Shown here: one piece after another, positions 1 to 64,000 of the stretch
How the letters are laid out: every line of letters begins with the position of its first letter
Position numbering within the stretch: the stretch's first letter is position 1
From: Jiella avicenniae
GTDB lineage: Bacteria; Pseudomonadota; Alphaproteobacteria; Rhizobiales; Rhizobiaceae
Reading direction: 5' to 3'
Assembly (NCBI RefSeq): GCF_021390325.1
Contig: NZ_JAJUWU010000006.1
Location: forward strand, 1 to 64,000
DNA: 64,000 nt
The notes under the pieces: model-generated
Seen by the model: the letters and a program-made list of their open reading frames with translations, nothing else
What the model was told of the DNA's origin: nothing
Database searches by the model: none
Translations under genes and position numbers: made by a program

Positions 1-93
1 CCACCCCTGTGGGGGGGGGGGGGGGTGTGGGGGGGGGGGGGGGGGGGGGGGGGGGGGGCGGGCCCGGCCCCCCCCCCCCCCCCGCCCTCTGGC
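1..93. other. G/C homopolymer contig edge
   Basis: Long G runs, broken only by single T or C bases, are followed by a C run; ordinary coding sequence resumes near base 94. Nothing biological is supported. It resembles poly-G sequencing or assembly noise at a contig end, and it lies just past the stop codon of the first gene. Confidence 0.7.
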
Positions 94-96
94 GTC

Positions 97-1710
97 TCAG
101 GCCTCGAACTTCAGCGGCCGGGCGTCGATCTGGCGGTGGAACCAGAACTCGTAGCCGTCGAGATTTTCGGCCATCGCCGAGTTCAGGGTCGGCTGCCACA
201 GCGGGATGCGCGGCAGATCGTCGATGGCGATCTCGATCATCCGCCTGACGTTCGGCGCATAGTCCGGCGCGTCGACGGGCATCGGCAGCGTCGCGTCGAC
301 GAGCTTCTGCATTTCCGGATTGTCGTAGTTCGAGGCGTTGAAGAGGTTGCCCTTCAGATAGGAGAAGTAGAAGTAGTAATCCGGGGTATCGAGCCAGCCG
401 CCGAAATTCTCGAGCAAGAGCGGCAGGCGCTTCTCGACCAGCGCGATGGTGCGCCAGTTCGCCCCGGGAATCTTCTCCAGCGTCACGTTGATGCCGATCT
501 GGCGCAGCGAATCCTGGATCAGCGCCGCCGCCGGCTCGCCCCAGTCGGCGAAGTCGAGGCTGAAGGACAGGGGAACGTCGAAACCCTTGGCATAGTCGGT
601 CTCGGCCAGCAGCGAGCGCGCCTTGTCGAGGTCGGTCGTGTAGGGGAAGGGCTGCGGCCAGCTGATGTCCTGCGGCGCCGTGCTCTCGCCGCCCCACAGC
701 GGGACGCCGAGCCCGTAGGCGGCCTGATCGAAGAGCTGCTGATAGGGCAGCGCCCAGGCCAGTGCCTGGCGCACCCTTTTGTCCTTGAACGGCTCGAAGG
801 TCAGATTGGGGCAGAGCGTGTGGATGCAGTTGGCGATCGGCGAGCCGACGACCTTCACGGTCTTGGAATCCTTGAGATCCTTGGCATCCTTGTTGGGGAT
901 GTCGAAGGACAGGGTCACGTCGCCGCGCTCGACGAGGGCACGCCGGGTCGACAGGCTCGGAACCTCGCGGACGATGACCCGCTCCATCGCCGGGACCGGG
1001 CCGCAGGTCCACGCTTCGTTGCGCGCATAGACGATCTGCTGGCCGGGATCCCAGCGTTCCACCTTGAAGGCGCCGCCACCGGCGGGTGTGCGGTGGAGAT
1101 AGTCGCTCGCCCAGGGGTCGGCGTCGGTGGCGTTTTCGAGGGCGAGCTTGGAATTGATGACGATGGCGACGGGCACGCCGAGATCGGGCAGCGACAGTTT
1201 CGACGGCTCCTTCAGGTCGACCCGGAAGGTAGCCTCGTCGACGGCGACGAACTGAGCCGGATCGGTGAACCCGCCGGCGCCCATCTGCGATTTGGGAAAC
1301 CCGCCGAGGGCGAGCGCCCGTTCGAACGACCAGCGCACGTCCTCGGCCGTCACCTTCGCGCCGTCCCAGAACTTCGCGTCGGACCTGAGCTTGAAGGTGA
1401 TCGACTTGCCGTCCTCGGCGCTCTCCCAGCTTTCGGCGAGTTCCGGCACGACCTGCGAATAGTCGAAGGTATAGGAGCCGTCCTCGCGCTGATTGACCCC
1501 GAAGCTCACCAGCCGGTCGTAGACGTTGACCGCCACCTGATAGCTCGGCCGGTTGGTGCCAGTGCGATGGATGTCGAGACTGTTGATCGATCCGCCGGTG
1601 ACGACGACGGCCTGCTGGCGGCCCTGCGCATGGGCGAGGTTGCGCAGAAAGGGAAGGTTGGCCGCGGCGAGGCCGCCGGCGGTGGCCTTGAAGAATGTTC
1701 TGCGATCCAT
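97..1710 (-). CDS. ABC transporter family-5 substrate-binding protein, Tat-exported
   Basis: A periplasmic solute-binding protein of the peptide/nickel (SBP family 5) class, 537 residues, the normal family length. The N-terminus DRRTFFK followed by an alanine-rich hydrophobic stretch ending in AHA is a twin-arginine signal, so export after folding is likely. The body shows typical family features: a PELAESWE-like segment, an AEDVRWSFERAL segment, and a C-terminal part reading PRIPLWQ. No family-5 permease or ATPase lies next to it; the upstream transporter genes on this strand are of the amino-acid type. It is therefore either an orphan binding protein or its partners lie beyond the window edge. 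A sigma-54-like promoter sits about 100 bases upstream, so it can be transcribed alone. The substrate is unknown. Confidence 0.9.
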   Translation of the reverse strand: MDRRTFFKATAGGLAAANLPFLRNLAHAQGRQQAVVVTGGSINSLDIHRTGTNRPSYQVAVNVYDRLVSFGVNQREDGSYTFDYSQVVPELAESWESAEDGKSITFKLRSDAKFWDGAKVTAEDVRWSFERALALGGFPKSQMGAGGFTDPAQFVAVDEATFRVDLKEPSKLSLPDLGVPVAIVINSKLALENATDADPWASDYLHRTPAGGGAFKVERWDPGQQIVYARNEAWTCGPVPAMERVIVREVPSLSTRRALVERGDVTLSFDIPNKDAKDLKDSKTVKVVGSPIANCIHTLCPNLTFEPFKDKRVRQALAWALPYQQLFDQAAYGLGVPLWGGESTAPQDISWPQPFPYTTDLDKARSLLAETDYAKGFDVPLSFSLDFADWGEPAAALIQDSLRQIGINVTLEKIPGANWRTIALVEKRLPLLLENFGGWLDTPDYYFYFSYLKGNLFNASNYDNPEMQKLVDATLPMPVDAPDYAPNVRRMIEIAIDDLPRIPLWQPTLNSAMAENLDGYEFWFHRQIDARPLKFEA

Positions 1711-2099
1711 GATCTGTCCTTGCTGGCTTGGGATGGAAATGGAAAAGGCCTTGGAGCGAACGAGATGGTCTTTGGGGGCCGGAGTCGGTTATGTCGTGAA
1801 ATTGCATGCAATCATCGTGCCAAGACGAAAGTGCAGGATTTTCAGTGGGATGAGAATTTTCGCCCGAAGGTCACTGCCTGTTTCCTGTGCGATGGCGCGA
1901 AACTTCGGGCATCGAAGGGGGCACGCGGCGCGGCGTCGACGTCGGTCGCCGCAAGGCCTCGCTCACCCGGCGCGGATGGCCGGCGTTTGGGTCGCGCGCG
2001 CCCAGCTACGGCCGGCGTTCCAGGCGAGAGCCGTTGGAAATGGGCTTCGGTCGCGCCGGTCGGGTCGTGCGCCGTCTTCGATCTTCGCCGGATCCGGCG
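1711..2099. other. Intergenic region with sigma-54 promoter
   Basis: No gene is supported here. The region holds the sigma-54-like promoter at 1806-1823 for the binding protein downstream. A 14-base palindrome (CGCCGGATCCGGCG) lies just after the stop of the ATPase gene; it has no T tract, so a terminator is not supported. Confidence 0.5.
1806..1823 (-). promoter_or_regulatory. sigma-54 (-24/-12) promoter
   Basis: Read on the minus strand the sequence is TTGGCACGATGATTGCAT. It matches the RpoN consensus TGGCACG-N4-TTGC with GG and GC exactly ten bases apart. The predicted start of transcription, near 1796, leaves a leader of about 85 bases before the family-5 binding protein. I saw no clear NtrC-type activator site upstream. 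Confidence 0.75.
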
Positions 2100-2888
2100 C
2101 TATTGCGCCGAGTAGCGCAGCAGGAACTGCCGGGCACGATCGGTCTTCGGCCGGGTGAAGAACTCTTCGGGCGCCCCGCTTTCGACGATCCGGCCCTGGT
2201 CGAGAAACACCACCCGGCTGGCCACGTCCCGCGCAAAGGCCATCTCGTGGGTCACCACGACCATGGTCATGCCCTCGCGGGCGAGATCCTTCATCACAGC
2301 CAGCACTTCGCCGACGAGTTCCGGGTCGAGCGCACTGGTCGGCTCATCGAACAGCAGCAGATCGGGTTTCATGGCCAGTGCCCGGGCGATGCCGACCCGC
2401 TGCTTCTGGCCGCCGGAGAGTCGCGCCGGATACTGCCCCGCCTTGTCGGCGATGCCGACCCGCTGGAGCAGCGCCTCCGCCTCGCGCCGGACCTCCGCCT
2501 TGTCCCGGCGCTGCACGTGGATCGGCGCTTCCATGACGTTTTCGAGCACGGTCAGGTGCGGCCAGAGGGCGAAATGCTGGAACACCATGCCGATGCGCGT
2601 TCGGATCGCGGCGAGTTCCCTGTCGTTCATGACGATGTTGCCGGACGGGCGGATGCCGATCCTCTGGCCCTTCAGGACGATGAAGCCGGCGTCCGGCTCC
2701 TCGAGCCAGTTGAGGCAGCGCAGGAAGGTCGATTTTCCCGACCCGGAGGGGCCGAGGAGGCAGACGGTCTCGCCCTTTCGGACGGTCAGCTCCATGTCGG
2801 TGAGAACCGTATTGGCGCCGAAAGACTTCGAGACGCCGTGCGCGGCGAGCACCACCGGCGCTTCGGCGTCATCCATGGGCGGGGTCAT
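2100..2888 (-). CDS. Polar amino-acid ABC transporter ATP-binding protein
   Basis: A cytoplasmic ATPase of the HisP/GlnQ class, 262 residues, that powers the two permeases encoded just upstream. Visible motifs are the Walker A loop GPSGSGKST, the signature LSGGQKQR, the Walker B segment [13 protein letters not shown] and the switch histidine in VVVTHEM. The start at 2888 is preceded by GGAG at suitable distance; a second in-frame ATG lies four codons later. It follows the permease gene by 10 bases and ends the operon binding protein, permease, permease, ATPase. The substrate cannot be read from this subunit. Confidence 0.93.
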
Positions 2889-2898
2889 TGCAGCTCCG

Positions 2899-3552
2899 TC
2901 ATTGCCGGGCCTTCGCGACGCGTCCGACGAAGGCGACGCCGGTCTCGATCGCCATGCAGGTGATCCAGTAGAGGGCGATCGCCGCGACGAAGGAGGCGAA
3001 GGGCACGAAATAGGTGGTCTGGATGGCCATCGCCGCCTGGGTCAGTTCCGCCACCGCGATGATCGTCAGGAAGGCGCTGTCCTTGATGATCTGGATCGTC
3101 TGGTTGCCGATCATCGGCACGGCGGCGAAGAACACCGGCGGCAGGATGATCCGCCGCACGAGCTTCAGCCCGTGGAAGCCGAAGGCGTGGCCCGCCTCGA
3201 TCGATTCCTTGGGAAGATTCGCCCAGGCGGCGCGCAGCAATTCGGCCATGTAGGCGACGTTGTAGACGATCAGCGCGATGAGGCCGGAGGTCCAGTTGCT
3301 CATCCTGATGCCGAAGCTCGGCAGGCCGTAATAGATCAGATAGGCGAGCAGCAGGAACGGCACGCAGCGCATCGCGTCGACATAGACGGTCGCGCCGATG
3401 CGGGCCGCCTTGCTGCGCGCCATCAGCGCCATGGCGAGAAGCGCGCCGAGGACGAGCGAGACGACGGCGGCGATGGCCGACAGGGCGATGGTGTTGGCAA
3501 AGCCCGACAGGAGGACGTCGCGATTGTCCCAGACGATGGTGAAACCGTTCAT
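2899..3552 (-). CDS. Polar amino-acid ABC transporter permease (second)
   Basis: An inner-membrane permease of the HisMQ type, 217 residues, with several hydrophobic helices. The ATPase-coupling EAA loop is recognisable as [24 protein letters not shown]. Its ATG overlaps the stop codon of the preceding permease by four bases (ATGA), so translation is coupled. The pair forms the heteromeric membrane channel for the family-3 binding protein at the head of the operon. Confidence 0.92.
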
Positions 3553-4199
3553 CGCAGCGCCTCCATTTCGGCGGCGCGACGGCGCTCGATCAGCCGCTGC
3601 GTCATGACGAAGACCGCGACGATCAGGCTGTAGAGGACGAGGGCGACGACGAAGGGCGGCAGCGGATCGTAGGTCCGTGCGCCGACGCGGGAGGCGGCGC
3701 GGGTGATGTCGACGAGGCCGAGGACGGCGATCGCCGGGCTCGACTTCACCTGCAGCGTCATTTCGTTGACGAGCGCCGGCAGGGCCGAATGGACGAGCTG
3801 GGGAAAGACGATACGGCGGAAGCGCAGGCCCCTCGTCATGCCGAAGGCACGGGCCGATTCGAGCTGCTCGCGCGGAAAGCTCATCAGGGCGCCGCGCCAG
3901 ATCTCGGTGTTGAACGCCGCCGTCGACAAAGTGAGCGTGACGACGGCGGCGGTGACGGCGCCGAGCGAGATCCCCACCACCGGCAGGGCAAAGAAGATCA
4001 GGAGCGCCAGCGTCACCGCGGGCGAGGCCCGGATGACGCTGACATAGACGACGACGAAACGGTCGAGAACGGGGACGCTGGACCAGCGAATGAGGGCGAA
4101 GCCGAGGCCGAGCGGCAGGCCGATGACGATGCTCGCGAGCGAGATCGACACCGTGAACACGGCGCCCTGAAATATGGCGTAGACGTCGTACCAGGTCAT
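3549..4199 (-). CDS. Polar amino-acid ABC transporter permease (first)
   Basis: A 216-residue inner-membrane permease of the HisMQ family. The EAA loop appears as EQLESARAFGMTRG followed by a RIVFPQ segment. The ATG at 4199 follows a GAAAGGA ribosome-binding site placed in the 38-base gap after the binding-protein gene. It is translationally coupled to the second permease. Hydrophobic segments run through most of the protein and a basic RRR stretch sits near the C-terminus. Confidence 0.92.
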   Translation of the reverse strand: MTWYDVYAIFQGAVFTVSISLASIVIGLPLGLGFALIRWSSVPVLDRFVVVYVSVIRASPAVTLALLIFFALPVVGISLGAVTAAVVTLTLSTAAFNTEIWRGALMSFPREQLESARAFGMTRGLRFRRIVFPQLVHSALPALVNEMTLQVKSSPAIAVLGLVDITRAASRVGARTYDPLPPFVVALVLYSLIVAVFVMTQRLIERRRAAEMEALR

Positions 4200-4237
4200 G
4201 CGGCGATCCGGCGTCCTTTCAACTCACACCGCTCGGA

Positions 4238-5092
4238 TCACTTGATGGCTTCCGGCATGTCCTCGAACGACGCGCCGAACCACTTCTTCTGCAGCTCGTA
4301 CATCGTGCCGTCCTTGCGGGCCTCGAGCAGGACCGAACTGACGTATTCGACCAGCGCGTCGTTGCCCTTGGCCGTCGCCCAGGCGATGTAGACCGGTTCC
4401 GAAACCGCTTCGCCGAGTTCGAAGACGTCGGGCTTCTCGTTGACCAGCGCCTGGACGTTGATCAGCGTGTTGACGACGGCGTCGGTGCGGCCGATGGCGA
4501 GATCCTGATAGGCTTCCGGATAGCTCTGATATTCGACGATCCTGGCAATGCCCGCGCCGCCGTCCGCCTTCAGCTTCGCGTCGAAGGTCTGCAGGTGCTT
4601 GAGCATGGCGCTGCCGGCCTGAACGCCGACGGTCTTGCCGCTGAGATCGCTCGCCGAGGCGATGCCGTCCTGTCCCTTCTTCATCACGTAGAAGCTGGTG
4701 GATTCGGCGACCGGGCTGGTGAAGGCGAGGGTCTGCTTGCGCTCGTCGTTGACGAGGACGGCGGTGACGGCCATGTCGTACTTGCCCGTCGTCACGCCCG
4801 GCAGGATGCCCGCCCAGGGGATGATGTCCTGCTCGATCTCGAACGGCGCCTTCTCGCGGACGAGATCGAGAAGTGCGTTGTCGTAACCGCTCGGCTTGCC
4901 GTCCTCGATGAATTCGAATGGATGGAAATCGTCCTCGGTGGCGACATGCATCGTGCCGCTCGACTTGATCGCCTCCAGATCCGCGGCTTTCGCATCACTG
5001 ACGCCGGCACCGGCCAGAGGCGCCAGGAGGACGGCTGCAAGCGCGAGACGCCGCAAGGCGAAGCGCGGAAGAAGATCACGGTCGAGGCGCAT
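4238..5092 (-). CDS. Amino-acid-type (family 3) ABC substrate-binding protein
   Basis: A periplasmic binding protein of 284 residues, first gene of the ABC operon. The start at 5092 gives a classic Sec signal: basic MRLDRDLLPRFALRR, a leucine/alanine core, then a likely cut after the DAKA stretch. The mature part has the family-3 pattern, with FHPFEFIEDGKPSGYDNAL near the N-terminus, a GKYDMAVTAV segment and the LSGKTVGVQAGSA motif. An upstream in-frame ATG would only add a proline/arginine-rich leader without homology, so I reject it. The divergent DUF1989 and ureohydrolase genes suggest an amino or guanidino nitrogen compound as ligand; that is inference. Confidence 0.92.
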   Translation of the reverse strand: MRLDRDLLPRFALRRLALAAVLLAPLAGAGVSDAKAADLEAIKSSGTMHVATEDDFHPFEFIEDGKPSGYDNALLDLVREKAPFEIEQDIIPWAGILPGVTTGKYDMAVTAVLVNDERKQTLAFTSPVAESTSFYVMKKGQDGIASASDLSGKTVGVQAGSAMLKHLQTFDAKLKADGGAGIARIVEYQSYPEAYQDLAIGRTDAVVNTLINVQALVNEKPDVFELGEAVSEPVYIAWATAKGNDALVEYVSSVLLEARKDGTMYELQKKWFGASFEDMPEAIK

Positions 5093-5234
5093 TGGGGGCT
5101 CCTGTTCATCAGGCTGAAAAGGCGCAGCCGGCGGGGCTGCTGGGGTGACGATCGACGCCGTGCCGAAAGGCGCCGTCTTTCGCCAGCCGGGCTGGCGTCG
5201 AGGGCGTGACGGACGGCCAATCGTAAGCATGCTG

Positions 5235-5251
5235 AGCAAGTGTCGTGCCAA
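5235..5251 (-). promoter_or_regulatory. sigma-54 promoter of the ABC operon
   Basis: On the minus strand the sequence reads TTGGCACGACACTTGCT, an exact fit to TGGCACG-N4-TTGCT with GG and GC ten bases apart. It lies about 145 bases upstream of the binding-protein start and points at it. Confidence 0.75.
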
Positions 5252-5528
5252 GCCGCCCGGACGGTGCCGGACGCGGCTGTTCCGTTGGAATCCCTCCAAT
5301 CGCGACCGGAAGCGCCCGCTGTCGCCGGCCGACACGGTCGCGGCGGCTTCGCCCATTAACTGGGCAACAGGCGAGATCTCTGCCTAGCTTTCAGGCGCAA
5401 ATCGTCAGTATGCTGATGGTATCTGCGCTCTTGGGTCGGCGCCATGACGGTCGGCGATCGATACGCGCCAAATGCCGACGGCAGGGTGTTACTTTCAGTG
5501 TGCTGCACAATTGCCTCGCTGCCGCGTA

Positions 5529-5543
5529 TGGCCCGCCGCTTGC
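5529..5543 (+). promoter_or_regulatory. Probable sigma-54 promoter of the DUF1989 operon
   Basis: The plus-strand sequence TGGCCCGCCGCTTGC keeps the GG-N10-GC spacing and differs from the consensus only in the first part (CCCG for CACG). It lies about 65 bases before the DUF1989 start. It is weaker than the two minus-strand sites; the value lies in all three flanking one gene cluster. Confidence 0.5.
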
Positions 5544-5608
5544 TTGCGTCCCGCACGACGCGGCCGTCGCGGTCGCACCCATCCGATCAGCCATTCTGGA
5601 GCTTTGCC

Positions 5609-6241
5609 ATGACATCCCCCACCCGACCGGCCTCCGCCGCCGCATCGACCGAGATCGTTCCCCCCGGCGGGCGCTGGTCCGGCCGGCTGGAAGCCGGCGA
5701 CCGGCTGCGCATCACCGATATCGAGGGCCAGCAGGCGGTGGATTTCCTCTGCTACGGCGCCGACATGCCGCTCGACAGGATGAATCTTCCGAACACGATC
5801 AAGCTCAACAAGTCGCTCTACGTGACCAGGGGCTGCCGGATCTATTCCGATCACGCCCGCGTCCTGTTCACGGTCGAGGAGGACAGCTGCGGCTATCACG
5901 ACACGCTGGCGGGCTGCTGCAGCAACGAGAGCAACAAGCTTCGCTACGACGTCGACACCACGGCGAGCTGCCGCGCCAACTTCATCGCCGAGCTGTCGAA
6001 ATGGGGGCTCGGTCCCTCGGAGATCGTCTCGAACATCAACTTCTTCATGCGGGTCCCCTTCAAAGAGGACGGCCATGTCGTCATCGCCGACGGCATCTCG
6101 AAAGCCGGCGACCACGTGGTGCTGAAGGCGGAGCGGCCGGTGCTCGCGGTTCTGTCCAACTGTCCGCAGGAACACAATCCGGCGGCTGGCGGTAAGCCGA
6201 CGCCGATCGAGGTCGAGGTCATCCGCGCCGCTTCGCTCTGA
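5609..6241 (+). CDS. DUF1989 (urea carboxylase-associated) family protein
   Basis: A soluble protein of 210 residues of the DUF1989 family. Recognisable are the GGRWSGRLEAGDRLRITDIEG opening, the ADxxDRMN-like segment DMPLDRMNLPNTIK, and the conserved cysteine/histidine region SCGYHDTLAGCCSNE. Two DUF1989 paralogues form the carboxyguanidine deiminase that works beside urea/guanidine carboxylase in other bacteria; here there is one copy and no carboxylase in view. The chosen ATG at 5609 begins the conserved part; longer readings upstream lack homology. It is 11 bases ahead of a ureohydrolase gene, so the two are surely co-transcribed. A role in guanidino or urea nitrogen release is likely, but the exact reaction is unknown. 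Confidence 0.85.
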   Translation: MTSPTRPASAAASTEIVPPGGRWSGRLEAGDRLRITDIEGQQAVDFLCYGADMPLDRMNLPNTIKLNKSLYVTRGCRIYSDHARVLFTVEEDSCGYHDTLAGCCSNESNKLRYDVDTTASCRANFIAELSKWGLGPSEIVSNINFFMRVPFKEDGHVVIADGISKAGDHVVLKAERPVLAVLSNCPQEHNPAAGGKPTPIEVEVIRAASL

Positions 6242-6252
6242 AAGATCCCGTC

Positions 6253-7218
6253 ATGGCTGAACACGGATACGCCTCGGGCCGGCTCAACCTTCCCTTCGTC
6301 GGCATCTCCACCTTCGCGAAAAGCCCCTATGTCGGCGACTGGGACGCCATCGAGGCCGATGTCGCCGTCCTTGGCGCTCCCTTCGACATGGGGACGCAGT
6401 GGCGCTCCGGCGCCCGCTTCGGGCCGCGCGGCATCCGCGAGGCCTCGACGCTGTTTTCCTTCGGCCATGCCGGCGCATACGATCACGAGGACGACGTCAC
6501 CTATCTCGACGACGTGCGGATCGTCGATCTCGGCGATGCCGACATGGTGCACACCGACACCGCGACGAGCCACGCCAATATCGAGGCGGGGGTGCGCAAG
6601 ATCCTCGCCGCCGGGGCGTTGCCCGTCGTGCTGGGGGGCGATCACTCGATCAACATCCCCTGCATCGCCGCCTTTTCCGATCAGGAGCCGGTGCATCTGG
6701 TCCAGATCGATGCCCATCTCGACTTCGTCGACGAGCGCCACGGCGTCCGATACGGCCACGGCAATCCGATGCGTCGGGCGGCGGAGCAATCCCATGTCAC
6801 CGGGCTGACGCAGATCGGCATCCGCAACGTCTCCTCCACCGCCAGGGAAGGCTACGAGGCGGCCCGTGCCATGGGATCGGACATCCTGTCGGTGCGCGAC
6901 CTCCGCCGGCTCGGCGTCGCCGCCGTGCTCGAGCGCATTCCCGCCGGCAAGCGCTATTATCTCACCCTCGACATCGACGGGTTCGATCCCTCGATCGCAC
7001 CGGGAACCGGAACGCCGAGCCATGGCGGCTTTCTCTATTACGAGGTGCTGGAGTTGATCGCCGGGCTGGCGGCGCGGGGCGAGATCGTCGGCATCGATCT
7101 CGTCGAGGTGGCGCCGCCCTATGATCCGGCGGAGGTCACCGCGATCCTCGCGGCGCAGGTTCTGCTCAATGCGATCGGCCGGATCTTCCATGCCCGCAAA
7201 TCGCGCGGTGGCCTCTGA
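6253..7218 (+). CDS. Agmatinase-family ureohydrolase
   Basis: A cytoplasmic metalloenzyme of 321 residues in the arginase/agmatinase superfamily, which cuts urea from a guanidino compound using a two-metal centre. All six metal ligands are present: H131 in GGDHS, D153, H155 and D157 in DAHLD, and D240 and D242 in DIDGFDP. The TPSHGG segment after the last ligand pair is typical of agmatinase-like members. The same fold includes guanidinobutyrase, guanidinopropionase and guanidine hydrolase, so substrate choice is open. It is the second gene after DUF1989 and stands opposite an amino-acid ABC operon. Together these suggest import of a guanidino compound and release of its nitrogen. Confidence 0.88.
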   Translation: MAEHGYASGRLNLPFVGISTFAKSPYVGDWDAIEADVAVLGAPFDMGTQWRSGARFGPRGIREASTLFSFGHAGAYDHEDDVTYLDDVRIVDLGDADMVHTDTATSHANIEAGVRKILAAGALPVVLGGDHSINIPCIAAFSDQEPVHLVQIDAHLDFVDERHGVRYGHGNPMRRAAEQSHVTGLTQIGIRNVSSTAREGYEAARAMGSDILSVRDLRRLGVAAVLERIPAGKRYYLTLDIDGFDPSIAPGTGTPSHGGFLYYEVLELIAGLAARGEIVGIDLVEVAPPYDPAEVTAILAAQVLLNAIGRIFHARKSRGGL

Positions 7219-7281
7219 CCGAGCCGGGCGCAAGCCGTTCACCAAAAAGCGACGGGCGCGATTGATGTCGCGGCCGTCGCC

Positions 7282-7665
7282 TCAATCCGCGGTCAGCGAA
7301 ACATGCGCCGCGACGATCCGCCAGCCTTGCGGCATGCGCGCCCAGGTCTGCATTTGCCGGCCGATGCGGCTGGTCGCGGTGCGATGAAACAGGGTCGAGG
7401 CGGTGGCGAAGTCCGCGCCGAAGGTGGTGATGACGGTCTGCGAGAGTTCGCGCTCGAGGCCCTTGGCCGGGCGTGCGGCCCGGAATGCCTGGATCGCGGC
7501 ATAACCATAGAGATTTTCCGACGCGCCGTAGCGCACCGTCAGGCCGCTCTGCCAGAACAGTTCGTCGAGGACGGCGACGTCGTTCGAGGTCAGTGCCGCC
7601 TCGTATCTTGCAAAGGCGGCCTCGACTTCGGCGACGATCTCCGGCCGGTTCACTTCGAACGTCAT
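7282..7665 (-). CDS. HpxZ/AtzH-like small protein (SnoaL-like fold)
   Basis: A cytoplasmic protein of 127 residues resembling HpxZ (oxalurate catabolism) and AtzH (1-carboxybiuret hydrolase partner), which share an NTF2/SnoaL-like fold. Seen in the sequence are the opening [21 protein letters not shown], the LFWQS segment and the C-terminal [11 protein letters not shown]. In known systems this protein stabilises an amidase; no amidase gene is in the window. It lies 52 bases after marR on the same strand and probably ends the operon of the molybdenum hydroxylase, hinting at an N-heterocycle as substrate. Its start was set at the ATG that opens the conserved part. Confidence 0.8.
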
Positions 7666-7717
7666 GATCTGCACTCCGTTTTCGCCGTGGCGGTGCCGAG
7701 GCCCCCTCGCGTCGCCG

Positions 7718-8254
7718 TCAGGTGAGCCGCAGGGGGGCGCGGCCGACGTCGTTGTTGGCTTCGACCAGTGTGACGAGACTGTCGACGAAGCGCCGGCGTT
7801 CCTCCGCCGGCAACGACTGCACGGTCCGGTCATGGGCGCGGGCGGCGGCCGCCTTGATCCGCTCGAGCGTCGCCTGGCCGACGGTCGTCAGGCTGACGAG
7901 CTTGCGACGGCGGTCCTTGGCCGCGACGCGCCGGCGGATCAGCCCGCGCTTCTGCAGCCGGACCAGGACGTCGGCCGTGTTGGTGCGGTCGAGGCCGACC
8001 GCCTGGCCGAGGGTGGTCTGCTCGCAGCTTCCGGTTTCTTCCAGCGCCGAGAGGATGGAGAACTGGACCGGCGTGATGTTCTCGCCGGCGCATTCCTCGG
8101 CAAACAGCGCGACATGGATCTGGTGCAGCCGCCGGATGAGAAAGCCCGGGCGCTCGCGCAGGGCGGCCAGTGCCGGGCTTTCGGCGCTTTCGCCCGTAAA
8201 GGCCGGATCGTCGATGGCCGTTTCGGGGGAATCGTCTGAAGAAACCTGTGTCAT
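7718..8254 (-). CDS. MarR family transcriptional regulator
   Basis: A 178-residue DNA-binding protein with a winged-helix domain. Seen in order are a helix near [13 protein letters not shown], the segment [14 protein letters not shown], the recognition region [25 protein letters not shown], and the basic wing [13 protein letters not shown], which is the classic MarR DRR motif. The first ~35 residues are acidic and probably disordered. It lies 62 bases after the Fe-S subunit gene on the same strand, so it probably regulates the hydroxylase operon in response to an aromatic or heterocyclic ligand. Its likely target is the repeated element in the promoter at 12844-12871. Confidence 0.9.
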
Positions 8255-8316
8255 GATGTCATCAAGCAGATCTGAACGGAGATCGTCAGGAAAAAATCCG
8301 TTGGCCGCAACGTGGA

Positions 8317-9480
8317 TCAACCGCGCAGCTTCGCCAACAGGGTCCGCATGCTCTTCGACATCGTTTGGTAAAGGAGCCCGAAGCCGGACATCGGCGCGGC
8401 GTGAACCAGGCCCCGGCCTTCGGCGAGGGCCGCCAGGTTGTCGGCGAAGCGGGCGAGCAGCCTGTCGACGACGTCGGCGACGATGGCCGGGCGGCCGAAT
8501 TGCGACAGCGGCCCTTTCAGCCGGTAGACGAGGGCGACGACGAGGACACTCTTCTTCTGCTGCTGGCCGGCCTCGACGGCAAAGCGCATCTCGCCTTCGC
8601 CCTGCGAACGGCTGACGGGGTCGCCGCCGGCGCCGCGGACACGGCCGGACCGGCGCGCGTCGTCGTAGGCGACGAGGGCGCGGCCCCGGAAGTTGGCCCG
8701 CATGGGCCCGATCGCGACGGTGAAGCTTCCCGTCACCGGCGCGTCGGGCGAGCCCGACGGCGTTTCCAGTGCGGCGCCCGGCAGGCAGCCGACCACGCTC
8801 TCGAAATCCTGAAGCAGCGCCCAGAGCCGGTCCGGCGCGATGTCCAGAGCCAGCCGCCTCTCCAGGGACACCCCACCGTCGATCCGCTCGGGGATCGGCA
8901 GCGACGTGGCGAAGGAGGTTTCCGCTGTCCTGGCAGGCGCTTTGACAGGTGCGGTCGATGGCTCCCCGTCGTCCTTGGAGCGAAGTGCCGGCCGTTCCCG
9001 CGGCTGCAGCGAGGCGGGCGTCGGGTCGGCGAGGACGTCCGCGATGGCCGCGACGATGCCGGCATAGCCGGTGCAGCGGCAGAGATTGCCGGCGAGTTCC
9101 TCGCGGATGCGCGCCTCGTCGGCCTCCGGCAGCCGGCACACGATGTCGTAGGCGGTGGTCAGCATCCCCGGCGTGCAGAAGCCGCACTGGAGTGCGTGGT
9201 GGCGGCTGAAGGCGCCGCGCAGCCGCGTCATCAGCGGATCCTCGCCGAAGCCTTCCACCGTCTGCACCTCGGCGCCGTCGCATGTTGCCGCGAAGGTCAG
9301 GCAGGAGCGCACCGGCCGGCCGTCGACCATCAGCGTGCAGGCGCCGCACACCCCGTGTTCGCAGCCGAGATGGGTTCCCGTCAGGAGAAGATCCTCGCGC
9401 AGGAAATCGGCGAGATGGGTGCGCGGCTCGACCTCGGCGGCATGGCGTCGGCCATTGACGGTCAGGGAAATGGCGGTCAC
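8317..9480 (-). CDS. 2Fe-2S subunit of molybdenum hydroxylase fused to SRPBCC (CoxG-like) domain
   Basis: Residues 1-160 are a CoxS/XdhC-like small subunit carrying two [2Fe-2S] clusters: a ferredoxin-type cluster with C40, C45, C48 and C60, and a second with C99, C102, C134 and C136 (CGFC and CRC). After a charged, proline-rich linker, residues about 210-365 form an SRPBCC domain like CoxG, with motifs LERRLALDIAPDRLWALL and CLPGAALE. CoxG is normally a separate maturation or membrane-anchoring protein, so the fusion (387 residues instead of about 160) is notable. The start is GTG at 9480 inside a GTGA overlap with the FAD subunit gene. The order is large, FAD, Fe-S on the minus strand. Confidence 0.9.
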   Translation of the reverse strand: MTAISLTVNGRRHAAEVEPRTHLADFLREDLLLTGTHLGCEHGVCGACTLMVDGRPVRSCLTFAATCDGAEVQTVEGFGEDPLMTRLRGAFSRHHALQCGFCTPGMLTTAYDIVCRLPEADEARIREELAGNLCRCTGYAGIVAAIADVLADPTPASLQPRERPALRSKDDGEPSTAPVKAPARTAETSFATSLPIPERIDGGVSLERRLALDIAPDRLWALLQDFESVVGCLPGAALETPSGSPDAPVTGSFTVAIGPMRANFRGRALVAYDDARRSGRVRGAGGDPVSRSQGEGEMRFAVEAGQQQKKSVLVVALVYRLKGPLSQFGRPAIVADVVDRLLARFADNLAALAEGRGLVHAAPMSGFGLLYQTMSKSMRTLLAKLRG

Positions 9481-10307
9481 GACGGCATGTCCTCGTCTTT
9501 CGGTGCCGTCGCCGCGAGGCAGGCGCGGCGGACCGCGGCTGCGTGCAGCGCCAGGGTCGCCGGCGGGTTCGGCGCGGTGAGGCGCTTTAGCAGCGGCAGG
9601 ACGGTCTCGGGATCGGCGAGAGCCGCCTGCGGATCGTCGAGGACGATCGGCGCCCGCTCGATCGCGCCGACGACGATGCGGGTCTCGCCACGCTCGGCGT
9701 CGATCAGCACGGCGGCGCTGGCCTTGGCGAACTCGCCGGCCTTCTGGGCGAATTTCCAATAGCCCCAGCGGGCGCCGGGGAGTCGTTTGCGCAAGCGGAT
9801 GCCGGTGAGGACGTCGGCGGGTTCGAGCGCCGTCGACAGCGGCCCCCGGATGAAGTCGGTCATCGGCAGCGTTTTCGCACCATCCGGGCCGGCGATCACC
9901 ACCTCGGCGCCGAGCGCGGTCAGCGTCACCACCCAGTCGGCGGCCGGATCGGCATGAGCGAGGCTTCCGCCGATCGTGCCGCGATTGCGCACGGCGCGAT
10001 AGGCGATGCCGCGCGCGATGGCCGGCAACCAGCCCGGCGTCGCGTCGGCGACGTCGCCGTCCTCGAATTCGGCGTGGCGCAAAGCCGCACCGTAAAGCAG
10101 CGTGTCGCCCTCGTCGGTGACGCTTCGCAGATCGCCGGCGCGCGACAGGTCGACGAGCTGGCCCGGCCGGGCGAGCCGGAGGTTGAGCATCGGCCCGAGC
10201 GACTGGCCGCCGGCGAGGATCTTCGCCGCCCCGCCACCCGCGACGAGCTGCTGCCGTGCATCCGCGGAGGAGGTGGCCGCAGAATAGTCGAAGGGCGCCG
10301 GCTTCAT
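9477..10307 (-). CDS. FAD-binding subunit of molybdenum hydroxylase
   Basis: The medium subunit, 276 residues, of the CoxM/xanthine dehydrogenase class; it takes electrons from the Fe-S subunit and passes them on. FAD-binding motifs are AGGQSLGPMLNLR near residue 32 and RNRGTIGGSLAHADPAADW near residue 110, both as in CO dehydrogenase medium subunits. It is joined by ATGA and GTGA overlaps to the genes on both sides, so the three subunits are made together. Confidence 0.93.
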   Translation of the reverse strand: MKPAPFDYSAATSSADARQQLVAGGGAAKILAGGQSLGPMLNLRLARPGQLVDLSRAGDLRSVTDEGDTLLYGAALRHAEFEDGDVADATPGWLPAIARGIAYRAVRNRGTIGGSLAHADPAADWVVTLTALGAEVVIAGPDGAKTLPMTDFIRGPLSTALEPADVLTGIRLRKRLPGARWGYWKFAQKAGEFAKASAAVLIDAERGETRIVVGAIERAPIVLDDPQAALADPETVLPLLKRLTAPNPPATLALHAAAVRRACLAATAPKDEDMPS

Positions 10308-12667
10308 GTTCCCTGTCCCTTCCGCTCGGCAATGGCGCGCAACACCCGTTCCGGCTTGATCGGCACTTCGCCGATGCTGACGCCGAGATCGGCGAGCGCG
10401 TCGTTCACGGCATTGGCGATGGCGGCGGGCGGGCCGATGGCGCCGGATTCGCCGATGCCCTTCTGGCCGAAGCGGGTCAGCGGCGACGGCGATTCCATGT
10501 GTTGGATGCGGATCGCCGGGATCTCGGCGGCCCCCGGCAGGTGGTAGTCGGCGAACGTCGCGGCCATGGGCTGGCCGGAGGCGTCGAAGGCCATCTCCTC
10601 GTAGAGCGCCGTCCCGATCCCCTGTGCCGCCCCGCCGAAAACCTGGCCGTCGACGACCATCGGATTGATCATCACGCCGGCATCCTCGACGATCACGTAG
10701 TCGAGCAGCCGCACCGAGCCGGTCTCCGCATCGAGCGAGACGACGACCGCGTGGCAGGCATAGGAGAAGGTGCCGGTGTCGCGGGCCGGCTTGTAGGCCT
10801 CGGTGACTTCGAGGCCGGCGAGCTCGGCGCCTGCGGGCAGATGCTGCGGGCCGAGATACCAGAGGCGGCCGATCTCGGCGAGGGAGACTTCGCCCTGGCC
10901 GTTGACGGTGCGGGCCATGCCGCCGGCAAAGACGATCTCGCCGGCCGGCACCTGCAGGAGATGGCCGGCGATCGTCTTGATGCGTTCGCCGAGCCTGGCG
11001 GTCGCGGCGGCCACCGCACCGCCGGCCATGACCGCGCAGCGCGAACCCCAGGTTCCGGTGGAATAGGGCGTCAGCGCCGTGTCGCCGTGAACGAGGCGCA
11101 CCCGGGCGATCGGCACGCCGAGCTGCTCGTGGGCGATCTGGGCGAGCGTCGTCTCGAGGCTCTGACCATGGCTCTGGACGCCGACGCGGAGTTCCAGCCC
11201 ACCATCGGGGGTGAGTCGGGCGCTCGCCTGTTCGGCGCCCGGCACCATCGGGATGCCCCAGCCGGCATAGACGGACGTGCCGTGGGCGCCCTGTTCGCAG
11301 AAGATCGAAAAGCCGACGCCGACGCGCTCGCCGGCCTTCTGCCGCGCTCTGACGGCAGGAACGTCGATCGCTTCGACGGCGCGCCTGAGGGCCTCGGGAT
11401 AATCGCCGCTGTCGAAATATTTGCCCGTGATGTTGGTGAAGGGCATGGCCTCGGGCGGCACGAGGTTCTTCGCCCGGATCGCATGCGGCTCGATGCCGAG
11501 TTCACGGGCGAGCGCGTCCATCATCAGCTCCATGGCGAAGCAGACGCCGGTGCGCGCCACGCCCCGATAGGGCAGGATGGCCGGCTTGTTGGTCGCCACA
11601 GACCAGGTGCGGCAGCGATAGCCGGCCATGCGGTAGGGGCCGGGCAGGATGCTGGCGACCTGCGCCGCCTCGAGGCAGGCGGAGAACGGATAGATCGAAT
11701 AGGCGCCGGAATCGACGATCGCCTCGCAGTCGACGGCGAGCAACGTGCCGTCGGCGGCCGCATAGCCGGTGATCTCGTAGTGGTGCTCGCGGCAGTTGGC
11801 GTTGCCGGTCAGATGCTCGCGGCGATCCTCGATCCAGCGCACCGGCCGGCGCAGCGTCATCGCCGCGAAGGCGACGAACACCTCCTCGCTGGACAGGATG
11901 CCCTTGTATCCGAAGCCGCCGCCGACATCCGGCGGGATCACCCGCACCTTCTCATGGGCGAGGCCGAGGCATTCGCAAAGCCCGGTGCGCACGATATGCG
12001 GCATCTGCGTCGCGGTGTAGACGACGAGTTGCTCGGCCTGATTGTCCCAAGTGGCGACGACGCCCCGCCCTTCCATCGGCGCCATGCACTGGCGCGAGGT
12101 GCGGTAGGTCCGCTTCACAATCGCCGCTGCGCCGGCGATGGCGGCGTCGAAGCCATAGTCGACGGCGGTTTCCAGAAAGACGTTCTCGTCCCAGTGCTCG
12201 TGGACGAGGGGCATCTCGGCGTCGCGCGCCGTGGTCATCTCATGGATGGCGGGAAGTTCTTCCAGATCGACGATCACCGCGTCGGCGAGATCCTCGGCCT
12301 TCGCACGGGAGGTCGCGAGGCAGGCGGCGATGGCTTCGCCGACATGGCGGACCTTGGTTTCGGCGAGGATCGGCTGCACCGAGGAGCGAAAGCCGGGGAG
12401 GCCGGAATCGGCCCGAATGCCCTTCACGCCGGCGAGGTCGGCGGCGACGAAGACGTCTTCCCGGCCGTCCTCCGGCTTGGTGATCGCGCCGATGCGGGCA
12501 TGGGCGAGGGGGCTGCGGACGAAGGCGACGTCCAGCATTCCGGGGAGCTTGATGTCGGCGACGAAGCGTCCCCGGCCGGACAGGTAGCGCTCGTCCTCGA
12601 GCCGCAGGGCGGAGGCCCCGACTCCCTGCGCCGATTTCGCCCGCGCGTCGTTCAAGCTGTCATCCAT
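10304..12667 (-). CDS. Molybdopterin-binding large subunit of xanthine dehydrogenase/CO dehydrogenase family
   Basis: The catalytic subunit, 787 residues, binding the Mo-pterin cofactor. Seen are LRLEDERYLSGRGRFVADI at the start, GGGFGYKG in the pterin region, the active-site loop PYRGVAR near the middle and the catalytic glutamate in GIGESGAIG near the C-terminus. The loop differs from AYRCSFR, the signature of true (form I) aerobic CO dehydrogenase, so CO oxidation is unlikely; a heterocycle or aldehyde substrate fits better. Two in-frame ATGs compete: 12667 sits nine bases after a GAGG site and is preferred, 12673 is alternative. A sigma-70-like promoter lies about 175 bases upstream. Confidence 0.92.
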   Translation of the reverse strand: MDDSLNDARAKSAQGVGASALRLEDERYLSGRGRFVADIKLPGMLDVAFVRSPLAHARIGAITKPEDGREDVFVAADLAGVKGIRADSGLPGFRSSVQPILAETKVRHVGEAIAACLATSRAKAEDLADAVIVDLEELPAIHEMTTARDAEMPLVHEHWDENVFLETAVDYGFDAAIAGAAAIVKRTYRTSRQCMAPMEGRGVVATWDNQAEQLVVYTATQMPHIVRTGLCECLGLAHEKVRVIPPDVGGGFGYKGILSSEEVFVAFAAMTLRRPVRWIEDRREHLTGNANCREHHYEITGYAAADGTLLAVDCEAIVDSGAYSIYPFSACLEAAQVASILPGPYRMAGYRCRTWSVATNKPAILPYRGVARTGVCFAMELMMDALARELGIEPHAIRAKNLVPPEAMPFTNITGKYFDSGDYPEALRRAVEAIDVPAVRARQKAGERVGVGFSIFCEQGAHGTSVYAGWGIPMVPGAEQASARLTPDGGLELRVGVQSHGQSLETTLAQIAHEQLGVPIARVRLVHGDTALTPYSTGTWGSRCAVMAGGAVAAATARLGERIKTIAGHLLQVPAGEIVFAGGMARTVNGQGEVSLAEIGRLWYLGPQHLPAGAELAGLEVTEAYKPARDTGTFSYACHAVVVSLDAETGSVRLLDYVIVEDAGVMINPMVVDGQVFGGAAQGIGTALYEEMAFDASGQPMAATFADYHLPGAAEIPAIRIQHMESPSPLTRFGQKGIGESGAIGPPAAIANAVNDALADLGVSIGEVPIKPERVLRAIAERKGQGT

Positions 12668-12843
12668 CCGCATCGACCTCGGACAATCGTGGTGGAAACC
12701 GCGTCGGCGACGTCGCTTGCCCCTGGCTCGGCGGGCCCGGCGGGAGTGCATGTAGACCGCCGCCGTCGCCGGGCACAGCATCGACATCGACGGAACCGAC
12801 GGCCCCTCGCGGTTCGGACCATCGGCCGTCATGCCAGTTTTTC

Positions 12844-12871
12844 ATTATACTGATGATTGGTATACTGACAA
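12844..12871 (-). promoter_or_regulatory. sigma-70-like promoter with overlapping direct repeat
   Basis: On the minus strand TTGTCA and a perfect TATAAT are separated by 16 bases, pointing at the large-subunit gene. The element TCAGTATA occurs twice here at 15-base spacing (plus-strand TATACTGA at 12846-12853 and 12861-12868), covering both the -10 and the spacer. A repressor bound there, MarR being the obvious candidate, would block transcription. Confidence 0.6.
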
Positions 12872-13062
12872 GCAATACGAGTCGCTGCCTCTGCCTTTCG
12901 GTCCATGCCCTCGGGAGTGCCCGCGACGCCCATGGTGAGATGGAAGAGGTGCCGGACAGATCGTCCGGCAGTGAAGCGACCGGGGCGAGCCCTGCTCCGA
13001 GCGGGATCGGCCGGCCCGTTGCGGCGCCGGCGGCGCAGAGTTTCCTCGCGACACGTCTTGTC

Positions 13063-13080
13063 AGTTTCAGTTTTGAAACT
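13063..13080. repeat. Inverted repeat before rpiR, likely operator
   Basis: AGTTTC and GAAACT form a perfect six-base inverted repeat around a six-base spacer (AGTTTT), ending 13 bases before the regulator start. The half-site TGAAACTT recurs before the dipeptide transporter operon at 14047-14054. This fits self-control by the RpiR protein, by inference. Confidence 0.4.
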
Positions 13081-13093
13081 TATGCGATGGTCC

Positions 13094-13939
13094 ATGAAAA
13101 CTCTGTCCCAACGCATTCTCGACGTGATCGACGATCTCACCCGCAGCGAGCGCCGTCTGGCGGAGCTCCTTCTGCAGGATCCCGATACGCTGGTGCTGCT
13201 CACCGCCTCCGAGCTCTCCGCCAAGGCCAATGTTTCGAAGGCGACGACGGCGAGGTTCTTCAGGCGGCTCGGATATCCGAGTTCGAAGACGGCCCAGAAA
13301 GAGGCCCGCCAGGCGATCGACGCGCCTCACCGTCGTCCGAAGCTGGACGACAGGCGCTTCGTCGCGACGAATATCAGCCAGCACCTCGCCACGGAGATGC
13401 AGAACCTCGTGCGCTCCGTGGAGCAGATGCGCTCGGACGATCTCAGCGCCGCCACCACCTTGCTGGCCCGGGGCGAAAAGCTCTGGATCGTCGGTTTCGG
13501 GGACAACTATCCGCTCGCCCATTTCGCGCGCTCGCTGCTGATCCGGGTCAAGCCGGACATCCGGATGATCCCGATCGGCGGCTTTTCCGTGCCCGAGGAG
13601 TTCGCGTCGATCCGGGATACCGACGTCGTCGTCGCGCTCGGCGTCGGCCGCAAGTCGCGCGGGCTGCGCTCGATCATGCGCTCGGCCAGGGCCGCCGGGG
13701 CGGGGGTGATCCTGATCACCGATCAGGCGACGCCCGCCGCCAACGACGCCGCCACCATCACTCTGCGGTGCAGGACGCAAGGGGCCAGCGTCTTCGACAG
13801 CGTGGTCGCCCCGGTCTCGCTGCTGAGCTTCCTCTGCTCGTCGCTGGCGTTGCGCATCGGCCAGGACGCGATCGACCGACTGCAGTTCATCGATCGGATC
13901 CACGAGGAATGGGGGGAGGTCCTGACGGAAGATCTTTGA
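13094..13939 (+). CDS. MurR/RpiR family transcriptional regulator
   Basis: A 281-residue regulator. Residues 1-77 form the RpiR helix-turn-helix domain: SQRILDVIDDLTRSERRLAELLL, then the recognition helix region KANVSKATTARFFRRLGY. Residues about 110-250 form an SIS sugar-phosphate-type domain with the segments GEKLWIVGFGDNYPLA and TDVVVALGVGRKSRG. An earlier ATG (13082) is possible. It stands directly before a dipeptide-type ABC operon on the same strand, which it probably controls. The RpiR ligand is usually a sugar phosphate, so an amino sugar or muropeptide connection is conceivable but unproven. Confidence 0.9.
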   Translation: MKTLSQRILDVIDDLTRSERRLAELLLQDPDTLVLLTASELSAKANVSKATTARFFRRLGYPSSKTAQKEARQAIDAPHRRPKLDDRRFVATNISQHLATEMQNLVRSVEQMRSDDLSAATTLLARGEKLWIVGFGDNYPLAHFARSLLIRVKPDIRMIPIGGFSVPEEFASIRDTDVVVALGVGRKSRGLRSIMRSARAAGAGVILITDQATPAANDAATITLRCRTQGASVFDSVVAPVSLLSFLCSSLALRIGQDAIDRLQFIDRIHEEWGEVLTEDL

Positions 13940-14269
13940 AGCCTTGCCCTGCTGCCGTCTCCGGAGGAGATGCCGTCAGGATATGACTCCTTTCATGGCC
14001 GTTCCTGCGAAAATGCCATCAAAAATGAAAATAATAACGCCTTTTCTGAAACTTTATTGACCCGCCAAGCGCGATCGATACTATCCCTCCCATGGCGGAT
14101 GACCGCATGGCACTGATCGCCGGGCACGGCGTGATGGCCGGGCCATTCGTCCTCGCGTTTCACTTCGTCAAGTTCGTCCACTTCGTCCGGGGCAGGCGCG
14201 CCGCGCTCTGTCGTCCATCCTTCGTGCCCTTTCACCCGGTATCTGCCTTCCTTGAGGAGATCACGTCCC
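13940..14269. other. Intergenic leader of dipeptide-type operon
   Basis: A 330-base gap between rpiR and the binding-protein gene. The first half has an A-rich stretch (14010-14056), then a probable promoter at 14057-14084 and a leader of about 180 bases with no supported gene. A clear GAGGAGA ribosome-binding site at 14254-14260 ends it. Confidence 0.5.
14057..14084 (+). promoter_or_regulatory. sigma-70-like promoter
   Basis: TTGACC and TACTAT lie 16 bases apart in the expected direction. The half-site TGAAACTT shared with the rpiR inverted repeat is immediately upstream of the -35 box. Confidence 0.5.
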
Positions 14270-15829
14270 ATGCCCATGCGAACGCGCCTCGGTTCCGCTC
14301 TGCTCGCTCTCGTGGCAGGCACCGCCATTCCCGCCACGGCTTCGGCCGGAGACATCGTCTGGGCCCGCTACGGCGACATCGACACGCTCGATCCGCACCG
14401 TGCGACCAGCACGCTGTCGCTCCAGGTCTGGAGCCTGATCTACGACACGCTGCTCGCGACGGACAAGGACGGCAAGCCGGTGCCCAACCTCGCCGAATCC
14501 TGGGAAGCCAGCCCGGACGGCACCGAATATACCTTCAAGCTGCATGAAGGGGCCGTCTGCCACGACGGAACGCCGCTCGATGCGAACGACGTGAAATACA
14601 CCGTCGATCGGGCCTTCGACGAGACGAACCCGAGCGTCACCAAGGCGAGCTGGGGTCCGATCGAAAAGGTCGAGGTCGTCGATCCGACGACGGTGAAGTT
14701 CACTCTCGAAAAGCCTTTCGTCGCGCTGATCCCCTTCCTAGCCGACAGCTTCTCCTCGATCATCTGCAATTCCAACGAGGGCAAGGACGGCTTTGGCACC
14801 AGCGTCGCCATCGGCTCCGGCCCCTGGAAATTCGCCAGCTGGACCAAGGGCGACCAGATCGTTCTCGAAAAGAACCCGGACTACAAGAACTTCGGCAAGC
14901 TCGCCGACAATCCCGGCGCGCCCTACGAGGATCGCCTGCTGATCACGACGGTGCCCGAGCCGCAGGCGCGGCTGGCCGGCCTCAAGACCGGGGCGATCGA
15001 CGTCGCCGAGCCGCCGCTCGACGACGTGGCGATGCTGAAGGAGTCTGGCGACCTCGACGTCGTCACGGCCGAGAACACCGGCCAGAACGTGTTCTTCGAA
15101 TTCGCCGTGCACCGGCCGCCCTTCGACGACGTGCGGGCGCGCCAGGCGGTCGCCTACGCCACCGATCCGGAAGCCGCGATCAGCCTGATCTACGGCGATC
15201 TGTCGATGCCCGAACAGTGCCCGATCTCGCGCGGCGTCTTCGGCAACGACCAGGAGTTCTGTGCGAAACACCGGCCGCAATACGATCCCGAAAAGGCCAC
15301 CGAGCTTCTGGGCGAGATGGGCTACGCACCGGACAAGCCGCTCGAAGTCAATCTCCTGGTCTGGACCGGCGGCAAGCGCGACAAGCTCGCCGAGGTCTTC
15401 CAGGCGCAGCTCGCCGCGGTCGGGATCAAGGCCGACATCCAGATGATGGACATCGGCACGATGAATGCCCGCGTGCGCCAGGAGAACGAGAACCCCGAGG
15501 GCAAGGGCTCCATGGATATGATGACCTGGTCCTGGTACGACCCGGACATCCTCTACGCCCTGTGGCATTCGCCCGGCGCCTATCGCGGCTACACCTCGCC
15601 GGAACTCGACGCGATGCTGGAAAAGACCCGCGTCCTCACCGATCAGGACGAGCGCAGGAAGGCGGTCGAGGACGTCATGGCCCATCTCCTGGAAAAGGCA
15701 ATCCACGTGCCGCTCTACACGCCCGGCTGGGAATGGGTCTTCGCGGTCCGGCCCGAGGTCGAGGGCTTCAAGGTCGCTCCCTTCGTCTATCCGATCTTCA
15801 GCGACGTGAAGATCGCCGACAAGGACTGA
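14270..15829 (+). CDS. Dipeptide/oligopeptide-type ABC substrate-binding protein
   Basis: A periplasmic family-5 binding protein of 519 residues. The start at 14270 follows GAGGAGA by nine bases and gives a Sec signal (MPMRTRLGSALLALVAG, cleavage likely after ATASA). The mature protein has the DTLDPHRATS opening, LAESWEASPDGTEYTFKL and VKYTVDRAF, all characteristic of the DppA class. It heads an operon with two DppBC-type permeases, a double ATPase and an uncharacterised protein. A strong hairpin follows the stop codon. Confidence 0.93.
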   Translation: MPMRTRLGSALLALVAGTAIPATASAGDIVWARYGDIDTLDPHRATSTLSLQVWSLIYDTLLATDKDGKPVPNLAESWEASPDGTEYTFKLHEGAVCHDGTPLDANDVKYTVDRAFDETNPSVTKASWGPIEKVEVVDPTTVKFTLEKPFVALIPFLADSFSSIICNSNEGKDGFGTSVAIGSGPWKFASWTKGDQIVLEKNPDYKNFGKLADNPGAPYEDRLLITTVPEPQARLAGLKTGAIDVAEPPLDDVAMLKESGDLDVVTAENTGQNVFFEFAVHRPPFDDVRARQAVAYATDPEAAISLIYGDLSMPEQCPISRGVFGNDQEFCAKHRPQYDPEKATELLGEMGYAPDKPLEVNLLVWTGGKRDKLAEVFQAQLAAVGIKADIQMMDIGTMNARVRQENENPEGKGSMDMMTWSWYDPDILYALWHSPGAYRGYTSPELDAMLEKTRVLTDQDERRKAVEDVMAHLLEKAIHVPLYTPGWEWVFAVRPEVEGFKVAPFVYPIFSDVKIADKD

Positions 15830-15857
15830 TCCTGCGTATCGGTCACCGACCGAAAGG

Positions 15858-15879
15858 CCGGGGCGGCGCTTCGCCCCGG
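15858..15879 (+). promoter_or_regulatory. Intercistronic hairpin after binding-protein gene
   Basis: CCGGGGCG and CGCCCCGG form a perfect eight-base-pair stem with a six-base loop, 28 bases after the stop codon. No T tract follows, so it is more likely an mRNA-stabilising or partial-attenuation element than a full terminator. Confidence 0.6.
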
Positions 15880-15907
15880 TCTCGCCGCTCAGCAAGAGGC
15901 TCGAACG

Positions 15908-16831
15908 ATGCTGCGGTTTCTCGGCCAGAGAGCGGCGATGGGGCTCCTGACGATCTTCGTCACCACCATTGCCGTCACGCTCCTGATCCATCTCGTGCCC
16001 GGAGATCCGGTCGAGATCATGTACGCCCAGAGCCAGGGGACGACCCCCGAGCAGATCGAGGCGATGCGCTCCAGCCTCGGCCTCGACCAGCCGATCCCGG
16101 TCCAGTATCTCCACTTCGTCGGTCGGCTTCTGCAGGGTGATCTCGGCGTCACCATCCGCGGGCAGCAGTCCGTCGCCCAGCTGCTCCTCCAGCGCCTGCC
16201 GAACACGCTGGCGCTCGCCGCCCTCGCCATGGCGATCGCGACCCTGATCGGCATGCCGCTCGGCTTCCTCGCGGCCTACAAGCGCGGTACGCTGCTCGAC
16301 GGCGTGCTGATGGTGACGGCGATCGCCGGGATCTCTATCCCGCATTTCTGGCTCGGCCTTCTGCTGCTCTTTTGGCTCGCCGTCGATCTCGGCATTCTGC
16401 CGGTGGCCGGCAGCGGTCCGCTCAACATCGTCCTGCCGGCGTTGACGCTCGGCCTCTCCAACGCCGCCATCGTCGCGCGCATGACGCGCTCGGCGATGAT
16501 CGACGTGATGAGCCAGGACTTCATCCGCACGGCCCATGCCAAGGGCCTGCCCAAGAGCCGGGTGCTGCGTCGCCATGTCCTGCGCGCCGGCCTCGTCCCG
16601 GTGGTGACGGTCATGGGGCTGCAGTTCGCCTTCATGATGGGCGGGGCGATCGTGGTCGAGAACATCTTCGCCTGGAACGGCATCGGCCGCCTCGCCCTCG
16701 AGGCGATCTTCCAGCGCGACTACCCGGTGATCCAGGGCTTCATCCTCGTCTTCGCCACGACCGTCGTCGTCGTGATGCTGGCCCTCGACGCCGTCTATGC
16801 GCTTCTCGATCCGCGCATCCGGAGAAGCTGA
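15908..16831 (+). CDS. DppB-type ABC permease
   Basis: An inner-membrane permease of 307 residues. The N-terminal region LVPGDPVEIMYAQSQG and the later FARLxxAKGLP-like coupling segment (SQDFIRTAHAKGLPKSRVLRRHVLRAG) are typical of DppB/OppB. It pairs with the DppC-type gene three bases downstream. Confidence 0.93.
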   Translation: MLRFLGQRAAMGLLTIFVTTIAVTLLIHLVPGDPVEIMYAQSQGTTPEQIEAMRSSLGLDQPIPVQYLHFVGRLLQGDLGVTIRGQQSVAQLLLQRLPNTLALAALAMAIATLIGMPLGFLAAYKRGTLLDGVLMVTAIAGISIPHFWLGLLLLFWLAVDLGILPVAGSGPLNIVLPALTLGLSNAAIVARMTRSAMIDVMSQDFIRTAHAKGLPKSRVLRRHVLRAGLVPVVTVMGLQFAFMMGGAIVVENIFAWNGIGRLALEAIFQRDYPVIQGFILVFATTVVVVMLALDAVYALLDPRIRRS

Positions 16832-16834
16832 GCC

Positions 16835-17724
16835 ATGACCGACGTGACCGATACGGCCGATGCACCCGGCCGCGAGGAGAGGAAGGGGCGGACGCCGTTC
16901 GTCGTGCGGCTGGTGCGCCAGCCTGCCGGCGCGATCGGTCTTGCCATCGTCGTCGCCCTCGTCGCCATAGCGCTCCTTGCCGATCAGATCGCGCCCTATT
17001 CGCCGATCAAGATGGCCGCCGGGCGCCCGCTCACCAGCCCGTCCTTCGAGCATCTTCTCGGAACCGACGAATTCGGTCGCGACATGTTCTCGCGCATCGT
17101 CCACGGCGCGCGGCTGACACTGCAGATCGGCCTCATCGCGGTCGGGATCTCGCTGACCGTCGGGACCCTGATCGGCCTCGTCGCAGCCTATGCCGGCGGC
17201 TTCGTCGAAAAGCTTCTGATGCGCTCGACCGACGTCGTCTTCTCCTTCACCGAGACGCTGATCGCGCTCGCCTTCGTGGCGGTGCTGGGGCCGAGCCTCG
17301 AAAACGCGATGATCGCCGTCGGGATCGCCGGCGTGCCGTTCTACGCCCGCACCTGTTACGCGAGTGCCCTCGGCGAGGAGGGCAAGCCCTATTTCGAGGC
17401 CTCGATCGCCGCCGGCGCGGGCCATGCCCGGCTTCTGTTCCTGCATCTTCTGCCGAATGTCGTGCCGACGATGATCGTCATTGCGACGCTCGGGCTTTCC
17501 AATGCGATCCTTGCCGCGGCGGCCCTCAGCTTTCTCGGCCTCGGCGCCCAGCCGCCGACGCCCGAATGGGGCGCGATGCTTTCGGCTGGCCGCGACTTCT
17601 TCAACCGCGCGCCCTGGCTGATGCTCTATCCGGGGCTCGCCATCGCGCTCACCGTCCTGGCCTTCAACATCCTCGGCGATGCCCTGCGCGAGGCGCTGGA
17701 TCCCCGCTCGAAGGACCGTTCCTG

Positions 17725-17725
<1 letters not shown>
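16835..17725 (+). CDS. DppC-type ABC permease
   Basis: An inner-membrane permease of 296 residues with the DppC hallmarks: a cytoplasmic N-terminal tail, HLLGTDEFGRDMFSRIVHGAR before the transport domain, and the coupling loop KPYFEASIAAGAGHARLLFLHLLPN. The C-terminus ends in LREALDPRSK, as usual. Its stop codon overlaps the ATG of the ATPase gene (TGATG). Confidence 0.93.
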
Positions 17726-19427
<1,702 letters not shown>

Positions 19428-19431
<4 letters not shown>

Positions 19432-20369
19432 CCATCGGCATAGCCGCACACGGTCCGGCCGCGGGCCGGGCCATCCTGTCCTCCCTTCGCGCGGTCGAAG
19501 GCTTTGCCTCCGGCGCGATCGGCGGCTTCGTCAGCGTCGCGGCGCTCGCTTCCGACGGTCAGATCCACCGGGCCGAAATTCAGGATGGCGGCGCAACGGC
19601 GCTTCTGGAACGTGATCGGGTTGCGCAGGCCGTGCTGGAAGCGCCGTCCGTCGTCCTGATGTCCAGCGGACCGAACCGGCCGGAGCCACTGTCGCAGTTC
19701 ACGCCCGCCGCCACCGGCACGGGGCTCGTCACCGGCCATCGCTTTCCGAACAACGGGGGGCCGGACGGACGGTCGCTCGGCGAGGCGGTTCTCGCGGCGA
19801 TGATCGCAGGCGCCTCGCCGCGCGACGCCGCGGAAGCGGTAGTGAAAGCCAATCCCGGCGCCGATGCCGGGCTGATCGCGCTTTCGGCCGACGGCAGCGT
19901 CTTTGCCGCCGACACCGCTTTCCTCGCGCGCTTCGGCGATCGGGGCGGCATCACCCGCGAATCCGACGACGAGACCGCGCGCGTCGCCATCCTGCACAAC
20001 GGGATATGGCCGAGCGAAAGCCTCGCGCCGCTTCTTGCCGAACTCATCCTCGGGGCGATGATCCCGCCAGCGCCGATCGCCGGCGCGCTCGATCTTCGAG
20101 CGGGCACGCCCGTCGTCTTCGGCGAGGAGGCCGGGATCGTCCTTTCCGACATGGGCGCGATCGAGACCGTCCTGCTGATCGGCGACGGCGAGCCCCGAGG
20201 TCCCTGGTCGTGCGGAAGCGGTTACCGCGCCCCCGTCTGGCGATCCGGACAAAAGATCGGCTGCTGCCTCGACGAACCGTTCCTCGTAACAGAGGGCCGA
20301 AGGATCGTCTCCGTGAACGGCCGCCCCCGGGCCCCGATCCGATGGTCAGCGCGCAGGCCCGGTCCGTAG
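19428..20369 (+). CDS. Conserved protein of unknown function (possibly DUF6963)
   Basis: A 313-residue protein starting at GTG inside a GTGA overlap with the ATPase gene, so it belongs to the dipeptide-type operon. It begins TIGIAAHGPAAGRAI and shows an IGGFVSV segment, a HRFPNNGG segment and many small residues; no transmembrane helix or signal peptide is evident. From memory it resembles an uncharacterised family listed as DUF6963, which I could not check. The glycine-rich start and a GLIALSADG segment recall N-terminal-nucleophile hydrolases, but this is only an impression. Because it is encoded last in a peptide-import operon, a role in processing the imported compound is plausible. Confidence 0.65.
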
Positions 20370-20400
20370 CCCGTCGCCGTGCGAGTGCGACCTCGTGGCG

Positions 20401-21729
20401 TCACGGCAAGTCTTCGATCGTGACCTGATCGGTGCCGGTTTTGCCCTGCCGCGAATAATCCAGAGCATACCATCCGGCCGGGTGCAGCGTCAGCGCGTCG
20501 AATGCCGAGATGAGGCGTGTGCGGGTGCAGTCGCCGCCGCAGGCGCGCAGGGCGGACACGAGAACGGCGACCGCGACCGTCACGATCCTGTTGGGCGATG
20601 CCTCGGGCGAGGCCGAGGGCGGCATCGGATCGGCAAGGGTGATTGCGTAGCCCCGATCGAGCAAGGGCCGCACCCAAGGCTCCAGGGTGCGGCGCGGCGC
20701 GAGCAGAGCCGGCCGGCCGTCGATCTGTGACAACAGCCGGGGTATCTCCTCGGGACTGCAGAGAAGAAGCACGCTCACGGCTTTGATCGGCCGCATCTCC
20801 ATGGGCGAAACCATCCGCCAGCCCGTTTCGCCCTTCCGGGCCGGGCGCGGAATCTCCGCGGCGACGATGCGAGCGAGTCGCTTTGCCGTCTCCGTCCCGT
20901 CGGTCAGTACGGCGCCGCCAGAGGTCGATCGGATCAACGCACGCGCCTGGTCTGCCAGGCTCGCCCAAAGACCGCGAATGTCAGGCGGCTCGTCGCCCAC
21001 GAGGCCGCCGGCGGGAAAGAGCGTGATCGGACAGCCGGAAACCGGCCCGCCGATCGCAACGAAGCAAGGTGCGTCGGCTGTCCTTTCCCGCTTCCCCCCC
21101 ACGGCAGCCGTCTTTGTCGGCGGCGCCACCTCTTCTGCAAGCGTAAGCCTGAAGGGTAGGCCCCAGAGGCCGTTCGGGAGGACGCGGTCGAGTTCGGCCC
21201 GCAATGCCTCGACGAGTTCGTCGCCGCCACGAATTTTCACGTGAATGGCATTCGGACCGAATCCCCGCCTCTCGTCGGTCGCCACCACTGCGAGCCACTG
21301 GTGGAGCGCCGTGACGGCCCGAGGTCCGAAATGAAATCGCGGCATGGTTGGCGACAGGGTTCGCCCGTCCGGCGCGATCCCGGACCGCAGCGTCTCGGCC
21401 AGCGCCGTCGGAGCGGCATAGGCAGCGTCTCGCCCGGCGAGCCGATCGAGCCGCAGGGCAGGGGCCGGGCGGCTGCCCTCGCGCCCGCCTTCCGCATCTG
21501 CGCCGTGACAGCCGGCGCAGGCCAGGCGCTCGAGGGGCGCCGCCATGCCCAGGATGGATGCTTCGCCGGCCGAGGCCACCTCACCGCGATAGATCGAACG
21601 GCCGAGGGCTGCCTCGTCTTCGGCGCGCGCAATCGTTCTGAGGCAGGAGAGCATCAGCAGCGAGACGACGCAGAGCCGCAATGTGCAGGCCACCGTCCTG
21701 CCGACGGGATGCTGAAATCGTCGCCTCAT
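20401..21729 (-). CDS. Exported c-type cytochrome with long C-terminal domain
   Basis: A 442-residue exported protein. After a signal peptide ending near IARA, residues 38-155 form a mono-haem cytochrome c domain with C71-A-G-C74-H75 and a likely axial methionine M129 in SPTMPRF. Residues 155-442 are a separate domain with no haem motif. Its end (LHPAGWYALDYSRQGKTG) faintly recalls periplasmic binding proteins of the branched-chain amino-acid type; I am unsure of that. The ATG overlaps the stop of the SCO gene (ATGA), making it the last gene of a four-gene operon. It is the natural electron acceptor for the upstream multicopper oxidase system, by inference. Confidence 0.8.
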   Translation of the reverse strand: MRRRFQHPVGRTVACTLRLCVVSLLMLSCLRTIARAEDEAALGRSIYRGEVASAGEASILGMAAPLERLACAGCHGADAEGGREGSRPAPALRLDRLAGRDAAYAAPTALAETLRSGIAPDGRTLSPTMPRFHFGPRAVTALHQWLAVVATDERRGFGPNAIHVKIRGGDELVEALRAELDRVLPNGLWGLPFRLTLAEEVAPPTKTAAVGGKRERTADAPCFVAIGGPVSGCPITLFPAGGLVGDEPPDIRGLWASLADQARALIRSTSGGAVLTDGTETAKRLARIVAAEIPRPARKGETGWRMVSPMEMRPIKAVSVLLLCSPEEIPRLLSQIDGRPALLAPRRTLEPWVRPLLDRGYAITLADPMPPSASPEASPNRIVTVAVAVLVSALRACGGDCTRTRLISAFDALTLHPAGWYALDYSRQGKTGTDQVTIEDLP

Positions 21730-22346
21730 GGCGTGTCGGCATCGCCGGTCGGTTCGTACTGCCGGGCGATTTCAACGAGCGTCTCCGGCATGGCGAGACC
21801 CGTGATCGGGGTCATCTTCCCGGAGCCGAGGCTGCCGACGAAGAACATGACGTCATGCTCGGCCAGCGGTGCGCCGGTCTCGACGCCGAGCCGGCGCAGC
21901 AATCCGTGCACCTCCGCCGGTCTCCCCGTCGCCCAGTGCCAGTTCGCAGGCGATCCGAAATCGGCATGATGCGCCGCGAGACGATCGTGGCTGTCGTTCT
22001 CGGGATCCAGCGTCAGGGTGACGAGGCTCGGCATGGCGGGACTTCCCCCGAGGTCGAGGGCGAGCTTGTGCATCACGAGATCGGAGACCGGGCATTGCTC
22101 CGGGCAGTCGAGGTAGGAGAAGGAGAGGATGAACGACCGCTCCCCCAGAAGCTCGCTCAGTCCGGTCGCCTTGCCGGACGTGTCCACCAATCGCGCCTCC
22201 AGTGACGGGATCGGCACCTGCGACAGCCGCTGGCTTTGCACCTCGGTGCCCGTGTCGCGTCGGTGGGCATCATGGGCACGGGCTGCCGGGATCGCGGCAG
22301 CAAGGGCCGCCGCGACGACGACGAGAGCTTCGAGCCGCGCAGTCAT
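21726..22346 (-). CDS. SCO1/SenC-family copper chaperone
   Basis: An exported thioredoxin-fold protein of 206 residues with a signal peptide (MTARLEALVVVAAALAAAIPAARA). The copper ligands are the pair C81 and C85 in DCPEQCP and H164 in AEHDVMF, at family-typical spacing. SCO proteins usually load copper into cytochrome oxidase; here no oxidase subunit is nearby and the gene is overlapped by ATGA on both sides within a multicopper oxidase operon. Delivery of copper to that oxidase is the likelier job. Confidence 0.85.
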   Translation of the reverse strand: MTARLEALVVVAAALAAAIPAARAHDAHRRDTGTEVQSQRLSQVPIPSLEARLVDTSGKATGLSELLGERSFILSFSYLDCPEQCPVSDLVMHKLALDLGGSPAMPSLVTLTLDPENDSHDRLAAHHADFGSPANWHWATGRPAEVHGLLRRLGVETGAPLAEHDVMFFVGSLGSGKMTPITGLAMPETLVEIARQYEPTGDADTP

Positions 22347-24241
22347 GGGTCTTCTCCCTTGTTCTCGACGCGGACGAGACCGGGCACGATGCGGTCGCCG
22401 GCTTGCAGCGCAAAGCCGGGCATGACGGGATACTGACCGGGCCCCGGCAGCGTCAGCCGCGCCGTGTAGCGGTTGCTCCGTGCCTCGCGCACCGCGACGA
22501 CCGGCATCTGCCATGGCCGGTCCAGCGCCATCACCGTGAAAGGGAGTTCGTCGCGCAGTCTCCCGCCGGTTTCGTCGAAATCGAGCCGAATGACGAGATC
22601 GGCCGTCCGATCCTTGCCGAGCCGGACCGGCTCGGCAAGGATCGTCAGGGTTCGCTGGTTCGATGCGGTGGTCGGGCCCTCGACGTCGATGCGGAAACAA
22701 GCCGAGAGCGCCGCGAGACCCGTCGTGACCACCAGCTCCCACGCGCCGCCCGCCGGCGCCGAGACCGTGGTTTCATAGCGGCCGAGCGTGACCTCGCGCA
22801 GGCTGCGGTCGAACAGCGCCATGGCTCGGGGCATGCCGCCCTTGATGCGAAAGGCCGTCATCGGCGGCATGCCTTCCCCCTGTCCGGCCTGAACCACGAA
22901 CACGGTCTGGGTCGGACGCTGCAGGGCGAGAACCCCGCCACCATGGGAGAGCGGCAGGAGATAGGGGCCGCTGTCCGGCGGCAGTTCGGCGCCCGGACCC
23001 AGACGCACGTTCTCGACGCTGGGCGCCTCGCCCGGTGCGACGGCTGCAAGATCGATCACCATCACCGCGGAAAGATCGTCGAGAAGGGCGTAGGCCGTCG
23101 TGCCGGCGACTTCGAGTTCGCGGATCGGCCGCTCGAAGGAAACCGCCCCGGCAAGCATCATGCTGGCGATCTCGACGAAGCTCATGGCGCCGGTGCCGGG
23201 CATCCAGGCGACGGCAACGCGCTCCAGCGAGCCGATCGCAAGCCGCGTGGCGGGCGCGGGGAGCGCCAGCGGCCTGCTGACGCCGCCGTCGGCGCGACGC
23301 AATTCGACGGCCTCCCGGTCCCGCAGCGCAAGGACGCCTGAAGCCTTGGGTGCGAAGACCGCGTCGTCCACCCTTGCTCCACCTGGAAAGCGGCGCGTCG
23401 TCCCGTCGACGGCGATCGAAGAGACCGTCCCGTCCTCGCCGATCGCCAGGATGTCCGGCTCGCCGGGCTGAGGTCGACCGTCCTCGGGGTCGGGGGGCAG
23501 CGCCGCGGCCCGCATGCGGGCGATCGTCGAGCCCGTTTCGATCGGCATCGCGTCGCCTGCCGGTGAAATGCGCCTGATCGTGCCGCCGGCTCCCGCCCAT
23601 GTGGCGAGATCGGTCGCCACCAGATGCCGCGCGGCCTCGCCGCCGATCCCCGATGGATCCGTTCTGCCGTCGGTGAGGACGGTGCGCATTCGCCGGCCAT
23701 CGTCGGCGATTACCTGCATCGCCGCCTGATCGGCGAGGAAACGCGTCGGCACCGCGCCGAGATCGGCGATCGAGACGATGTTGCTGGTGGCGAGATCGAG
23801 CCGCGGATCGACCATGGACACATGGGCGTCGTCATGGAGGACGGCGACGAGGGCGCCGTTGAGGTCGATGGCGCCGATCGGCAAGCGGCCGGTGCGGTTG
23901 AAGGTTTCGGCGGCGCGGTTGCAGGCGAGGTTCGACCTCTCGATCGGCCGCAGCCAGGCCGCCGGATGCAGCTCGCCGGCGGGCCGTCGGGTTGCCGCAT
24001 CGGTCAGATCCAACCCGATACGGAAAGCCTCGCCCGAAGCGGGCCGTTCGACCGCCGTCCCGTCAGGCTTCATGAGGTGAAGTTTGACGTCGAGCCCGGC
24101 CTTCAGGTCGTCGGCACGGGCGGGCAAAGCTGACGCCCCGGGCCGGGAACCGCCATCTTCCCCGTGCACCACGCCGGGCGTCGCCGCCAGGACGATGGCG
24201 GCGGCGAGGCGCAAGATGGGCATTCCGATCTCGCGCCTCAT
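22343..24241 (-). CDS. Large exported propeller-like protein of unknown function
   Basis: An exported protein of 632 residues with a signal peptide ending near VVHGED. The middle consists of repeated short segments of the type found in YncE-like or cytochrome d1-like beta-propellers, such as LIGAID-type loops, a SIADLGAVPTRFLAD segment and LAIGEDGTVSSIAVDGTTRRF. Residues about 490-630 look like one or two beta-sandwich domains (VTTGLAALSACFRIDVEGP; RSNRYTARLTLPGPGQYPVMPGF). There are two cysteines in the mature part and no haem motif. It is overlapped by ATGA at both ends between the giant multicopper oxidase and the SCO gene. No function is known to me; a scaffold or electron-transfer partner for the oxidase is a guess. 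Confidence 0.75.
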   Translation of the reverse strand: MRREIGMPILRLAAAIVLAATPGVVHGEDGGSRPGASALPARADDLKAGLDVKLHLMKPDGTAVERPASGEAFRIGLDLTDAATRRPAGELHPAAWLRPIERSNLACNRAAETFNRTGRLPIGAIDLNGALVAVLHDDAHVSMVDPRLDLATSNIVSIADLGAVPTRFLADQAAMQVIADDGRRMRTVLTDGRTDPSGIGGEAARHLVATDLATWAGAGGTIRRISPAGDAMPIETGSTIARMRAAALPPDPEDGRPQPGEPDILAIGEDGTVSSIAVDGTTRRFPGGARVDDAVFAPKASGVLALRDREAVELRRADGGVSRPLALPAPATRLAIGSLERVAVAWMPGTGAMSFVEIASMMLAGAVSFERPIRELEVAGTTAYALLDDLSAVMVIDLAAVAPGEAPSVENVRLGPGAELPPDSGPYLLPLSHGGGVLALQRPTQTVFVVQAGQGEGMPPMTAFRIKGGMPRAMALFDRSLREVTLGRYETTVSAPAGGAWELVVTTGLAALSACFRIDVEGPTTASNQRTLTILAEPVRLGKDRTADLVIRLDFDETGGRLRDELPFTVMALDRPWQMPVVAVREARSNRYTARLTLPGPGQYPVMPGFALQAGDRIVPGLVRVENKGEDP

Positions 24242-27200
24242 TCTGCCGCGGGTTCCGTGCCCGTCGTCAGAGAAGCGGCGTCGCTGCGCCGGCATTTGGT
24301 GGCGTCAGGATCGTCGATCCTCCCCTTCTCCACGACGTCGAGCAGCCCCCAGGTGCCGCCGGCGCGAAGCGGGGCGGGCCCGTCCTGCCAGAGATAGCAG
24401 CCTTCGCGCACCGGCCGCGCTATGGAGGCGGTTATCCCCTTGCCCGGCGCGAGGAGCGCCGCATGGGGAAAACCGAACCCCGGAAACAGATCGTCGTAGT
24501 CGAGCGCGGTCGTGACGAACGCCCGCTGCCGTGCGCGGCCCGAGGGATGCAGAACCCGGATCACCACCTCCTCGCCGACCTCGGCTCTGAGGATCGGCAT
24601 GGCGGAGGCGCCGCCACTGCCTTCCTCCCTGGTCCCCTGCTTCGTCCGGTAGAACTCCGGATCGAATTCAAGCGCATTGAGATCGTAGTGCGATTCGATC
24701 GTCTCCGGGTTCCGCGCCGGGGCGCCGTCGTCGTCGCGTTTGCCCGTTGTGTCGCCGCGCAGCCTGATGTGGAACGGCGCCGACTGGTAGTTCACGCCTT
24801 GTTCGCCGAAATCGTAGCTGTCGTCGCAGACCGGGCAGTCGGCGACGGGACCGCCTTGCGCCGGAAGCCCGTTCGTTTCGGACTCCGAGCCCTTGGTACG
24901 CCACTGATCCTTCGAGGCACGGTCCCAAAGGTTCATGCCGTCGCGCCAGAAGACGACGTGCTCGCGCACCCGATGCGTTCCGCCTTCGAAAACGGCGGAA
25001 AAGGAGGCGCCAGAATAGATGCCGGTCGGAGGATCGCCGGCCGGCGGATCGCCCGGACCGAGCAGGACCGGCGCTGCACCGATTTCGGCTTCGGCCCGGG
25101 CTTTGGCTTGTGCCCAAGTGTCAGCTTCCGCGCCTGCTGTGGGCTCGCTATCGAGAGCTGCCCCCAATTCGAGCATGCGGGCTCTGACCGCGCCGCGGAT
25201 CGCGTTGGTTCCGATCGCGGAAAATGCGTGATCCCCAGACTGCGGATGCCAATTGGCCGGCTCGATCACCAGCGCTCCCAGAAGCCCATGGGACCCATGG
25301 CCGATCACGTCGCCAAAGGACTTGATCGGCAAGGCCCCGAACGCATAGGGAACGCAGGTTGCGACGGAATCGACGTTGTCGGTCGAACCATCGGAGTCGC
25401 GCGGATCGGACAGTGCGCAGCCCCTTCGCGCGAGATTTATGACGATGGTTGGCGGAGAATCGGCGTCGCCGGGAGCGCCCCTCGATTCGGGGGCAGACGG
25501 GGGCGCTGCTCCCGGAGCCCCAAAACCGGTCCCTCCAGTGAAGTCCCGAATGGATGGCGGCATGGATCGCGCCACCTGCGGCTGTTCGCGATTTTCGAGG
25601 ACGAACGCAGTCACTCGATCGGCCGCGCGTGTCGCCATCAGCAATTTCTCTCTGCTGATCACGCCTTCCGCAAACATATCAGCTATGAATTTCTTATCGG
25701 GTTGACGAAGTGGTTCCGGAAGCTGCGAGTCGGTCGCGCGGCTCGCATCGGCGAGAGTGTTGAGCGCGCCCTCGATTGCCAAGGCCCGGTTTCGACCGAC
25801 TGGAACGGGTTCGCCGGTAACCGGAAGAGAACGAACCTCCTCTTCGACGAAAGCGATCGCCTCTTGCGGGTCGGACAATGCCGGCGGAAGTTCCTCAAAC
25901 CCGGTTCCGGCAACTACGACTATGGGTTGTGGAGCTAAGGTCTTCCGAAGTTGCCGGCCGCCAGAGCCGCCTCCAATGCCCGCCAGATACTGCTCGGCAA
26001 TCTCTCGCTTCTCCCTCTCACTCAGTTCCGGGACGGCCCCGCGACCCGCGTAGAACGTGATGAATTCGGCCTCCGGGCCACCCTCACCTGTGAGTGCGGT
26101 CTCCGACTGTGGTCGGAGAGGTGGCATCCTGTTGCTGCCATGGGGTGCGGCGAGGCGATCAATCGGCGTCAGTGTCAGAATGGGCAGCCGAAGCGCCAAA
26201 CTCGCCGAAGGGCTCAGTAGACGTTTGTGCTCGTCGATCTCGGCATTCGTCAGGTCGGCAATCCAGGTAACGGACCGATTCTGGCAGGATGCATCGCCGA
26301 CTGGGCAGCTCTGTCTGTCGTCCTCGTTCCACCGCGGATCGACATTCAGTGGAACGATCGGCGGCATGCGTGCGTCGCCCATTTCATCCGCAAGGACAGG
26401 AAACCCATAGTCTGGCGACTGGGAATGTGTGGACGATGTATTTTGCTGTTCCTCTGCTAGAGGGGCGCCCTCCTGCCGGGCGTCCTCAAGCGCGTTAACG
26501 ACCGCCAGATGGACGCAATCGCCGGCGCGAACGCGCAACACAAAGGGGGTGTGGGCTGGCTTTCGTGCGGAAATCCGAATGGGCGCTCCCAGCTGCCTGC
26601 GGCCACCTTCCCCGAACTTCATCATGAAGTCGCCGAGCTTGGCTTGGTCGATCGGCTTCTTGTTCGGGTCGTCGTAGTTTCTGAAAACGTCGGCAGGCTT
26701 GATCAAGGTAAACTGGAGCCCGTCCGGATCCCGCAAATCGCGGGAGTAGGCGCGATCAGCATCGTTTTGCGCCACGGCCAGCGCGTAGACGTGGCGCGCG
26801 TCGGCTGGACAGCTGACGGAGTTGGCTGAATTTGCCGAGGGTTGTAGTCCGAAAACACCGTTCTCGAGTGTGTCGTCAGGCTTCTTGGGTAGTGCTGCGA
26901 GGCGGTCGCTGATCTTGCGGCGGTTGCCCATTCCACGGTCACATGCTTTGGCATAGCCGACCGGGTCGACGGAAGACAGGTTATCCTTGGCTAGAAGACA
27001 AGCGGTCGTGTCCGGATCAGGAAACCTGGAATTGCCATTCGGATCGTACTCGTCGCGTTCAGGGGCTCCGTACACCCTCAGCAGACCCCAGGCACCGTTC
27101 CACAGCGCATCTTGCGATCCAAAATCATAAAGATAATCGCCGCTCGCCAGACGTCCGCCGGGGCTCGTCGCCTGTCCTTCGCTCATGCCGTCGCCATCGC

Positions 27201-30200
27201 GCGATGGATTGGAGAGATCGGGTTGGAGACCCGAATTCACTCCTCCTCGCGAGGATCCGCCGAACTCGAAATGCTCCGAGATCCCGACTTCCTGGGCCGT
27301 GACGACGCCTTCCTGATTGTCGCATTCGGCGATCCGGTGCGTGTAGGCGCGCCAGAAATTCTGCTCGGGCGAATTGTCGGGGAAGGACTGCCAGCCGCGC
27401 GACGACCATTGCGCATATTCGCGCGGACGCCCCTCGCGGGCGGCCCCGAATTCCTGGCAGGTCTGGTGCATGGTCGCATAGGCCTTCACGCCCTGCGGCC
27501 AGTCGCCCCGCCAGATCGAGTCCCACAGCCGCATCATCGAGGGGAAGGCCTGGTCGATGTTGCGCCGCCAGACGACGCCTTCGAGATTGAAGGTGTGCTG
27601 CACCTCCTGCGCACCCTGGATCAGGCGAATGACGTTGCGCTCGCCGGAATAGGTCTCGAGGATCGGCGTCGCGGGATCGAAATGCTGGAGCGACGAGAAG
27701 ACGTTCGCCATGTCGCCTTGCTCGTCGGTTCGCTGGTACTCCACCGAACAATCTCGGAATGCGGCGATATCCTCGACGCCTGCCTTGTTGCCGAAATCGG
27801 CTCCACCGACGGTCAAATTTCCTTCGAGCCGAGGTGCTCCGATTGATGCCTTCCTCGGGTCGAAGCGAACGACGGTGCCGTCGGCAAGCGTTCGTTCGTA
27901 AAGGCCGTCCCCTATCGGGACAGCGTCAGTCGGTACAGGCGCCAGCGCCATGTCTGGCTGGGCGAGCGGCTGAAGACGGCAGTCCGTCAGACCTCCATTG
28001 TTCGCTAGTTTGGTGCCGACCCTCAGCGGAATCGGCTCGCCGCGATAGTTGACGAGATAGGGGTCGTGATGATCGACGGAGATCGACTCCGGCCGTTCGG
28101 GCGGCGCCACGGGAGACGCGAATTCGTCCGCATCCGAATCCGGCTTCTCGCCGGCGGCGCCGCGCCTATAGGCCAGCAGATGCTCGGACAGTCTGGACTG
28201 ATCCTCGGCGGTCAGCAGACCGGGACGATAGGAGCCCTGATGCGTGTCCTTGATTCGACCGCCCGCGTGCCAGGACGGCGGGACGTTTTCGTCGGCGAAC
28301 CATTCCCCGCCGGACTGTTTCATCGCCGAGCCGCAAACGTCGTCGAGGAGTTTTGGCTGGTCTTTGAACATCAGTTCGCAGGTCAGCGTCGCCATGCCTG
28401 CGCCGCTGAACTCCTCCCACTCCGAAGCGTAACCCGGCCGCTTCTGGGGGAAGAGATCCTTCTTTGTTTCACTGTCCCGCGGGTCATAGAGCAGCGCGAA
28501 GTCGGCGATCGCGAGCATGAATTCGCGGAAGTCGGGATGCACCTTCTGGTCGGCCGCGTTCACCACGCGCTTCCGCGTGCCGATGTCGATCTCCGAGCCG
28601 TTGACGAGGCCGAGATCGCCAGCGACCCGCTGCGGGCTTTCGCTCGTCCCGTCCGGCTTCGTCCATTGCGACCCGCGGGGTTCGATCACCAGAGCGGTGT
28701 AGTAGCCGTGCTGCTGGATCGACGAGGGGCCGAAATGGTCGTGGCTGAAGACTGTGCGCATGGTGCGGTCGACCACGCCGCCTTCCCCGTCGTCGGAAAG
28801 GATCGGATCGGCGAACCAGCGCTGGACGGTGGTCTGGAAGCGATCCTCGTTGGTGGAGCGCTTCATGCGCCACCAGTTCTTATTGGCGGGTTCGCTCGGC
28901 CCCTCGTCGCTTTTGCAAAGATCGGATGGTCGAAGCAGATCAAGTGCGCCAGGGTTGCGGGTCGTGACGATGTCGCCGCCTGATACCGATTCCGCCGCGC
29001 AGATGCGGCTCGCCACCTCGTCGGGGGCGAAGGTGCCGTCCTCGTAATTGAAGCCGTTGCCGGAGCCGTCCGAAGAGGTGACGTCGAACTTCACCAGATG
29101 AATATGCTGGCCGATCGTGTCGGTCGGCGTCTTGACCTGGAAGTCGTCGAGTTCGAGTTCCTTCGGCAGTTCGTTGGTGTGGCGGAACTCCACGCATTCA
29201 CCCGACAGCGCACGGAAGAAGAACGGCTCCTCGCGCGCCGAGACGAGCGGCGAGATCGAGGCGCCGGGAAAGCCTGCCTCTTCGTCGTCCTTGAACCGGT
29301 CGGACGCTTCGGTCAGCACGGCGATGCGCGCCTGCGGGTCGTGCCAGCCGGCCCGGTTGGTCACGAGGTCGAGCTGGACGGCCGAGACCTCGAAGCGCCG
29401 GAAACCCGCGAGGCCGACATCGAAGGGAAATTCGGTCAATCCGGCCCGGTAGGGAGCGCCGGCGACCAGGGGATCTGCCTGGGGGCGCTTGCCGCTGCCG
29501 GCGGTGCCGCCGCAGGGATCGGCGAAGGGGGCCCCCGGCTTCGGCGGCGCGCCGTTGACGGCAAAGAGGTCCGTCGACTGGGTGAGCGAGCCGAGGGAGG
29601 GCGAGCGAAGGGATTCGTAGGATCCGACCAGCGGGCGGCCGGACGGCGAACCGTCGGCCTTCCTCAGCTCGAGCGCCGTGCCGGCCTTGTGCTTGCCGTC
29701 CGTGTCGCGCGAGGGCCATGCCTCGCCGTTGAAATGAAACCCCATCGCCGCGCGTTCGAGCGGCGTTCCATCATAGGGCAGGAGTTCCAGTTTCGCCTTT
29801 TCAAGATGGGCTGAGAAGTCGCCGAGAGCGAGCATCTTGGCGACAAGTTGCGACCAGACGCGTTCGCGCTTGCGTTCTTCGGCGTTTCTTGGCGTTGAGC
29901 CGTCTTCCGTCGTCGGCAGTGGAAGCTTCGCTGGTTCTGCATTCTCTTGCGAGAGTTGGGGCGGAAGCTCACCGATCCCCAGTTTCCGTGTCGCCCCGTC
30001 CTGCACCACATGGCGCGGCAGGCCGGCATCGGCATAGGCCCCGGTAACTTCGTCCGCCCCGTTGCGTTTGCGGGCAATGTCCATCGGCGCCTGGGGCGGG
30101 CGGTGGCCGGGACGCCCGGCCAGGGTGAATGGATAGCCGGGCATGGCCGCAGCTTTCGTCTCCGCCGTGGTGCCAGGGGATGCCGCAGCCGGAACGATCT

Positions 30201-32460
30201 CCGCAGGCGGATTCTTCGCCTTATCCACCACCGCCGAGACCGTCTCCTCGCCTTCGTATGTCGGCAGCAGCGGCAGTGGCTGGTTCGGCAGGGGCACGAT
30301 GGCCGGGATCGGAGTCCCGACGGTGTCGCCCGCCTTGCCGCCGGCGTCGGGAGCGACCCATGCGCCGGTCCATGGATCGACGCTGCCCGGACGGCGCTTG
30401 AGGCCGTCGAGCGCGCGCTCCGCCAACGAAAGCCCTTTTTCCGCCTGACCGTCCGGCAGCTTGCGGGTGCCGTCTTCCAGGACGTCGTGGACCCGCCACA
30501 GCTCCCACATGCCTTGGGCGAAATGCGGGTAGAGATGGCAGTGGAAGATCGAGTCGCCGATGGTCCGGTTGCGGTTGCCGGAGCCCATCGTCTCCCACCA
30601 CCCCTTGCCCGAAGGCTGCTGGCCCGGCGCATAGGCCATCAGGCCGCCGTGATAGATGTCGTAGGTGAAGCCCTGGCGTGGGGCGACCGTCTGGCTGTCG
30701 AGATAGGTGCCGCGGCCCTGGTCGTTGCCGGCGAACCACTGGTGGGCATGCAGGTGGAAGACGTGCGTCTCCTTCGGCCCGGCGTGGAAATTGCGGAAGC
30801 TGACGGGATCGTTGAGATAGGAGTGATGGACGTTCGACGGATCGTCCGAGAACTGTTCGAGCAGCGCCGGATCGCCGTTCGCCCAGGAGGTCAGAAAGAA
30901 CTCCTCGTAGAGACATTCGGCGCAGTCGGCCGCCGGCCCGATATTCTTGCGGTTGGCGAGGATCATCGCGCCGAGCCCCGACGAGCCGTAGTTGATCGCG
31001 AAACCGTCGCGGACGCCGGCGAGTTGGCCGAACTGGCCGAGTTCCTCGAAATTGCGGGTATAGAAGGTCTTGAGTTCGTCGTGGAAGAAGACCGAGAACT
31101 CGCGGAACTTGACCTCGCAGAACTCCGCCTGATGTCTTGGATTTCCGCCGGCGGCGCAAGCCGCGCGCCCCTCCTCGCTCATCGTTGCGGTGTGAACGCT
31201 CAGGCCTTGCGGGCCTGCCGCGAACCCCCGATCCGGCGAGTAGGTTCCGGCCGGGCGAAAGACGACGGCGTTGAGATCGGAGTGGACGATTTCGATCCAT
31301 CTCGCGCGATCGAAGTCGGATTGAGAGACGAGCTGCTCGGACGAATTCGCACCAACGAGCGGCCGGGTCGGCTTGGCGAGGTTCAGCAGCGGATCGCCGT
31401 TGCGGTCGACCGCCTCGTAGTCGATCGCACCGTTGCGGGCGTGGCGGATCGGCTCCGGACCGGCCGGAGCCCAGGCCGCATCGAAGACGCCGGCCGGCAC
31501 CTGGCTACGATACCAGCGGGTGTGGCGCTGCTCGGCGACGACGGCGCCGAACAGGCCGTGGGTGATCGAGCCGCCATTCCCCTCGCCGCCGGCGGGCGCG
31601 GCATCGGAGGCCATGAAGTAGGTGCCTTCACGGTCCACCTCGAACTGGCAGTCGACCGCCTTGCCCGGCGCGATGGCCTGAAGGCCGCGACAGGCGCGCA
31701 AGGCCTCGATCGACGGGCCGGCTCCGGGGAAGCGACCGGCCACGGCAACCAGCCCGTCGATCGAGAACGCCACTCCTCGGGTTCTGGGCCAATTCAGATC
31801 CGTTTTGTCGGCATCCTTCATCCCGGTCTCGGCCGAGTTTTCCCGGCAGAGGGCCTCGCCGTGGCGCAGGAGCTCTTCATCGCCTTCGGACACTGCAGGC
31901 CGGACCGCGCTCCGCAGCCCGTCGCGCGTCCATTCGCCGTTTTGGCAGAAGGTCTTCGACAAACCCGGTTGCATGTCGCGCAGAAGATTGCGCACGCGCA
32001 GAACGAGCACGTCTCCGGCATTGGCTCGCAAGACGAGCGGCCGGGGCCGCTTGCAGTCGCGCAGACGAACTTTTCCGGCCTCCAGCCCATCCGGGTTCAA
32101 ATTGGGCAGGAGCCGCCCACTTTCTGCCGTCTCGTCATTGACGCGCATGTCGCACAGTTGCGCATCTGGCTGGGGTTCGCTGCCACGATCGTCGATTTTG
32201 ACGACGTCGCGGCTGAGCGCGAAGATCATGCCGAACGGATTGAAGGAGCCGAAGCGATTGTAGACCAGCATATGGTCGAGCGCCGCGACATCGGCACAAA
32301 CGATGCGCCGTCCGGACCCGGCGCCCGACAGGCTCTCACAGGAAAACTGCGATGATGTCGCTTGCGGGGCTTCTTCCGCCGAAGCCGGTGTGATCGGAGC
32401 AAGGCAGAGGGCGAGGACGAACAGCGCTCCCGCATGCCTGGTCGAGGATGCTGCAACCAT
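24238..32460 (-). CDS. Giant exported multicopper oxidase (MofA/McoA/MnxG-like)
   Basis: A single open frame of 2,740 residues, far above the usual 450-650 of multicopper oxidases. The ATG at 32460 follows GGGAGA by eight bases and gives a clean Sec signal (MVAASSTRHAGALFVLALCL, cut after ASA). All four copper motifs are present: H566-x-x-H569-x-H571 (HVFHLHAH), H640-C641-H642 with H646 and M651 (HCHLYPHFAQGM), H1119-x-H1121 (QHIHLVKF) and H1240-x-H1242 (SHDHFG). The two motifs normally near the C-terminus come first and the two normally near the N-terminus come second, a permuted order. Recurrent HG-x-x-x-A-L/V-V motifs near residues 301, 1251 and 2391 suggest several cupredoxin modules. The first of four overlapping genes, it probably oxidises a metal ion (Mn(II) as in MofA/McoA) or a phenolic outside the cytoplasm. 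Substrate is unproven. Confidence 0.88.
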   Translation of the reverse strand: MVAASSTRHAGALFVLALCLAPITPASAEEAPQATSSQFSCESLSGAGSGRRIVCADVAALDHMLVYNRFGSFNPFGMIFALSRDVVKIDDRGSEPQPDAQLCDMRVNDETAESGRLLPNLNPDGLEAGKVRLRDCKRPRPLVLRANAGDVLVLRVRNLLRDMQPGLSKTFCQNGEWTRDGLRSAVRPAVSEGDEELLRHGEALCRENSAETGMKDADKTDLNWPRTRGVAFSIDGLVAVAGRFPGAGPSIEALRACRGLQAIAPGKAVDCQFEVDREGTYFMASDAAPAGGEGNGGSITHGLFGAVVAEQRHTRWYRSQVPAGVFDAAWAPAGPEPIRHARNGAIDYEAVDRNGDPLLNLAKPTRPLVGANSSEQLVSQSDFDRARWIEIVHSDLNAVVFRPAGTYSPDRGFAAGPQGLSVHTATMSEEGRAACAAGGNPRHQAEFCEVKFREFSVFFHDELKTFYTRNFEELGQFGQLAGVRDGFAINYGSSGLGAMILANRKNIGPAADCAECLYEEFFLTSWANGDPALLEQFSDDPSNVHHSYLNDPVSFRNFHAGPKETHVFHLHAHQWFAGNDQGRGTYLDSQTVAPRQGFTYDIYHGGLMAYAPGQQPSGKGWWETMGSGNRNRTIGDSIFHCHLYPHFAQGMWELWRVHDVLEDGTRKLPDGQAEKGLSLAERALDGLKRRPGSVDPWTGAWVAPDAGGKAGDTVGTPIPAIVPLPNQPLPLLPTYEGEETVSAVVDKAKNPPAEIVPAAASPGTTAETKAAAMPGYPFTLAGRPGHRPPQAPMDIARKRNGADEVTGAYADAGLPRHVVQDGATRKLGIGELPPQLSQENAEPAKLPLPTTEDGSTPRNAEERKRERVWSQLVAKMLALGDFSAHLEKAKLELLPYDGTPLERAAMGFHFNGEAWPSRDTDGKHKAGTALELRKADGSPSGRPLVGSYESLRSPSLGSLTQSTDLFAVNGAPPKPGAPFADPCGGTAGSGKRPQADPLVAGAPYRAGLTEFPFDVGLAGFRRFEVSAVQLDLVTNRAGWHDPQARIAVLTEASDRFKDDEEAGFPGASISPLVSAREEPFFFRALSGECVEFRHTNELPKELELDDFQVKTPTDTIGQHIHLVKFDVTSSDGSGNGFNYEDGTFAPDEVASRICAAESVSGGDIVTTRNPGALDLLRPSDLCKSDEGPSEPANKNWWRMKRSTNEDRFQTTVQRWFADPILSDDGEGGVVDRTMRTVFSHDHFGPSSIQQHGYYTALVIEPRGSQWTKPDGTSESPQRVAGDLGLVNGSEIDIGTRKRVVNAADQKVHPDFREFMLAIADFALLYDPRDSETKKDLFPQKRPGYASEWEEFSGAGMATLTCELMFKDQPKLLDDVCGSAMKQSGGEWFADENVPPSWHAGGRIKDTHQGSYRPGLLTAEDQSRLSEHLLAYRRGAAGEKPDSDADEFASPVAPPERPESISVDHHDPYLVNYRGEPIPLRVGTKLANNGGLTDCRLQPLAQPDMALAPVPTDAVPIGDGLYERTLADGTVVRFDPRKASIGAPRLEGNLTVGGADFGNKAGVEDIAAFRDCSVEYQRTDEQGDMANVFSSLQHFDPATPILETYSGERNVIRLIQGAQEVQHTFNLEGVVWRRNIDQAFPSMMRLWDSIWRGDWPQGVKAYATMHQTCQEFGAAREGRPREYAQWSSRGWQSFPDNSPEQNFWRAYTHRIAECDNQEGVVTAQEVGISEHFEFGGSSRGGVNSGLQPDLSNPSRDGDGMSEGQATSPGGRLASGDYLYDFGSQDALWNGAWGLLRVYGAPERDEYDPNGNSRFPDPDTTACLLAKDNLSSVDPVGYAKACDRGMGNRRKISDRLAALPKKPDDTLENGVFGLQPSANSANSVSCPADARHVYALAVAQNDADRAYSRDLRDPDGLQFTLIKPADVFRNYDDPNKKPIDQAKLGDFMMKFGEGGRRQLGAPIRISARKPAHTPFVLRVRAGDCVHLAVVNALEDARQEGAPLAEEQQNTSSTHSQSPDYGFPVLADEMGDARMPPIVPLNVDPRWNEDDRQSCPVGDASCQNRSVTWIADLTNAEIDEHKRLLSPSASLALRLPILTLTPIDRLAAPHGSNRMPPLRPQSETALTGEGGPEAEFITFYAGRGAVPELSEREKREIAEQYLAGIGGGSGGRQLRKTLAPQPIVVVAGTGFEELPPALSDPQEAIAFVEEEVRSLPVTGEPVPVGRNRALAIEGALNTLADASRATDSQLPEPLRQPDKKFIADMFAEGVISREKLLMATRAADRVTAFVLENREQPQVARSMPPSIRDFTGGTGFGAPGAAPPSAPESRGAPGDADSPPTIVINLARRGCALSDPRDSDGSTDNVDSVATCVPYAFGALPIKSFGDVIGHGSHGLLGALVIEPANWHPQSGDHAFSAIGTNAIRGAVRARMLELGAALDSEPTAGAEADTWAQAKARAEAEIGAAPVLLGPGDPPAGDPPTGIYSGASFSAVFEGGTHRVREHVVFWRDGMNLWDRASKDQWRTKGSESETNGLPAQGGPVADCPVCDDSYDFGEQGVNYQSAPFHIRLRGDTTGKRDDDGAPARNPETIESHYDLNALEFDPEFYRTKQGTREEGSGGASAMPILRAEVGEEVVIRVLHPSGRARQRAFVTTALDYDDLFPGFGFPHAALLAPGKGITASIARPVREGCYLWQDGPAPLRAGGTWGLLDVVEKGRIDDPDATKCRRSDAASLTTGTEPAAE

Positions 32461-32487
32461 CGGCGTTTTCTCCCGCAAGGGAATATG

Positions 32488-32516
32488 AGTTTCTCTATGG
32501 CAGGTTGTCTTGTCAA
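32488..32516 (-). promoter_or_regulatory. Probable promoter of the multicopper oxidase operon
   Basis: On the minus strand a perfect TTGACA (32516-32511) is followed after 17 bases by GAAACT, a poor -10. The predicted transcript would start about 20 bases before the ATG. The GGGAGA ribosome-binding site lies in between. Confidence 0.45.
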
Positions 32517-33081
32517 GCGAAGCTGCCGAGAATTGGGGCATCGTTTGCTGCGATATGACGCGGAAAATCGCGTTCATTCGATCGGGCGGAGATCCTCCGG
32601 CGTCGTCTTTCCGACGCGTGGCTGGCGTGCCCTTCCGTCCACAAGAAAACGGTCGTGCGGCCCTCGATGCTTTCGAGTCTGTCGAACTCTCTGAAAATTC
32701 AGAGACTTGAGAGGACAGCTTTCGTCCTGTCGCCTGATCGGAAGCTGCCGGCCATACCCGGTTCGAGCCGTGCCGGTTGGGTCGGAAAGGGAGGTTGGCC
32801 GACGACGACTTGCGGCGACCGATGCCTGCCGTTGAGGCACGTAAAGTCTTCGTCCTGTCGGCGAATTGATCCTCGGCGTGACCTGCCGCCGCCCCGACCC
32901 GCGAGCGCGGGACGATCGAGCACCCTCTCGTCATGCCGGTGACGCTCTCCGGGATCATCGCGAGACGGATCGGGCCGATCTGTGTCGTCGTTCTTTTCGC
33001 CCGCCTCCGCGCTTTCGAGCAACGCGGTGGCTGATCGTCCGCCCCTGCGTTTTCGGCGGATCCGCCGCCGGTCCGGAGCGA

Positions 33082-33095
33082 TTGATCCGGATCAA
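33082..33095 (+). promoter_or_regulatory. FNR/FixK-type operator
   Basis: TTGATCCGGATCAA is a perfect inverted repeat and matches TTGAT-N4-ATCAA, the target of FNR, FixK, Anr and Dnr. It lies 87 bases before atpD. A class-II position would put transcription start near 33130; the -10 region there (TTAGGA) is weak, as is usual for activated promoters. Confidence 0.75.
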
Positions 33096-33119
33096 GGTCG
33101 GTCGGTTTTCCCCTCTTAG

Positions 33120-35052
<1,933 letters not shown>

Positions 35053-35056
<4 letters not shown>

Positions 35057-35385
35057 GCGAGACGCCCGAGGAGATCGGCGAAGAAGGGGGCGAAAAGCCC
35101 CTCGCGCCGAGGCCGAAGGACGGCCTGGCCGACTCCGTCGAGCTGCGCGCCGAGCGCCACCGGCGCTGGCGGCGAGAGGGCGAGCCGCCGATCGCTCATC
35201 GCCTCGCACAGATCGGCGTCCTCGGCTGGATGGTCGTGACGCCGATGCTGATCGGGCTGTTCGTCGGACGCTGGATGGATCAGGCGCTGGGCTCTCGTCT
35301 GACGTTCACCGGCGCGCTGCTGATGGCCGGGACCGGCCTGGGCGCATGGTCTGCCTGGAAATGGATGAACCGAAGCGAGGGATGA
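35053..35385 (+). CDS. atpQ: N-type ATPase AtpQ (AtpI-like) membrane protein
   Basis: A 110-residue protein with a charged N-terminal half (about 55 residues rich in Glu and Arg) and two transmembrane helices (IGVLGWMVVTPMLIGLFVGRW; FTGALLMAGTGLGAWSAW). It is the AtpI-like gene specific to N-ATPase operons and probably helps to assemble the c-ring. Confidence 0.85.
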
Positions 35386-35392
35386 AACGGAC

Positions 35393-35692
35393 ATGGCCTT
35401 CGACGTCGCTCTTCCCGAATGGACGGTCGTGGCGGGACTCCCGCTCTGTCTTCTCGCCGGCGTGGCGCTCGGCCTCGCGCATTTCGGCGCGCTCTGGCGG
35501 CAGGCGCAGGCGCTTGCGGGCAAAGTCCGGCCGAGCCGCGCGGCGGCGGAGGTTCTGGCTCGTTTCGCCGTGCTCGTCGCCGGCTTCGTCGCGGCAAGTC
35601 TTCTCGGGGCAGGACCGCTTCTCGCGCTCGCGCTCGGCGTCATGATCGGACGCTGGCTGGTGATGCGCCGGGTGGAGAGGGCCGACCCATGA
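35393..35692 (+). CDS. atpR: N-type ATPase AtpR membrane protein
   Basis: A 99-residue membrane protein with about three hydrophobic helices (VVAGLPLCLLAGVALGLAHFG; VLARFAVLVAGFVAASLLG; LALALGVMIGRWLV). AtpR is found only in N-ATPase operons between AtpQ and subunit a; a role in c-ring stability has been suggested for the family. It overlaps atpB by four bases. Confidence 0.85.
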   Translation: MAFDVALPEWTVVAGLPLCLLAGVALGLAHFGALWRQAQALAGKVRPSRAAAEVLARFAVLVAGFVAASLLGAGPLLALALGVMIGRWLVMRRVERADP

Positions 35693-36381
35693 ACGCGCCG
35701 CTGACGACCGAGCCGCTCTTCATGCTCGGACCCGTTGCGATCTCCGCGCCGGTGGTCGTCACATGGGCGCTGATGGCGCTGCTCGTTCTCGGCTCGATCC
35801 TCGCCACGCGCAGGCTCTCCATGAAACCATCGACCCTGCAGGCCGCGCTGGAAATGGTCGTCGAGACGATCGACGGGCAGATGCGCGACATCATGGAGGC
35901 CGAGCCCGACCCCTATCGCGCGTTCGTCGGCACGCTCTTCGTCTTCATCCTCTTCGCCAACTGGTCGTCGCTGGTGCCGGGTGTCGAGCCGCCGACGGCC
36001 CATCTCGAAACCGACGCGGCACTGGCGTTTCTCGTCTTCTGCGCGGTGATCGTCTTCGGCATCAGGGCGAATGGCGTCCTCGGCTATCTGAGGAGCTTCG
36101 CCGCGCCGACCTTTCTGATGATCCCGCTCAACCTCGTCGAGACGATCACCCGCTCGCTCTCGCTCCTCGTCCGCCTCTTCGGCAACGTGATGAGCGGTGT
36201 CTTCATCGTCGGCATCGTCCTGTCGCTCGCCGGCCTGTTCGTTCCGATCCCGCTGATGGCGCTCGATCTGCTGACCGGTGCGGTCCAGGCCTACATCTTC
36301 GCGGTTCTCGCGGCCGTCTTCATCGCCGGCACGGTTTCCGAGGGGCGGCCCCACGCCGCCTCGTCTTCCGAAAAGTCCTGA
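35689..36381 (+). CDS. atpB: N-type ATPase subunit a
   Basis: The stator channel protein, 230 residues, with five to six membrane helices. The essential arginine is R162 in SLLVRLFGNVMSG. The segment FANWSSLVPGVEPPTAHLETD is typical of N-ATPase a subunits. It sits before the c-subunit gene and ends in a short soluble tail. Confidence 0.93.
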   Translation: MNAPLTTEPLFMLGPVAISAPVVVTWALMALLVLGSILATRRLSMKPSTLQAALEMVVETIDGQMRDIMEAEPDPYRAFVGTLFVFILFANWSSLVPGVEPPTAHLETDAALAFLVFCAVIVFGIRANGVLGYLRSFAAPTFLMIPLNLVETITRSLSLLVRLFGNVMSGVFIVGIVLSLAGLFVPIPLMALDLLTGAVQAYIFAVLAAVFIAGTVSEGRPHAASSSEKS

Positions 36382-36393
36382 AAGGAAAACACC

Positions 36394-36636
36394 ATGAACT
36401 GGCTCGCCTTTGCCAGCATCATCGGGGCGGCGCTCGCCGTCGCCTTCGGAGCGATCGGCCCGGCGCTCGCCGAAGGCCGCGCCGTCGCCGCGGCGCTCGA
36501 TGCGATCGCCCGCCAGCCGGAAACGGCCTCGACCATTTCGAGGACGCTCTTCGTCGGTCTCGCCATGATCGAGACGACCGCGATCTACTGCCTCGTCGTC
36601 GCGCTGCTTCTTCTTTTCGCCAACCCCTTCGTCTGA
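36394..36636 (+). CDS. atpE: N-type ATPase subunit c
   Basis: An 80-residue hairpin of two membrane helices forming the rotor ring. The ion-binding glutamate is E60 in AMIETTAIY, followed by T61, T62 and Y65, which align with the ESTGIY sodium-site pattern. In the first helix, E27 (PALAEG) stands where sodium-type rings have glutamine, so each site has two carboxylates. That arrangement was found in the proton-coupled N-ATPase ring of Burkholderia pseudomallei, as I recall. The loop ARQPE is conserved. Confidence 0.94.
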   Translation: MNWLAFASIIGAALAVAFGAIGPALAEGRAVAAALDAIARQPETASTISRTLFVGLAMIETTAIYCLVVALLLLFANPFV

Positions 36637-36646
36637 CGTCGGAAAC

Positions 36647-37387
36647 ATGACCATCGATTGGTGGACGCTCGGGTTTCAGACCGTCAACGTCCTGATCCTG
36701 ATCTGGCTGCTCGGCCACTTCTTCTTCCAGCCGCTGTCCGACATGATCACGGCACGCAAGGCCGCGGCGGCTGGCATCCTCGACGAGGCCGAGGCGGCCC
36801 GAACCGACGCCAGACGAGAACTTCGGGCCATCGAGGAAACGAGGGCCGGCTTCGCCGCGGAGCATTCGGCGCTCGTCGAAAAGGCCCGAAGCGAGGCCGA
36901 GGCGGTGCGGGCGGGGATGATCGAGGCAGCGAAAGCGGAGGCCGCCCGGCATCTGGAGGTGGCGAAGGCTGACATCCTGGCCAAGCGGCAAGCCGAGCGC
37001 ACGGCTCTCGAAGCCGATGCCGGCCATCTCGCCGTCTCGATCGCCGAGCGGCTTCTCCGCCGCCTGGAGGGCGAGGCGCTCACCCGGGTTTTTCTCGACG
37101 ATCTCGTGAGGGAGATCCGCCGCCTGCCGGAGGCCGAACGCCGGACGCTGACCGCCGATGGCGTCCGTTTCACCGCGGTCAGCGCCGCCCCGTTGAGCGA
37201 GGACGACCGGGCTCTCTGCCGCGACCGTCTCGCAGAGGCGCTCGGTCGGGCACCGGACCTTACCTTCGAGACCGACGCGTCGCTGATCGCCGGCTTCGAA
37301 CTGAAGGGCGAGCATCTGTCGGTCGCCAATAGCTGGCGGGCCGATCTCGAAGCCGTCCGCGCGGAACTCGATCGAGGAGTTCACTGA
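36647..37387 (+). CDS. atpF: N-type ATPase subunit b with delta-like C-terminus
   Basis: The peripheral stalk protein, 246 residues against about 156 for ordinary b. Residues 1-25 form the membrane anchor ([19 protein letters not shown]), 30-135 a long charged coiled coil ([20 protein letters not shown]), and about 150-246 a compact domain. That last domain ends [20 protein letters not shown] and resembles the C-terminal part of delta. This explains why the operon has no atpH. Confidence 0.9.
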
Positions 37388-37388
37388 T

Positions 37389-38945
37389 ATGGCAAGCGAA
37401 ACGCAAGGCGATCTTCGCGCCACCCCGTGGCTGGATCGCATCCGGCAACGGGTCGACGCCGCCGCGGTCGGGCCGAAGGCCCGGCAGATCGGCCGGGTGG
37501 AGGAGGTGGGCGACGGGATCGCCCTGGTCTCCGGCCTCGCCGAGGCCCGGCTCGACGAACTCCTCGATTTCGGTGGCGGGCGCTTCGGTTTCGCCCAGGT
37601 GCTGGAGGAGGACCACGTCGGCTGCGTGCTGCTCGATACGGGCGAGGGCATCGAGGCCGGCGATCGGGTTTCGGGCACCGGCGACGTGCTGCGTGTCCCC
37701 GTGGGCGAGGGGCTTCTCGGCCGGATCGTCGATCCGCTCGGACGCCCCCTCGACGGCAAGGGCGAGATCGCCGGTGCCAGGCTCGAGCCGATCGAGCCGC
37801 CGGCGCCGGAGATCGTCGCCCGCGACGCGGTCACTCGGCCGGTGCAGACCGGAACGCTGGTCCTCGACGCGCTGTTCGCGCTGGGGCGCGGCCAGCGCGA
37901 ACTCATCATCGGCGATCGTGCCACCGGCAAGACCACGGTCGCGCTCGATGCGATCATCAGCCAGAAGCAGAGCGACATCGTCTCGGTCTATGTCGCCATC
38001 GGCCAGAAGAGCAGCAACGTGCGCCGGGCGATCGAGGCGATCGCGGCCCATGGCGCACCGGAGCGCACGATCGTCGTCGTCGCCGGCCCCTCGGATGCGC
38101 CGGGCCTGCAATGGATCGCGCCCTTCGCCGCCATGACCATGGCCGAATATTTCCGCGACCGAGGCGGACATGCGCTGATCGTGATCGATGATTTGACCAA
38201 GCACGCGGCGACCCACCGCGAGATCGCGTTGCTGACCCGCCAGTCGCCGGGACGCGAGGCCTATCCGGGCGACGTCTTCTACGTCCATGCACGGCTTCTG
38301 GAGCGCGCCGCCATGCTGTCGAAGGAGCGGGGCGGGGGCTCCCTGACGGCGCTTCCCATCGCCGAGACCGACGCCGGCAACCTGTCGGCCTATATCCCGA
38401 CCAATCTGATTTCGATCACCGACGGACAGATCGTGCTCGACGCGAAGCTCTTCAACCAGGGGCAGAAGCCGGCGGTGGACGTCGGCACCTCCGTCAGCCG
38501 CGTCGGCGGCAAGACGCAGGCCAAGGCCTTGCGCGAGGCGGCCTCCACCATGCGCCTCGACTACGCGCAGTTCCTCGAACTCGAAATGTTCACCCGCTTC
38601 GGCGGTCTCTCCGACGCCCGCGTGCGCGGGCGTCTCGCGCGCGGATCCCGCATCCGCGCGATCCTCGGTCAGCGGCCATCTCGTCCCTACCGGTTGGCCG
38701 AGGAGGTGGCGCTGGTCTCGGCGGTGCAGTCGGGCCTCGCCGACGACGTGCCGATCGAGGCGATCTCCGCCTTTGCCGAGGCGGTCCGTGAACGGATGGG
38801 GGCCGAAGCTCAGGAGGTCGTCCGTCAGGTGGAAGGGGAGGGAACTCTGGACGAGGCGGGAGAGACTGCGCTGAGGAATTGGCTCGGACGGCTCGTTCGG
38901 GAGTTTTCCGCAAATGCGCCGGAGGGCGCCGGCCAGGGACGATGA
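37389..38945 (+). CDS. atpA: N-type ATPase alpha subunit
   Basis: The non-catalytic nucleotide-binding subunit, 518 residues. Walker A is GDRATGKT at 175-182, and the arginine-finger region reads TSVSRVGGK. The opening [22 protein letters not shown] and the end are typical of the N-ATPase branch. It is followed by gamma with a ATGA overlap. Confidence 0.95.
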
Positions 38946-39793
38946 GCGAACGCCTCTCCGACGTCTCCGCCCGGATCGAGGGCATCCACCAGCTCGGCAG
39001 CGTGGTGAACGCCATGCGCGGCATTGCCGGCGCGCGCATGCAGAAGGCCCGGGCGGAGTTGAAGGCCGTCGACGCCTATTCGGCCACCATCGAGCAAGCA
39101 CTCGGCCGGGCTCTGGCGCTGTTGCCGCCCTCGTCTCCCGATCCGGCCGCGGGCGAGGGCGCGACGGCTCTCGTCGTCTTTGCCGGCGAACAGGGTTTTG
39201 CCGGGGCGTTTTCGGAAAAGGTGCTGGCAGACATCGCCGACGAGACCAGCCCGGTCTTTCTCGTCGGCACGCGCGGCGCCGTTCTCGCGGCCGAGCGGGG
39301 CATCGCCCCTTCCTGGCAGCGGCCGCTGCCCGCCCAGTCCACCGGCATTCCGAAGCTCGCGAGCGACCTCGTCGACGCGCTTTATGAGCGGATCGCCCTG
39401 GGGGCGGTCGACCGCGTCGAGACGATCTATGCCGAGGCGTCGCTTTCGGGCGAGTTGACCATCCGCCGGCGACAGCTGCTGCCGCTCGACCCGAATGCGA
39501 TTCCTGCCGCGCAGGAGCCGGTGCCGCCGCTTCTCAACCTTCGGCCCGACGCCCTCGTCGCCGAGATCACGGCGGAGTTCCTGACGGCGCGACTGACACG
39601 GGCGGCGCTCCACGCCTTCGCGGCCGAAAACCAGGCACGCATGAATGCCATGGCCGGCGCGCGCCGCGACATCGACCGCCGGCTGGGCGAACTCGAAGCC
39701 GTCTTCCGCCGCGTCCGCCAGGAGGCGATCACGGCCGAGATCGTCGAGCTCGCCGCCGGCTCGGCGGCTGCGGCCGGCGGATCACCGAGATGA
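38942..39793 (+). CDS. atpG: N-type ATPase gamma subunit
   Basis: The central shaft, 283 residues and shorter than many gamma subunits. The N-terminal helix [28 protein letters not shown] and the C-terminal helix with [24 protein letters not shown] form the coiled coil inside the alpha/beta ring. It is the last gene of the operon; ppk2 lies convergently 78 bases further. Confidence 0.92.
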
Positions 39794-39871
39794 GGCCGAG
39801 GCGAGCACGAGAGCGGCGGGCGCTCGGAGCCGTCGCTTCCACGCGGCCGCAGGATGAATGGTATCGCGCCT

Positions 39872-40753
39872 TCAGGGCTCGTCCGGCGCGGCGAGTTGCT
39901 TGCGGATCGCCAGAAGCTCCTGCCTCCGTTCGTCCGATGTCGCCGGATAGCTGAGGCCGAGGCCGTCGAGGGTCTCCAGAATGATCTTGGAGATGATCAG
40001 ACGCGCGTTCTTCTTGTCGTCGGCGGGCACGACATACCAGGGCGCGGCGGTCTTGCTGGTGGCACTGAGACATGCCGAATAGGCGTTCATGTAGCTGTCC
40101 CAGAACCGGCGTTCCTCGATGTCGGCGAGGCTGAACTTCCAGTTCTTCTGGGGTTCGTCGATCCGCGCCAGGAATCGCTTGCGCTGTTCCTCCTTGGACA
40201 GATGCAGGAAGAACTTCACGATCCGCGTGCCGTTGGCGCTCAGATGCCGCTCCAGATTGTTGATCGAGCGGTAGCGCTCGGACCAGACCGCGTCGTTGGC
40301 GAGTTCGGCATTCGAGAAGCCCTCGCTCAACAGGATCTCCGGATGGACGCGTACGATCAGCACTTCCTCGTAGTAGGAGCGGTTGAAGATGCCGATCTTC
40401 CCCCGTTCGGGAAGGTTGCGCGTCGTGCGCCAGAGAAAGTCGTGTTCGAGTTCCCGTGCGCTCGGATGCTTGAAGCTGAAGACCTGGCAGCCCTGCGGAT
40501 TGACGCCGGACATGACGTGCTTGATGGCACCGTCCTTTCCGGCTGCGTCCATCGCCTGAAAGATCAGGAGTACCGCATGGCGACCCGACGAGTAGAGCAT
40601 CTGCTGCAGGGCAGACAGCCGCGACACATGCTCGTCGAGGATCGCCTTGTAGTCGTGCTTGGATTTGTAGACCGGATCGACGTCGGTCGGCCATCGATCG
40701 AGATCGACCAGCGTCCCCTCGGCGACGCGAAATTTGTTCGCCTTGATGTTCAT
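39872..40753 (-). CDS. ppk2: Polyphosphate kinase 2 family protein (class III-like)
   Basis: A cytoplasmic polyphosphate-dependent nucleotide kinase, 293 residues. The Walker A loop is AMDAAGKDG at 67-75; the lid and Walker B region reads [11 protein letters not shown]. The segment [19 protein letters not shown] and the end [20 protein letters not shown] match PPK2 class III, which can phosphorylate AMP and ADP from polyphosphate. It converges on the N-ATPase operon, and remnants of PHA-related genes precede it, which suggests an energy-reserve locus. Confidence 0.92.
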
Positions 40754-40835
40754 GTCCCAGTCTTCCTCCTTCGGCTTTCCCGCAGACCGCCCGATGCGGG
40801 CCGGGGCTGCCGGCCTGCGGCCCGCCCGCCGGCGG

Positions 40836-40943
40836 CATTCGGGCGAGAACGTGCTCGCCGCTGTCGACCGGGATCACCCTGCTGGTGATCCCGCGTGCCG
40901 CATCGCCGACCGCGATCTCGTCGAAGATGCGGTTCTCGATCAC
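40836..40943 (-). pseudogene. Remnant of MaoC/phosphate acetyltransferase N-terminus
   Basis: Starting from GTG at 40943 the minus strand reads IENRIFDEIAVGDAARGITSR, very like the opening of bifunctional MaoC-type enoyl-CoA hydratase/phosphate acetyltransferase. Similarity ends after about 20-30 codons, and the frame then runs into ppk2 in the wrong phase. I see it as a deletion remnant. Similarity is from memory, not from a search. Confidence 0.55.
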
Positions 40944-40956
40944 GGGCCGGCTTCAG

Positions 40957-41124
40957 TTAGATCAGCCGGTTGCGGAAGACTACCATTCCCCGCGTCGCTG
41001 CGAGGTCCCTGCCGACCACCAGGGAGCCGGGAGCGGCGGGCTTGCCGCTGATCGCCTCGATCCAGTCGGCCTTCATGTTTGCGGCTCCGTCGATGAAGTT
41101 CGCACCGAAACCCGAAATCGGGCC
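40957..41124 (-). pseudogene. Remnant of PHA synthase (PhaC) internal segment
   Basis: The minus strand codes for a short stretch that resembles the PhaC region just before the catalytic domain: GANFIDGAANMKADW, then LVVGRDLAATRGMVVFRNRLI, comparable to the family pattern VGRNLATTPGKVVFRNELI. It is cut by TAA at 40957-40959 and lacks start and catalytic parts. The fragment abuts the MaoC/Pta remnant, so one deletion may have joined them. Confidence 0.6.
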
Positions 41125-41148
41125 GCCGGAACAGGATGCCGAAAGACG

Positions 41149-42195
41149 CTAAAGCTCGTCCGAGCGGGGCGCGCGCATGAACATCGGCAGGATGGCGATG
41201 AGGAGCAGCAGCCGGAAGATGTGATGGGTCGCGACATAGGCCGGGTCGTAGCCGAGCGACAGCGCCATGGCGCTCATGCCCTCGACGCCGCCGGGCGCGA
41301 AAGAGACCCAGACCTGGCCGAAGGGCAGAGCGAGAAACTCCGCCACGACGAAGCTGGCGAGACCGGAAAAGACCACCGCAATCGTCGTGACGACGAGACC
41401 GGCGAGGAGGAGGTCGCGCAGCTGCGTTCGGGTGACCGAGGCGAAGCGCGCGCCGATGACGGCGCCGGCCAGCGAGAAGCCGATGAAGGTCAGGATCGGC
41501 GAGGGGCGTCCTTCCAGCCAGCCGACGCCGTGGCCAATTCCGCTGATGGCGACCCCGGCGAGCAGGAAGGCGGCGGGAATGCGCAGCCGCTCGAACAGGT
41601 ATCCGCCCAGCGCCGCGATGGCGATCAGGACGAGGCTGGCGGGAATGCCGAGCGTATGCAGGACGATGACTGCGCCGCCGCCACCGGCGCCCCGCTCGAC
41701 GAGCGCCACGAGAGGCGGCAGGGCGATCGTGATGATCAGCAGCCGCAGGCTCTGCAGGACCATGACGAAGGGAATGTCGATCTTCGCCGCCGGCCGGTCG
41801 GCGGCGAGCGACAGGCTGTAGGAGAGCGCGCCCGGGGAGGTGGCGAGAACCGCCGTGCCGCCCGCGACGCCGAAGAAGCGCTTGAGGACGTTGGACGAGA
41901 TCAGCATCACCGCGACCATGGTGAGGGTCAGAGCGACGAGGCTCGCCGGAAAGCGCAGGACGTCGGTCAGGAAATGCGTGGTGACGCCGGCCCCGAGCGT
42001 CACGCCGATCGCGGTGAAGCCGAGATTGCGCAGCGTCGGAGGAACCCTCGGGGAGAGGCCGGTGGCCGCGAGGGCCGTCACGGCGACGGTGGAGCCGACG
42101 AGCGGTCCGGCCGGAACGCCGAGGGCCTGAAACAGCGCGGCGCCGCAAAGTGCGGCGCCGATGGCGAGGAGAACCGGCCGATAGGCGGACATCAT
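41149..42195 (-). CDS. AbrB-type (AmoA-like) membrane protein
   Basis: A polytopic membrane protein of 348 residues with about ten helices in two internal halves. It belongs to the family often misnamed AbrB transcriptional regulator or putative ammonia monooxygenase. Each half carries a GFTAIGVTLGAG-like or GFSLAGAVIGARF-like motif, and a PGGVEGMSAMALSLG segment in the second half matches TSPGALSYSLSLAAD in the first. It is joined by an ATGA overlap to tctA and is probably an accessory of the tricarboxylate transporter. Confidence 0.85.
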   Translation of the reverse strand: MMSAYRPVLLAIGAALCGAALFQALGVPAGPLVGSTVAVTALAATGLSPRVPPTLRNLGFTAIGVTLGAGVTTHFLTDVLRFPASLVALTLTMVAVMLISSNVLKRFFGVAGGTAVLATSPGALSYSLSLAADRPAAKIDIPFVMVLQSLRLLIITIALPPLVALVERGAGGGGAVIVLHTLGIPASLVLIAIAALGGYLFERLRIPAAFLLAGVAISGIGHGVGWLEGRPSPILTFIGFSLAGAVIGARFASVTRTQLRDLLLAGLVVTTIAVVFSGLASFVVAEFLALPFGQVWVSFAPGGVEGMSAMALSLGYDPAYVATHHIFRLLLLIAILPMFMRAPRSDEL

Positions 42196-43727
42196 GCAGG
42201 CGCTTCCGGAGACTGGTCTTCCGCCCGGTTCCGCCGCATCCGTCCGACGACGATCGGCACCGCGACGACGAGCAGCGCCAGGACGTAGAGGATGATGCTG
42301 TTCATCGAGGTCACGAGGATCGTCCAGTCGCCGCCGGAGATCGACAGGGCGCGGCGCAGATTGTCCTCGAACAGGCCGCCGAGCACGAAGCCGAGGATGA
42401 CCGGAGCGAGGCTGAACTGCAGTTTGCGCAGGAACCAGCCGAAGACGCCGAGCGCGGTGATCATGTAGAGATCGTGCGGGTTCGAGACGACCGAATAGAC
42501 GCCGATGAAGGCGAGAACGGCGATCAGCGGCGTCAGGAACTGCTGCGGGATGGTCAGCATCCGGGCGAACAGCCCGACCAGCGGCAGGTTGATGATGAGC
42601 AGCGCCACGTTGCCGATATACATCGAGGCGATGAGGCCCCAGGCGATCTCCGGCCGTTGCTGGAACATCAGCGGGCCGGGCGTGACGTTGAAGAGGAGCA
42701 ACGCGCCGAGGAGGATCGCCGTGGTGCCGGAGCCGGGAATGCCGAGCGTCAGCATCGGCACCATGGCACCGCCGGCCGAGGCGTTGTTGGCCGCTTCCGG
42801 CGCCGCGAGGCCGCGCATGTCGCCCTCGCCGAACTTCGAGGAATCGCGCGCCGCCCGCTTCTCCGTGCCGTAGGCGACCGCCGAGGCGACGGAGGCGCCG
42901 GTGCCCGGCAGGATGCCGATGAAGAAGCCGATCACCGAGCCGCGCAGGATCGTCCATTTGACGAAGGCGAGATCCTTCAGCGTCACGAAGCTCTTGTCGA
43001 TCTTCAGCGTCTTCAGCGTTCCGGCGGCCTGCTGCTCGACGAGGTGGATCAACTCGGCCATGCCGAACAGGCCGATGACGACGACGAGGAAGTCGATGCC
43101 GGCGAGGATGTCGGGAATGCCGAAAGTATAGCGCGCGACGCCGGTATTGGCGTCGATGCCGATCGAGGCGAGCATCAGGCCGATGATCGCCGCGAGCAGC
43201 GTCTTCACCGGATTCGAGCCGACCAGCGAGGCGAGCGAGGCGAAGGCGAAGACCATCAGCGCCACGTAGTCCGACGGCGAGAAGTGGATCGCGTAGGAGG
43301 CGAGCGCCGGGCCGAAGAAGCTCATCAGGATGACGGAGAAGGAGCCGCCGATGAAGGAGGCGACCGCCGACAAGGAGAGCGCCTTGCCCGCCTCGCCGTT
43401 GCGCGCCATCGGGTTGCCGTCCAGCGTCGTCATCACCGCGCCTGCGTCGCCGGGGACGTTGAGGAGGATCGACGAGATGCGACCGCCATATTCGGCGCCG
43501 TAATAGATGCCGGCGAGAAGGATGATGGCCGATTCCGGCTTGAAGCCGAGGCCGTAGGCGATCGGCAAAAGGATGGCGACGCCGTTGATCGGGCCGATGC
43601 CGGGCAGGGCGCCGATCAGCGTGCCGGCGAAGCAGCCGGCCAGCACGAGGAAGAGATTGAAGGGGTCGAGCGCGACTTCGAAGCCGGATGCAAGACCGGA
43701 AAGGACAGCGTCCATGGTTCGGTTCAC
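42192..43727 (-). CDS. tctA: Tripartite tricarboxylate transporter large permease
   Basis: An inner-membrane protein of 511 residues with about twelve helices, the TctA channel. The family signature is in LVLAGCFAGTLIGALPGIGPINGVAILLPI near the N-terminus, followed by ILLAGIYYGAEYGGRISSILLNVPGDAGAV. It overlaps tctB upstream and the AbrB-type gene downstream. Confidence 0.95.
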   Translation of the reverse strand: MNRTMDAVLSGLASGFEVALDPFNLFLVLAGCFAGTLIGALPGIGPINGVAILLPIAYGLGFKPESAIILLAGIYYGAEYGGRISSILLNVPGDAGAVMTTLDGNPMARNGEAGKALSLSAVASFIGGSFSVILMSFFGPALASYAIHFSPSDYVALMVFAFASLASLVGSNPVKTLLAAIIGLMLASIGIDANTGVARYTFGIPDILAGIDFLVVVIGLFGMAELIHLVEQQAAGTLKTLKIDKSFVTLKDLAFVKWTILRGSVIGFFIGILPGTGASVASAVAYGTEKRAARDSSKFGEGDMRGLAAPEAANNASAGGAMVPMLTLGIPGSGTTAILLGALLLFNVTPGPLMFQQRPEIAWGLIASMYIGNVALLIINLPLVGLFARMLTIPQQFLTPLIAVLAFIGVYSVVSNPHDLYMITALGVFGWFLRKLQFSLAPVILGFVLGGLFEDNLRRALSISGGDWTILVTSMNSIILYVLALLVVAVPIVVGRMRRNRAEDQSPEAPA

Positions 43728-44164
43728 CTAAAAATCGTCAGGACGCCGGCCGGCAGGTTGAGGTCGAGCAGCTTGGTGCAGAGGAAGTAGCCGACGATGC
43801 CGATGCCCGCGCTGAAGGCGAGAGCCGGCACCAGTCTGGCTCCGAGCATCAGCGACAGCGCCATGCAGAAGGCGAAGGTCGCGAGGATGAAGCCGAGCGG
43901 CTGGAACAGATAGGCATAGGCGAAGAGCATGACGATCAGCGCCGCCAGCCGCCGCCAGGTCTTGCCCGGCAGGCCGAGGCGCGCGACGTCCGGCTTGGCG
44001 AGAACGAACAGGATGCAGGGAATCGCGACGACCCCGAGGATGCGCGGCCAGCTTTCGGGCCCCAGCGGGTCGTATTGGAACGGGGCGTGGATCACGGTGA
44101 AGGCGATGACCGTGTAGCCGATCGCCACCAGCAGAAGCACGCCGGCAAAGATCCGGTCGGCCAT
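43724..44164 (-). CDS. tctB: Tripartite tricarboxylate transporter small permease
   Basis: A 146-residue membrane protein with four helices, the TctB subunit. The start at 44164 begins MADRIFAGVLLLVAIGY; a longer reading upstream would add unrelated basic residues. PLGPESWPRILG is the family motif after helix 1. It overlaps tctA by four bases. Confidence 0.9.
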   Translation of the reverse strand: MADRIFAGVLLLVAIGYTVIAFTVIHAPFQYDPLGPESWPRILGVVAIPCILFVLAKPDVARLGLPGKTWRRLAALIVMLFAYAYLFQPLGFILATFAFCMALSLMLGARLVPALAFSAGIGIVGYFLCTKLLDLNLPAGVLTIFR

Positions 44165-44253
44165 GAAATGCTCCGAAATCGAGAGCGCGAGTTCGTTGCG
44201 CCGCGTCGTTCGGCGGCCACTCGCCTTTGTGCAATCGGGTATACGCACGGGCC

Positions 44254-44281
44254 GCGGCGGTTCCGTCCGAGAACCCGCCGC
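44254..44281 (-). promoter_or_regulatory. Intercistronic hairpin between tctC and tctB
   Basis: On the minus strand GCGGCGGGTTC and GGAACCGCCGC pair with one bulge around a six-base loop, about 25 bases after the tctC stop. There is no T tract, so it may set higher expression of the binding protein than of the permeases. Confidence 0.5.
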
Positions 44282-44305
44282 AGCCCCCGCGCCAGTCCGG
44301 GAGGA

Positions 44306-45274
44306 CTATTCGATCAGGCCGGCTTCCTTGGCGATGCCGGTCATGCGCTCGACGCGCTGCTTCATGTCGGCGTCCATTTCCTTGCCGGAAAGGTCGAGCG
44401 GCAGAAGACCCTTGTCCTTGACGAGAGCGGCCCATTCGTCCGTCGCGTAGGCGGCCTCGAACGCCTCGACCCACTTGTCGTAGGCCTCGTCCGGCACGTC
44501 CTTGCCCATGTAGTAGCCGCGCACGATCGGCCAGACGGCGTCGTAGCCGGCTTCCTTGGCGGTCGTGATCTCGGCGAAGGGGGCGGGCAGCCGTTCGTCG
44601 CTCATCACGGCGAGGATGCGCATTTCGCCGGTGTCGAGATGCGAGACCATTTCGCCGACGTCGCCGGTATAGACCTGGATCGAACCGCCGAGCAGGCCGG
44701 CGATCGCGTCACCGCCGCCGTCGAAGGCGACGTAGCGCATCTGGCGCGGATCGAGCTCCTCCGACTTCATCAGGATGGCGGCCTTCATCCAGTCCTGCGA
44801 GCCGACCGAGCCGCCGGCGCCCATGACCACGCCGCCGGGGTTCTTCTTCAGGTCGGCCATCAGATCCTCGAGGCTCTGATAGGGGCTGTCGGCACGCACG
44901 ATCACCGCGCCGTAGTCCGTCCCGGCCGTCGCGAGGAAGCGCACGTCGTTGGCGCCCCACTGGCCGTATTTGCCGGTCGCCATGTTGAGCAGCGAGCCCG
45001 ACGAGAAGGCGACGATGGCGTTCGGATCGTCGGTGCGGGTGGTGTTGAACAGATTGATCGCCACGGCGCCGATGCCGCCGGGCATGAAGGTCACCTGCAT
45101 CGGGCCGTCGAACTGCTTTTCCAGGCCCTGCTGGGCGATGCGGCAGGTGAGATCGAAGCCGCCGCCGGGCTTGGCCGGGGCGACGCATTCCGGCCGGTCG
45201 ATCTCCTGGGCGAAAGCCGGGGTGATGACGACGCTGGCAAGCAGCAAGGCGGATGCGGTTCTGACGAATGTCAC
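44306..45274 (-). CDS. tctC: Tripartite tricarboxylate transporter substrate-binding protein
   Basis: A periplasmic protein of 322 residues, starting at GTG with GGGAGGA eight bases upstream. The signal peptide is MTFVRTASALLLASVVITPAFA. The mature start ECVAPAKPGGGFDLTCR and the FMPGGIGAVAINLFN segment are TctC motifs (family pattern PAGGGTD and PGAGG). It heads the operon tctC-tctB-tctA-abrB and is divergent from tctDE. Confidence 0.93.
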   Translation of the reverse strand: MTFVRTASALLLASVVITPAFAQEIDRPECVAPAKPGGGFDLTCRIAQQGLEKQFDGPMQVTFMPGGIGAVAINLFNTTRTDDPNAIVAFSSGSLLNMATGKYGQWGANDVRFLATAGTDYGAVIVRADSPYQSLEDLMADLKKNPGGVVMGAGGSVGSQDWMKAAILMKSEELDPRQMRYVAFDGGGDAIAGLLGGSIQVYTGDVGEMVSHLDTGEMRILAVMSDERLPAPFAEITTAKEAGYDAVWPIVRGYYMGKDVPDEAYDKWVEAFEAAYATDEWAALVKDKGLLPLDLSGKEMDADMKQRVERMTGIAKEAGLIE

Positions 45275-45547
45275 GTTTGGGTCCTCCCATCGGATTTTGA
45301 CCGGTGAGAGAGGCCTGCCGAATGTCCGCCGCTGGTTTCCTCCACCGTGCCGTCCGTACAGCCGTGCGAGCCCTTTCGCGGGCACGGCACGTTCCTCTCT
45401 CCCATGCTGGACTTAGAAGCCGAGCCTGACCGCGGCTTGACCCGAAACTGACAGGAGGCTGACACCGGCTGCCGGCCGAAAGATGCTGCAGCGCGTCACA
45501 TCCGCGCGCTTCTCAAACCGGTCGGGGCGGGCTAAGCCTCGATCACA

Positions 45548-46219
45548 ATGCGGATTTTACTCGTCGAAGACAGCCGCGACCTGTCCGAAGGTCTTCTCGA
45601 ACGGTTTCGCGGCGAGGGCCATGCGATCGACCTCGAAACCGACGGGGCCGAGGCGGAATCGCTGTTGCGCCACGCCAGCTTCGACGTGGTGATCCTCGAC
45701 ATCAACCTGCCGTCGATGAACGGCTACGACGTGTTGCGGGCGATGCGCGCGCGCGGCGACCGGACGCCCGTGCTGGTGCTGACGGCGCGATCCGAAATCG
45801 ACGATCGGATCGTCGGCCTCGACATCGGCGCCGACGACTACATGGTGAAGCCCTTCGACTTCCGCGAAATATCGGCGCGATGCCGGGCCCTGGTGAGACG
45901 GCGCTCGGGCGAAGCCAGCAACGTTTTCGTGCAAGGGACCTTCCAGTTCGATCGCGGGGCCAGGCGCGCGTCGCTCGGCGGCATCGATCTCGAACTGCGC
46001 CATCGCGAGGTGCAGGTGCTGGAGCTGTTCCTCAGCCATCTCGGACGGGTCCTGACCAAGGACGAGGTCGCCGACCGGATCTACAGTTTCGACGAAGCGC
46101 CGAGCCTCAATGCCGTCGAGCAGACGATGACGCGGCTGCGCAAGAAGCTCGACGGGTCACCGATCGCGATCCGCACGATCCGCGGTCTCGGCTACATCGC
46201 CAGCATCCGCGACGCCTGA
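45548..46219 (+). CDS. tctD: TctD-type response regulator
   Basis: A 223-residue OmpR-family regulator. The receiver has D51 as the phosphate acceptor (VVILDINLP), with E7, D8 and a lysine in MVKPFD; the winged-helix domain contains LRHREVQVLELFLSH and VEQTMTRLRKKLD. Being divergent to tctCBA, it most likely activates tricarboxylate uptake. It lies 80 bases before its kinase gene. Confidence 0.92.
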   Translation: MRILLVEDSRDLSEGLLERFRGEGHAIDLETDGAEAESLLRHASFDVVILDINLPSMNGYDVLRAMRARGDRTPVLVLTARSEIDDRIVGLDIGADDYMVKPFDFREISARCRALVRRRSGEASNVFVQGTFQFDRGARRASLGGIDLELRHREVQVLELFLSHLGRVLTKDEVADRIYSFDEAPSLNAVEQTMTRLRKKLDGSPIAIRTIRGLGYIASIRDA

Positions 46220-46299
46220 TCCATGCGTCACCAGAATGCGAAGCTGCCACCCGGAACGACCGAGCGAACGATGAAGAGCCATGTGCCGGGGCCGCCGAG

Positions 46300-47760
46300 A
46301 TGAGCCGGGCGCGGGTCTTGGCGGGGACGTCGGCGGTTGGGAGCGAGCGCCGCCCCTATTCGCTGCGCCGCCGGCTGATGGCCGCATCGATGGCGGCCTT
46401 TGCGGTCCTGATCGCGCTGCTTTCTGCGGGGCTGTGGACCTATGCCCGCAGTTCCGCGAACCAGACCTACGATCTCCTCCTGCGCGGGGCGGCGATCGCG
46501 ATCCTGGAGCGCATCGCGGTGACGCCCGAGGGGATCGACATCGACCTGCCGCCCTCGGCCCTGGAGATCCTGGCGCTCGACCAGGAGGACCGGGTGTTCT
46601 ACCGCGTCGTCGACGCCCGGGGCACGACGCTGACCGGGACGCCGGACCTGCCGACGGAAGGCTTCTTCGAACGGTCCCTGCCGCTGCAGGAGCCGATTTT
46701 CTTCGACAGTCTCTACAGCGGCGAGACGGTGCGCTTCGTCGTCAACGGACGGACGCTGCTGAGTGCCGACAGGCCGCAATGGATCGGTGTCCAGATCGGC
46801 CAGACGCGCATCGCCCGCAACGCCATGGAAGCGGACCTGATCCTCAAGGGCCTCGTGCCGCTCGCGGCCCTGTCGATCGCCGGCGTCGCGATGGCCAGGG
46901 CCGGCATCGGCTTTGCCATGCGTCCGCTCGCCGGGATCGAGCGCGACATCCGCGAACGCCAGCCCAACGATCTCGAGCCGCTGGGCACGGCGCCACCCCG
47001 CGAGGTGGAAAGCCTGATCACCGCCATCAACGGCTTCATGCGCCGCCTCGACGTGTCGCGCGGCCAGGCCGAATCCTTCATCGCCGACGTCGCCCATCAG
47101 ATGCGGACCTCGCTCGCGGCGCTCTACGGCCATCTCGAAGCCGCCGACAGGCCGGGCGAGGCCGGCTCACGCGCCGTCGCGCGGGCCCGCGACCAGGCGC
47201 GGCGGACCGTCCGGCTGACCAACCAGCTTCTCAGCCACGCGATGGTGATCCACCGTGCCGACAAGGAGATGTTCCAGACGACGGATCTCGGCGAACTGGT
47301 CCGGCGGCTGATGGAGGAGATCGTCCGGGACGATGCGGCTGGCGGCATCGACTTCGCGGTCGAAATGCCGCCGCCGCCGATCGCGCCCCGCGTCACGGGC
47401 GATCCCATCGCGATCCGCGAGGCGTTGCGCAACCTCGTCGACAACGCCGTGCGCCACGGACCACCCGACAACCAGATCACCCTGCGCGTGACCGCGACGA
47501 CGCTCGCGGGCCGGCCGGCCTATGCGATCGGGGTCGAGGATTGCGGCCCCGGCATCGCCCCGGCCGACAAGCCGAAGGTCGTCGAGCGGTTCTATTCGAG
47601 CGGGCCGGGCGGCGGCTCCGGCGTCGGTCTTGCCATCGTCGCGGCCGTCGCCGAAAGTCACAAGGGCCGCTTCGACCTGTCGGACCGTCAGCCGAATGGG
47701 TTGAGCGCCACCATCACATTGCCCGAAACGCCGCCGCCCGGCCCGGTCAGCATGCCATGA
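46300..47760 (+). CDS. tctE: TctE-type sensor histidine kinase
   Basis: A membrane kinase of 486 residues: one helix near 28-47, a periplasmic domain to about 180, a second helix near 182-205, then HisKA and ATPase domains. The phospho-histidine is H266 in IADVAHQMRTSLAAL; the usual proline after RT is serine (S271). N, G1 and G2 boxes are present (NLVDNAVRH; EDCGPGIA; GSGVGLAIV). The gene overlaps the next by ATGA. Confidence 0.92.
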   Translation: MSRARVLAGTSAVGSERRPYSLRRRLMAASMAAFAVLIALLSAGLWTYARSSANQTYDLLLRGAAIAILERIAVTPEGIDIDLPPSALEILALDQEDRVFYRVVDARGTTLTGTPDLPTEGFFERSLPLQEPIFFDSLYSGETVRFVVNGRTLLSADRPQWIGVQIGQTRIARNAMEADLILKGLVPLAALSIAGVAMARAGIGFAMRPLAGIERDIRERQPNDLEPLGTAPPREVESLITAINGFMRRLDVSRGQAESFIADVAHQMRTSLAALYGHLEAADRPGEAGSRAVARARDQARRTVRLTNQLLSHAMVIHRADKEMFQTTDLGELVRRLMEEIVRDDAAGGIDFAVEMPPPPIAPRVTGDPIAIREALRNLVDNAVRHGPPDNQITLRVTATTLAGRPAYAIGVEDCGPGIAPADKPKVVERFYSSGPGGGSGVGLAIVAAVAESHKGRFDLSDRQPNGLSATITLPETPPPGPVSMP

Positions 47761-48851
47761 CCGCCCGATCCCGCATCGTCGTCTTCGGCGCCATCGCCGC
47801 TCTCTTCGCCGTCGCGGTCGTCCCGGTGCTCGTCTTCGGTCACCGCCCGGACGCGCCGCAGCGCACCGTCATCGACGTCTGGAGCGCCACCGACAGGTCG
47901 GCCATGGCGGAGATCCTCGCCGGCTTCGAGGCCGCTCATCCCGGCATTGCGATCCGTTACACGGAATACAACACCTCCGAACTCCGGGAGGCCGTGCTGG
48001 CGGCGAGGCAGAAGCCCGACGTCGTCGTCTCCTCGGCGATGGATCTGCAGGTCGAATTGGTCAATCGCGGCCTGGCGAGCCCCGTCGCCGACGTGCCCGA
48101 GACGCCGGAATGGTCGCGCTGGCGCGAGGAACTCTTCGGCTTCACCCAGGAGCCGGTGGCGCTCGTCTACAATCGCGAGGCGTTCTCGAAACGGCCGCTT
48201 CCCAGCACGCGCTCCGAACTCGCCGGCATGATCCGCGACGAGCCGTCCTTCTTCGACGGCCGCGTCGGCACCTACGACGTCGCCCTATCGGGCGTCGGCT
48301 ACATGTTCGCGACCCAGGACGCCCAGCGCGGATTCCAGGCTCCCCGCCTCGTCGAATCCTTCGGCCGGGCGAAGGCGAAGACCTATTGCTGCACCAACGA
48401 CATGGTGGAAGACGTCGCCTCCGGCCGCCTCGTCCTCGCCTACAACGTCATCGGCTCCTACGCGCTCGAACGGGTGCGAAGGGATCCGCGGCTCGGCATC
48501 CTCCTCCTCAGCGACTACGCCCTCGTCTTCACCCGATCCGTCCTGGTGACGAAGGATTCGGACGACAAGGCGGCGGCCGGCGACTTCGTCCGGTTTCTCC
48601 TTTCCGATGCCGGCCAGGCGCTGATCGACGAAAGCTCGTCGCTGTTCCCGCTGGTCGCCAGCTTTCGCGAAGGCCAGTCCTTCTTCGAGACCCGCTTCGA
48701 GGGAAGCACCTCGCTCCTGCCGATCCGCCTGCGGCCGAGCCTTCTGACCTGGCTCGACGAAAGGAAGAAGGCGAAGTTCCTGCACGACTGGAAGGCGTCG
48801 ATCAAAGGGCCTCCGAAAGACGATCGGGAGGCCGCGCCGAAGAAAACCTGA
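47757..48851 (+). CDS. Periplasmic iron-type binding protein coupled to tctDE
   Basis: A 364-residue extracytoplasmic solute-binding protein of the ferric/2-component-linked type. The first hydrophobic segment (IVVFGAIAALFAVAVVPVLVFG) is a signal or anchor; the body reads DVWSATDRSAMAEILAGFEAAHPGI. There are no permease genes beside it; overlap with tctE suggests it feeds ligand status to the sensor rather than a transporter. Confidence 0.85.
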   Translation: MTARSRIVVFGAIAALFAVAVVPVLVFGHRPDAPQRTVIDVWSATDRSAMAEILAGFEAAHPGIAIRYTEYNTSELREAVLAARQKPDVVVSSAMDLQVELVNRGLASPVADVPETPEWSRWREELFGFTQEPVALVYNREAFSKRPLPSTRSELAGMIRDEPSFFDGRVGTYDVALSGVGYMFATQDAQRGFQAPRLVESFGRAKAKTYCCTNDMVEDVASGRLVLAYNVIGSYALERVRRDPRLGILLLSDYALVFTRSVLVTKDSDDKAAAGDFVRFLLSDAGQALIDESSSLFPLVASFREGQSFFETRFEGSTSLLPIRLRPSLLTWLDERKKAKFLHDWKASIKGPPKDDREAAPKKT

Positions 48852-49061
48852 GCCGAGTCCGGCACCTGATCCGCGACGTGGCGCCGGGGCGAAGAGGCCC
48901 CGGCTACAGGTCGTGCCCGATGCGGGGAAAGCCTGATCGACGTCCGCTGGCCGAGCCGCCGCTTCGGGAACGCCCCCCGTGTTGCAGAGGCACCGGAGGC
49001 GTTCGAAGCTCGTTGCAAGACCATCGCCGCCACCGCGGCCGAACGAGGGAGTGACTCCATC
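48852..49061. other. Short intergenic region
   Basis: I see no supported feature here apart from a GAGGGAG ribosome-binding site at 49045-49051 for the next gene. Confidence 0.4.
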
Positions 49062-49631
49062 ATGACCGATCAGCCGATCAGCCGCTTTAAAGTGCCGAAG
49101 ATCGAGGACCTGCCGGAAGACATTCGCGAGCGTATCCTCGCGGTGCAGGAAAAGTCCGGCTTCGTGCCCAACGTCTTCCTGACGCTCGCCCACCGGCCGG
49201 ACGAGTTCCGCGCCTTCTTCGTCTATCACGACGCGCTGATGGACAAGCCCGGGCCGATCACCAAGGCCGAGCGCGAGATGATCGTCGTTGCGACGTCCAG
49301 TGTGAACCAGTGCCAGTATTGCGTGATCGCCCACGGGGCGATCCTGCGCATCCGCGCCAGGGATCCGCTGATTGCCGATCAGGTCGCGATCAACTACCGC
49401 AAGGCCGACATCAGCGACCGCCAGAAGGCGATGCTGGACTTCGCCATGAAGGTCTCACAGCGCGCCCACGAGGTCGGGGACGCGGACTTGGAGACGCTGA
49501 AGAGCCACGGCTTCAGCGAAGAGGACGTCTGGGACATCGCGGCGATTTCGGCGTTCTTCGGCATGTCGAACCGGCTGGCCAACGTGACCAGCATGCGCCC
49601 GAACGCCGAATTCTACGCGATGGGACGGTAG
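49062..49631 (+). CDS. Peroxidase-related enzyme (carboxymuconolactone decarboxylase/AhpD fold)
   Basis: A 189-residue cytoplasmic protein of the AhpD-like, peroxidase-related family. The redox motif is NQCQYCVIAHGA, with C-x-x-C and a histidine three residues on. The opening GFVPNVFLTLAHRPDEFRAFF is diagnostic for the family. GAGGGAG precedes the ATG. It stands alone, and its physiological substrate is unknown; antioxidant defence is likely. Confidence 0.88.
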   Translation: MTDQPISRFKVPKIEDLPEDIRERILAVQEKSGFVPNVFLTLAHRPDEFRAFFVYHDALMDKPGPITKAEREMIVVATSSVNQCQYCVIAHGAILRIRARDPLIADQVAINYRKADISDRQKAMLDFAMKVSQRAHEVGDADLETLKSHGFSEEDVWDIAAISAFFGMSNRLANVTSMRPNAEFYAMGR

Positions 49632-49852
49632 GCCATGGCGAGGGCTGCGTGGAGCCTCCGGCGAGGCCGACGCGGTCGTCTCGTCCCTCTCCCCCGAAGA
49701 GGCGGAGGCCGTGCGCAAGGATGAAAGCCGCGCCTCTTCCGAAGGACGGAATCCGGCGCGCCCGGCATTTCCCGGTCGTCGAGACGGATCGATCCGTTGC
49801 TCGCTATCTCGCCCGGAGGGACCAGCCCCATGACTGCCGGTGCGGTGACGTT

Positions 49853-49891
49853 GTTGCTCGAACCGCTTTGCCGAGCAACGCGGGCGTTTTT
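49853..49891 (+). terminator. Rho-independent terminator candidate
   Basis: GTTGCTCG and CGAGCAAC form a perfect eight-base-pair stem with an 11-base loop; a run of five T follows seven bases later. It lies 220 bases after the peroxidase-related gene. Confidence 0.4.
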
Positions 49892-50008
49892 CCGGATTGA
49901 TCTGTCAACCGTCGTTTCGGAGCCGTTGGTATCGGCCGAAGCGACGGCCGCAGTCCTGCACTGGTCTGTCGGTCGGAGCGCGAACGCCATGTCCGATCAT
50001 TCATGTGC

Positions 50009-50024
50009 TGCACTCATGAGTGCA
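50009..50024. repeat. Perfect 16-base palindrome
   Basis: TGCACTCATGAGTGCA is a perfect palindrome about 195 bases upstream of the aldo/keto reductase. It could be an operator, but one such palindrome per 64 kb is expected by chance. Confidence 0.3.
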
Positions 50025-50217
50025 AGCGATCGGACGCCGATAATCACCGCGGTGTCGGCGACCTACATTCGAGGCGAAGAAAGCCGGAGAGGGCGCCGAC
50101 GAGATTTGGATGCGGCGGCGTCGGGGCGGGGTCGTTCCCGTCAACTGCCCGCGGCAGTCGCGCCCCATCCGATATGACGAGCGGCTCTCCGGAGCCATGG
50201 ACGAAAGGAACGACGAC

Positions 50218-51078
50218 ATGATCCTGCAAGAAACCTTTGTTCTGCCGAACGGCGTTGAGATCCCCAAGCTCGGCCTCGGCACCTGGATGATCGACGACGA
50301 CAAGGTGGGTCAGGCCGTCAAGGACGCCGTGAAGCTGGGCTACCGGCACATCGATACCGCGCAGGCCTATGCGAACGAACGCGGCGTCGGTGAAGGGATC
50401 CGCAGCTGCGGCGTTGCCCGCGACGAGCTTTTCGTCACCACCAAGCTCGACGCCGGCATCAAGACCTATGACGGCGCGAAACGGGCGATCGACGGCTCGC
50501 TGCAGACCCTCGGGCTCGATCAGATCGACCTGATGATCATCCACAGCCCGCAGCCCTGGCAGAATTTCGGCGACGAGGACCGCTTCTTCGAGGGCAATCG
50601 CCAGGCCTGGCGCGCCTTGGAAGAGGCTTACGAAGCGGGCAAGCTGCGTGCCATCGGCGTCTCCAACTTCCAGAAGGCCGATCTCGACAATCTCCTCGAC
50701 GCCGCCTCGGTGAAGCCGATGCTCGATCAGGTCCTCGCTCATGTCGGCAACACGCCGTTCGACCTGATCGACTATGCCAAGAGCAAGGGCCTGCTGGTCG
50801 AGGCCTATTCGCCGGTCGCGCACGGCAAGATCCTCAACAATGGCGACGTCGCCGAGCTGGCGGAGAAGTACGGCGTCAGCATTCCGCAATTGTGCATCCG
50901 CTACTGCCTTCAGCTCGGCCTGCTGCCGCTGCCGAAGACGGCCAATCCGGACCACATGCGCGACAATGCCGACGTGGACTTCGAGATCTCCGACGCCGAC
51001 ATGGCGACCCTGAAAGGGATCGAGCACGTCGACTATGGCGACGCGGGCGCCTTCCCGGTCTTCGCCGGCAAGATCTGA
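50218..51078 (+). CDS. Aldo/keto reductase
   Basis: An NADPH-dependent carbonyl reductase of 286 residues with a TIM barrel. The catalytic tetrad is complete: D46 and Y51 (HIDTAQAYANE), K76 (TTKLD) and H109 (MIIHSPQPW). The C-terminal cofactor motif is LPLPKTANPDHMRDN. AAAGGA precedes the ATG at 50218 by eight bases. It resembles 2,5-diketo-gluconate reductase-like members; substrate is unknown. Confidence 0.93.
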   Translation: MILQETFVLPNGVEIPKLGLGTWMIDDDKVGQAVKDAVKLGYRHIDTAQAYANERGVGEGIRSCGVARDELFVTTKLDAGIKTYDGAKRAIDGSLQTLGLDQIDLMIIHSPQPWQNFGDEDRFFEGNRQAWRALEEAYEAGKLRAIGVSNFQKADLDNLLDAASVKPMLDQVLAHVGNTPFDLIDYAKSKGLLVEAYSPVAHGKILNNGDVAELAEKYGVSIPQLCIRYCLQLGLLPLPKTANPDHMRDNADVDFEISDADMATLKGIEHVDYGDAGAFPVFAGKI

Positions 51079-51094
51079 TCGCCGGCACGAATGC

Positions 51095-51122
51095 CGACCG
51101 TCCCGCGCCGCTGGGACGGTCG
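51095..51122 (+). terminator. Strong hairpin after aldo/keto reductase
   Basis: CGACCGTCCC pairs perfectly with GGGACGGTCG over ten base pairs with an eight-base loop, 16 bases after the stop codon. A T tract is lacking, so it may need Rho or serve as a 3-prime stabiliser. Confidence 0.5.
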
Positions 51123-51273
51123 AGCCCGCATCGCCGTTCGGTGCGAGCGACGTGACTCGAGACGAGAGAAGACGGCCTCGACCACGCCGCCTGTCGTTTG
51201 CGTCGGACGCCCGACCCCGTCGCGGATCGGCAGACCGCCGCCCGGCCCGCGATGGCCACGAGGAGGCGAACTC

Positions 51274-51540
51274 TTGCTTTCGGTTCTCCCCGGTTTCGTG
51301 GACACGATCCGACTTTCGACGGATCTGGTGCGAAAGCCGCGAGCGGGAGCTTCTCGGTCTGCCGAGTTTCAGGAGGAGATGGCAGCGCTGGAGCGTCTGC
51401 CTTTCACTCTCGCGCGATTATACCCGGCGACGCTTCTAGATCTCGGGATTTCGACCCGTCCCGAAGATCGGCAGGTCGTCCTGAAACCGGTGTTTTCGGG
51501 CAAGCGCCCCATCACCGGAGCGCGGATCGTAGGACCGTGA
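51274..51540 (+). CDS. Small basic protein of unknown function, TTG start
   Basis: A possible 88-residue protein starting at TTG, seven bases after a perfect AGGAGG ribosome-binding site (51261-51266). It begins MLSVLPGFVDTIRL, and the middle ERLPFTLARLYPATLLDLGIS faintly resembles the DUF1127 motif (LSDRELxDIGIS). Codon use is less GC-rich at third positions than in neighbouring genes. No other evidence supports it, and I am undecided. Confidence 0.4.
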   Translation: MLSVLPGFVDTIRLSTDLVRKPRAGASRSAEFQEEMAALERLPFTLARLYPATLLDLGISTRPEDRQVVLKPVFSGKRPITGARIVGP

Positions 51541-51596
51541 AAACACCCAACACGTCCAAAGTGTTAGACATTGGTTCGCTGGGACAAAGCATGAAA

Positions 51597-51673
51597 TGGC
51601 GCGCCCGAAAGGATTCGAACCTCTGACCCCCAGATTCGTAGTCTGGTGCTCTATCCAGCTGAGCTACGGGCGC
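51597..51673 (-). tRNA. tRNA-Arg (anticodon ACG)
   Basis: Read on the minus strand the 77-base gene starts GCGCCCGTAGCTCAGC and ends with encoded CCA (51599-51597). The acceptor stem GCGCCCG/CGGGCGC, D-loop AGCTGGATAGAG, anticodon stem CCAGA/TCTGG with loop CTACGAA, and T-loop GGTTCGAATCC are all canonical. ACG is read as ICG. Confidence 0.97.
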
Positions 51674-51983
51674 CCTTGAAGCGAGAAACGAGCCGAACGG
51701 CTTTCCTCGTTGGCGGGCTAGGTAGCCGCTCGCGGCGCCGATTGCAAGCACCCTTTCGTCATCGATCTGCAATCTTTCTCGTCGGCGCCCGAAGCGGACC
51801 TCTCGGGGTCCGGGTGCCGGCCCGATGTCCTCTCAGAGGCGCTGCGGCGTGGGCGGTCGGTGCACAGACCCGGAACGCGAAGGATTGACATGGTCCTCCT
51901 CGCCGCCGAGACAGGTGACGCTGAGAAAAACGACGCCGGGCCGATCGAACGAGCGCCGGACCGTGCCCAAAGGGAGGAAATTG
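51674..51983. other. Intergenic region upstream of TAXI gene
   Basis: The 310 bases include the tRNA promoter side and the leader of the TAXI-TRAP operon. I see no regulatory motif I would defend. A GGGAGGA ribosome-binding site at 51972-51978 ends it. Confidence 0.4.
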
Positions 51984-52946
51984 ATGAACAAGGCCATGAT
52001 CACCGCGCTGGCGGGCGTCTTCGCCATCGTCGCCGGGGCGGCGTCCGGCGCCGATGCCGAGGAACGCATCGCCTACAAGTCGGCCAAGAGCGGCACGTCC
52101 TACTACCAGATGGGCGTCGAGCTCGCCAATGCGGTGAAGGCCGGGACGGACGGCGCCGCGATCCTCACCGTCGAGGAAAGCCAGGGCTCGGTGCAGAACG
52201 TCATGGAAGCGGCGGCCCGGCCGGGCAACTACGTCTTCACCGCGCCGCCCGGGCTGGTCTCCTCGGCCGCGGCCGGAACCGGGCCCTTCGAAAAGCGGCC
52301 GAATCCGCGCTTTGCCGAGATCCGGGCGCTGTTTCCGATCCCGTCGCTGACCATGCATTTCGTCGTCGCCGGCGGCGGCGATGCCAAGACCCTCGCCGAT
52401 CTCGAGGGAAAGACCATCCTCCTCGGCAAGGGCAGCTTCGGGGCGACGGAGGGCGAGAAATATCTCGATCTCTTCGGCCTGAAGGACGCGGTGACCGTCG
52501 CCGACGCCGAACTCGGCAACGCCGCCGACGCCCTGAAGAACGGCCAGATCGACGGCTTCGTCACAGCCGGCTCGTTCCCGGCGCCGAACGTCATCGAGGC
52601 GGCGGCAGGCGGGTCGATCGCGCTCCTTTCCCTCGACGACGGTCAGGTGGAAAAGACCGGCCGCAGCCGCCAGGTGATTCCCGCCGGCACCTATGCCGGG
52701 GTCGACGCCGATACGGTGACGACCTCGCTGCCGGTCTTCGCCTTTTCCACGACGGCGATGAGCGATGACACCGCCTATCTCCTCACCAAGACCTTCTGGG
52801 AGGAAAAGGCCGAGCTGTCCGGCGAATCGCGCTGGTGGAAGGCCGTCGATCCCGCTCTTCTCGGCGAGGGCGAGGTGAAGCTCCATCCCGGCGCCCTGCG
52901 CTATTACGAGGAAGCCGGCGTGAAGGTCCCCGACGCCCTGAAGTGA
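51984..52946 (+). CDS. TAXI-family TRAP transporter binding protein
   Basis: A periplasmic binding protein of 320 residues of the TAXI class. The signal peptide is MNKAMITALAGVFAIVAGAASG; the mature part has AYKSAKSGTSYYQMGVELANAV, the TAXI opening, and a DLEGKTILLGKGSFG segment. It is followed by a strong hairpin and then by the fused permease. The ligand class (glutamate, succinate or other) cannot be read. Confidence 0.93.
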   Translation: MNKAMITALAGVFAIVAGAASGADAEERIAYKSAKSGTSYYQMGVELANAVKAGTDGAAILTVEESQGSVQNVMEAAARPGNYVFTAPPGLVSSAAAGTGPFEKRPNPRFAEIRALFPIPSLTMHFVVAGGGDAKTLADLEGKTILLGKGSFGATEGEKYLDLFGLKDAVTVADAELGNAADALKNGQIDGFVTAGSFPAPNVIEAAAGGSIALLSLDDGQVEKTGRSRQVIPAGTYAGVDADTVTTSLPVFAFSTTAMSDDTAYLLTKTFWEEKAELSGESRWWKAVDPALLGEGEVKLHPGALRYYEEAGVKVPDALK

Positions 52947-52954
52947 CGTCGTGA

Positions 52955-52979
52955 GCGGCGGGGCGAAACGTTCCGCCGC
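52955..52979 (+). promoter_or_regulatory. Intercistronic hairpin after TAXI gene
   Basis: GCGGCGGGGCG and CGTTCCGCCGC form an 11-base-pair stem (two G-U pairs in the RNA) closed by an AAA loop, eight bases after the stop codon. There is no T tract. It probably protects the binding-protein mRNA or lowers read-through into the permease. Confidence 0.6.
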
Positions 52980-53103
52980 AAGACGCCGAGGCCGGCCGAA
53001 GGGGAGGGGACGACCTCCTCTTTCCCACCGTTCGGCAGCCGGCCCCGACATCGCGCTGCGGTCGAGCCGCCCGCTGCCGACCCTTTCCTTCCCGGACGAT
53101 CCC

Positions 53104-54900
53104 ATGAGCCTTTCGACCACAGCAGCCGCGGCGCCGGCGCGCCGGCCGCTCCTCTGGCAGGGCCTCGGGCTCGTCTCCATCGGCTTTCATCTCGCGCTGG
53201 TCTTTTCCGGCCTCGTTCCGGCGCTCTTCGCGCGGCCGCTGCACATGGCGCTGGCGCTGCCCTGGCTGTTCGTCTTCGCTTGCCGGTCGCGGCTCCAGGC
53301 GCTGACGGGCTGGGTGTTTCTCCTCGTCGGCGAGTTCGGCTGCCTCTACGTCGCGCTCGATGCCGACGCCCTGTCGGATCAGTACGGCTATCTCGACACG
53401 CCGTTCCAGATCGCCGTCGCGGTTTCGCTGATCGTCGTCGCGCTGGAGGCGGCGCGCCGGGCGATCGGCTGGCCGCTGCCGCTCGTCGCCGCCCTCTGCC
53501 TCGCCTACGGGCTGTTCGGCCAATACGTGCCCGGCGAATACGGCCATCCCGGCTTTCCGCTCGAAAGCTTCCTCGGCACGATGACGATCACCGAGGGCGG
53601 GCTCTGGGGCTCGCTGACGGGGGTCTCTGTCGGCATCGTCGCGATCTTCGTCATTTTAGGCGCCGTTCTGAATGCCGGCGAGGCCGGACAGGGTTTCATG
53701 AACCTCGCCGCGGCGGCAGCCGGCCGACTGAGAGGCGGGGCCGGCAAGGTCTCGGTGCTGTCCTCTGCGATGTTCGGCTCGATCTCGGGCTCGGCCTCGG
53801 CCAACGTCGCCTCGACCGGCGCGGTGACCATCCCGGCGATGAAGCGTCTCGGCTATCCGAAGGCGCTGGCGGGGGCGGTGGAAGCGGTCGCCTCGTCGGG
53901 CGGGCAGATCATGCCGCCGCTGATGGGGGCCGGCGCCTTCGTCATGGTGGAACTCACCGGCACGCCCTACGGCGACATCATCGTCGCGGCGCTGCCGGCG
54001 GCGATCCTCTACTTCCTGACGGTGTGGATCGGCATCGACCTCTTCGCCCGGCGCTACGATCTCGCCTCCATCGCCGAGGCGGACCGGCCGAAGCCGCGCC
54101 TCGTCCTGATCACCACGCTGTTCTTTCTCGTCCCTTTCAGCGTCCTTCTCTATGCGATGTTCGTCGCGGCGCTGACGCCGCAATATGCCGCCTGCCTCGC
54201 CATCCTTGCGGCGGCGCTGCTCCTGTTCTTCGATGCCGCCTTCAGCTTTTCGGTTCGGCGCTTCGTCGATCGCGCCGGCACGGCGGCGTTGGAGGCCGGG
54301 CGCCAGATCGCGGTGATCGCCGCCATCATCATCTGCGCTTCGATCGTCGTCGGCGTTCTCGGCATGACCGGGCTCGGGGTGAAAGTCACCTCGGCGATCC
54401 TGGCGCTCGCCGGCGAATCGCTCGTGCCGGCGCTGCTCCTGACCGCGCTCGCCTGCATCCTGCTCGGCATGGAGGTGCCGACGACGGCCGCCTACGTCAT
54501 CTGCGTGACGGTCGCCGGGCCGGCGCTGCAACGCCTCGGCATCGAGCCGCTGCTCGCCCATCTCTTCGTCTTCTGGTTCGCGCTTTTGTCGACGATCACG
54601 CCGCCGGTCTGCGGGGCGGTGTTCATCGCCGCCGGCATGGCCGGCGAGAACTGGCTGAAGGTCGCCGGCTCGGCGATGCGGCTCGGCGTCGGTCTCTACG
54701 TCATCCCGCTGGCGATGATCTTCAATCCGGCGATCATCCACCTCGCCGACCGCCCGGCCGCGGCCGGCGCGGCCTTCGTTCAGATCGCCGTCGGCCTGTG
54801 GCTGCTGTCCTACGGCCTGGTCTCGACCGCCGGGCCGGCGAAGCGTGTCGTTCTCGGCGGCCTCGGCCTGACGGTTTGCCTGCTGCCGTCGCCGCTTTAA
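53104..54900 (+). CDS. TRAP transporter permease, DctQ-DctM fusion
   Basis: An inner-membrane protein of 598 residues with about 15 helices. The first four correspond to the small DctQ part (residues 1-120) and the rest to DctM. Conserved segments are [33 protein letters not shown] and the related half [25 protein letters not shown]. It uses the TAXI protein encoded upstream. The 157-base gap contains the hairpin; the ATG at 53104 is followed by an alanine-rich leader. Confidence 0.93.
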
Positions 54901-54988
54901 GCTCGGGGATGGTATCAAGGGAACGGAAAGTTCGCGTTCGACCGCGCCGGGCTCGCCCCGCGCGAAGGCCCGTTGTGAAGGAAAGCCA

Positions 54989-56110
54989 ATGACGACCGAC
55001 AGCCGATGGGCCATCGGCCTGATGACCGGAACGGTGCTCGACGGCCACATCGACGTCGCCGCGATCCGCACCGACGGCGAGACGATCGAAGAGTTCGGGC
55101 CCTATGAGCTCGTCGCCTACGAGGCGGCCGTCACGCCGCTGATCGAGGCGGCGGTGAAGGACGCGCTCGACTGGCAGTTCGAGGGCGACGAGCCGGCGAG
55201 TTTCGCGGCCGCCGAAAGGCGCCTGAGCGAGGCGCAGGCCGAAGCGGTCGCCGGCTTCTGCGAGCGCCACGGGCTATCCCGCCGCGACGTCGCGGCCGTC
55301 GGCTTCCACGGCCAGACGGTCCTGCACCGCCCGCCCGAGCCGGGCGTTCCGGGCCGCACGCGCCAGCTCGGCGACGGGGCGCTGATGGCGCGGATGCTCG
55401 GGATCACCGTCGTCCACGACTTCCGCTCGGCGGACGTTGCGGCCGGCGGGCAGGGGGCACCGCTCTCGCCGATCTATCACCGGGCGATGCTGGAGCGGAT
55501 CGGGGCCGGGACCGAGACGGCGATCCTCAATCTCGGCGGCGTCGCCAATCTCACTTATTGCGACGGCGAGACGCTGATCGCCTTCGACACCGGGCCGGCC
55601 AACGCGCCGATCAACGACTGGATCAAGGCCCATGGGGCCGGCGCGATGGACCGGGACGGGCGGCTGGCTTTCGCCGGCACGGTCGACGAGGTCCGGCTGG
55701 CGCGGCTGCTCGACCATCCCTGGCTGGCGAGGCCCTATCCGAAGTCGCTCGATCGCTTCAGCTTCAAGATGGCGATGGCCGAGGGGCTGTCGCTAGAGGA
55801 CGGGGCCGCGACCCTGACGGCGTTCACCGCCGGGGCGGTCGGCCGGGCGCTCGACCTCCTGCCGTCGCGGCCCGAGCGGCTGGTCGTCTGTGGCGGCGGC
55901 CGGCACAATCCCGCGATCATGGCGGCGATCGAAGCGCGCGCCGGCGCCGCCGTGGTCGATGCCGACGCCGTCGGCCTGAGGGGCGATGCCGTCGAGGCCG
56001 AGTGTTTCGCCCATCTGGCGATGCGCCGGCTCGCCGATCTGCCGATCAGCTTTCCGCTGACGACGGGCGTGCCGCGGCCGATGACCGGCGGTGTCGTCAA
56101 TCGTTCTTGA
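54989..56110 (+). CDS. anmK: Anhydro-N-acetylmuramic acid kinase
   Basis: A cytoplasmic sugar kinase of 373 residues that recycles 1,6-anhydro-MurNAc to MurNAc-6-phosphate. The ATP-binding start reads [21 protein letters not shown], the middle [31 protein letters not shown] is the family core, and [18 protein letters not shown] the adenosine motif. AAGGAAA precedes the ATG. It belongs to the MurNAc recycling route of the wall. Confidence 0.95.
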
Positions 56111-56175
56111 AGAGCCGGAATCGGCGCGGCAGGGCAGAGGGGGGTGAGGCCGCAGGGCGGCTAACGATCAGGAAA

Positions 56176-56188
56176 GGGGGAGGCCCCC
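56176..56188. terminator. Weak hairpin between convergent genes
   Basis: GGGGG-AGG-CCCCC forms a five-pair stem with a three-base loop between anmK and bamE. It is short and lacks a T tract on either strand; only the position suggests a terminator. Confidence 0.25.
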
Positions 56189-56211
56189 ACCCGGTGACGA
56201 CCCCCTGCCGA

Positions 56212-56682
56212 TCAGAACAGGCTCGTGGGCCCGCCGTTGTCCGACACGGTGTCGCTGAGGACCTGGCCGAGGAAGTTCGCGTCCTTACCGCCGGTGGGCG
56301 TGGTGCGGGAGATGAAGTCGAAGACCCTGCCGTCCTTCAGGCCGTAGTCGGCGATGCGCTCGACGCGGCTGTCCTTGTCGAAATAGACGGCGAGGATGCG
56401 CTGATCGACGAGCCGGGGCTGCAGGAAGGCGACGGGCCGCACGCGCTTCTGCGAGATGTAGTAGAACACCTCGTTGTCGAAGGTCGCCTTGGTGGAGGGC
56501 GAGCCGAGGGCGAGCAGCACCTGTTCCTTGGACGAGCCGGGCGGCACGAGCTCGAGCGACTTCGGATCGACGATGTAGCCCTGATTGAGGACTTCCTGGG
56601 TCGTGCAGGCCGACAGGGTCGAAACGGAAAGCACCGCCGCCCCGAGGGCGAAAGCCAGCGTCAGGCGAGTCTTCTTGGGCAC
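56212..56682 (-). CDS. bamE: Outer membrane protein assembly factor BamE (SmpA/OmlA)
   Basis: A 156-residue lipoprotein; the start is GTG at 56682 with GGGAGA nine bases upstream. The signal peptide ends in the lipobox TLSAC, giving an N-acyl cysteine. The body has YIVDPKSLELVPPGSSKEQVLLALGSPST, the SmpA/OmlA core. It is part of the BAM complex at the inner side of the outer membrane. It is divergent from the CBP3-type gene. Confidence 0.92.
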   Translation of the reverse strand: MPKKTRLTLAFALGAAVLSVSTLSACTTQEVLNQGYIVDPKSLELVPPGSSKEQVLLALGSPSTKATFDNEVFYYISQKRVRPVAFLQPRLVDQRILAVYFDKDSRVERIADYGLKDGRVFDFISRTTPTGGKDANFLGQVLSDTVSDNGGPTSLF

Positions 56683-56864
56683 GCTTTGTCTTCTCCCGGT
56701 CCAGCCGAACGATCGTTTCCTTGAATGCCCGTCTTCCGCGGCCATATCGAGGCGGCAGCCGCGCCACACGCCTTCGAGGCGTTGGTAATCCACCTCGCGC
56801 GCCGTTGCAATCGCGCCGAAGCTGTGGCACCGCCTCGGCCCGGGCGACCAACTGCGGATCGACA

Positions 56865-57383
56865 ATGTTTCATCGTTGGAGGATCGCACGCCGCAATCGC
56901 GCGATCGTCGAGGATTTGTATCAGAGCCTGGTGGCAGAGACCCGCCAGCCGAAGCTCTACGAGCACTGCGGCATCGCCGATACGTTTTCGGGGCGGTTCG
57001 AGGCGCTGGCGATCCACGTCTTCCTGTTCCTGCGCCGTTGCCGCGGCGAGGCGCGGCTGGAGCCGGTCGCCCAGGAGGTGGTCGACCGCTTCGTCACCGA
57101 CGTCGACACCTCGATCCGCGAACTCGGGGTCGGCGATCAGTCGGTGCCCAAACGCATGCGCAAGCTGGCGGGTGTCTTCTACGAGCGGGTGCGGGTCTAT
57201 GACGCGGCCTTCGCCGCCGCGGATCCTGCCGCGGCCCTCGCAGCCGCGCTGAAAGGCCGTGCCGTGGGGGACGATGCCGATGCGGCGGCGGTGCTCGCGA
57301 CCTACATGCAGGAGACGGCCGATCGGCTGGAAGCGGTTTCGGCCGACGACATCCTGTCGGGCACCCTCAGCTTCGGCGCTTGA
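56865..57383 (+). CDS. Ubiquinol-cytochrome c chaperone family protein (CBP3-like)
   Basis: A 172-residue soluble protein of the CBP3 family that helps to assemble the bc1 complex. The core reads LYQSLVAETRQPKLYEHCGIADTFSGRFE followed by ALAIHVFLFLRRCRGE, a helical bundle. The start at 56865 opens this conserved part; longer readings upstream are arginine-rich. It is followed 17 bases later by the DUF177 gene. Confidence 0.9.
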   Translation: MFHRWRIARRNRAIVEDLYQSLVAETRQPKLYEHCGIADTFSGRFEALAIHVFLFLRRCRGEARLEPVAQEVVDRFVTDVDTSIRELGVGDQSVPKRMRKLAGVFYERVRVYDAAFAAADPAAALAAALKGRAVGDDADAAAVLATYMQETADRLEAVSADDILSGTLSFGA

Positions 57384-57400
57384 ATTTCGGAGATTGAATC

Positions 57401-57979
57401 ATGGACGGGGACCAGACGTCGCCGCTTCGTCTGTCGCTGCAGGTCGCGTCCCTTTCGCGGGACGGCGGGCAAATCGCCTATGCGGCGAGCGAGATCGAGT
57501 GCGCGAAGGCCGCCGAGGCGCTGGGCATCGACAGCGTCGCTTCCATCCGCGCCGACCTCGTGGCTCGGCCCTTCCGCAAGGACGGCGCGCGCGTTTCCGG
57601 ACGGCTGCGTGCCGTCGTCGTCCAGAAGAGCGTCGTGTCGCTGGAGCCGGTGGAGCAGACGATCGACGAGGAGTTCGAGGCCACCTACGTCAGGGGCGGC
57701 CGCCGCACGGTCGATCCGTCGATCGACGCGGCCGGCGAGATCTTCGTCGATCCCGAGGCCGACGATCCGCCGGAGACCTTTTCGGGCGATCGGATCGATC
57801 TCGGCGAGCGCCTGTTCGAAACGCTGACGCTGGCGCTCGATCCCTATCCCCGCCGCCCAGGGGAAGGTTATGGCGGGCAGACCGCCGAAGAGGCGCCGGA
57901 CGAAGACGAGGACACCGTGGTCTCGCCCTTCGCGGCGCTGGCGAAATTCACGCCGAGCAGGGGCGATGGCGAGGATTGA
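57401..57979 (+). CDS. DUF177 (YceD-like) protein
   Basis: A 192-residue protein of the DUF177 family; the YceD member is linked to 23S rRNA accumulation. It shows the central region VASIRADLVARPFRKDGARVSGRLRAVV and the acidic DEEFEATYV segment, and ends with the conserved SPFAALAKF. It lacks the zinc-type cysteine pair found in enteric YceD. It precedes plsX as in most bacteria. Confidence 0.9.
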   Translation: MDGDQTSPLRLSLQVASLSRDGGQIAYAASEIECAKAAEALGIDSVASIRADLVARPFRKDGARVSGRLRAVVVQKSVVSLEPVEQTIDEEFEATYVRGGRRTVDPSIDAAGEIFVDPEADDPPETFSGDRIDLGERLFETLTLALDPYPRRPGEGYGGQTAEEAPDEDEDTVVSPFAALAKFTPSRGDGED

Positions 57980-58072
57980 GGCCACATGGCCGGTTGTAAG
58001 TGGGCGCGAATTCGATATTTTCGCGCCGCGCCGGCAGGCTCTGGGGCGCCGGCGAAAAGAAGCGAGAACGCG

Positions 58073-59146
58073 TTGACCTCAACATCCGGCATTACGATTT
58101 CGCTCGACGCCATGGGTGGCGATCACGGGCCAGAGGTGGTGGTGGCGGGCGCGGCCCTGGCGCTCGAACGCCGGCCGGACACGCGCTTCATCCTCTATGG
58201 CGAACAGGCGGCGGTCGAGCCGGTGCTGGAGCGCTTCCCCCAGCTCCGCGCGGCCTCGACCTTCCACCACTGCGATTTTTCCGTCCGCATGGACGACAAG
58301 CCGTCCCAGGCGCTGCGGCAGGGCCGCTACAAGTCGTCGATGTGGCGAACGATCGATGCCGTGAAGACCGGCGAGGCCGACGTCGCCGTCTCGGCCGGCA
58401 ACACCGGCGCTCTGATGGCGATGGCGAAGTTCTGCCTGCGCACCATGGCCAATATCGAGCGGCCGGCGATCGCGGCGATCTGGCCCACCCTCAAGGGCGA
58501 GAGCATCGTCCTCGACGTCGGCGCGACGATCGGAGCCGACGCCCAGCAGCTCATCGACTTCTCGATGATGGGCGGTGCCATGGCGCGGACGCTGTTCGGC
58601 CTCGAGCGCCCGACCGTCGGCCTCCTCAACATCGGCGTCGAGGAGGTGAAGGGCCAGGACGAGATCCGCGAGGCGGGCCGGCTCCTGAAGGAGACGCCGC
58701 TGCCGGGCATCGACTATCACGGCTTCGTCGAGGGCGACGATCTCGGCCAGGGCACCGTGGACGTCGTCGTCACCGAAGGCTTCACCGGCAACATCGCTCT
58801 GAAGACAGCCGAGGGCACCGCCCGGCAGATCGCCGCCTATCTTCGCGCCGCCATGTCGCGGACATGGCTCGCCCGCGCCGGTTACGTCCTGGCCAAGAGC
58901 GCCTTCGACCGGCTGCGCGACAAGATGGACCCGCGCAAGGTCAATGGCGGCGTCTTCCTCGGGCTCAACGGCATCGTCATCAAGAGCCACGGCGGCGCCG
59001 ACGCCGAGGGAATTGCCGCGGCTCTCGACCTCGCCCACACCATGGCGCGCACGGGGCTTCGCGAAAAGATCGAGGCCGACCTCGCCAGCTATCATCGCCG
59101 CATTTCCGAGGAGGCGGCGAGCGTTTCCGAAAGCATCGTTCCATGA
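58073..59146 (+). CDS. plsX: Phosphate acyltransferase PlsX
   Basis: A 357-residue enzyme that makes acyl-phosphate from acyl-ACP for phospholipid synthesis. The start is set at TTG 58073, 15 codons before [10 protein letters not shown]; an ATG at 57986 would add 29 arginine-rich residues with no family match. The active region [14 protein letters not shown] and the segment [15 protein letters not shown] are typical. It overlaps fabH by ATGA. Confidence 0.93.
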
Positions 59147-60120
59147 GTGAGAAAATCGTCTCCGTCGTGCGCGGCACCGGCTCGGCGCTGCCGACGCGAA
59201 TCATGCGCAACCAGGATTTCGCCGGCGTCGTCGAGACCTCGGACGAGTGGATCCGGCAGCGCACCGGCATCGAGCAGCGCCACATCGCCGGCGAGGGCGA
59301 GACGACCGTCTCGCTCGCCGAGGCGGCCGCGCGCCGGGCGCTGGAGGCCGCGAACCTTGCCGCGACCGACATCGATCTCATCATTCTGGCGACGGCGACG
59401 CCGGACAACACCTTCCCGGCTTCCGCCGTCCACGTGCAGAACCGGCTCGGGATCTCGTCGGGCTTCGCCTTCGACGTCCATGCGGTGTGCAGCGGCTTTC
59501 TCTACGCGCTGACGACCGCCGACATGTATCTGAAGTGCGGTCAGGCGAGGCGCGCCCTCGTCATCGGTGCCGAGACCTTCTCGCGCATCCTCGACTGGGA
59601 AGACCGCTCGACCTGCGTGCTCTTCGGCGACGGTGCCGGCGCCGTGGTTCTGGAGGGTGTGCCGGAGGGAGAGCCGTCGGGCCGGGGCATCATCGTCGCC
59701 AAGTTGCGCTCGGACGGCTCCCACAAGGAAAAGCTCTATGTCGACGGCGGGCCCTCGACGACCGGCACCGTGGGGCATCTGCGCATGCAGGGCCGCGAGG
59801 TGTTCAAGCACGCGGTCGGCATGATCACCGACGTGATCGAGGCCTGTTTCGAGGCGGCCGACGTCGGCCCGGCCGACATCGACTGGTTCGTCCCGCATCA
59901 GGCGAACCGCCGGATCATCGACGCATCGGCGAAGAAACTCGGCATCGACATCGACAAGGTGGTCGTCACCGTCGACCGTCACGGCAACACCTCGGCCGCG
60001 TCGATCCCGCTCGCCATCGACGCCGCCGTCAGGGACGGCCGCATCAAGCCCGGCGATCTCGTGCTCCTGGAGGCGATGGGCGGTGGTTTCACCTGGGGGG
60101 CGGTGCTCGTCCGCTGGTAG
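59143..60120 (+). CDS. fabH: 3-oxoacyl-ACP synthase III FabH
   Basis: The 325-residue condensing enzyme that starts fatty acid synthesis from acetyl-CoA and malonyl-ACP. The catalytic triad is complete: C116 in AVCSGF, H252 in VPHQANRR and N282 in HGNTSAAS. The product-binding loop [13 protein letters not shown] ends the protein. It is overlapped by plsX (ATGA). Confidence 0.96.
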
Positions 60121-60226
60121 ATAGCGCTTGATTCATATGGCGGTTTCAGTAGAGTAACGAAAAAGTAAGCGGTAAATCGGGGCCATTCGGCCGCGAGGCT
60201 CTTCACCAGAAGACCAGGGGACGAGG

Positions 60227-60574
60227 ATGGGGGACAGGACACTCACCAGGGCCGATCTCGCCGAAGCGGTCTTCCGGAAAATCGGCTTGTCCCGAACCGA
60301 GTCCGCGCAACTCGTCGAGATGGTGCTCGAGGAGATCTGCTCGACGATCGCCAAGGGCGAGTCGGTGAAGGTTTCATCCTTCGGCTCGTTTCTCGTGCGC
60401 GACAAGAACGAACGCGTCGGCCGCAATCCGAAGACCGGCGAGGAAGTGCCGATCTCGCCGCGCCGCGTCGCCGTCTTCAAGCCGTCCAACGTCCTCAAGG
60501 ACCGCATCCTCGAAGCCCACAGCAAGCGTGCGGAGTCCGGCACCGGGCTGGAGCTCATGCGCGCCGCCGAATGA
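60227..60574 (+). CDS. ihfA: Integration host factor alpha subunit
   Basis: A 115-residue DNA-bending protein of the HU/IHF family. It starts [21 protein letters not shown], has the beta-arm motif [30 protein letters not shown], and the family-typical length. A 106-base AT-richer leader separates it from fabH. Confidence 0.95.
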
Positions 60575-60609
60575 GCGCGAAGAAGGTCTGAAGTTCCGGT
60601 GCTGGGTTG

Positions 60610-61203
60610 ATGTCCGACAAGGGTGAGGACGCGTTTCGGACGATCTCCGAAGTCGCAGAAGAACTCGATTTGCCGCAGCACGTGCTGCGCTTCTGGGAAT
60701 CGCGTTTCGCTCAGATCCGGCCGCTCAAACGCGGCGGGGGGCGGCGCTATTATCGGCCGGACGACGTCGAGCTTTTGCGCGGCATCCGTTACCTGCTTTA
60801 CGTCAAGGGTTTCACCATCAAGGGCGTCCAGCGGCTGCTCAAGGAAAACGGCAGCCGCTTCGTCATGGCGATCGGCTCCGGCGATCTCGCCGGGCTCGAC
60901 GATCTCGCCGCATCGACGGGGCAGGACGGACCGGACATGCCTGCCGAAGCGCCGCCGGCCGAGGTCGACGATCTCGATCTCATCCATCCCGAACCGGAGA
61001 CGGTGGCGGCGGTCGGGCCGGCCGTCCAGGCGGAGGATGCGAGACCGGCCGCCCGGCCGCGGCCACGCGCCCTCGGCGGCTTCCTGCGGCGTGATCGCGA
61101 CGGCGGCGAGGAACAGCGCCTGCCGCGCGACAGCATCGAAACCCTCGATCAGGTGCTGCTCGATCTCCTCGAATGCAAGCGGCTGCTCGATCAGGTGCGA
61201 TGA
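60610..61203 (+). CDS. MerR family transcriptional regulator
   Basis: A 197-residue regulator. Residues 10-80 form the MerR helix-turn-helix: [28 protein letters not shown], then [13 protein letters not shown]. The remaining 110 residues are acidic and then arginine-rich, ending in a short helix ([20 protein letters not shown]). It has no cysteine ligand cluster of metal-responsive MerR. Downstream of ihfA this gene is conserved in Rhizobiales; its target is unknown. Confidence 0.92.
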
Positions 61204-61601
61204 CACCGGCTGCTCGGCATCGGCCTCATGGGTCGAACGGTGCCGTCCGTCCTTTCCGCCGTATCGCGGACCTGCTTCGACACGAGCGTCGAAAGCCGTG
61301 GATCGCCGCCCGGCCGTCGGGCGGGGGCCGCCCGCCGGACAGGCTCCTTGCGAGACGCGCGATCCCGGCGTGAGCCGCGCCGAGGGGTCCGAGCGTCGCA
61401 AGCATCCGTCGACAGGCGCGGCGACCTCCCAGTTCCGCGTCGGCGATGCGTATGCCAGGCCCACGACACGACACGACACGGCGCGACCGACCGGGGCCTT
61501 CCTGCAGGGGTTATCGCGCGCGCCCATTCCGGGAAAATGAAGCCCCCCGCATAACAGGCACTTAATCTCTAACGCTTAATGTTGCCTCGCTGGAGGTGAC
61601 G
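61204..61601. other. Intergenic region upstream of the c-di-GMP protein
   Basis: About 400 bases without a gene; I specifically looked for the tRNA-Pro often found at this locus and did not see it. It contains a short tandem repeat (61462-61480) and a direct repeat CTTAAT-N8-CTTAAT at 61561-61580 just before the ribosome-binding site. Confidence 0.5.
61462..61480. repeat. Short tandem repeat CACGA
   Basis: The five-base unit CACGA is repeated three times and followed by a partial fourth copy (CACG). No function is evident; it may be prone to slippage. Confidence 0.6.
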
Positions 61602-63992
61602 ATGCGGCCGATAATCACTTGTCTGACGACGGGCCACGAAACGTGGCTGCTGCTGCTGTCCGCGCTGGTCTGCTCGATCGGCGTCTACGGCGCGTTCTCG
61701 GTCGCACGTCACGCCGGGCGTGCCTTGGGCAAGACCCGCATGCGGTTGGCGATCACCGGCCTCGTGGCGGCCGGCTGCACGGCCTGGGCGACGCATATGA
61801 TCGCCCTCCTGGCCTTCCGGCCAGGAATGCCGGCCGGATTCGAGCCGATTTTGAGCGGCCTGTCGCTCGTTCTGGGCACCCTCGGTATCTCCGCCGGCAT
61901 GCTGATCGCGATTGGCCGCCAATCGAGACTGCGCCGTCTCACGGGCGGTTTCGTTCTCGGACTGGGCGTCGTCGGTCTGCACTATGTCGGCCAGACCGCC
62001 TATGTCGTCAGGGGGCACGTCAGTTGGGATGCCGGCCTCGTCGCATTCTCGATCCTCGCCTCGCTTCCGCTGTTCAGCCTCTCCCTGATGTGTGCCGGCG
62101 AACGGAACCGGAAAATACGCCCGGCAGCCGCCCCGCTGCTGATCCTGGCGATCGCGGCTCTCCACATTTGCGGGATGGCCGCCCTCCAGCTCTCCTACGA
62201 CCCGCGCGTCACCCTCCCGCCGAGGACGCTGGAACCGGAGTTCATCGCGCCGCTCGTGGCGGCTATGAGCATCGGACTGTTCGGCGTCGCGCTCTTCGCC
62301 TTGAGCCTCACCCTGCGGGCGAAGGCGAAACTGCGGGAAGATCGGCTGCGGCTCGGCGAACTCGCCAATCTCGCGCTCGAGGGGCTGGCGATTTGCGAAA
62401 ACGGCATTGCACTTTCCGTCAACGAAGGGCTGGCGCGACTGGCGGGCCGAAGGCGTCAGGATCTCGAGGGCAGGAATTTCACGGACATCCTGCCCGGTGT
62501 GGCGCTGGAAGATATTCCCGAGGGCGAGGAGATCGACGGCGTCCTCGCAGCGCCCGGCGGCCAGTCCGTGCCCGTTCGGGTGTTGCGCCGCGAATTCGTC
62601 CTCGGCCGGCAGACGCAGACGGTCGTTGCCTTCCGCGACCAGCGCGAACGGTTGCGCAGCGAAGCGAAGATCAGGAGGCTCGCCTTTACGGATACGCTGA
62701 CCGGACTCGCCAACCGGGAGCGCTTTCACGGTGTCCTCGAAGACCGCGTCGCCCGTCATCGGGCTACGCAGGCGCACTTTGCGCTCCTGTTGTTCGATCT
62801 CGACGGGTTCAAGGCGGTGAACGACAGCCTCGGCCATTCAGGCGGCGACGAGGTTCTGAAAGTCGTCGCCGAGAGGCTCTCGAACTGCCTCGACGAGGGC
62901 TGGGAGTCGGCGCGGCTGAGCGGCGACGAATTCGCCGTGCTCTTGCCCGATTGCGCCGACCCGCTGCGGGCGACCGCCATCGCCGAACGAGCCATCCGGG
63001 CCATCGAGGAACCGATCCTCCTGCGCGATCAGGTGACGCACATCTCGGCCAGCGCCGGCGTCAAACTGTCCGATGGGAACTCATCCGTCGAGCAGTTGCT
63101 GCGAAACGCGGATCTGGCGCTTTACGCCGCGAAGGCGAGCGGTCGCGGCCGCGCACGCCTCTTCACCCATGATCTCAGACGGGCGGCGAACGACCGGGCC
63201 ACCACCGCGATGGAGTTGCAGGACGCCTTCGAGGACGGAGATCTGGAGCTGTACTACCAGCCCCAGGTCAAGCTCCGGGATGGCTCCCTCGTCGGCGCCG
63301 AGGCGTTGATCCGCTGGAACTATCCCTATCGCGGCGTCTTGAGCCCCGCGGCCTTCCTGCCCGTTCTCGAAGCCGGGCCCATGGCCATTCCGGTCGGAAA
63401 CTGGATCCTGTCCACGGCGTGCGGCCAGGCTGCGCGGTGGCGGGCTGCGGGCCTGAGCGATTTCCGGATCGGCGTCAACCTGTTCGCCGCGCAGTTGCGA
63501 TCCCCGAATTTCGTCGAGACGGTAAAGGAGACGCTCGCCCAATGCGGCCTGCCGCCCGAAGCTCTGGAGCTCGAGGTGACGGAGAACATCATCCTGCGCA
63601 ACGAGGGTGCCACCATCTCGCATCTCGACAAGCTGCGGTCGATGGGGGTCGGCATCGCCTTCGACGATTTCGGGACGGGATACGCCTCGCTGACGATGCT
63701 GAAGGAAATCGCCATCACCCGCCTCAAGGTCGATCGTTCCTTCGTGCGCGAAATCGAGTGGAGCCGCAAGGACCAGGCGATCGTCGATGCCATTGCGAGG
63801 ATGGCGAAGGGCTGCGATCTCACGGTCATCGCCGAAGGCATCGAGACGGAGGAGCAGGCCGACCTGATGCGAGACTATGCGGCCGAAGGGCAAGGCTACC
63901 TCTATGGCAGACCGATGACCGCCAGTGCCTTCGAGGAGCAGTACGCGCTGAAGCTGCTGGCCCACGACGCTCCCAAGGCAATCGCCGGGTAG
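61602..63992 (+). CDS. MHYT-GGDEF-EAL cyclic-di-GMP protein
   Basis: A 796-residue inner-membrane signalling protein. Residues 1-245 hold seven helices with MHYT-type motifs (ATHMIALLAF, LHYVG, LHICG), a proposed sensor of oxygen, CO or NO. A PAS-like segment follows (250-350), then GGDEF (about 365-530), with the active-site loop reading SGDEF, and EAL (about 545-780), with an intact EALIRW, the ELEVTE and DDFGTGYASL motifs and AEGIET. A phosphodiesterase is likely; cyclase activity with SGDEF is uncertain. The ATG at 61602 follows GGAGG by five bases. Confidence 0.93.
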   Translation: MRPIITCLTTGHETWLLLLSALVCSIGVYGAFSVARHAGRALGKTRMRLAITGLVAAGCTAWATHMIALLAFRPGMPAGFEPILSGLSLVLGTLGISAGMLIAIGRQSRLRRLTGGFVLGLGVVGLHYVGQTAYVVRGHVSWDAGLVAFSILASLPLFSLSLMCAGERNRKIRPAAAPLLILAIAALHICGMAALQLSYDPRVTLPPRTLEPEFIAPLVAAMSIGLFGVALFALSLTLRAKAKLREDRLRLGELANLALEGLAICENGIALSVNEGLARLAGRRRQDLEGRNFTDILPGVALEDIPEGEEIDGVLAAPGGQSVPVRVLRREFVLGRQTQTVVAFRDQRERLRSEAKIRRLAFTDTLTGLANRERFHGVLEDRVARHRATQAHFALLLFDLDGFKAVNDSLGHSGGDEVLKVVAERLSNCLDEGWESARLSGDEFAVLLPDCADPLRATAIAERAIRAIEEPILLRDQVTHISASAGVKLSDGNSSVEQLLRNADLALYAAKASGRGRARLFTHDLRRAANDRATTAMELQDAFEDGDLELYYQPQVKLRDGSLVGAEALIRWNYPYRGVLSPAAFLPVLEAGPMAIPVGNWILSTACGQAARWRAAGLSDFRIGVNLFAAQLRSPNFVETVKETLAQCGLPPEALELEVTENIILRNEGATISHLDKLRSMGVGIAFDDFGTGYASLTMLKEIAITRLKVDRSFVREIEWSRKDQAIVDAIARMAKGCDLTVIAEGIETEEQADLMRDYAAEGQGYLYGRPMTASAFEEQYALKLLAHDAPKAIAG

Positions 63993-64000
63993 ACGCGCCT

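Follow-up and report, generated by a model that had tools for sequence, protein, structure and literature searches.

A giant MnxG/MofA-type multicopper oxidase and its probable mnxG-like operon in Jiella avicenniae

Described relatives and the gene in the window

We take PputGB1_2447 to be MnxG of Pseudomonas putida GB-1, which by the NCBIfam model belongs to the same family as the oxidase described here. PMC3600357 gives PputGB1_2447 a length of 1,944 aa, and the same paper (Vasin et al. 2013) lists 23 prokaryotic six-domain MnxG homologues of 1,217–2,681 aa. By its description, domains 2 and 3 of the prokaryotic homologues hold the trinuclear site between them, and in the bacterial ones domain 2 holds a mononuclear site. 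Ceruloplasmin and hephaestin, which share the six cupredoxin domains with our oxidase, differ in having three type-1 sites and a trinuclear site that lies between domain 1 and domain 6. The appendix also lists a multicopper oxidase of Roseovarius sp. TM1035, a six-domain MnxG homologue of 2,681 aa, close in size to our protein and, by this listing, of its class. Table 4 of PMC11409713 gives the order of the GB-1 operon as mnxG, a YVTN propeller, two SCO genes, a substrate-binding protein with a cytochrome c domain, and SurA; in PMC8218464 the mnxG operon is said to include a propeller lactonase together with SCO and SurA, and the MofA operon mofB (a Mip-type protein) and mofC (cytochrome c). 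Bacillus MnxG works with MnxE and MnxF (PMC5622069). In a limited literature search, no structure paper on Mnx (MnxEFG or MnxG, cryo-EM) was found.

The window, as we call the whole 64,000-nucleotide stretch analysed, carries on its minus strand a giant multicopper oxidase gene (Table 1). As the initial annotation had proposed, the frame stays open over 8.2 kb, with no stop or frameshift; the plus-strand reading of this stretch was rejected because of its many stops. In the open-frame listing of the window, the frame extends from the first ATG (24238-32958, 2,906 aa), while the ATG at 32460 exactly reproduces the 2,740 residues first annotated. Since this ATG is followed by an apparent Sec signal peptide, read by eye, and preceded by the purine-rich stretch GCGGGAGAAAA, we consider it the likelier start. 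A sigma-70 scan upstream of the oxidase found no promoter. A frame arising by chance was excluded: 20 second-order Markov sequences as long as the window reached at most 684 codons without a stop, compared with 2,966 in the window itself, and relatives match over nearly the whole frame length.

An artefact of assembly or frame could be suspected from the G-rich run that begins the contig and from the recurrence of this 64 kb at the end of another contig. It was refuted by relatives of similar length from named genomes and plasmids that were sequenced independently, and we give it virtually no credence. In the window's genome, contig C49 ends with 64,020 bases that match the start of C45 apart from 32 mismatches. 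These all fall in the first 67 bases, in the G-rich run of C45. The two are probably the same DNA assembled twice, and the oxidase's "second copy" is therefore unlikely to be a true paralogue.

Divergent from the oxidase, on the plus strand, lie F1F0-ATPase genes (33183-39793) for an alpha/beta-family subunit (33183) and the B/delta (36647), alpha (37389) and gamma (38945) subunits; the best NCBIfam match of the B subunit was of the "alternate F1F0" type, below cut-off. Before the oxidase, two long frames on the minus strand (32955-34751 and 34912-36654) have no match to any family in Pfam or NCBIfam and run opposite the ATP-synthase genes or their neighbours; we took them as spurious. Just beyond the operon end, a plus-strand gene (19392-20369) encodes a protein with DUF6963 and DUF7259.

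Table 1. Coordinates in the window of the oxidase gene, its predicted parts and its partner genes
Feature	Coordinates	Strand	Basis or remark
Giant MnxG/MofA-type multicopper oxidase gene, 2,740 aa	24238..32460	minus	Open frame, NF041487, 9bxa, long relatives
Probable Sec signal peptide, ~residues 1-32, ends PASA-E	32365..32460	minus	Read by eye
Domain 1 (~residues 50-330), N-type cupredoxin without copper ligands	31471..32313	minus	Alignment, bounds set by hand; weak 9bxa match
Domain 2 (~residues 380-690), type-1 site and half of trinuclear site	30391..31323	minus	9bxa alignment
HxxHxH motif, residues 566-573 (HVFHLHAH)	30742..30765	minus	H566, H569, H571 each in 72/73 rows
HCHxxxHxxxxM motif, residues 640-651	30508..30543	minus	H640, C641, H642, H646, M651 each in 73/73 rows, but selected for by pattern and regex
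Domain 3 (~residues 1020-1340), other half of trinuclear site	28441..29403	minus	9bxa alignment
HxH motif, residues 1119-1121 (HIH)	29098..29106	minus	H1119, H1121 each in 73/73 rows
HxH motif, residues 1240-1242 (HDH)	28735..28743	minus	H1240, H1242 each in 73/73 rows
Domain 4 (~residues 1451-1815), C-type, copper motifs replaced	27016..28110	minus	Profile and model match
Stretch with D1595, E1619, H1622	27595..27678	minus	73, 73 and 72 of 73 rows
E1729-H1730-F-E1732	27265..27276	minus	E1729, H1730, E1732 in 73/73 rows
Domain 5 (~residues 1871-2405), N-type, degenerate, 215-residue insertion	25246..26850	minus	Alignment and model
Largest insertion, residues 2148-2362	25375..26019	minus	Mostly low model confidence
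Domain 6 (~residues 2406-2725), C-type, degenerate	24286..25245	minus	Alignment and model
Propeller-like protein, 632 aa, signal-like N-terminus	22343..24241	minus	Start overlaps oxidase stop (ATGA)
SCO1/SenC copper chaperone, 206 aa	21726..22346	minus	PF02630 E 1e-11; CPEQC; ATGA overlap with preceding gene
Cytochrome c, 442 aa, one CAGCH motif	20401..21729	minus	PF13442 E 0.0015, below cut-off; ATGA overlap

Family membership, domain layout and size

The homology search bore out the proposed relationship to MnxG/MofA oxidases: the protein matched the NCBIfam model NF041487 (MnxG) with 489 bits (E 2.4e-146) and the solved MnxG of Bacillus sp. PL-12 (9bxa) with E 4e-65. Since 489 bits is far below the equivalog cut-off of 3,100 bits, we do not file it as an MnxG equivalog. 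Pfam matched nothing in the oxidase. A single-sequence search of the genome contigs found no relative; a scan of the contigs with a seven-protein alignment found 560. We retained the best 80 of these, so that all our counts of relatives (loci numbered with L) concern the nearest seventh. Seventy-two of these 80 are frames uncut by contig ends (the eight left out are L058, L064, L074, L075, L078, L082, L089 and L102) and form, with the window, the 73-row alignment; three of them, L055, L060 and L084, are broken or short and were removed before the tree was built. In this tree (70 rows, short search), the window fell within a set of 33, comprising 32 Alphaproteobacteria and itself, with support 99. 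With the MnxG model, 4 of 398 genomes in a phylum sample matched, including the window's own and one marginal piece (E 9.7e-4). Since none of the 398 matched above the MnxG cut-off, the tree and alignments contain no true Pseudomonas MnxG. The L055 frame stops early, L060 and L084 have no N-terminal part in frame, and in L008 and L010 the propeller match is spread over two frames; these apparently split or shortened genes reflect either sequencing error or decay.

Profiles and models aligned the oxidase to MnxG residues 161-647 and 672-1211, corresponding to domains 2-6. For domain 4, the profile aligned to MnxG 672-799 and the model match began at residue 1541; domain 1 was supported by alignment with the relatives and a weak 9bxa piece. 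The 9bxa protein is the best solved relative, aligning in order along domains 2-6 and across both domain 2 and domain 3, although it has 1,217-1,227 aa compared with 2,740 in the window. Foldseek alignments were by themselves weak (TM 0.33), and the fold match rests on VIA-align and sequence profiles. The domains would alternate between N-type and C-type (1N-2C-3N-4C-5N-6C). We are close to certain that this is a six-domain MnxG/MofA-type oxidase with its site at domains 2/3.

The copper motifs reported at residues 566-651, 1119 and 1240 were all found in place, and the full ligand set predicted for one type-1 and one trinuclear site is present, in domains 2 and 3 by sequence alignment, and conserved in 72-73 of 73 rows. 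The relatives were retrieved with two patterns, one of them HFAQGMW, and their frames chosen by the regular expression H[CS]H..PH...[GS]M; the complete conservation of H640, C641, H642, H646 and M651 is therefore not independent of the selection. Since all ligands are kept at the domain 2/3 junction only, residues 566-651 would supply the type-1 site together with half of the trinuclear one, and residues 1119-1242 the remaining half. In the initial annotation this order was called permuted. The order is indeed as described and is typical of the MnxG/MofA kind, but it needs no special permutation event, since a six-domain chain has its working site between domains 2 and 3. About 1,400-1,500 residues follow, close to the 1,500 without canonical motifs noted before; judged from profiles and models, they are domains 4-6 of the usual six-domain scaffold. 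By alignment, the protein follows the layout that PMC3600357 describes for prokaryotic six-domain homologues.

The size, by contrast, is not exceptional as had been thought. Measured between the HCH motif and the stop, and thus independently of the start codon chosen, the window protein has 2,101 residues, and five of the 72 uncut relatives (L063, L079, L037, L042 and L080, from the best 80 of 560) have 2,120-2,243. Counted from the first start codon, and thus perhaps somewhat too long, the 72 span 1,556-2,844 aa (median 2,345; five of at least 2,700), and by this same rule the window's 2,906 aa exceeds every one of them. Since the layout and the Roseovarius protein both appeared in Vasin et al. 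2013, motif order and size were both already published there. Though large, the oxidase is a normal representative of the MnxG/MofA kind.

Compared with 18 short relatives, the protein consists of a core of 1,627 residues and 1,113 inserted ones, with 22 insertions of at least 15 residues scattered along the chain. Mean pLDDT in the C-terminal half was 53 in insertion-rich blocks versus 80 in the core, and in the catalytic half hardly different (65 versus 68). The amount of insertion and the poor models of the C-terminal half are what one would expect of an ordinary oxidase core swollen by decay, its C-terminal half and insertions free of selection, and such decay would also fit the gene's presence in 1 of 10 genomes of the genus (the window's own) and the split frames of some relatives. 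We nevertheless judge it very improbable: the 8.2-kb frame is intact, domains 4-6 keep many residues conserved in at least 90% of the 73 rows, and similar-sized insertions recur among related Alphaproteobacteria.

Partner genes and likely activity

Behind the oxidase lie genes for a propeller-like protein, an SCO protein and a cytochrome c/binding protein, in that order, each beginning within the stop codon (ATGA) of the preceding gene. The 632-aa protein had no Pfam match of its own; we call it propeller-like through a Leptothrix protein with a Pfam YncE propeller, to which it is 22% identical over most of its length (E 5e-12). The cytochrome part is 38% identical over 138 columns to a Leptothrix cytochrome c/Peripla_BP_6 protein, and the second half aligned with the binding-protein half only by a weak piece (E 0.018), so that the C-terminal half is perhaps related to a periplasmic binding protein. 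As far as PMC11409713 and PMC8218464 describe it, the oxidase gene of the GB-1 operon is followed by propeller, SCO and cytochrome genes in this same order. That operon includes two SCO genes and a SurA gene, whereas the profile found a single SCO match in the window and none for a second; no isomerase match was found by Pfam among the four operon genes, in which, compared with mofB/mofC, the cytochrome c is present. We hold it very likely that these genes form an mnxG-like operon.

Among the best 80 of 560 relatives, 21 loci had too little downstream DNA and were left out of the cassette count. In the 59 loci with 5 kb or more of downstream DNA, the three partners occur together in 47 and the propeller occurs alone in two, L086 and L093. 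The remaining ten (L065, L069, L072, L076, L088, L090, L095, L101, L108 and L111) have none and belong to Nitrosomonas (four), Nitrospira (three), Meiothermus, Methylocaldum and Sphaerotilus. The cassette profiles were built from the window, L007, L009, L011 and L012, with L109 added for propeller and cytochrome; these loci match by construction, and L109 counts among the 47. The giant oxidases of Leptothrix, Sphaerotilus and Rubrivivax (L109, L111 and L112; ~1,600-1,650 aa), which may be of the MofA, McoA or MnxG type, differ in their surroundings: L109, which is 37% identical to the window oxidase over residues 54-1325 in a single piece, and L112 have the same partner genes on the other strand, divergently, while no partner genes were found alongside L111. 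The Priestia relative has no propeller, SCO or cytochrome gene annotated within 9.2 kb around it.

A trypsin-like serine protease gene lies close to the oxidase, upstream and on the opposite strand, in 16 of these 80 relatives by profile (L034, L036, L039, L045, L046, L050, L051, L053, L054, L060, L064, L067, L068, L070, L077 and L103) and is also annotated in plasmid loci L007-L009; the profile found no match in the window. Such a protease could process the giant oxidase.

In the family sample, 5 of 151 genomes, the window's own included, carry the oxidase gene. Thirty plasmid records match the oxidase. Among the 20 plasmid matches listed, nine cover 80% of the protein or more; seven of these come from Paracoccus and one each from Roseivivax and Methylobacterium. 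Eight of the nine are labelled hypothetical protein, and the ninth is in a record that has no annotation. Third-position G+C is 0.76 in the oxidase gene, 0.78-0.83 in the three partner genes and 0.85-0.87 in two neighbouring ATP-synthase genes. The lower values and the distribution fit a gene set that may have moved between strains.

In multicopper oxidases, electrons pass from the type-1 copper through the HCH motif to the trinuclear site. On this pattern, the protein would be secreted via its Sec signal peptide, metal ions would donate electrons singly to the type-1 copper, the electrons would travel via H640-C641-H642 to the trinuclear site, where O2 would be reduced to water, and the oxidised metal would be released as Mn(III/IV) oxide. 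The SCO protein would load copper, the propeller-like protein and the cytochrome would aid maturation or electron transfer, and domains 1 and 4-6 would serve as scaffold, with the extra length as insertions.

The initial annotation considered a metal oxidase likely, and homology to NF041487 and 9bxa keeps this as the likeliest activity. Since homology and operon point the same way, our favoured explanation, which we hold with fair confidence, is a secreted six-domain oxidase that belongs to the MnxG/MofA superfamily, is encoded in an mnxG-like operon and most probably oxidises Mn(II); that Mn(II) is its physiological substrate appears somewhat less sure, albeit favoured. A member of the same family could also use the six-domain scaffold on another substrate, as a secreted cuprous, ferrous or phenol oxidase in copper or iron tolerance. 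Several of the relatives are plasmid-borne, and relatives were found in Nitrosomonas, Nitrospira, Nitrobacter, Paracoccus and methylotrophs, most of which are not known as Mn oxidisers. PMC3600357 describes ceruloplasmin-like six-domain oxidases as ferroxidases, and Sphaerotilus mobilis, from a genus that PMC13386937 reports not to oxidise Mn, has the giant relative L111 without partner genes. Conversely, the closest characterised operon found, as described for GB-1, belongs to an Mn oxidase and agrees with the window's in the kinds of genes and their order, and no metal efflux or uptake gene was found by Pfam among the four operon genes. Another substrate seems a minority prospect, and Mn(II) oxidation our preferred reading.

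The window's genome also contains a weak animal-heme-peroxidase match (G000, C46:275417-275863; 29 bits, cut-off 25), 5-6 kb from PF07731 copper-oxidase matches. A heme route to Mn oxidation may also exist in this genome.

A conserved cluster in domain 4 and implications

In domain 4, E1729-H1730 occupy approximately the position of the HCH motif. The Priestia, Rubrobacter and Pseudonocardia relatives (Bacillus/actinobacterial type) and 9bxa have other residues at H1730 and E1732, and domain 4 of 9bxa, unlike that of the window oxidase, has no E-H-x-E. Conservation alone marks no metal site, since similarity was the criterion for including the 73 rows, and numerous other positions of the protein are equally conserved. 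As a long shot, we propose that the proteobacterial (mnxG-operon) branch carries, in addition to its copper sites, a second metal site built in domain 4 on what is left of a former type-1 site; candidate residues are D1595, E1619, H1622 and E1729-H1730-x-E1732, possibly with H1464/H1465.

If such a site exists, it would bind Mn and carry it through the second oxidation step or start the mineral, tasks that in the Bacillus branch may fall to the MnxE/F subunits. The cluster is a testable guess at the source of the second electron or of the mineral. Within the Mn-oxidase family, the oxidase falls in a large alphaproteobacterial branch, and most plasmid-borne members of that branch bear the annotation "hypothetical protein". 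It links the branch to helper genes of the kinds found in Pseudomonas, and the combination of oxidase, propeller, SCO and cytochrome offers a simple genomic sign for possible Mn oxidisers.
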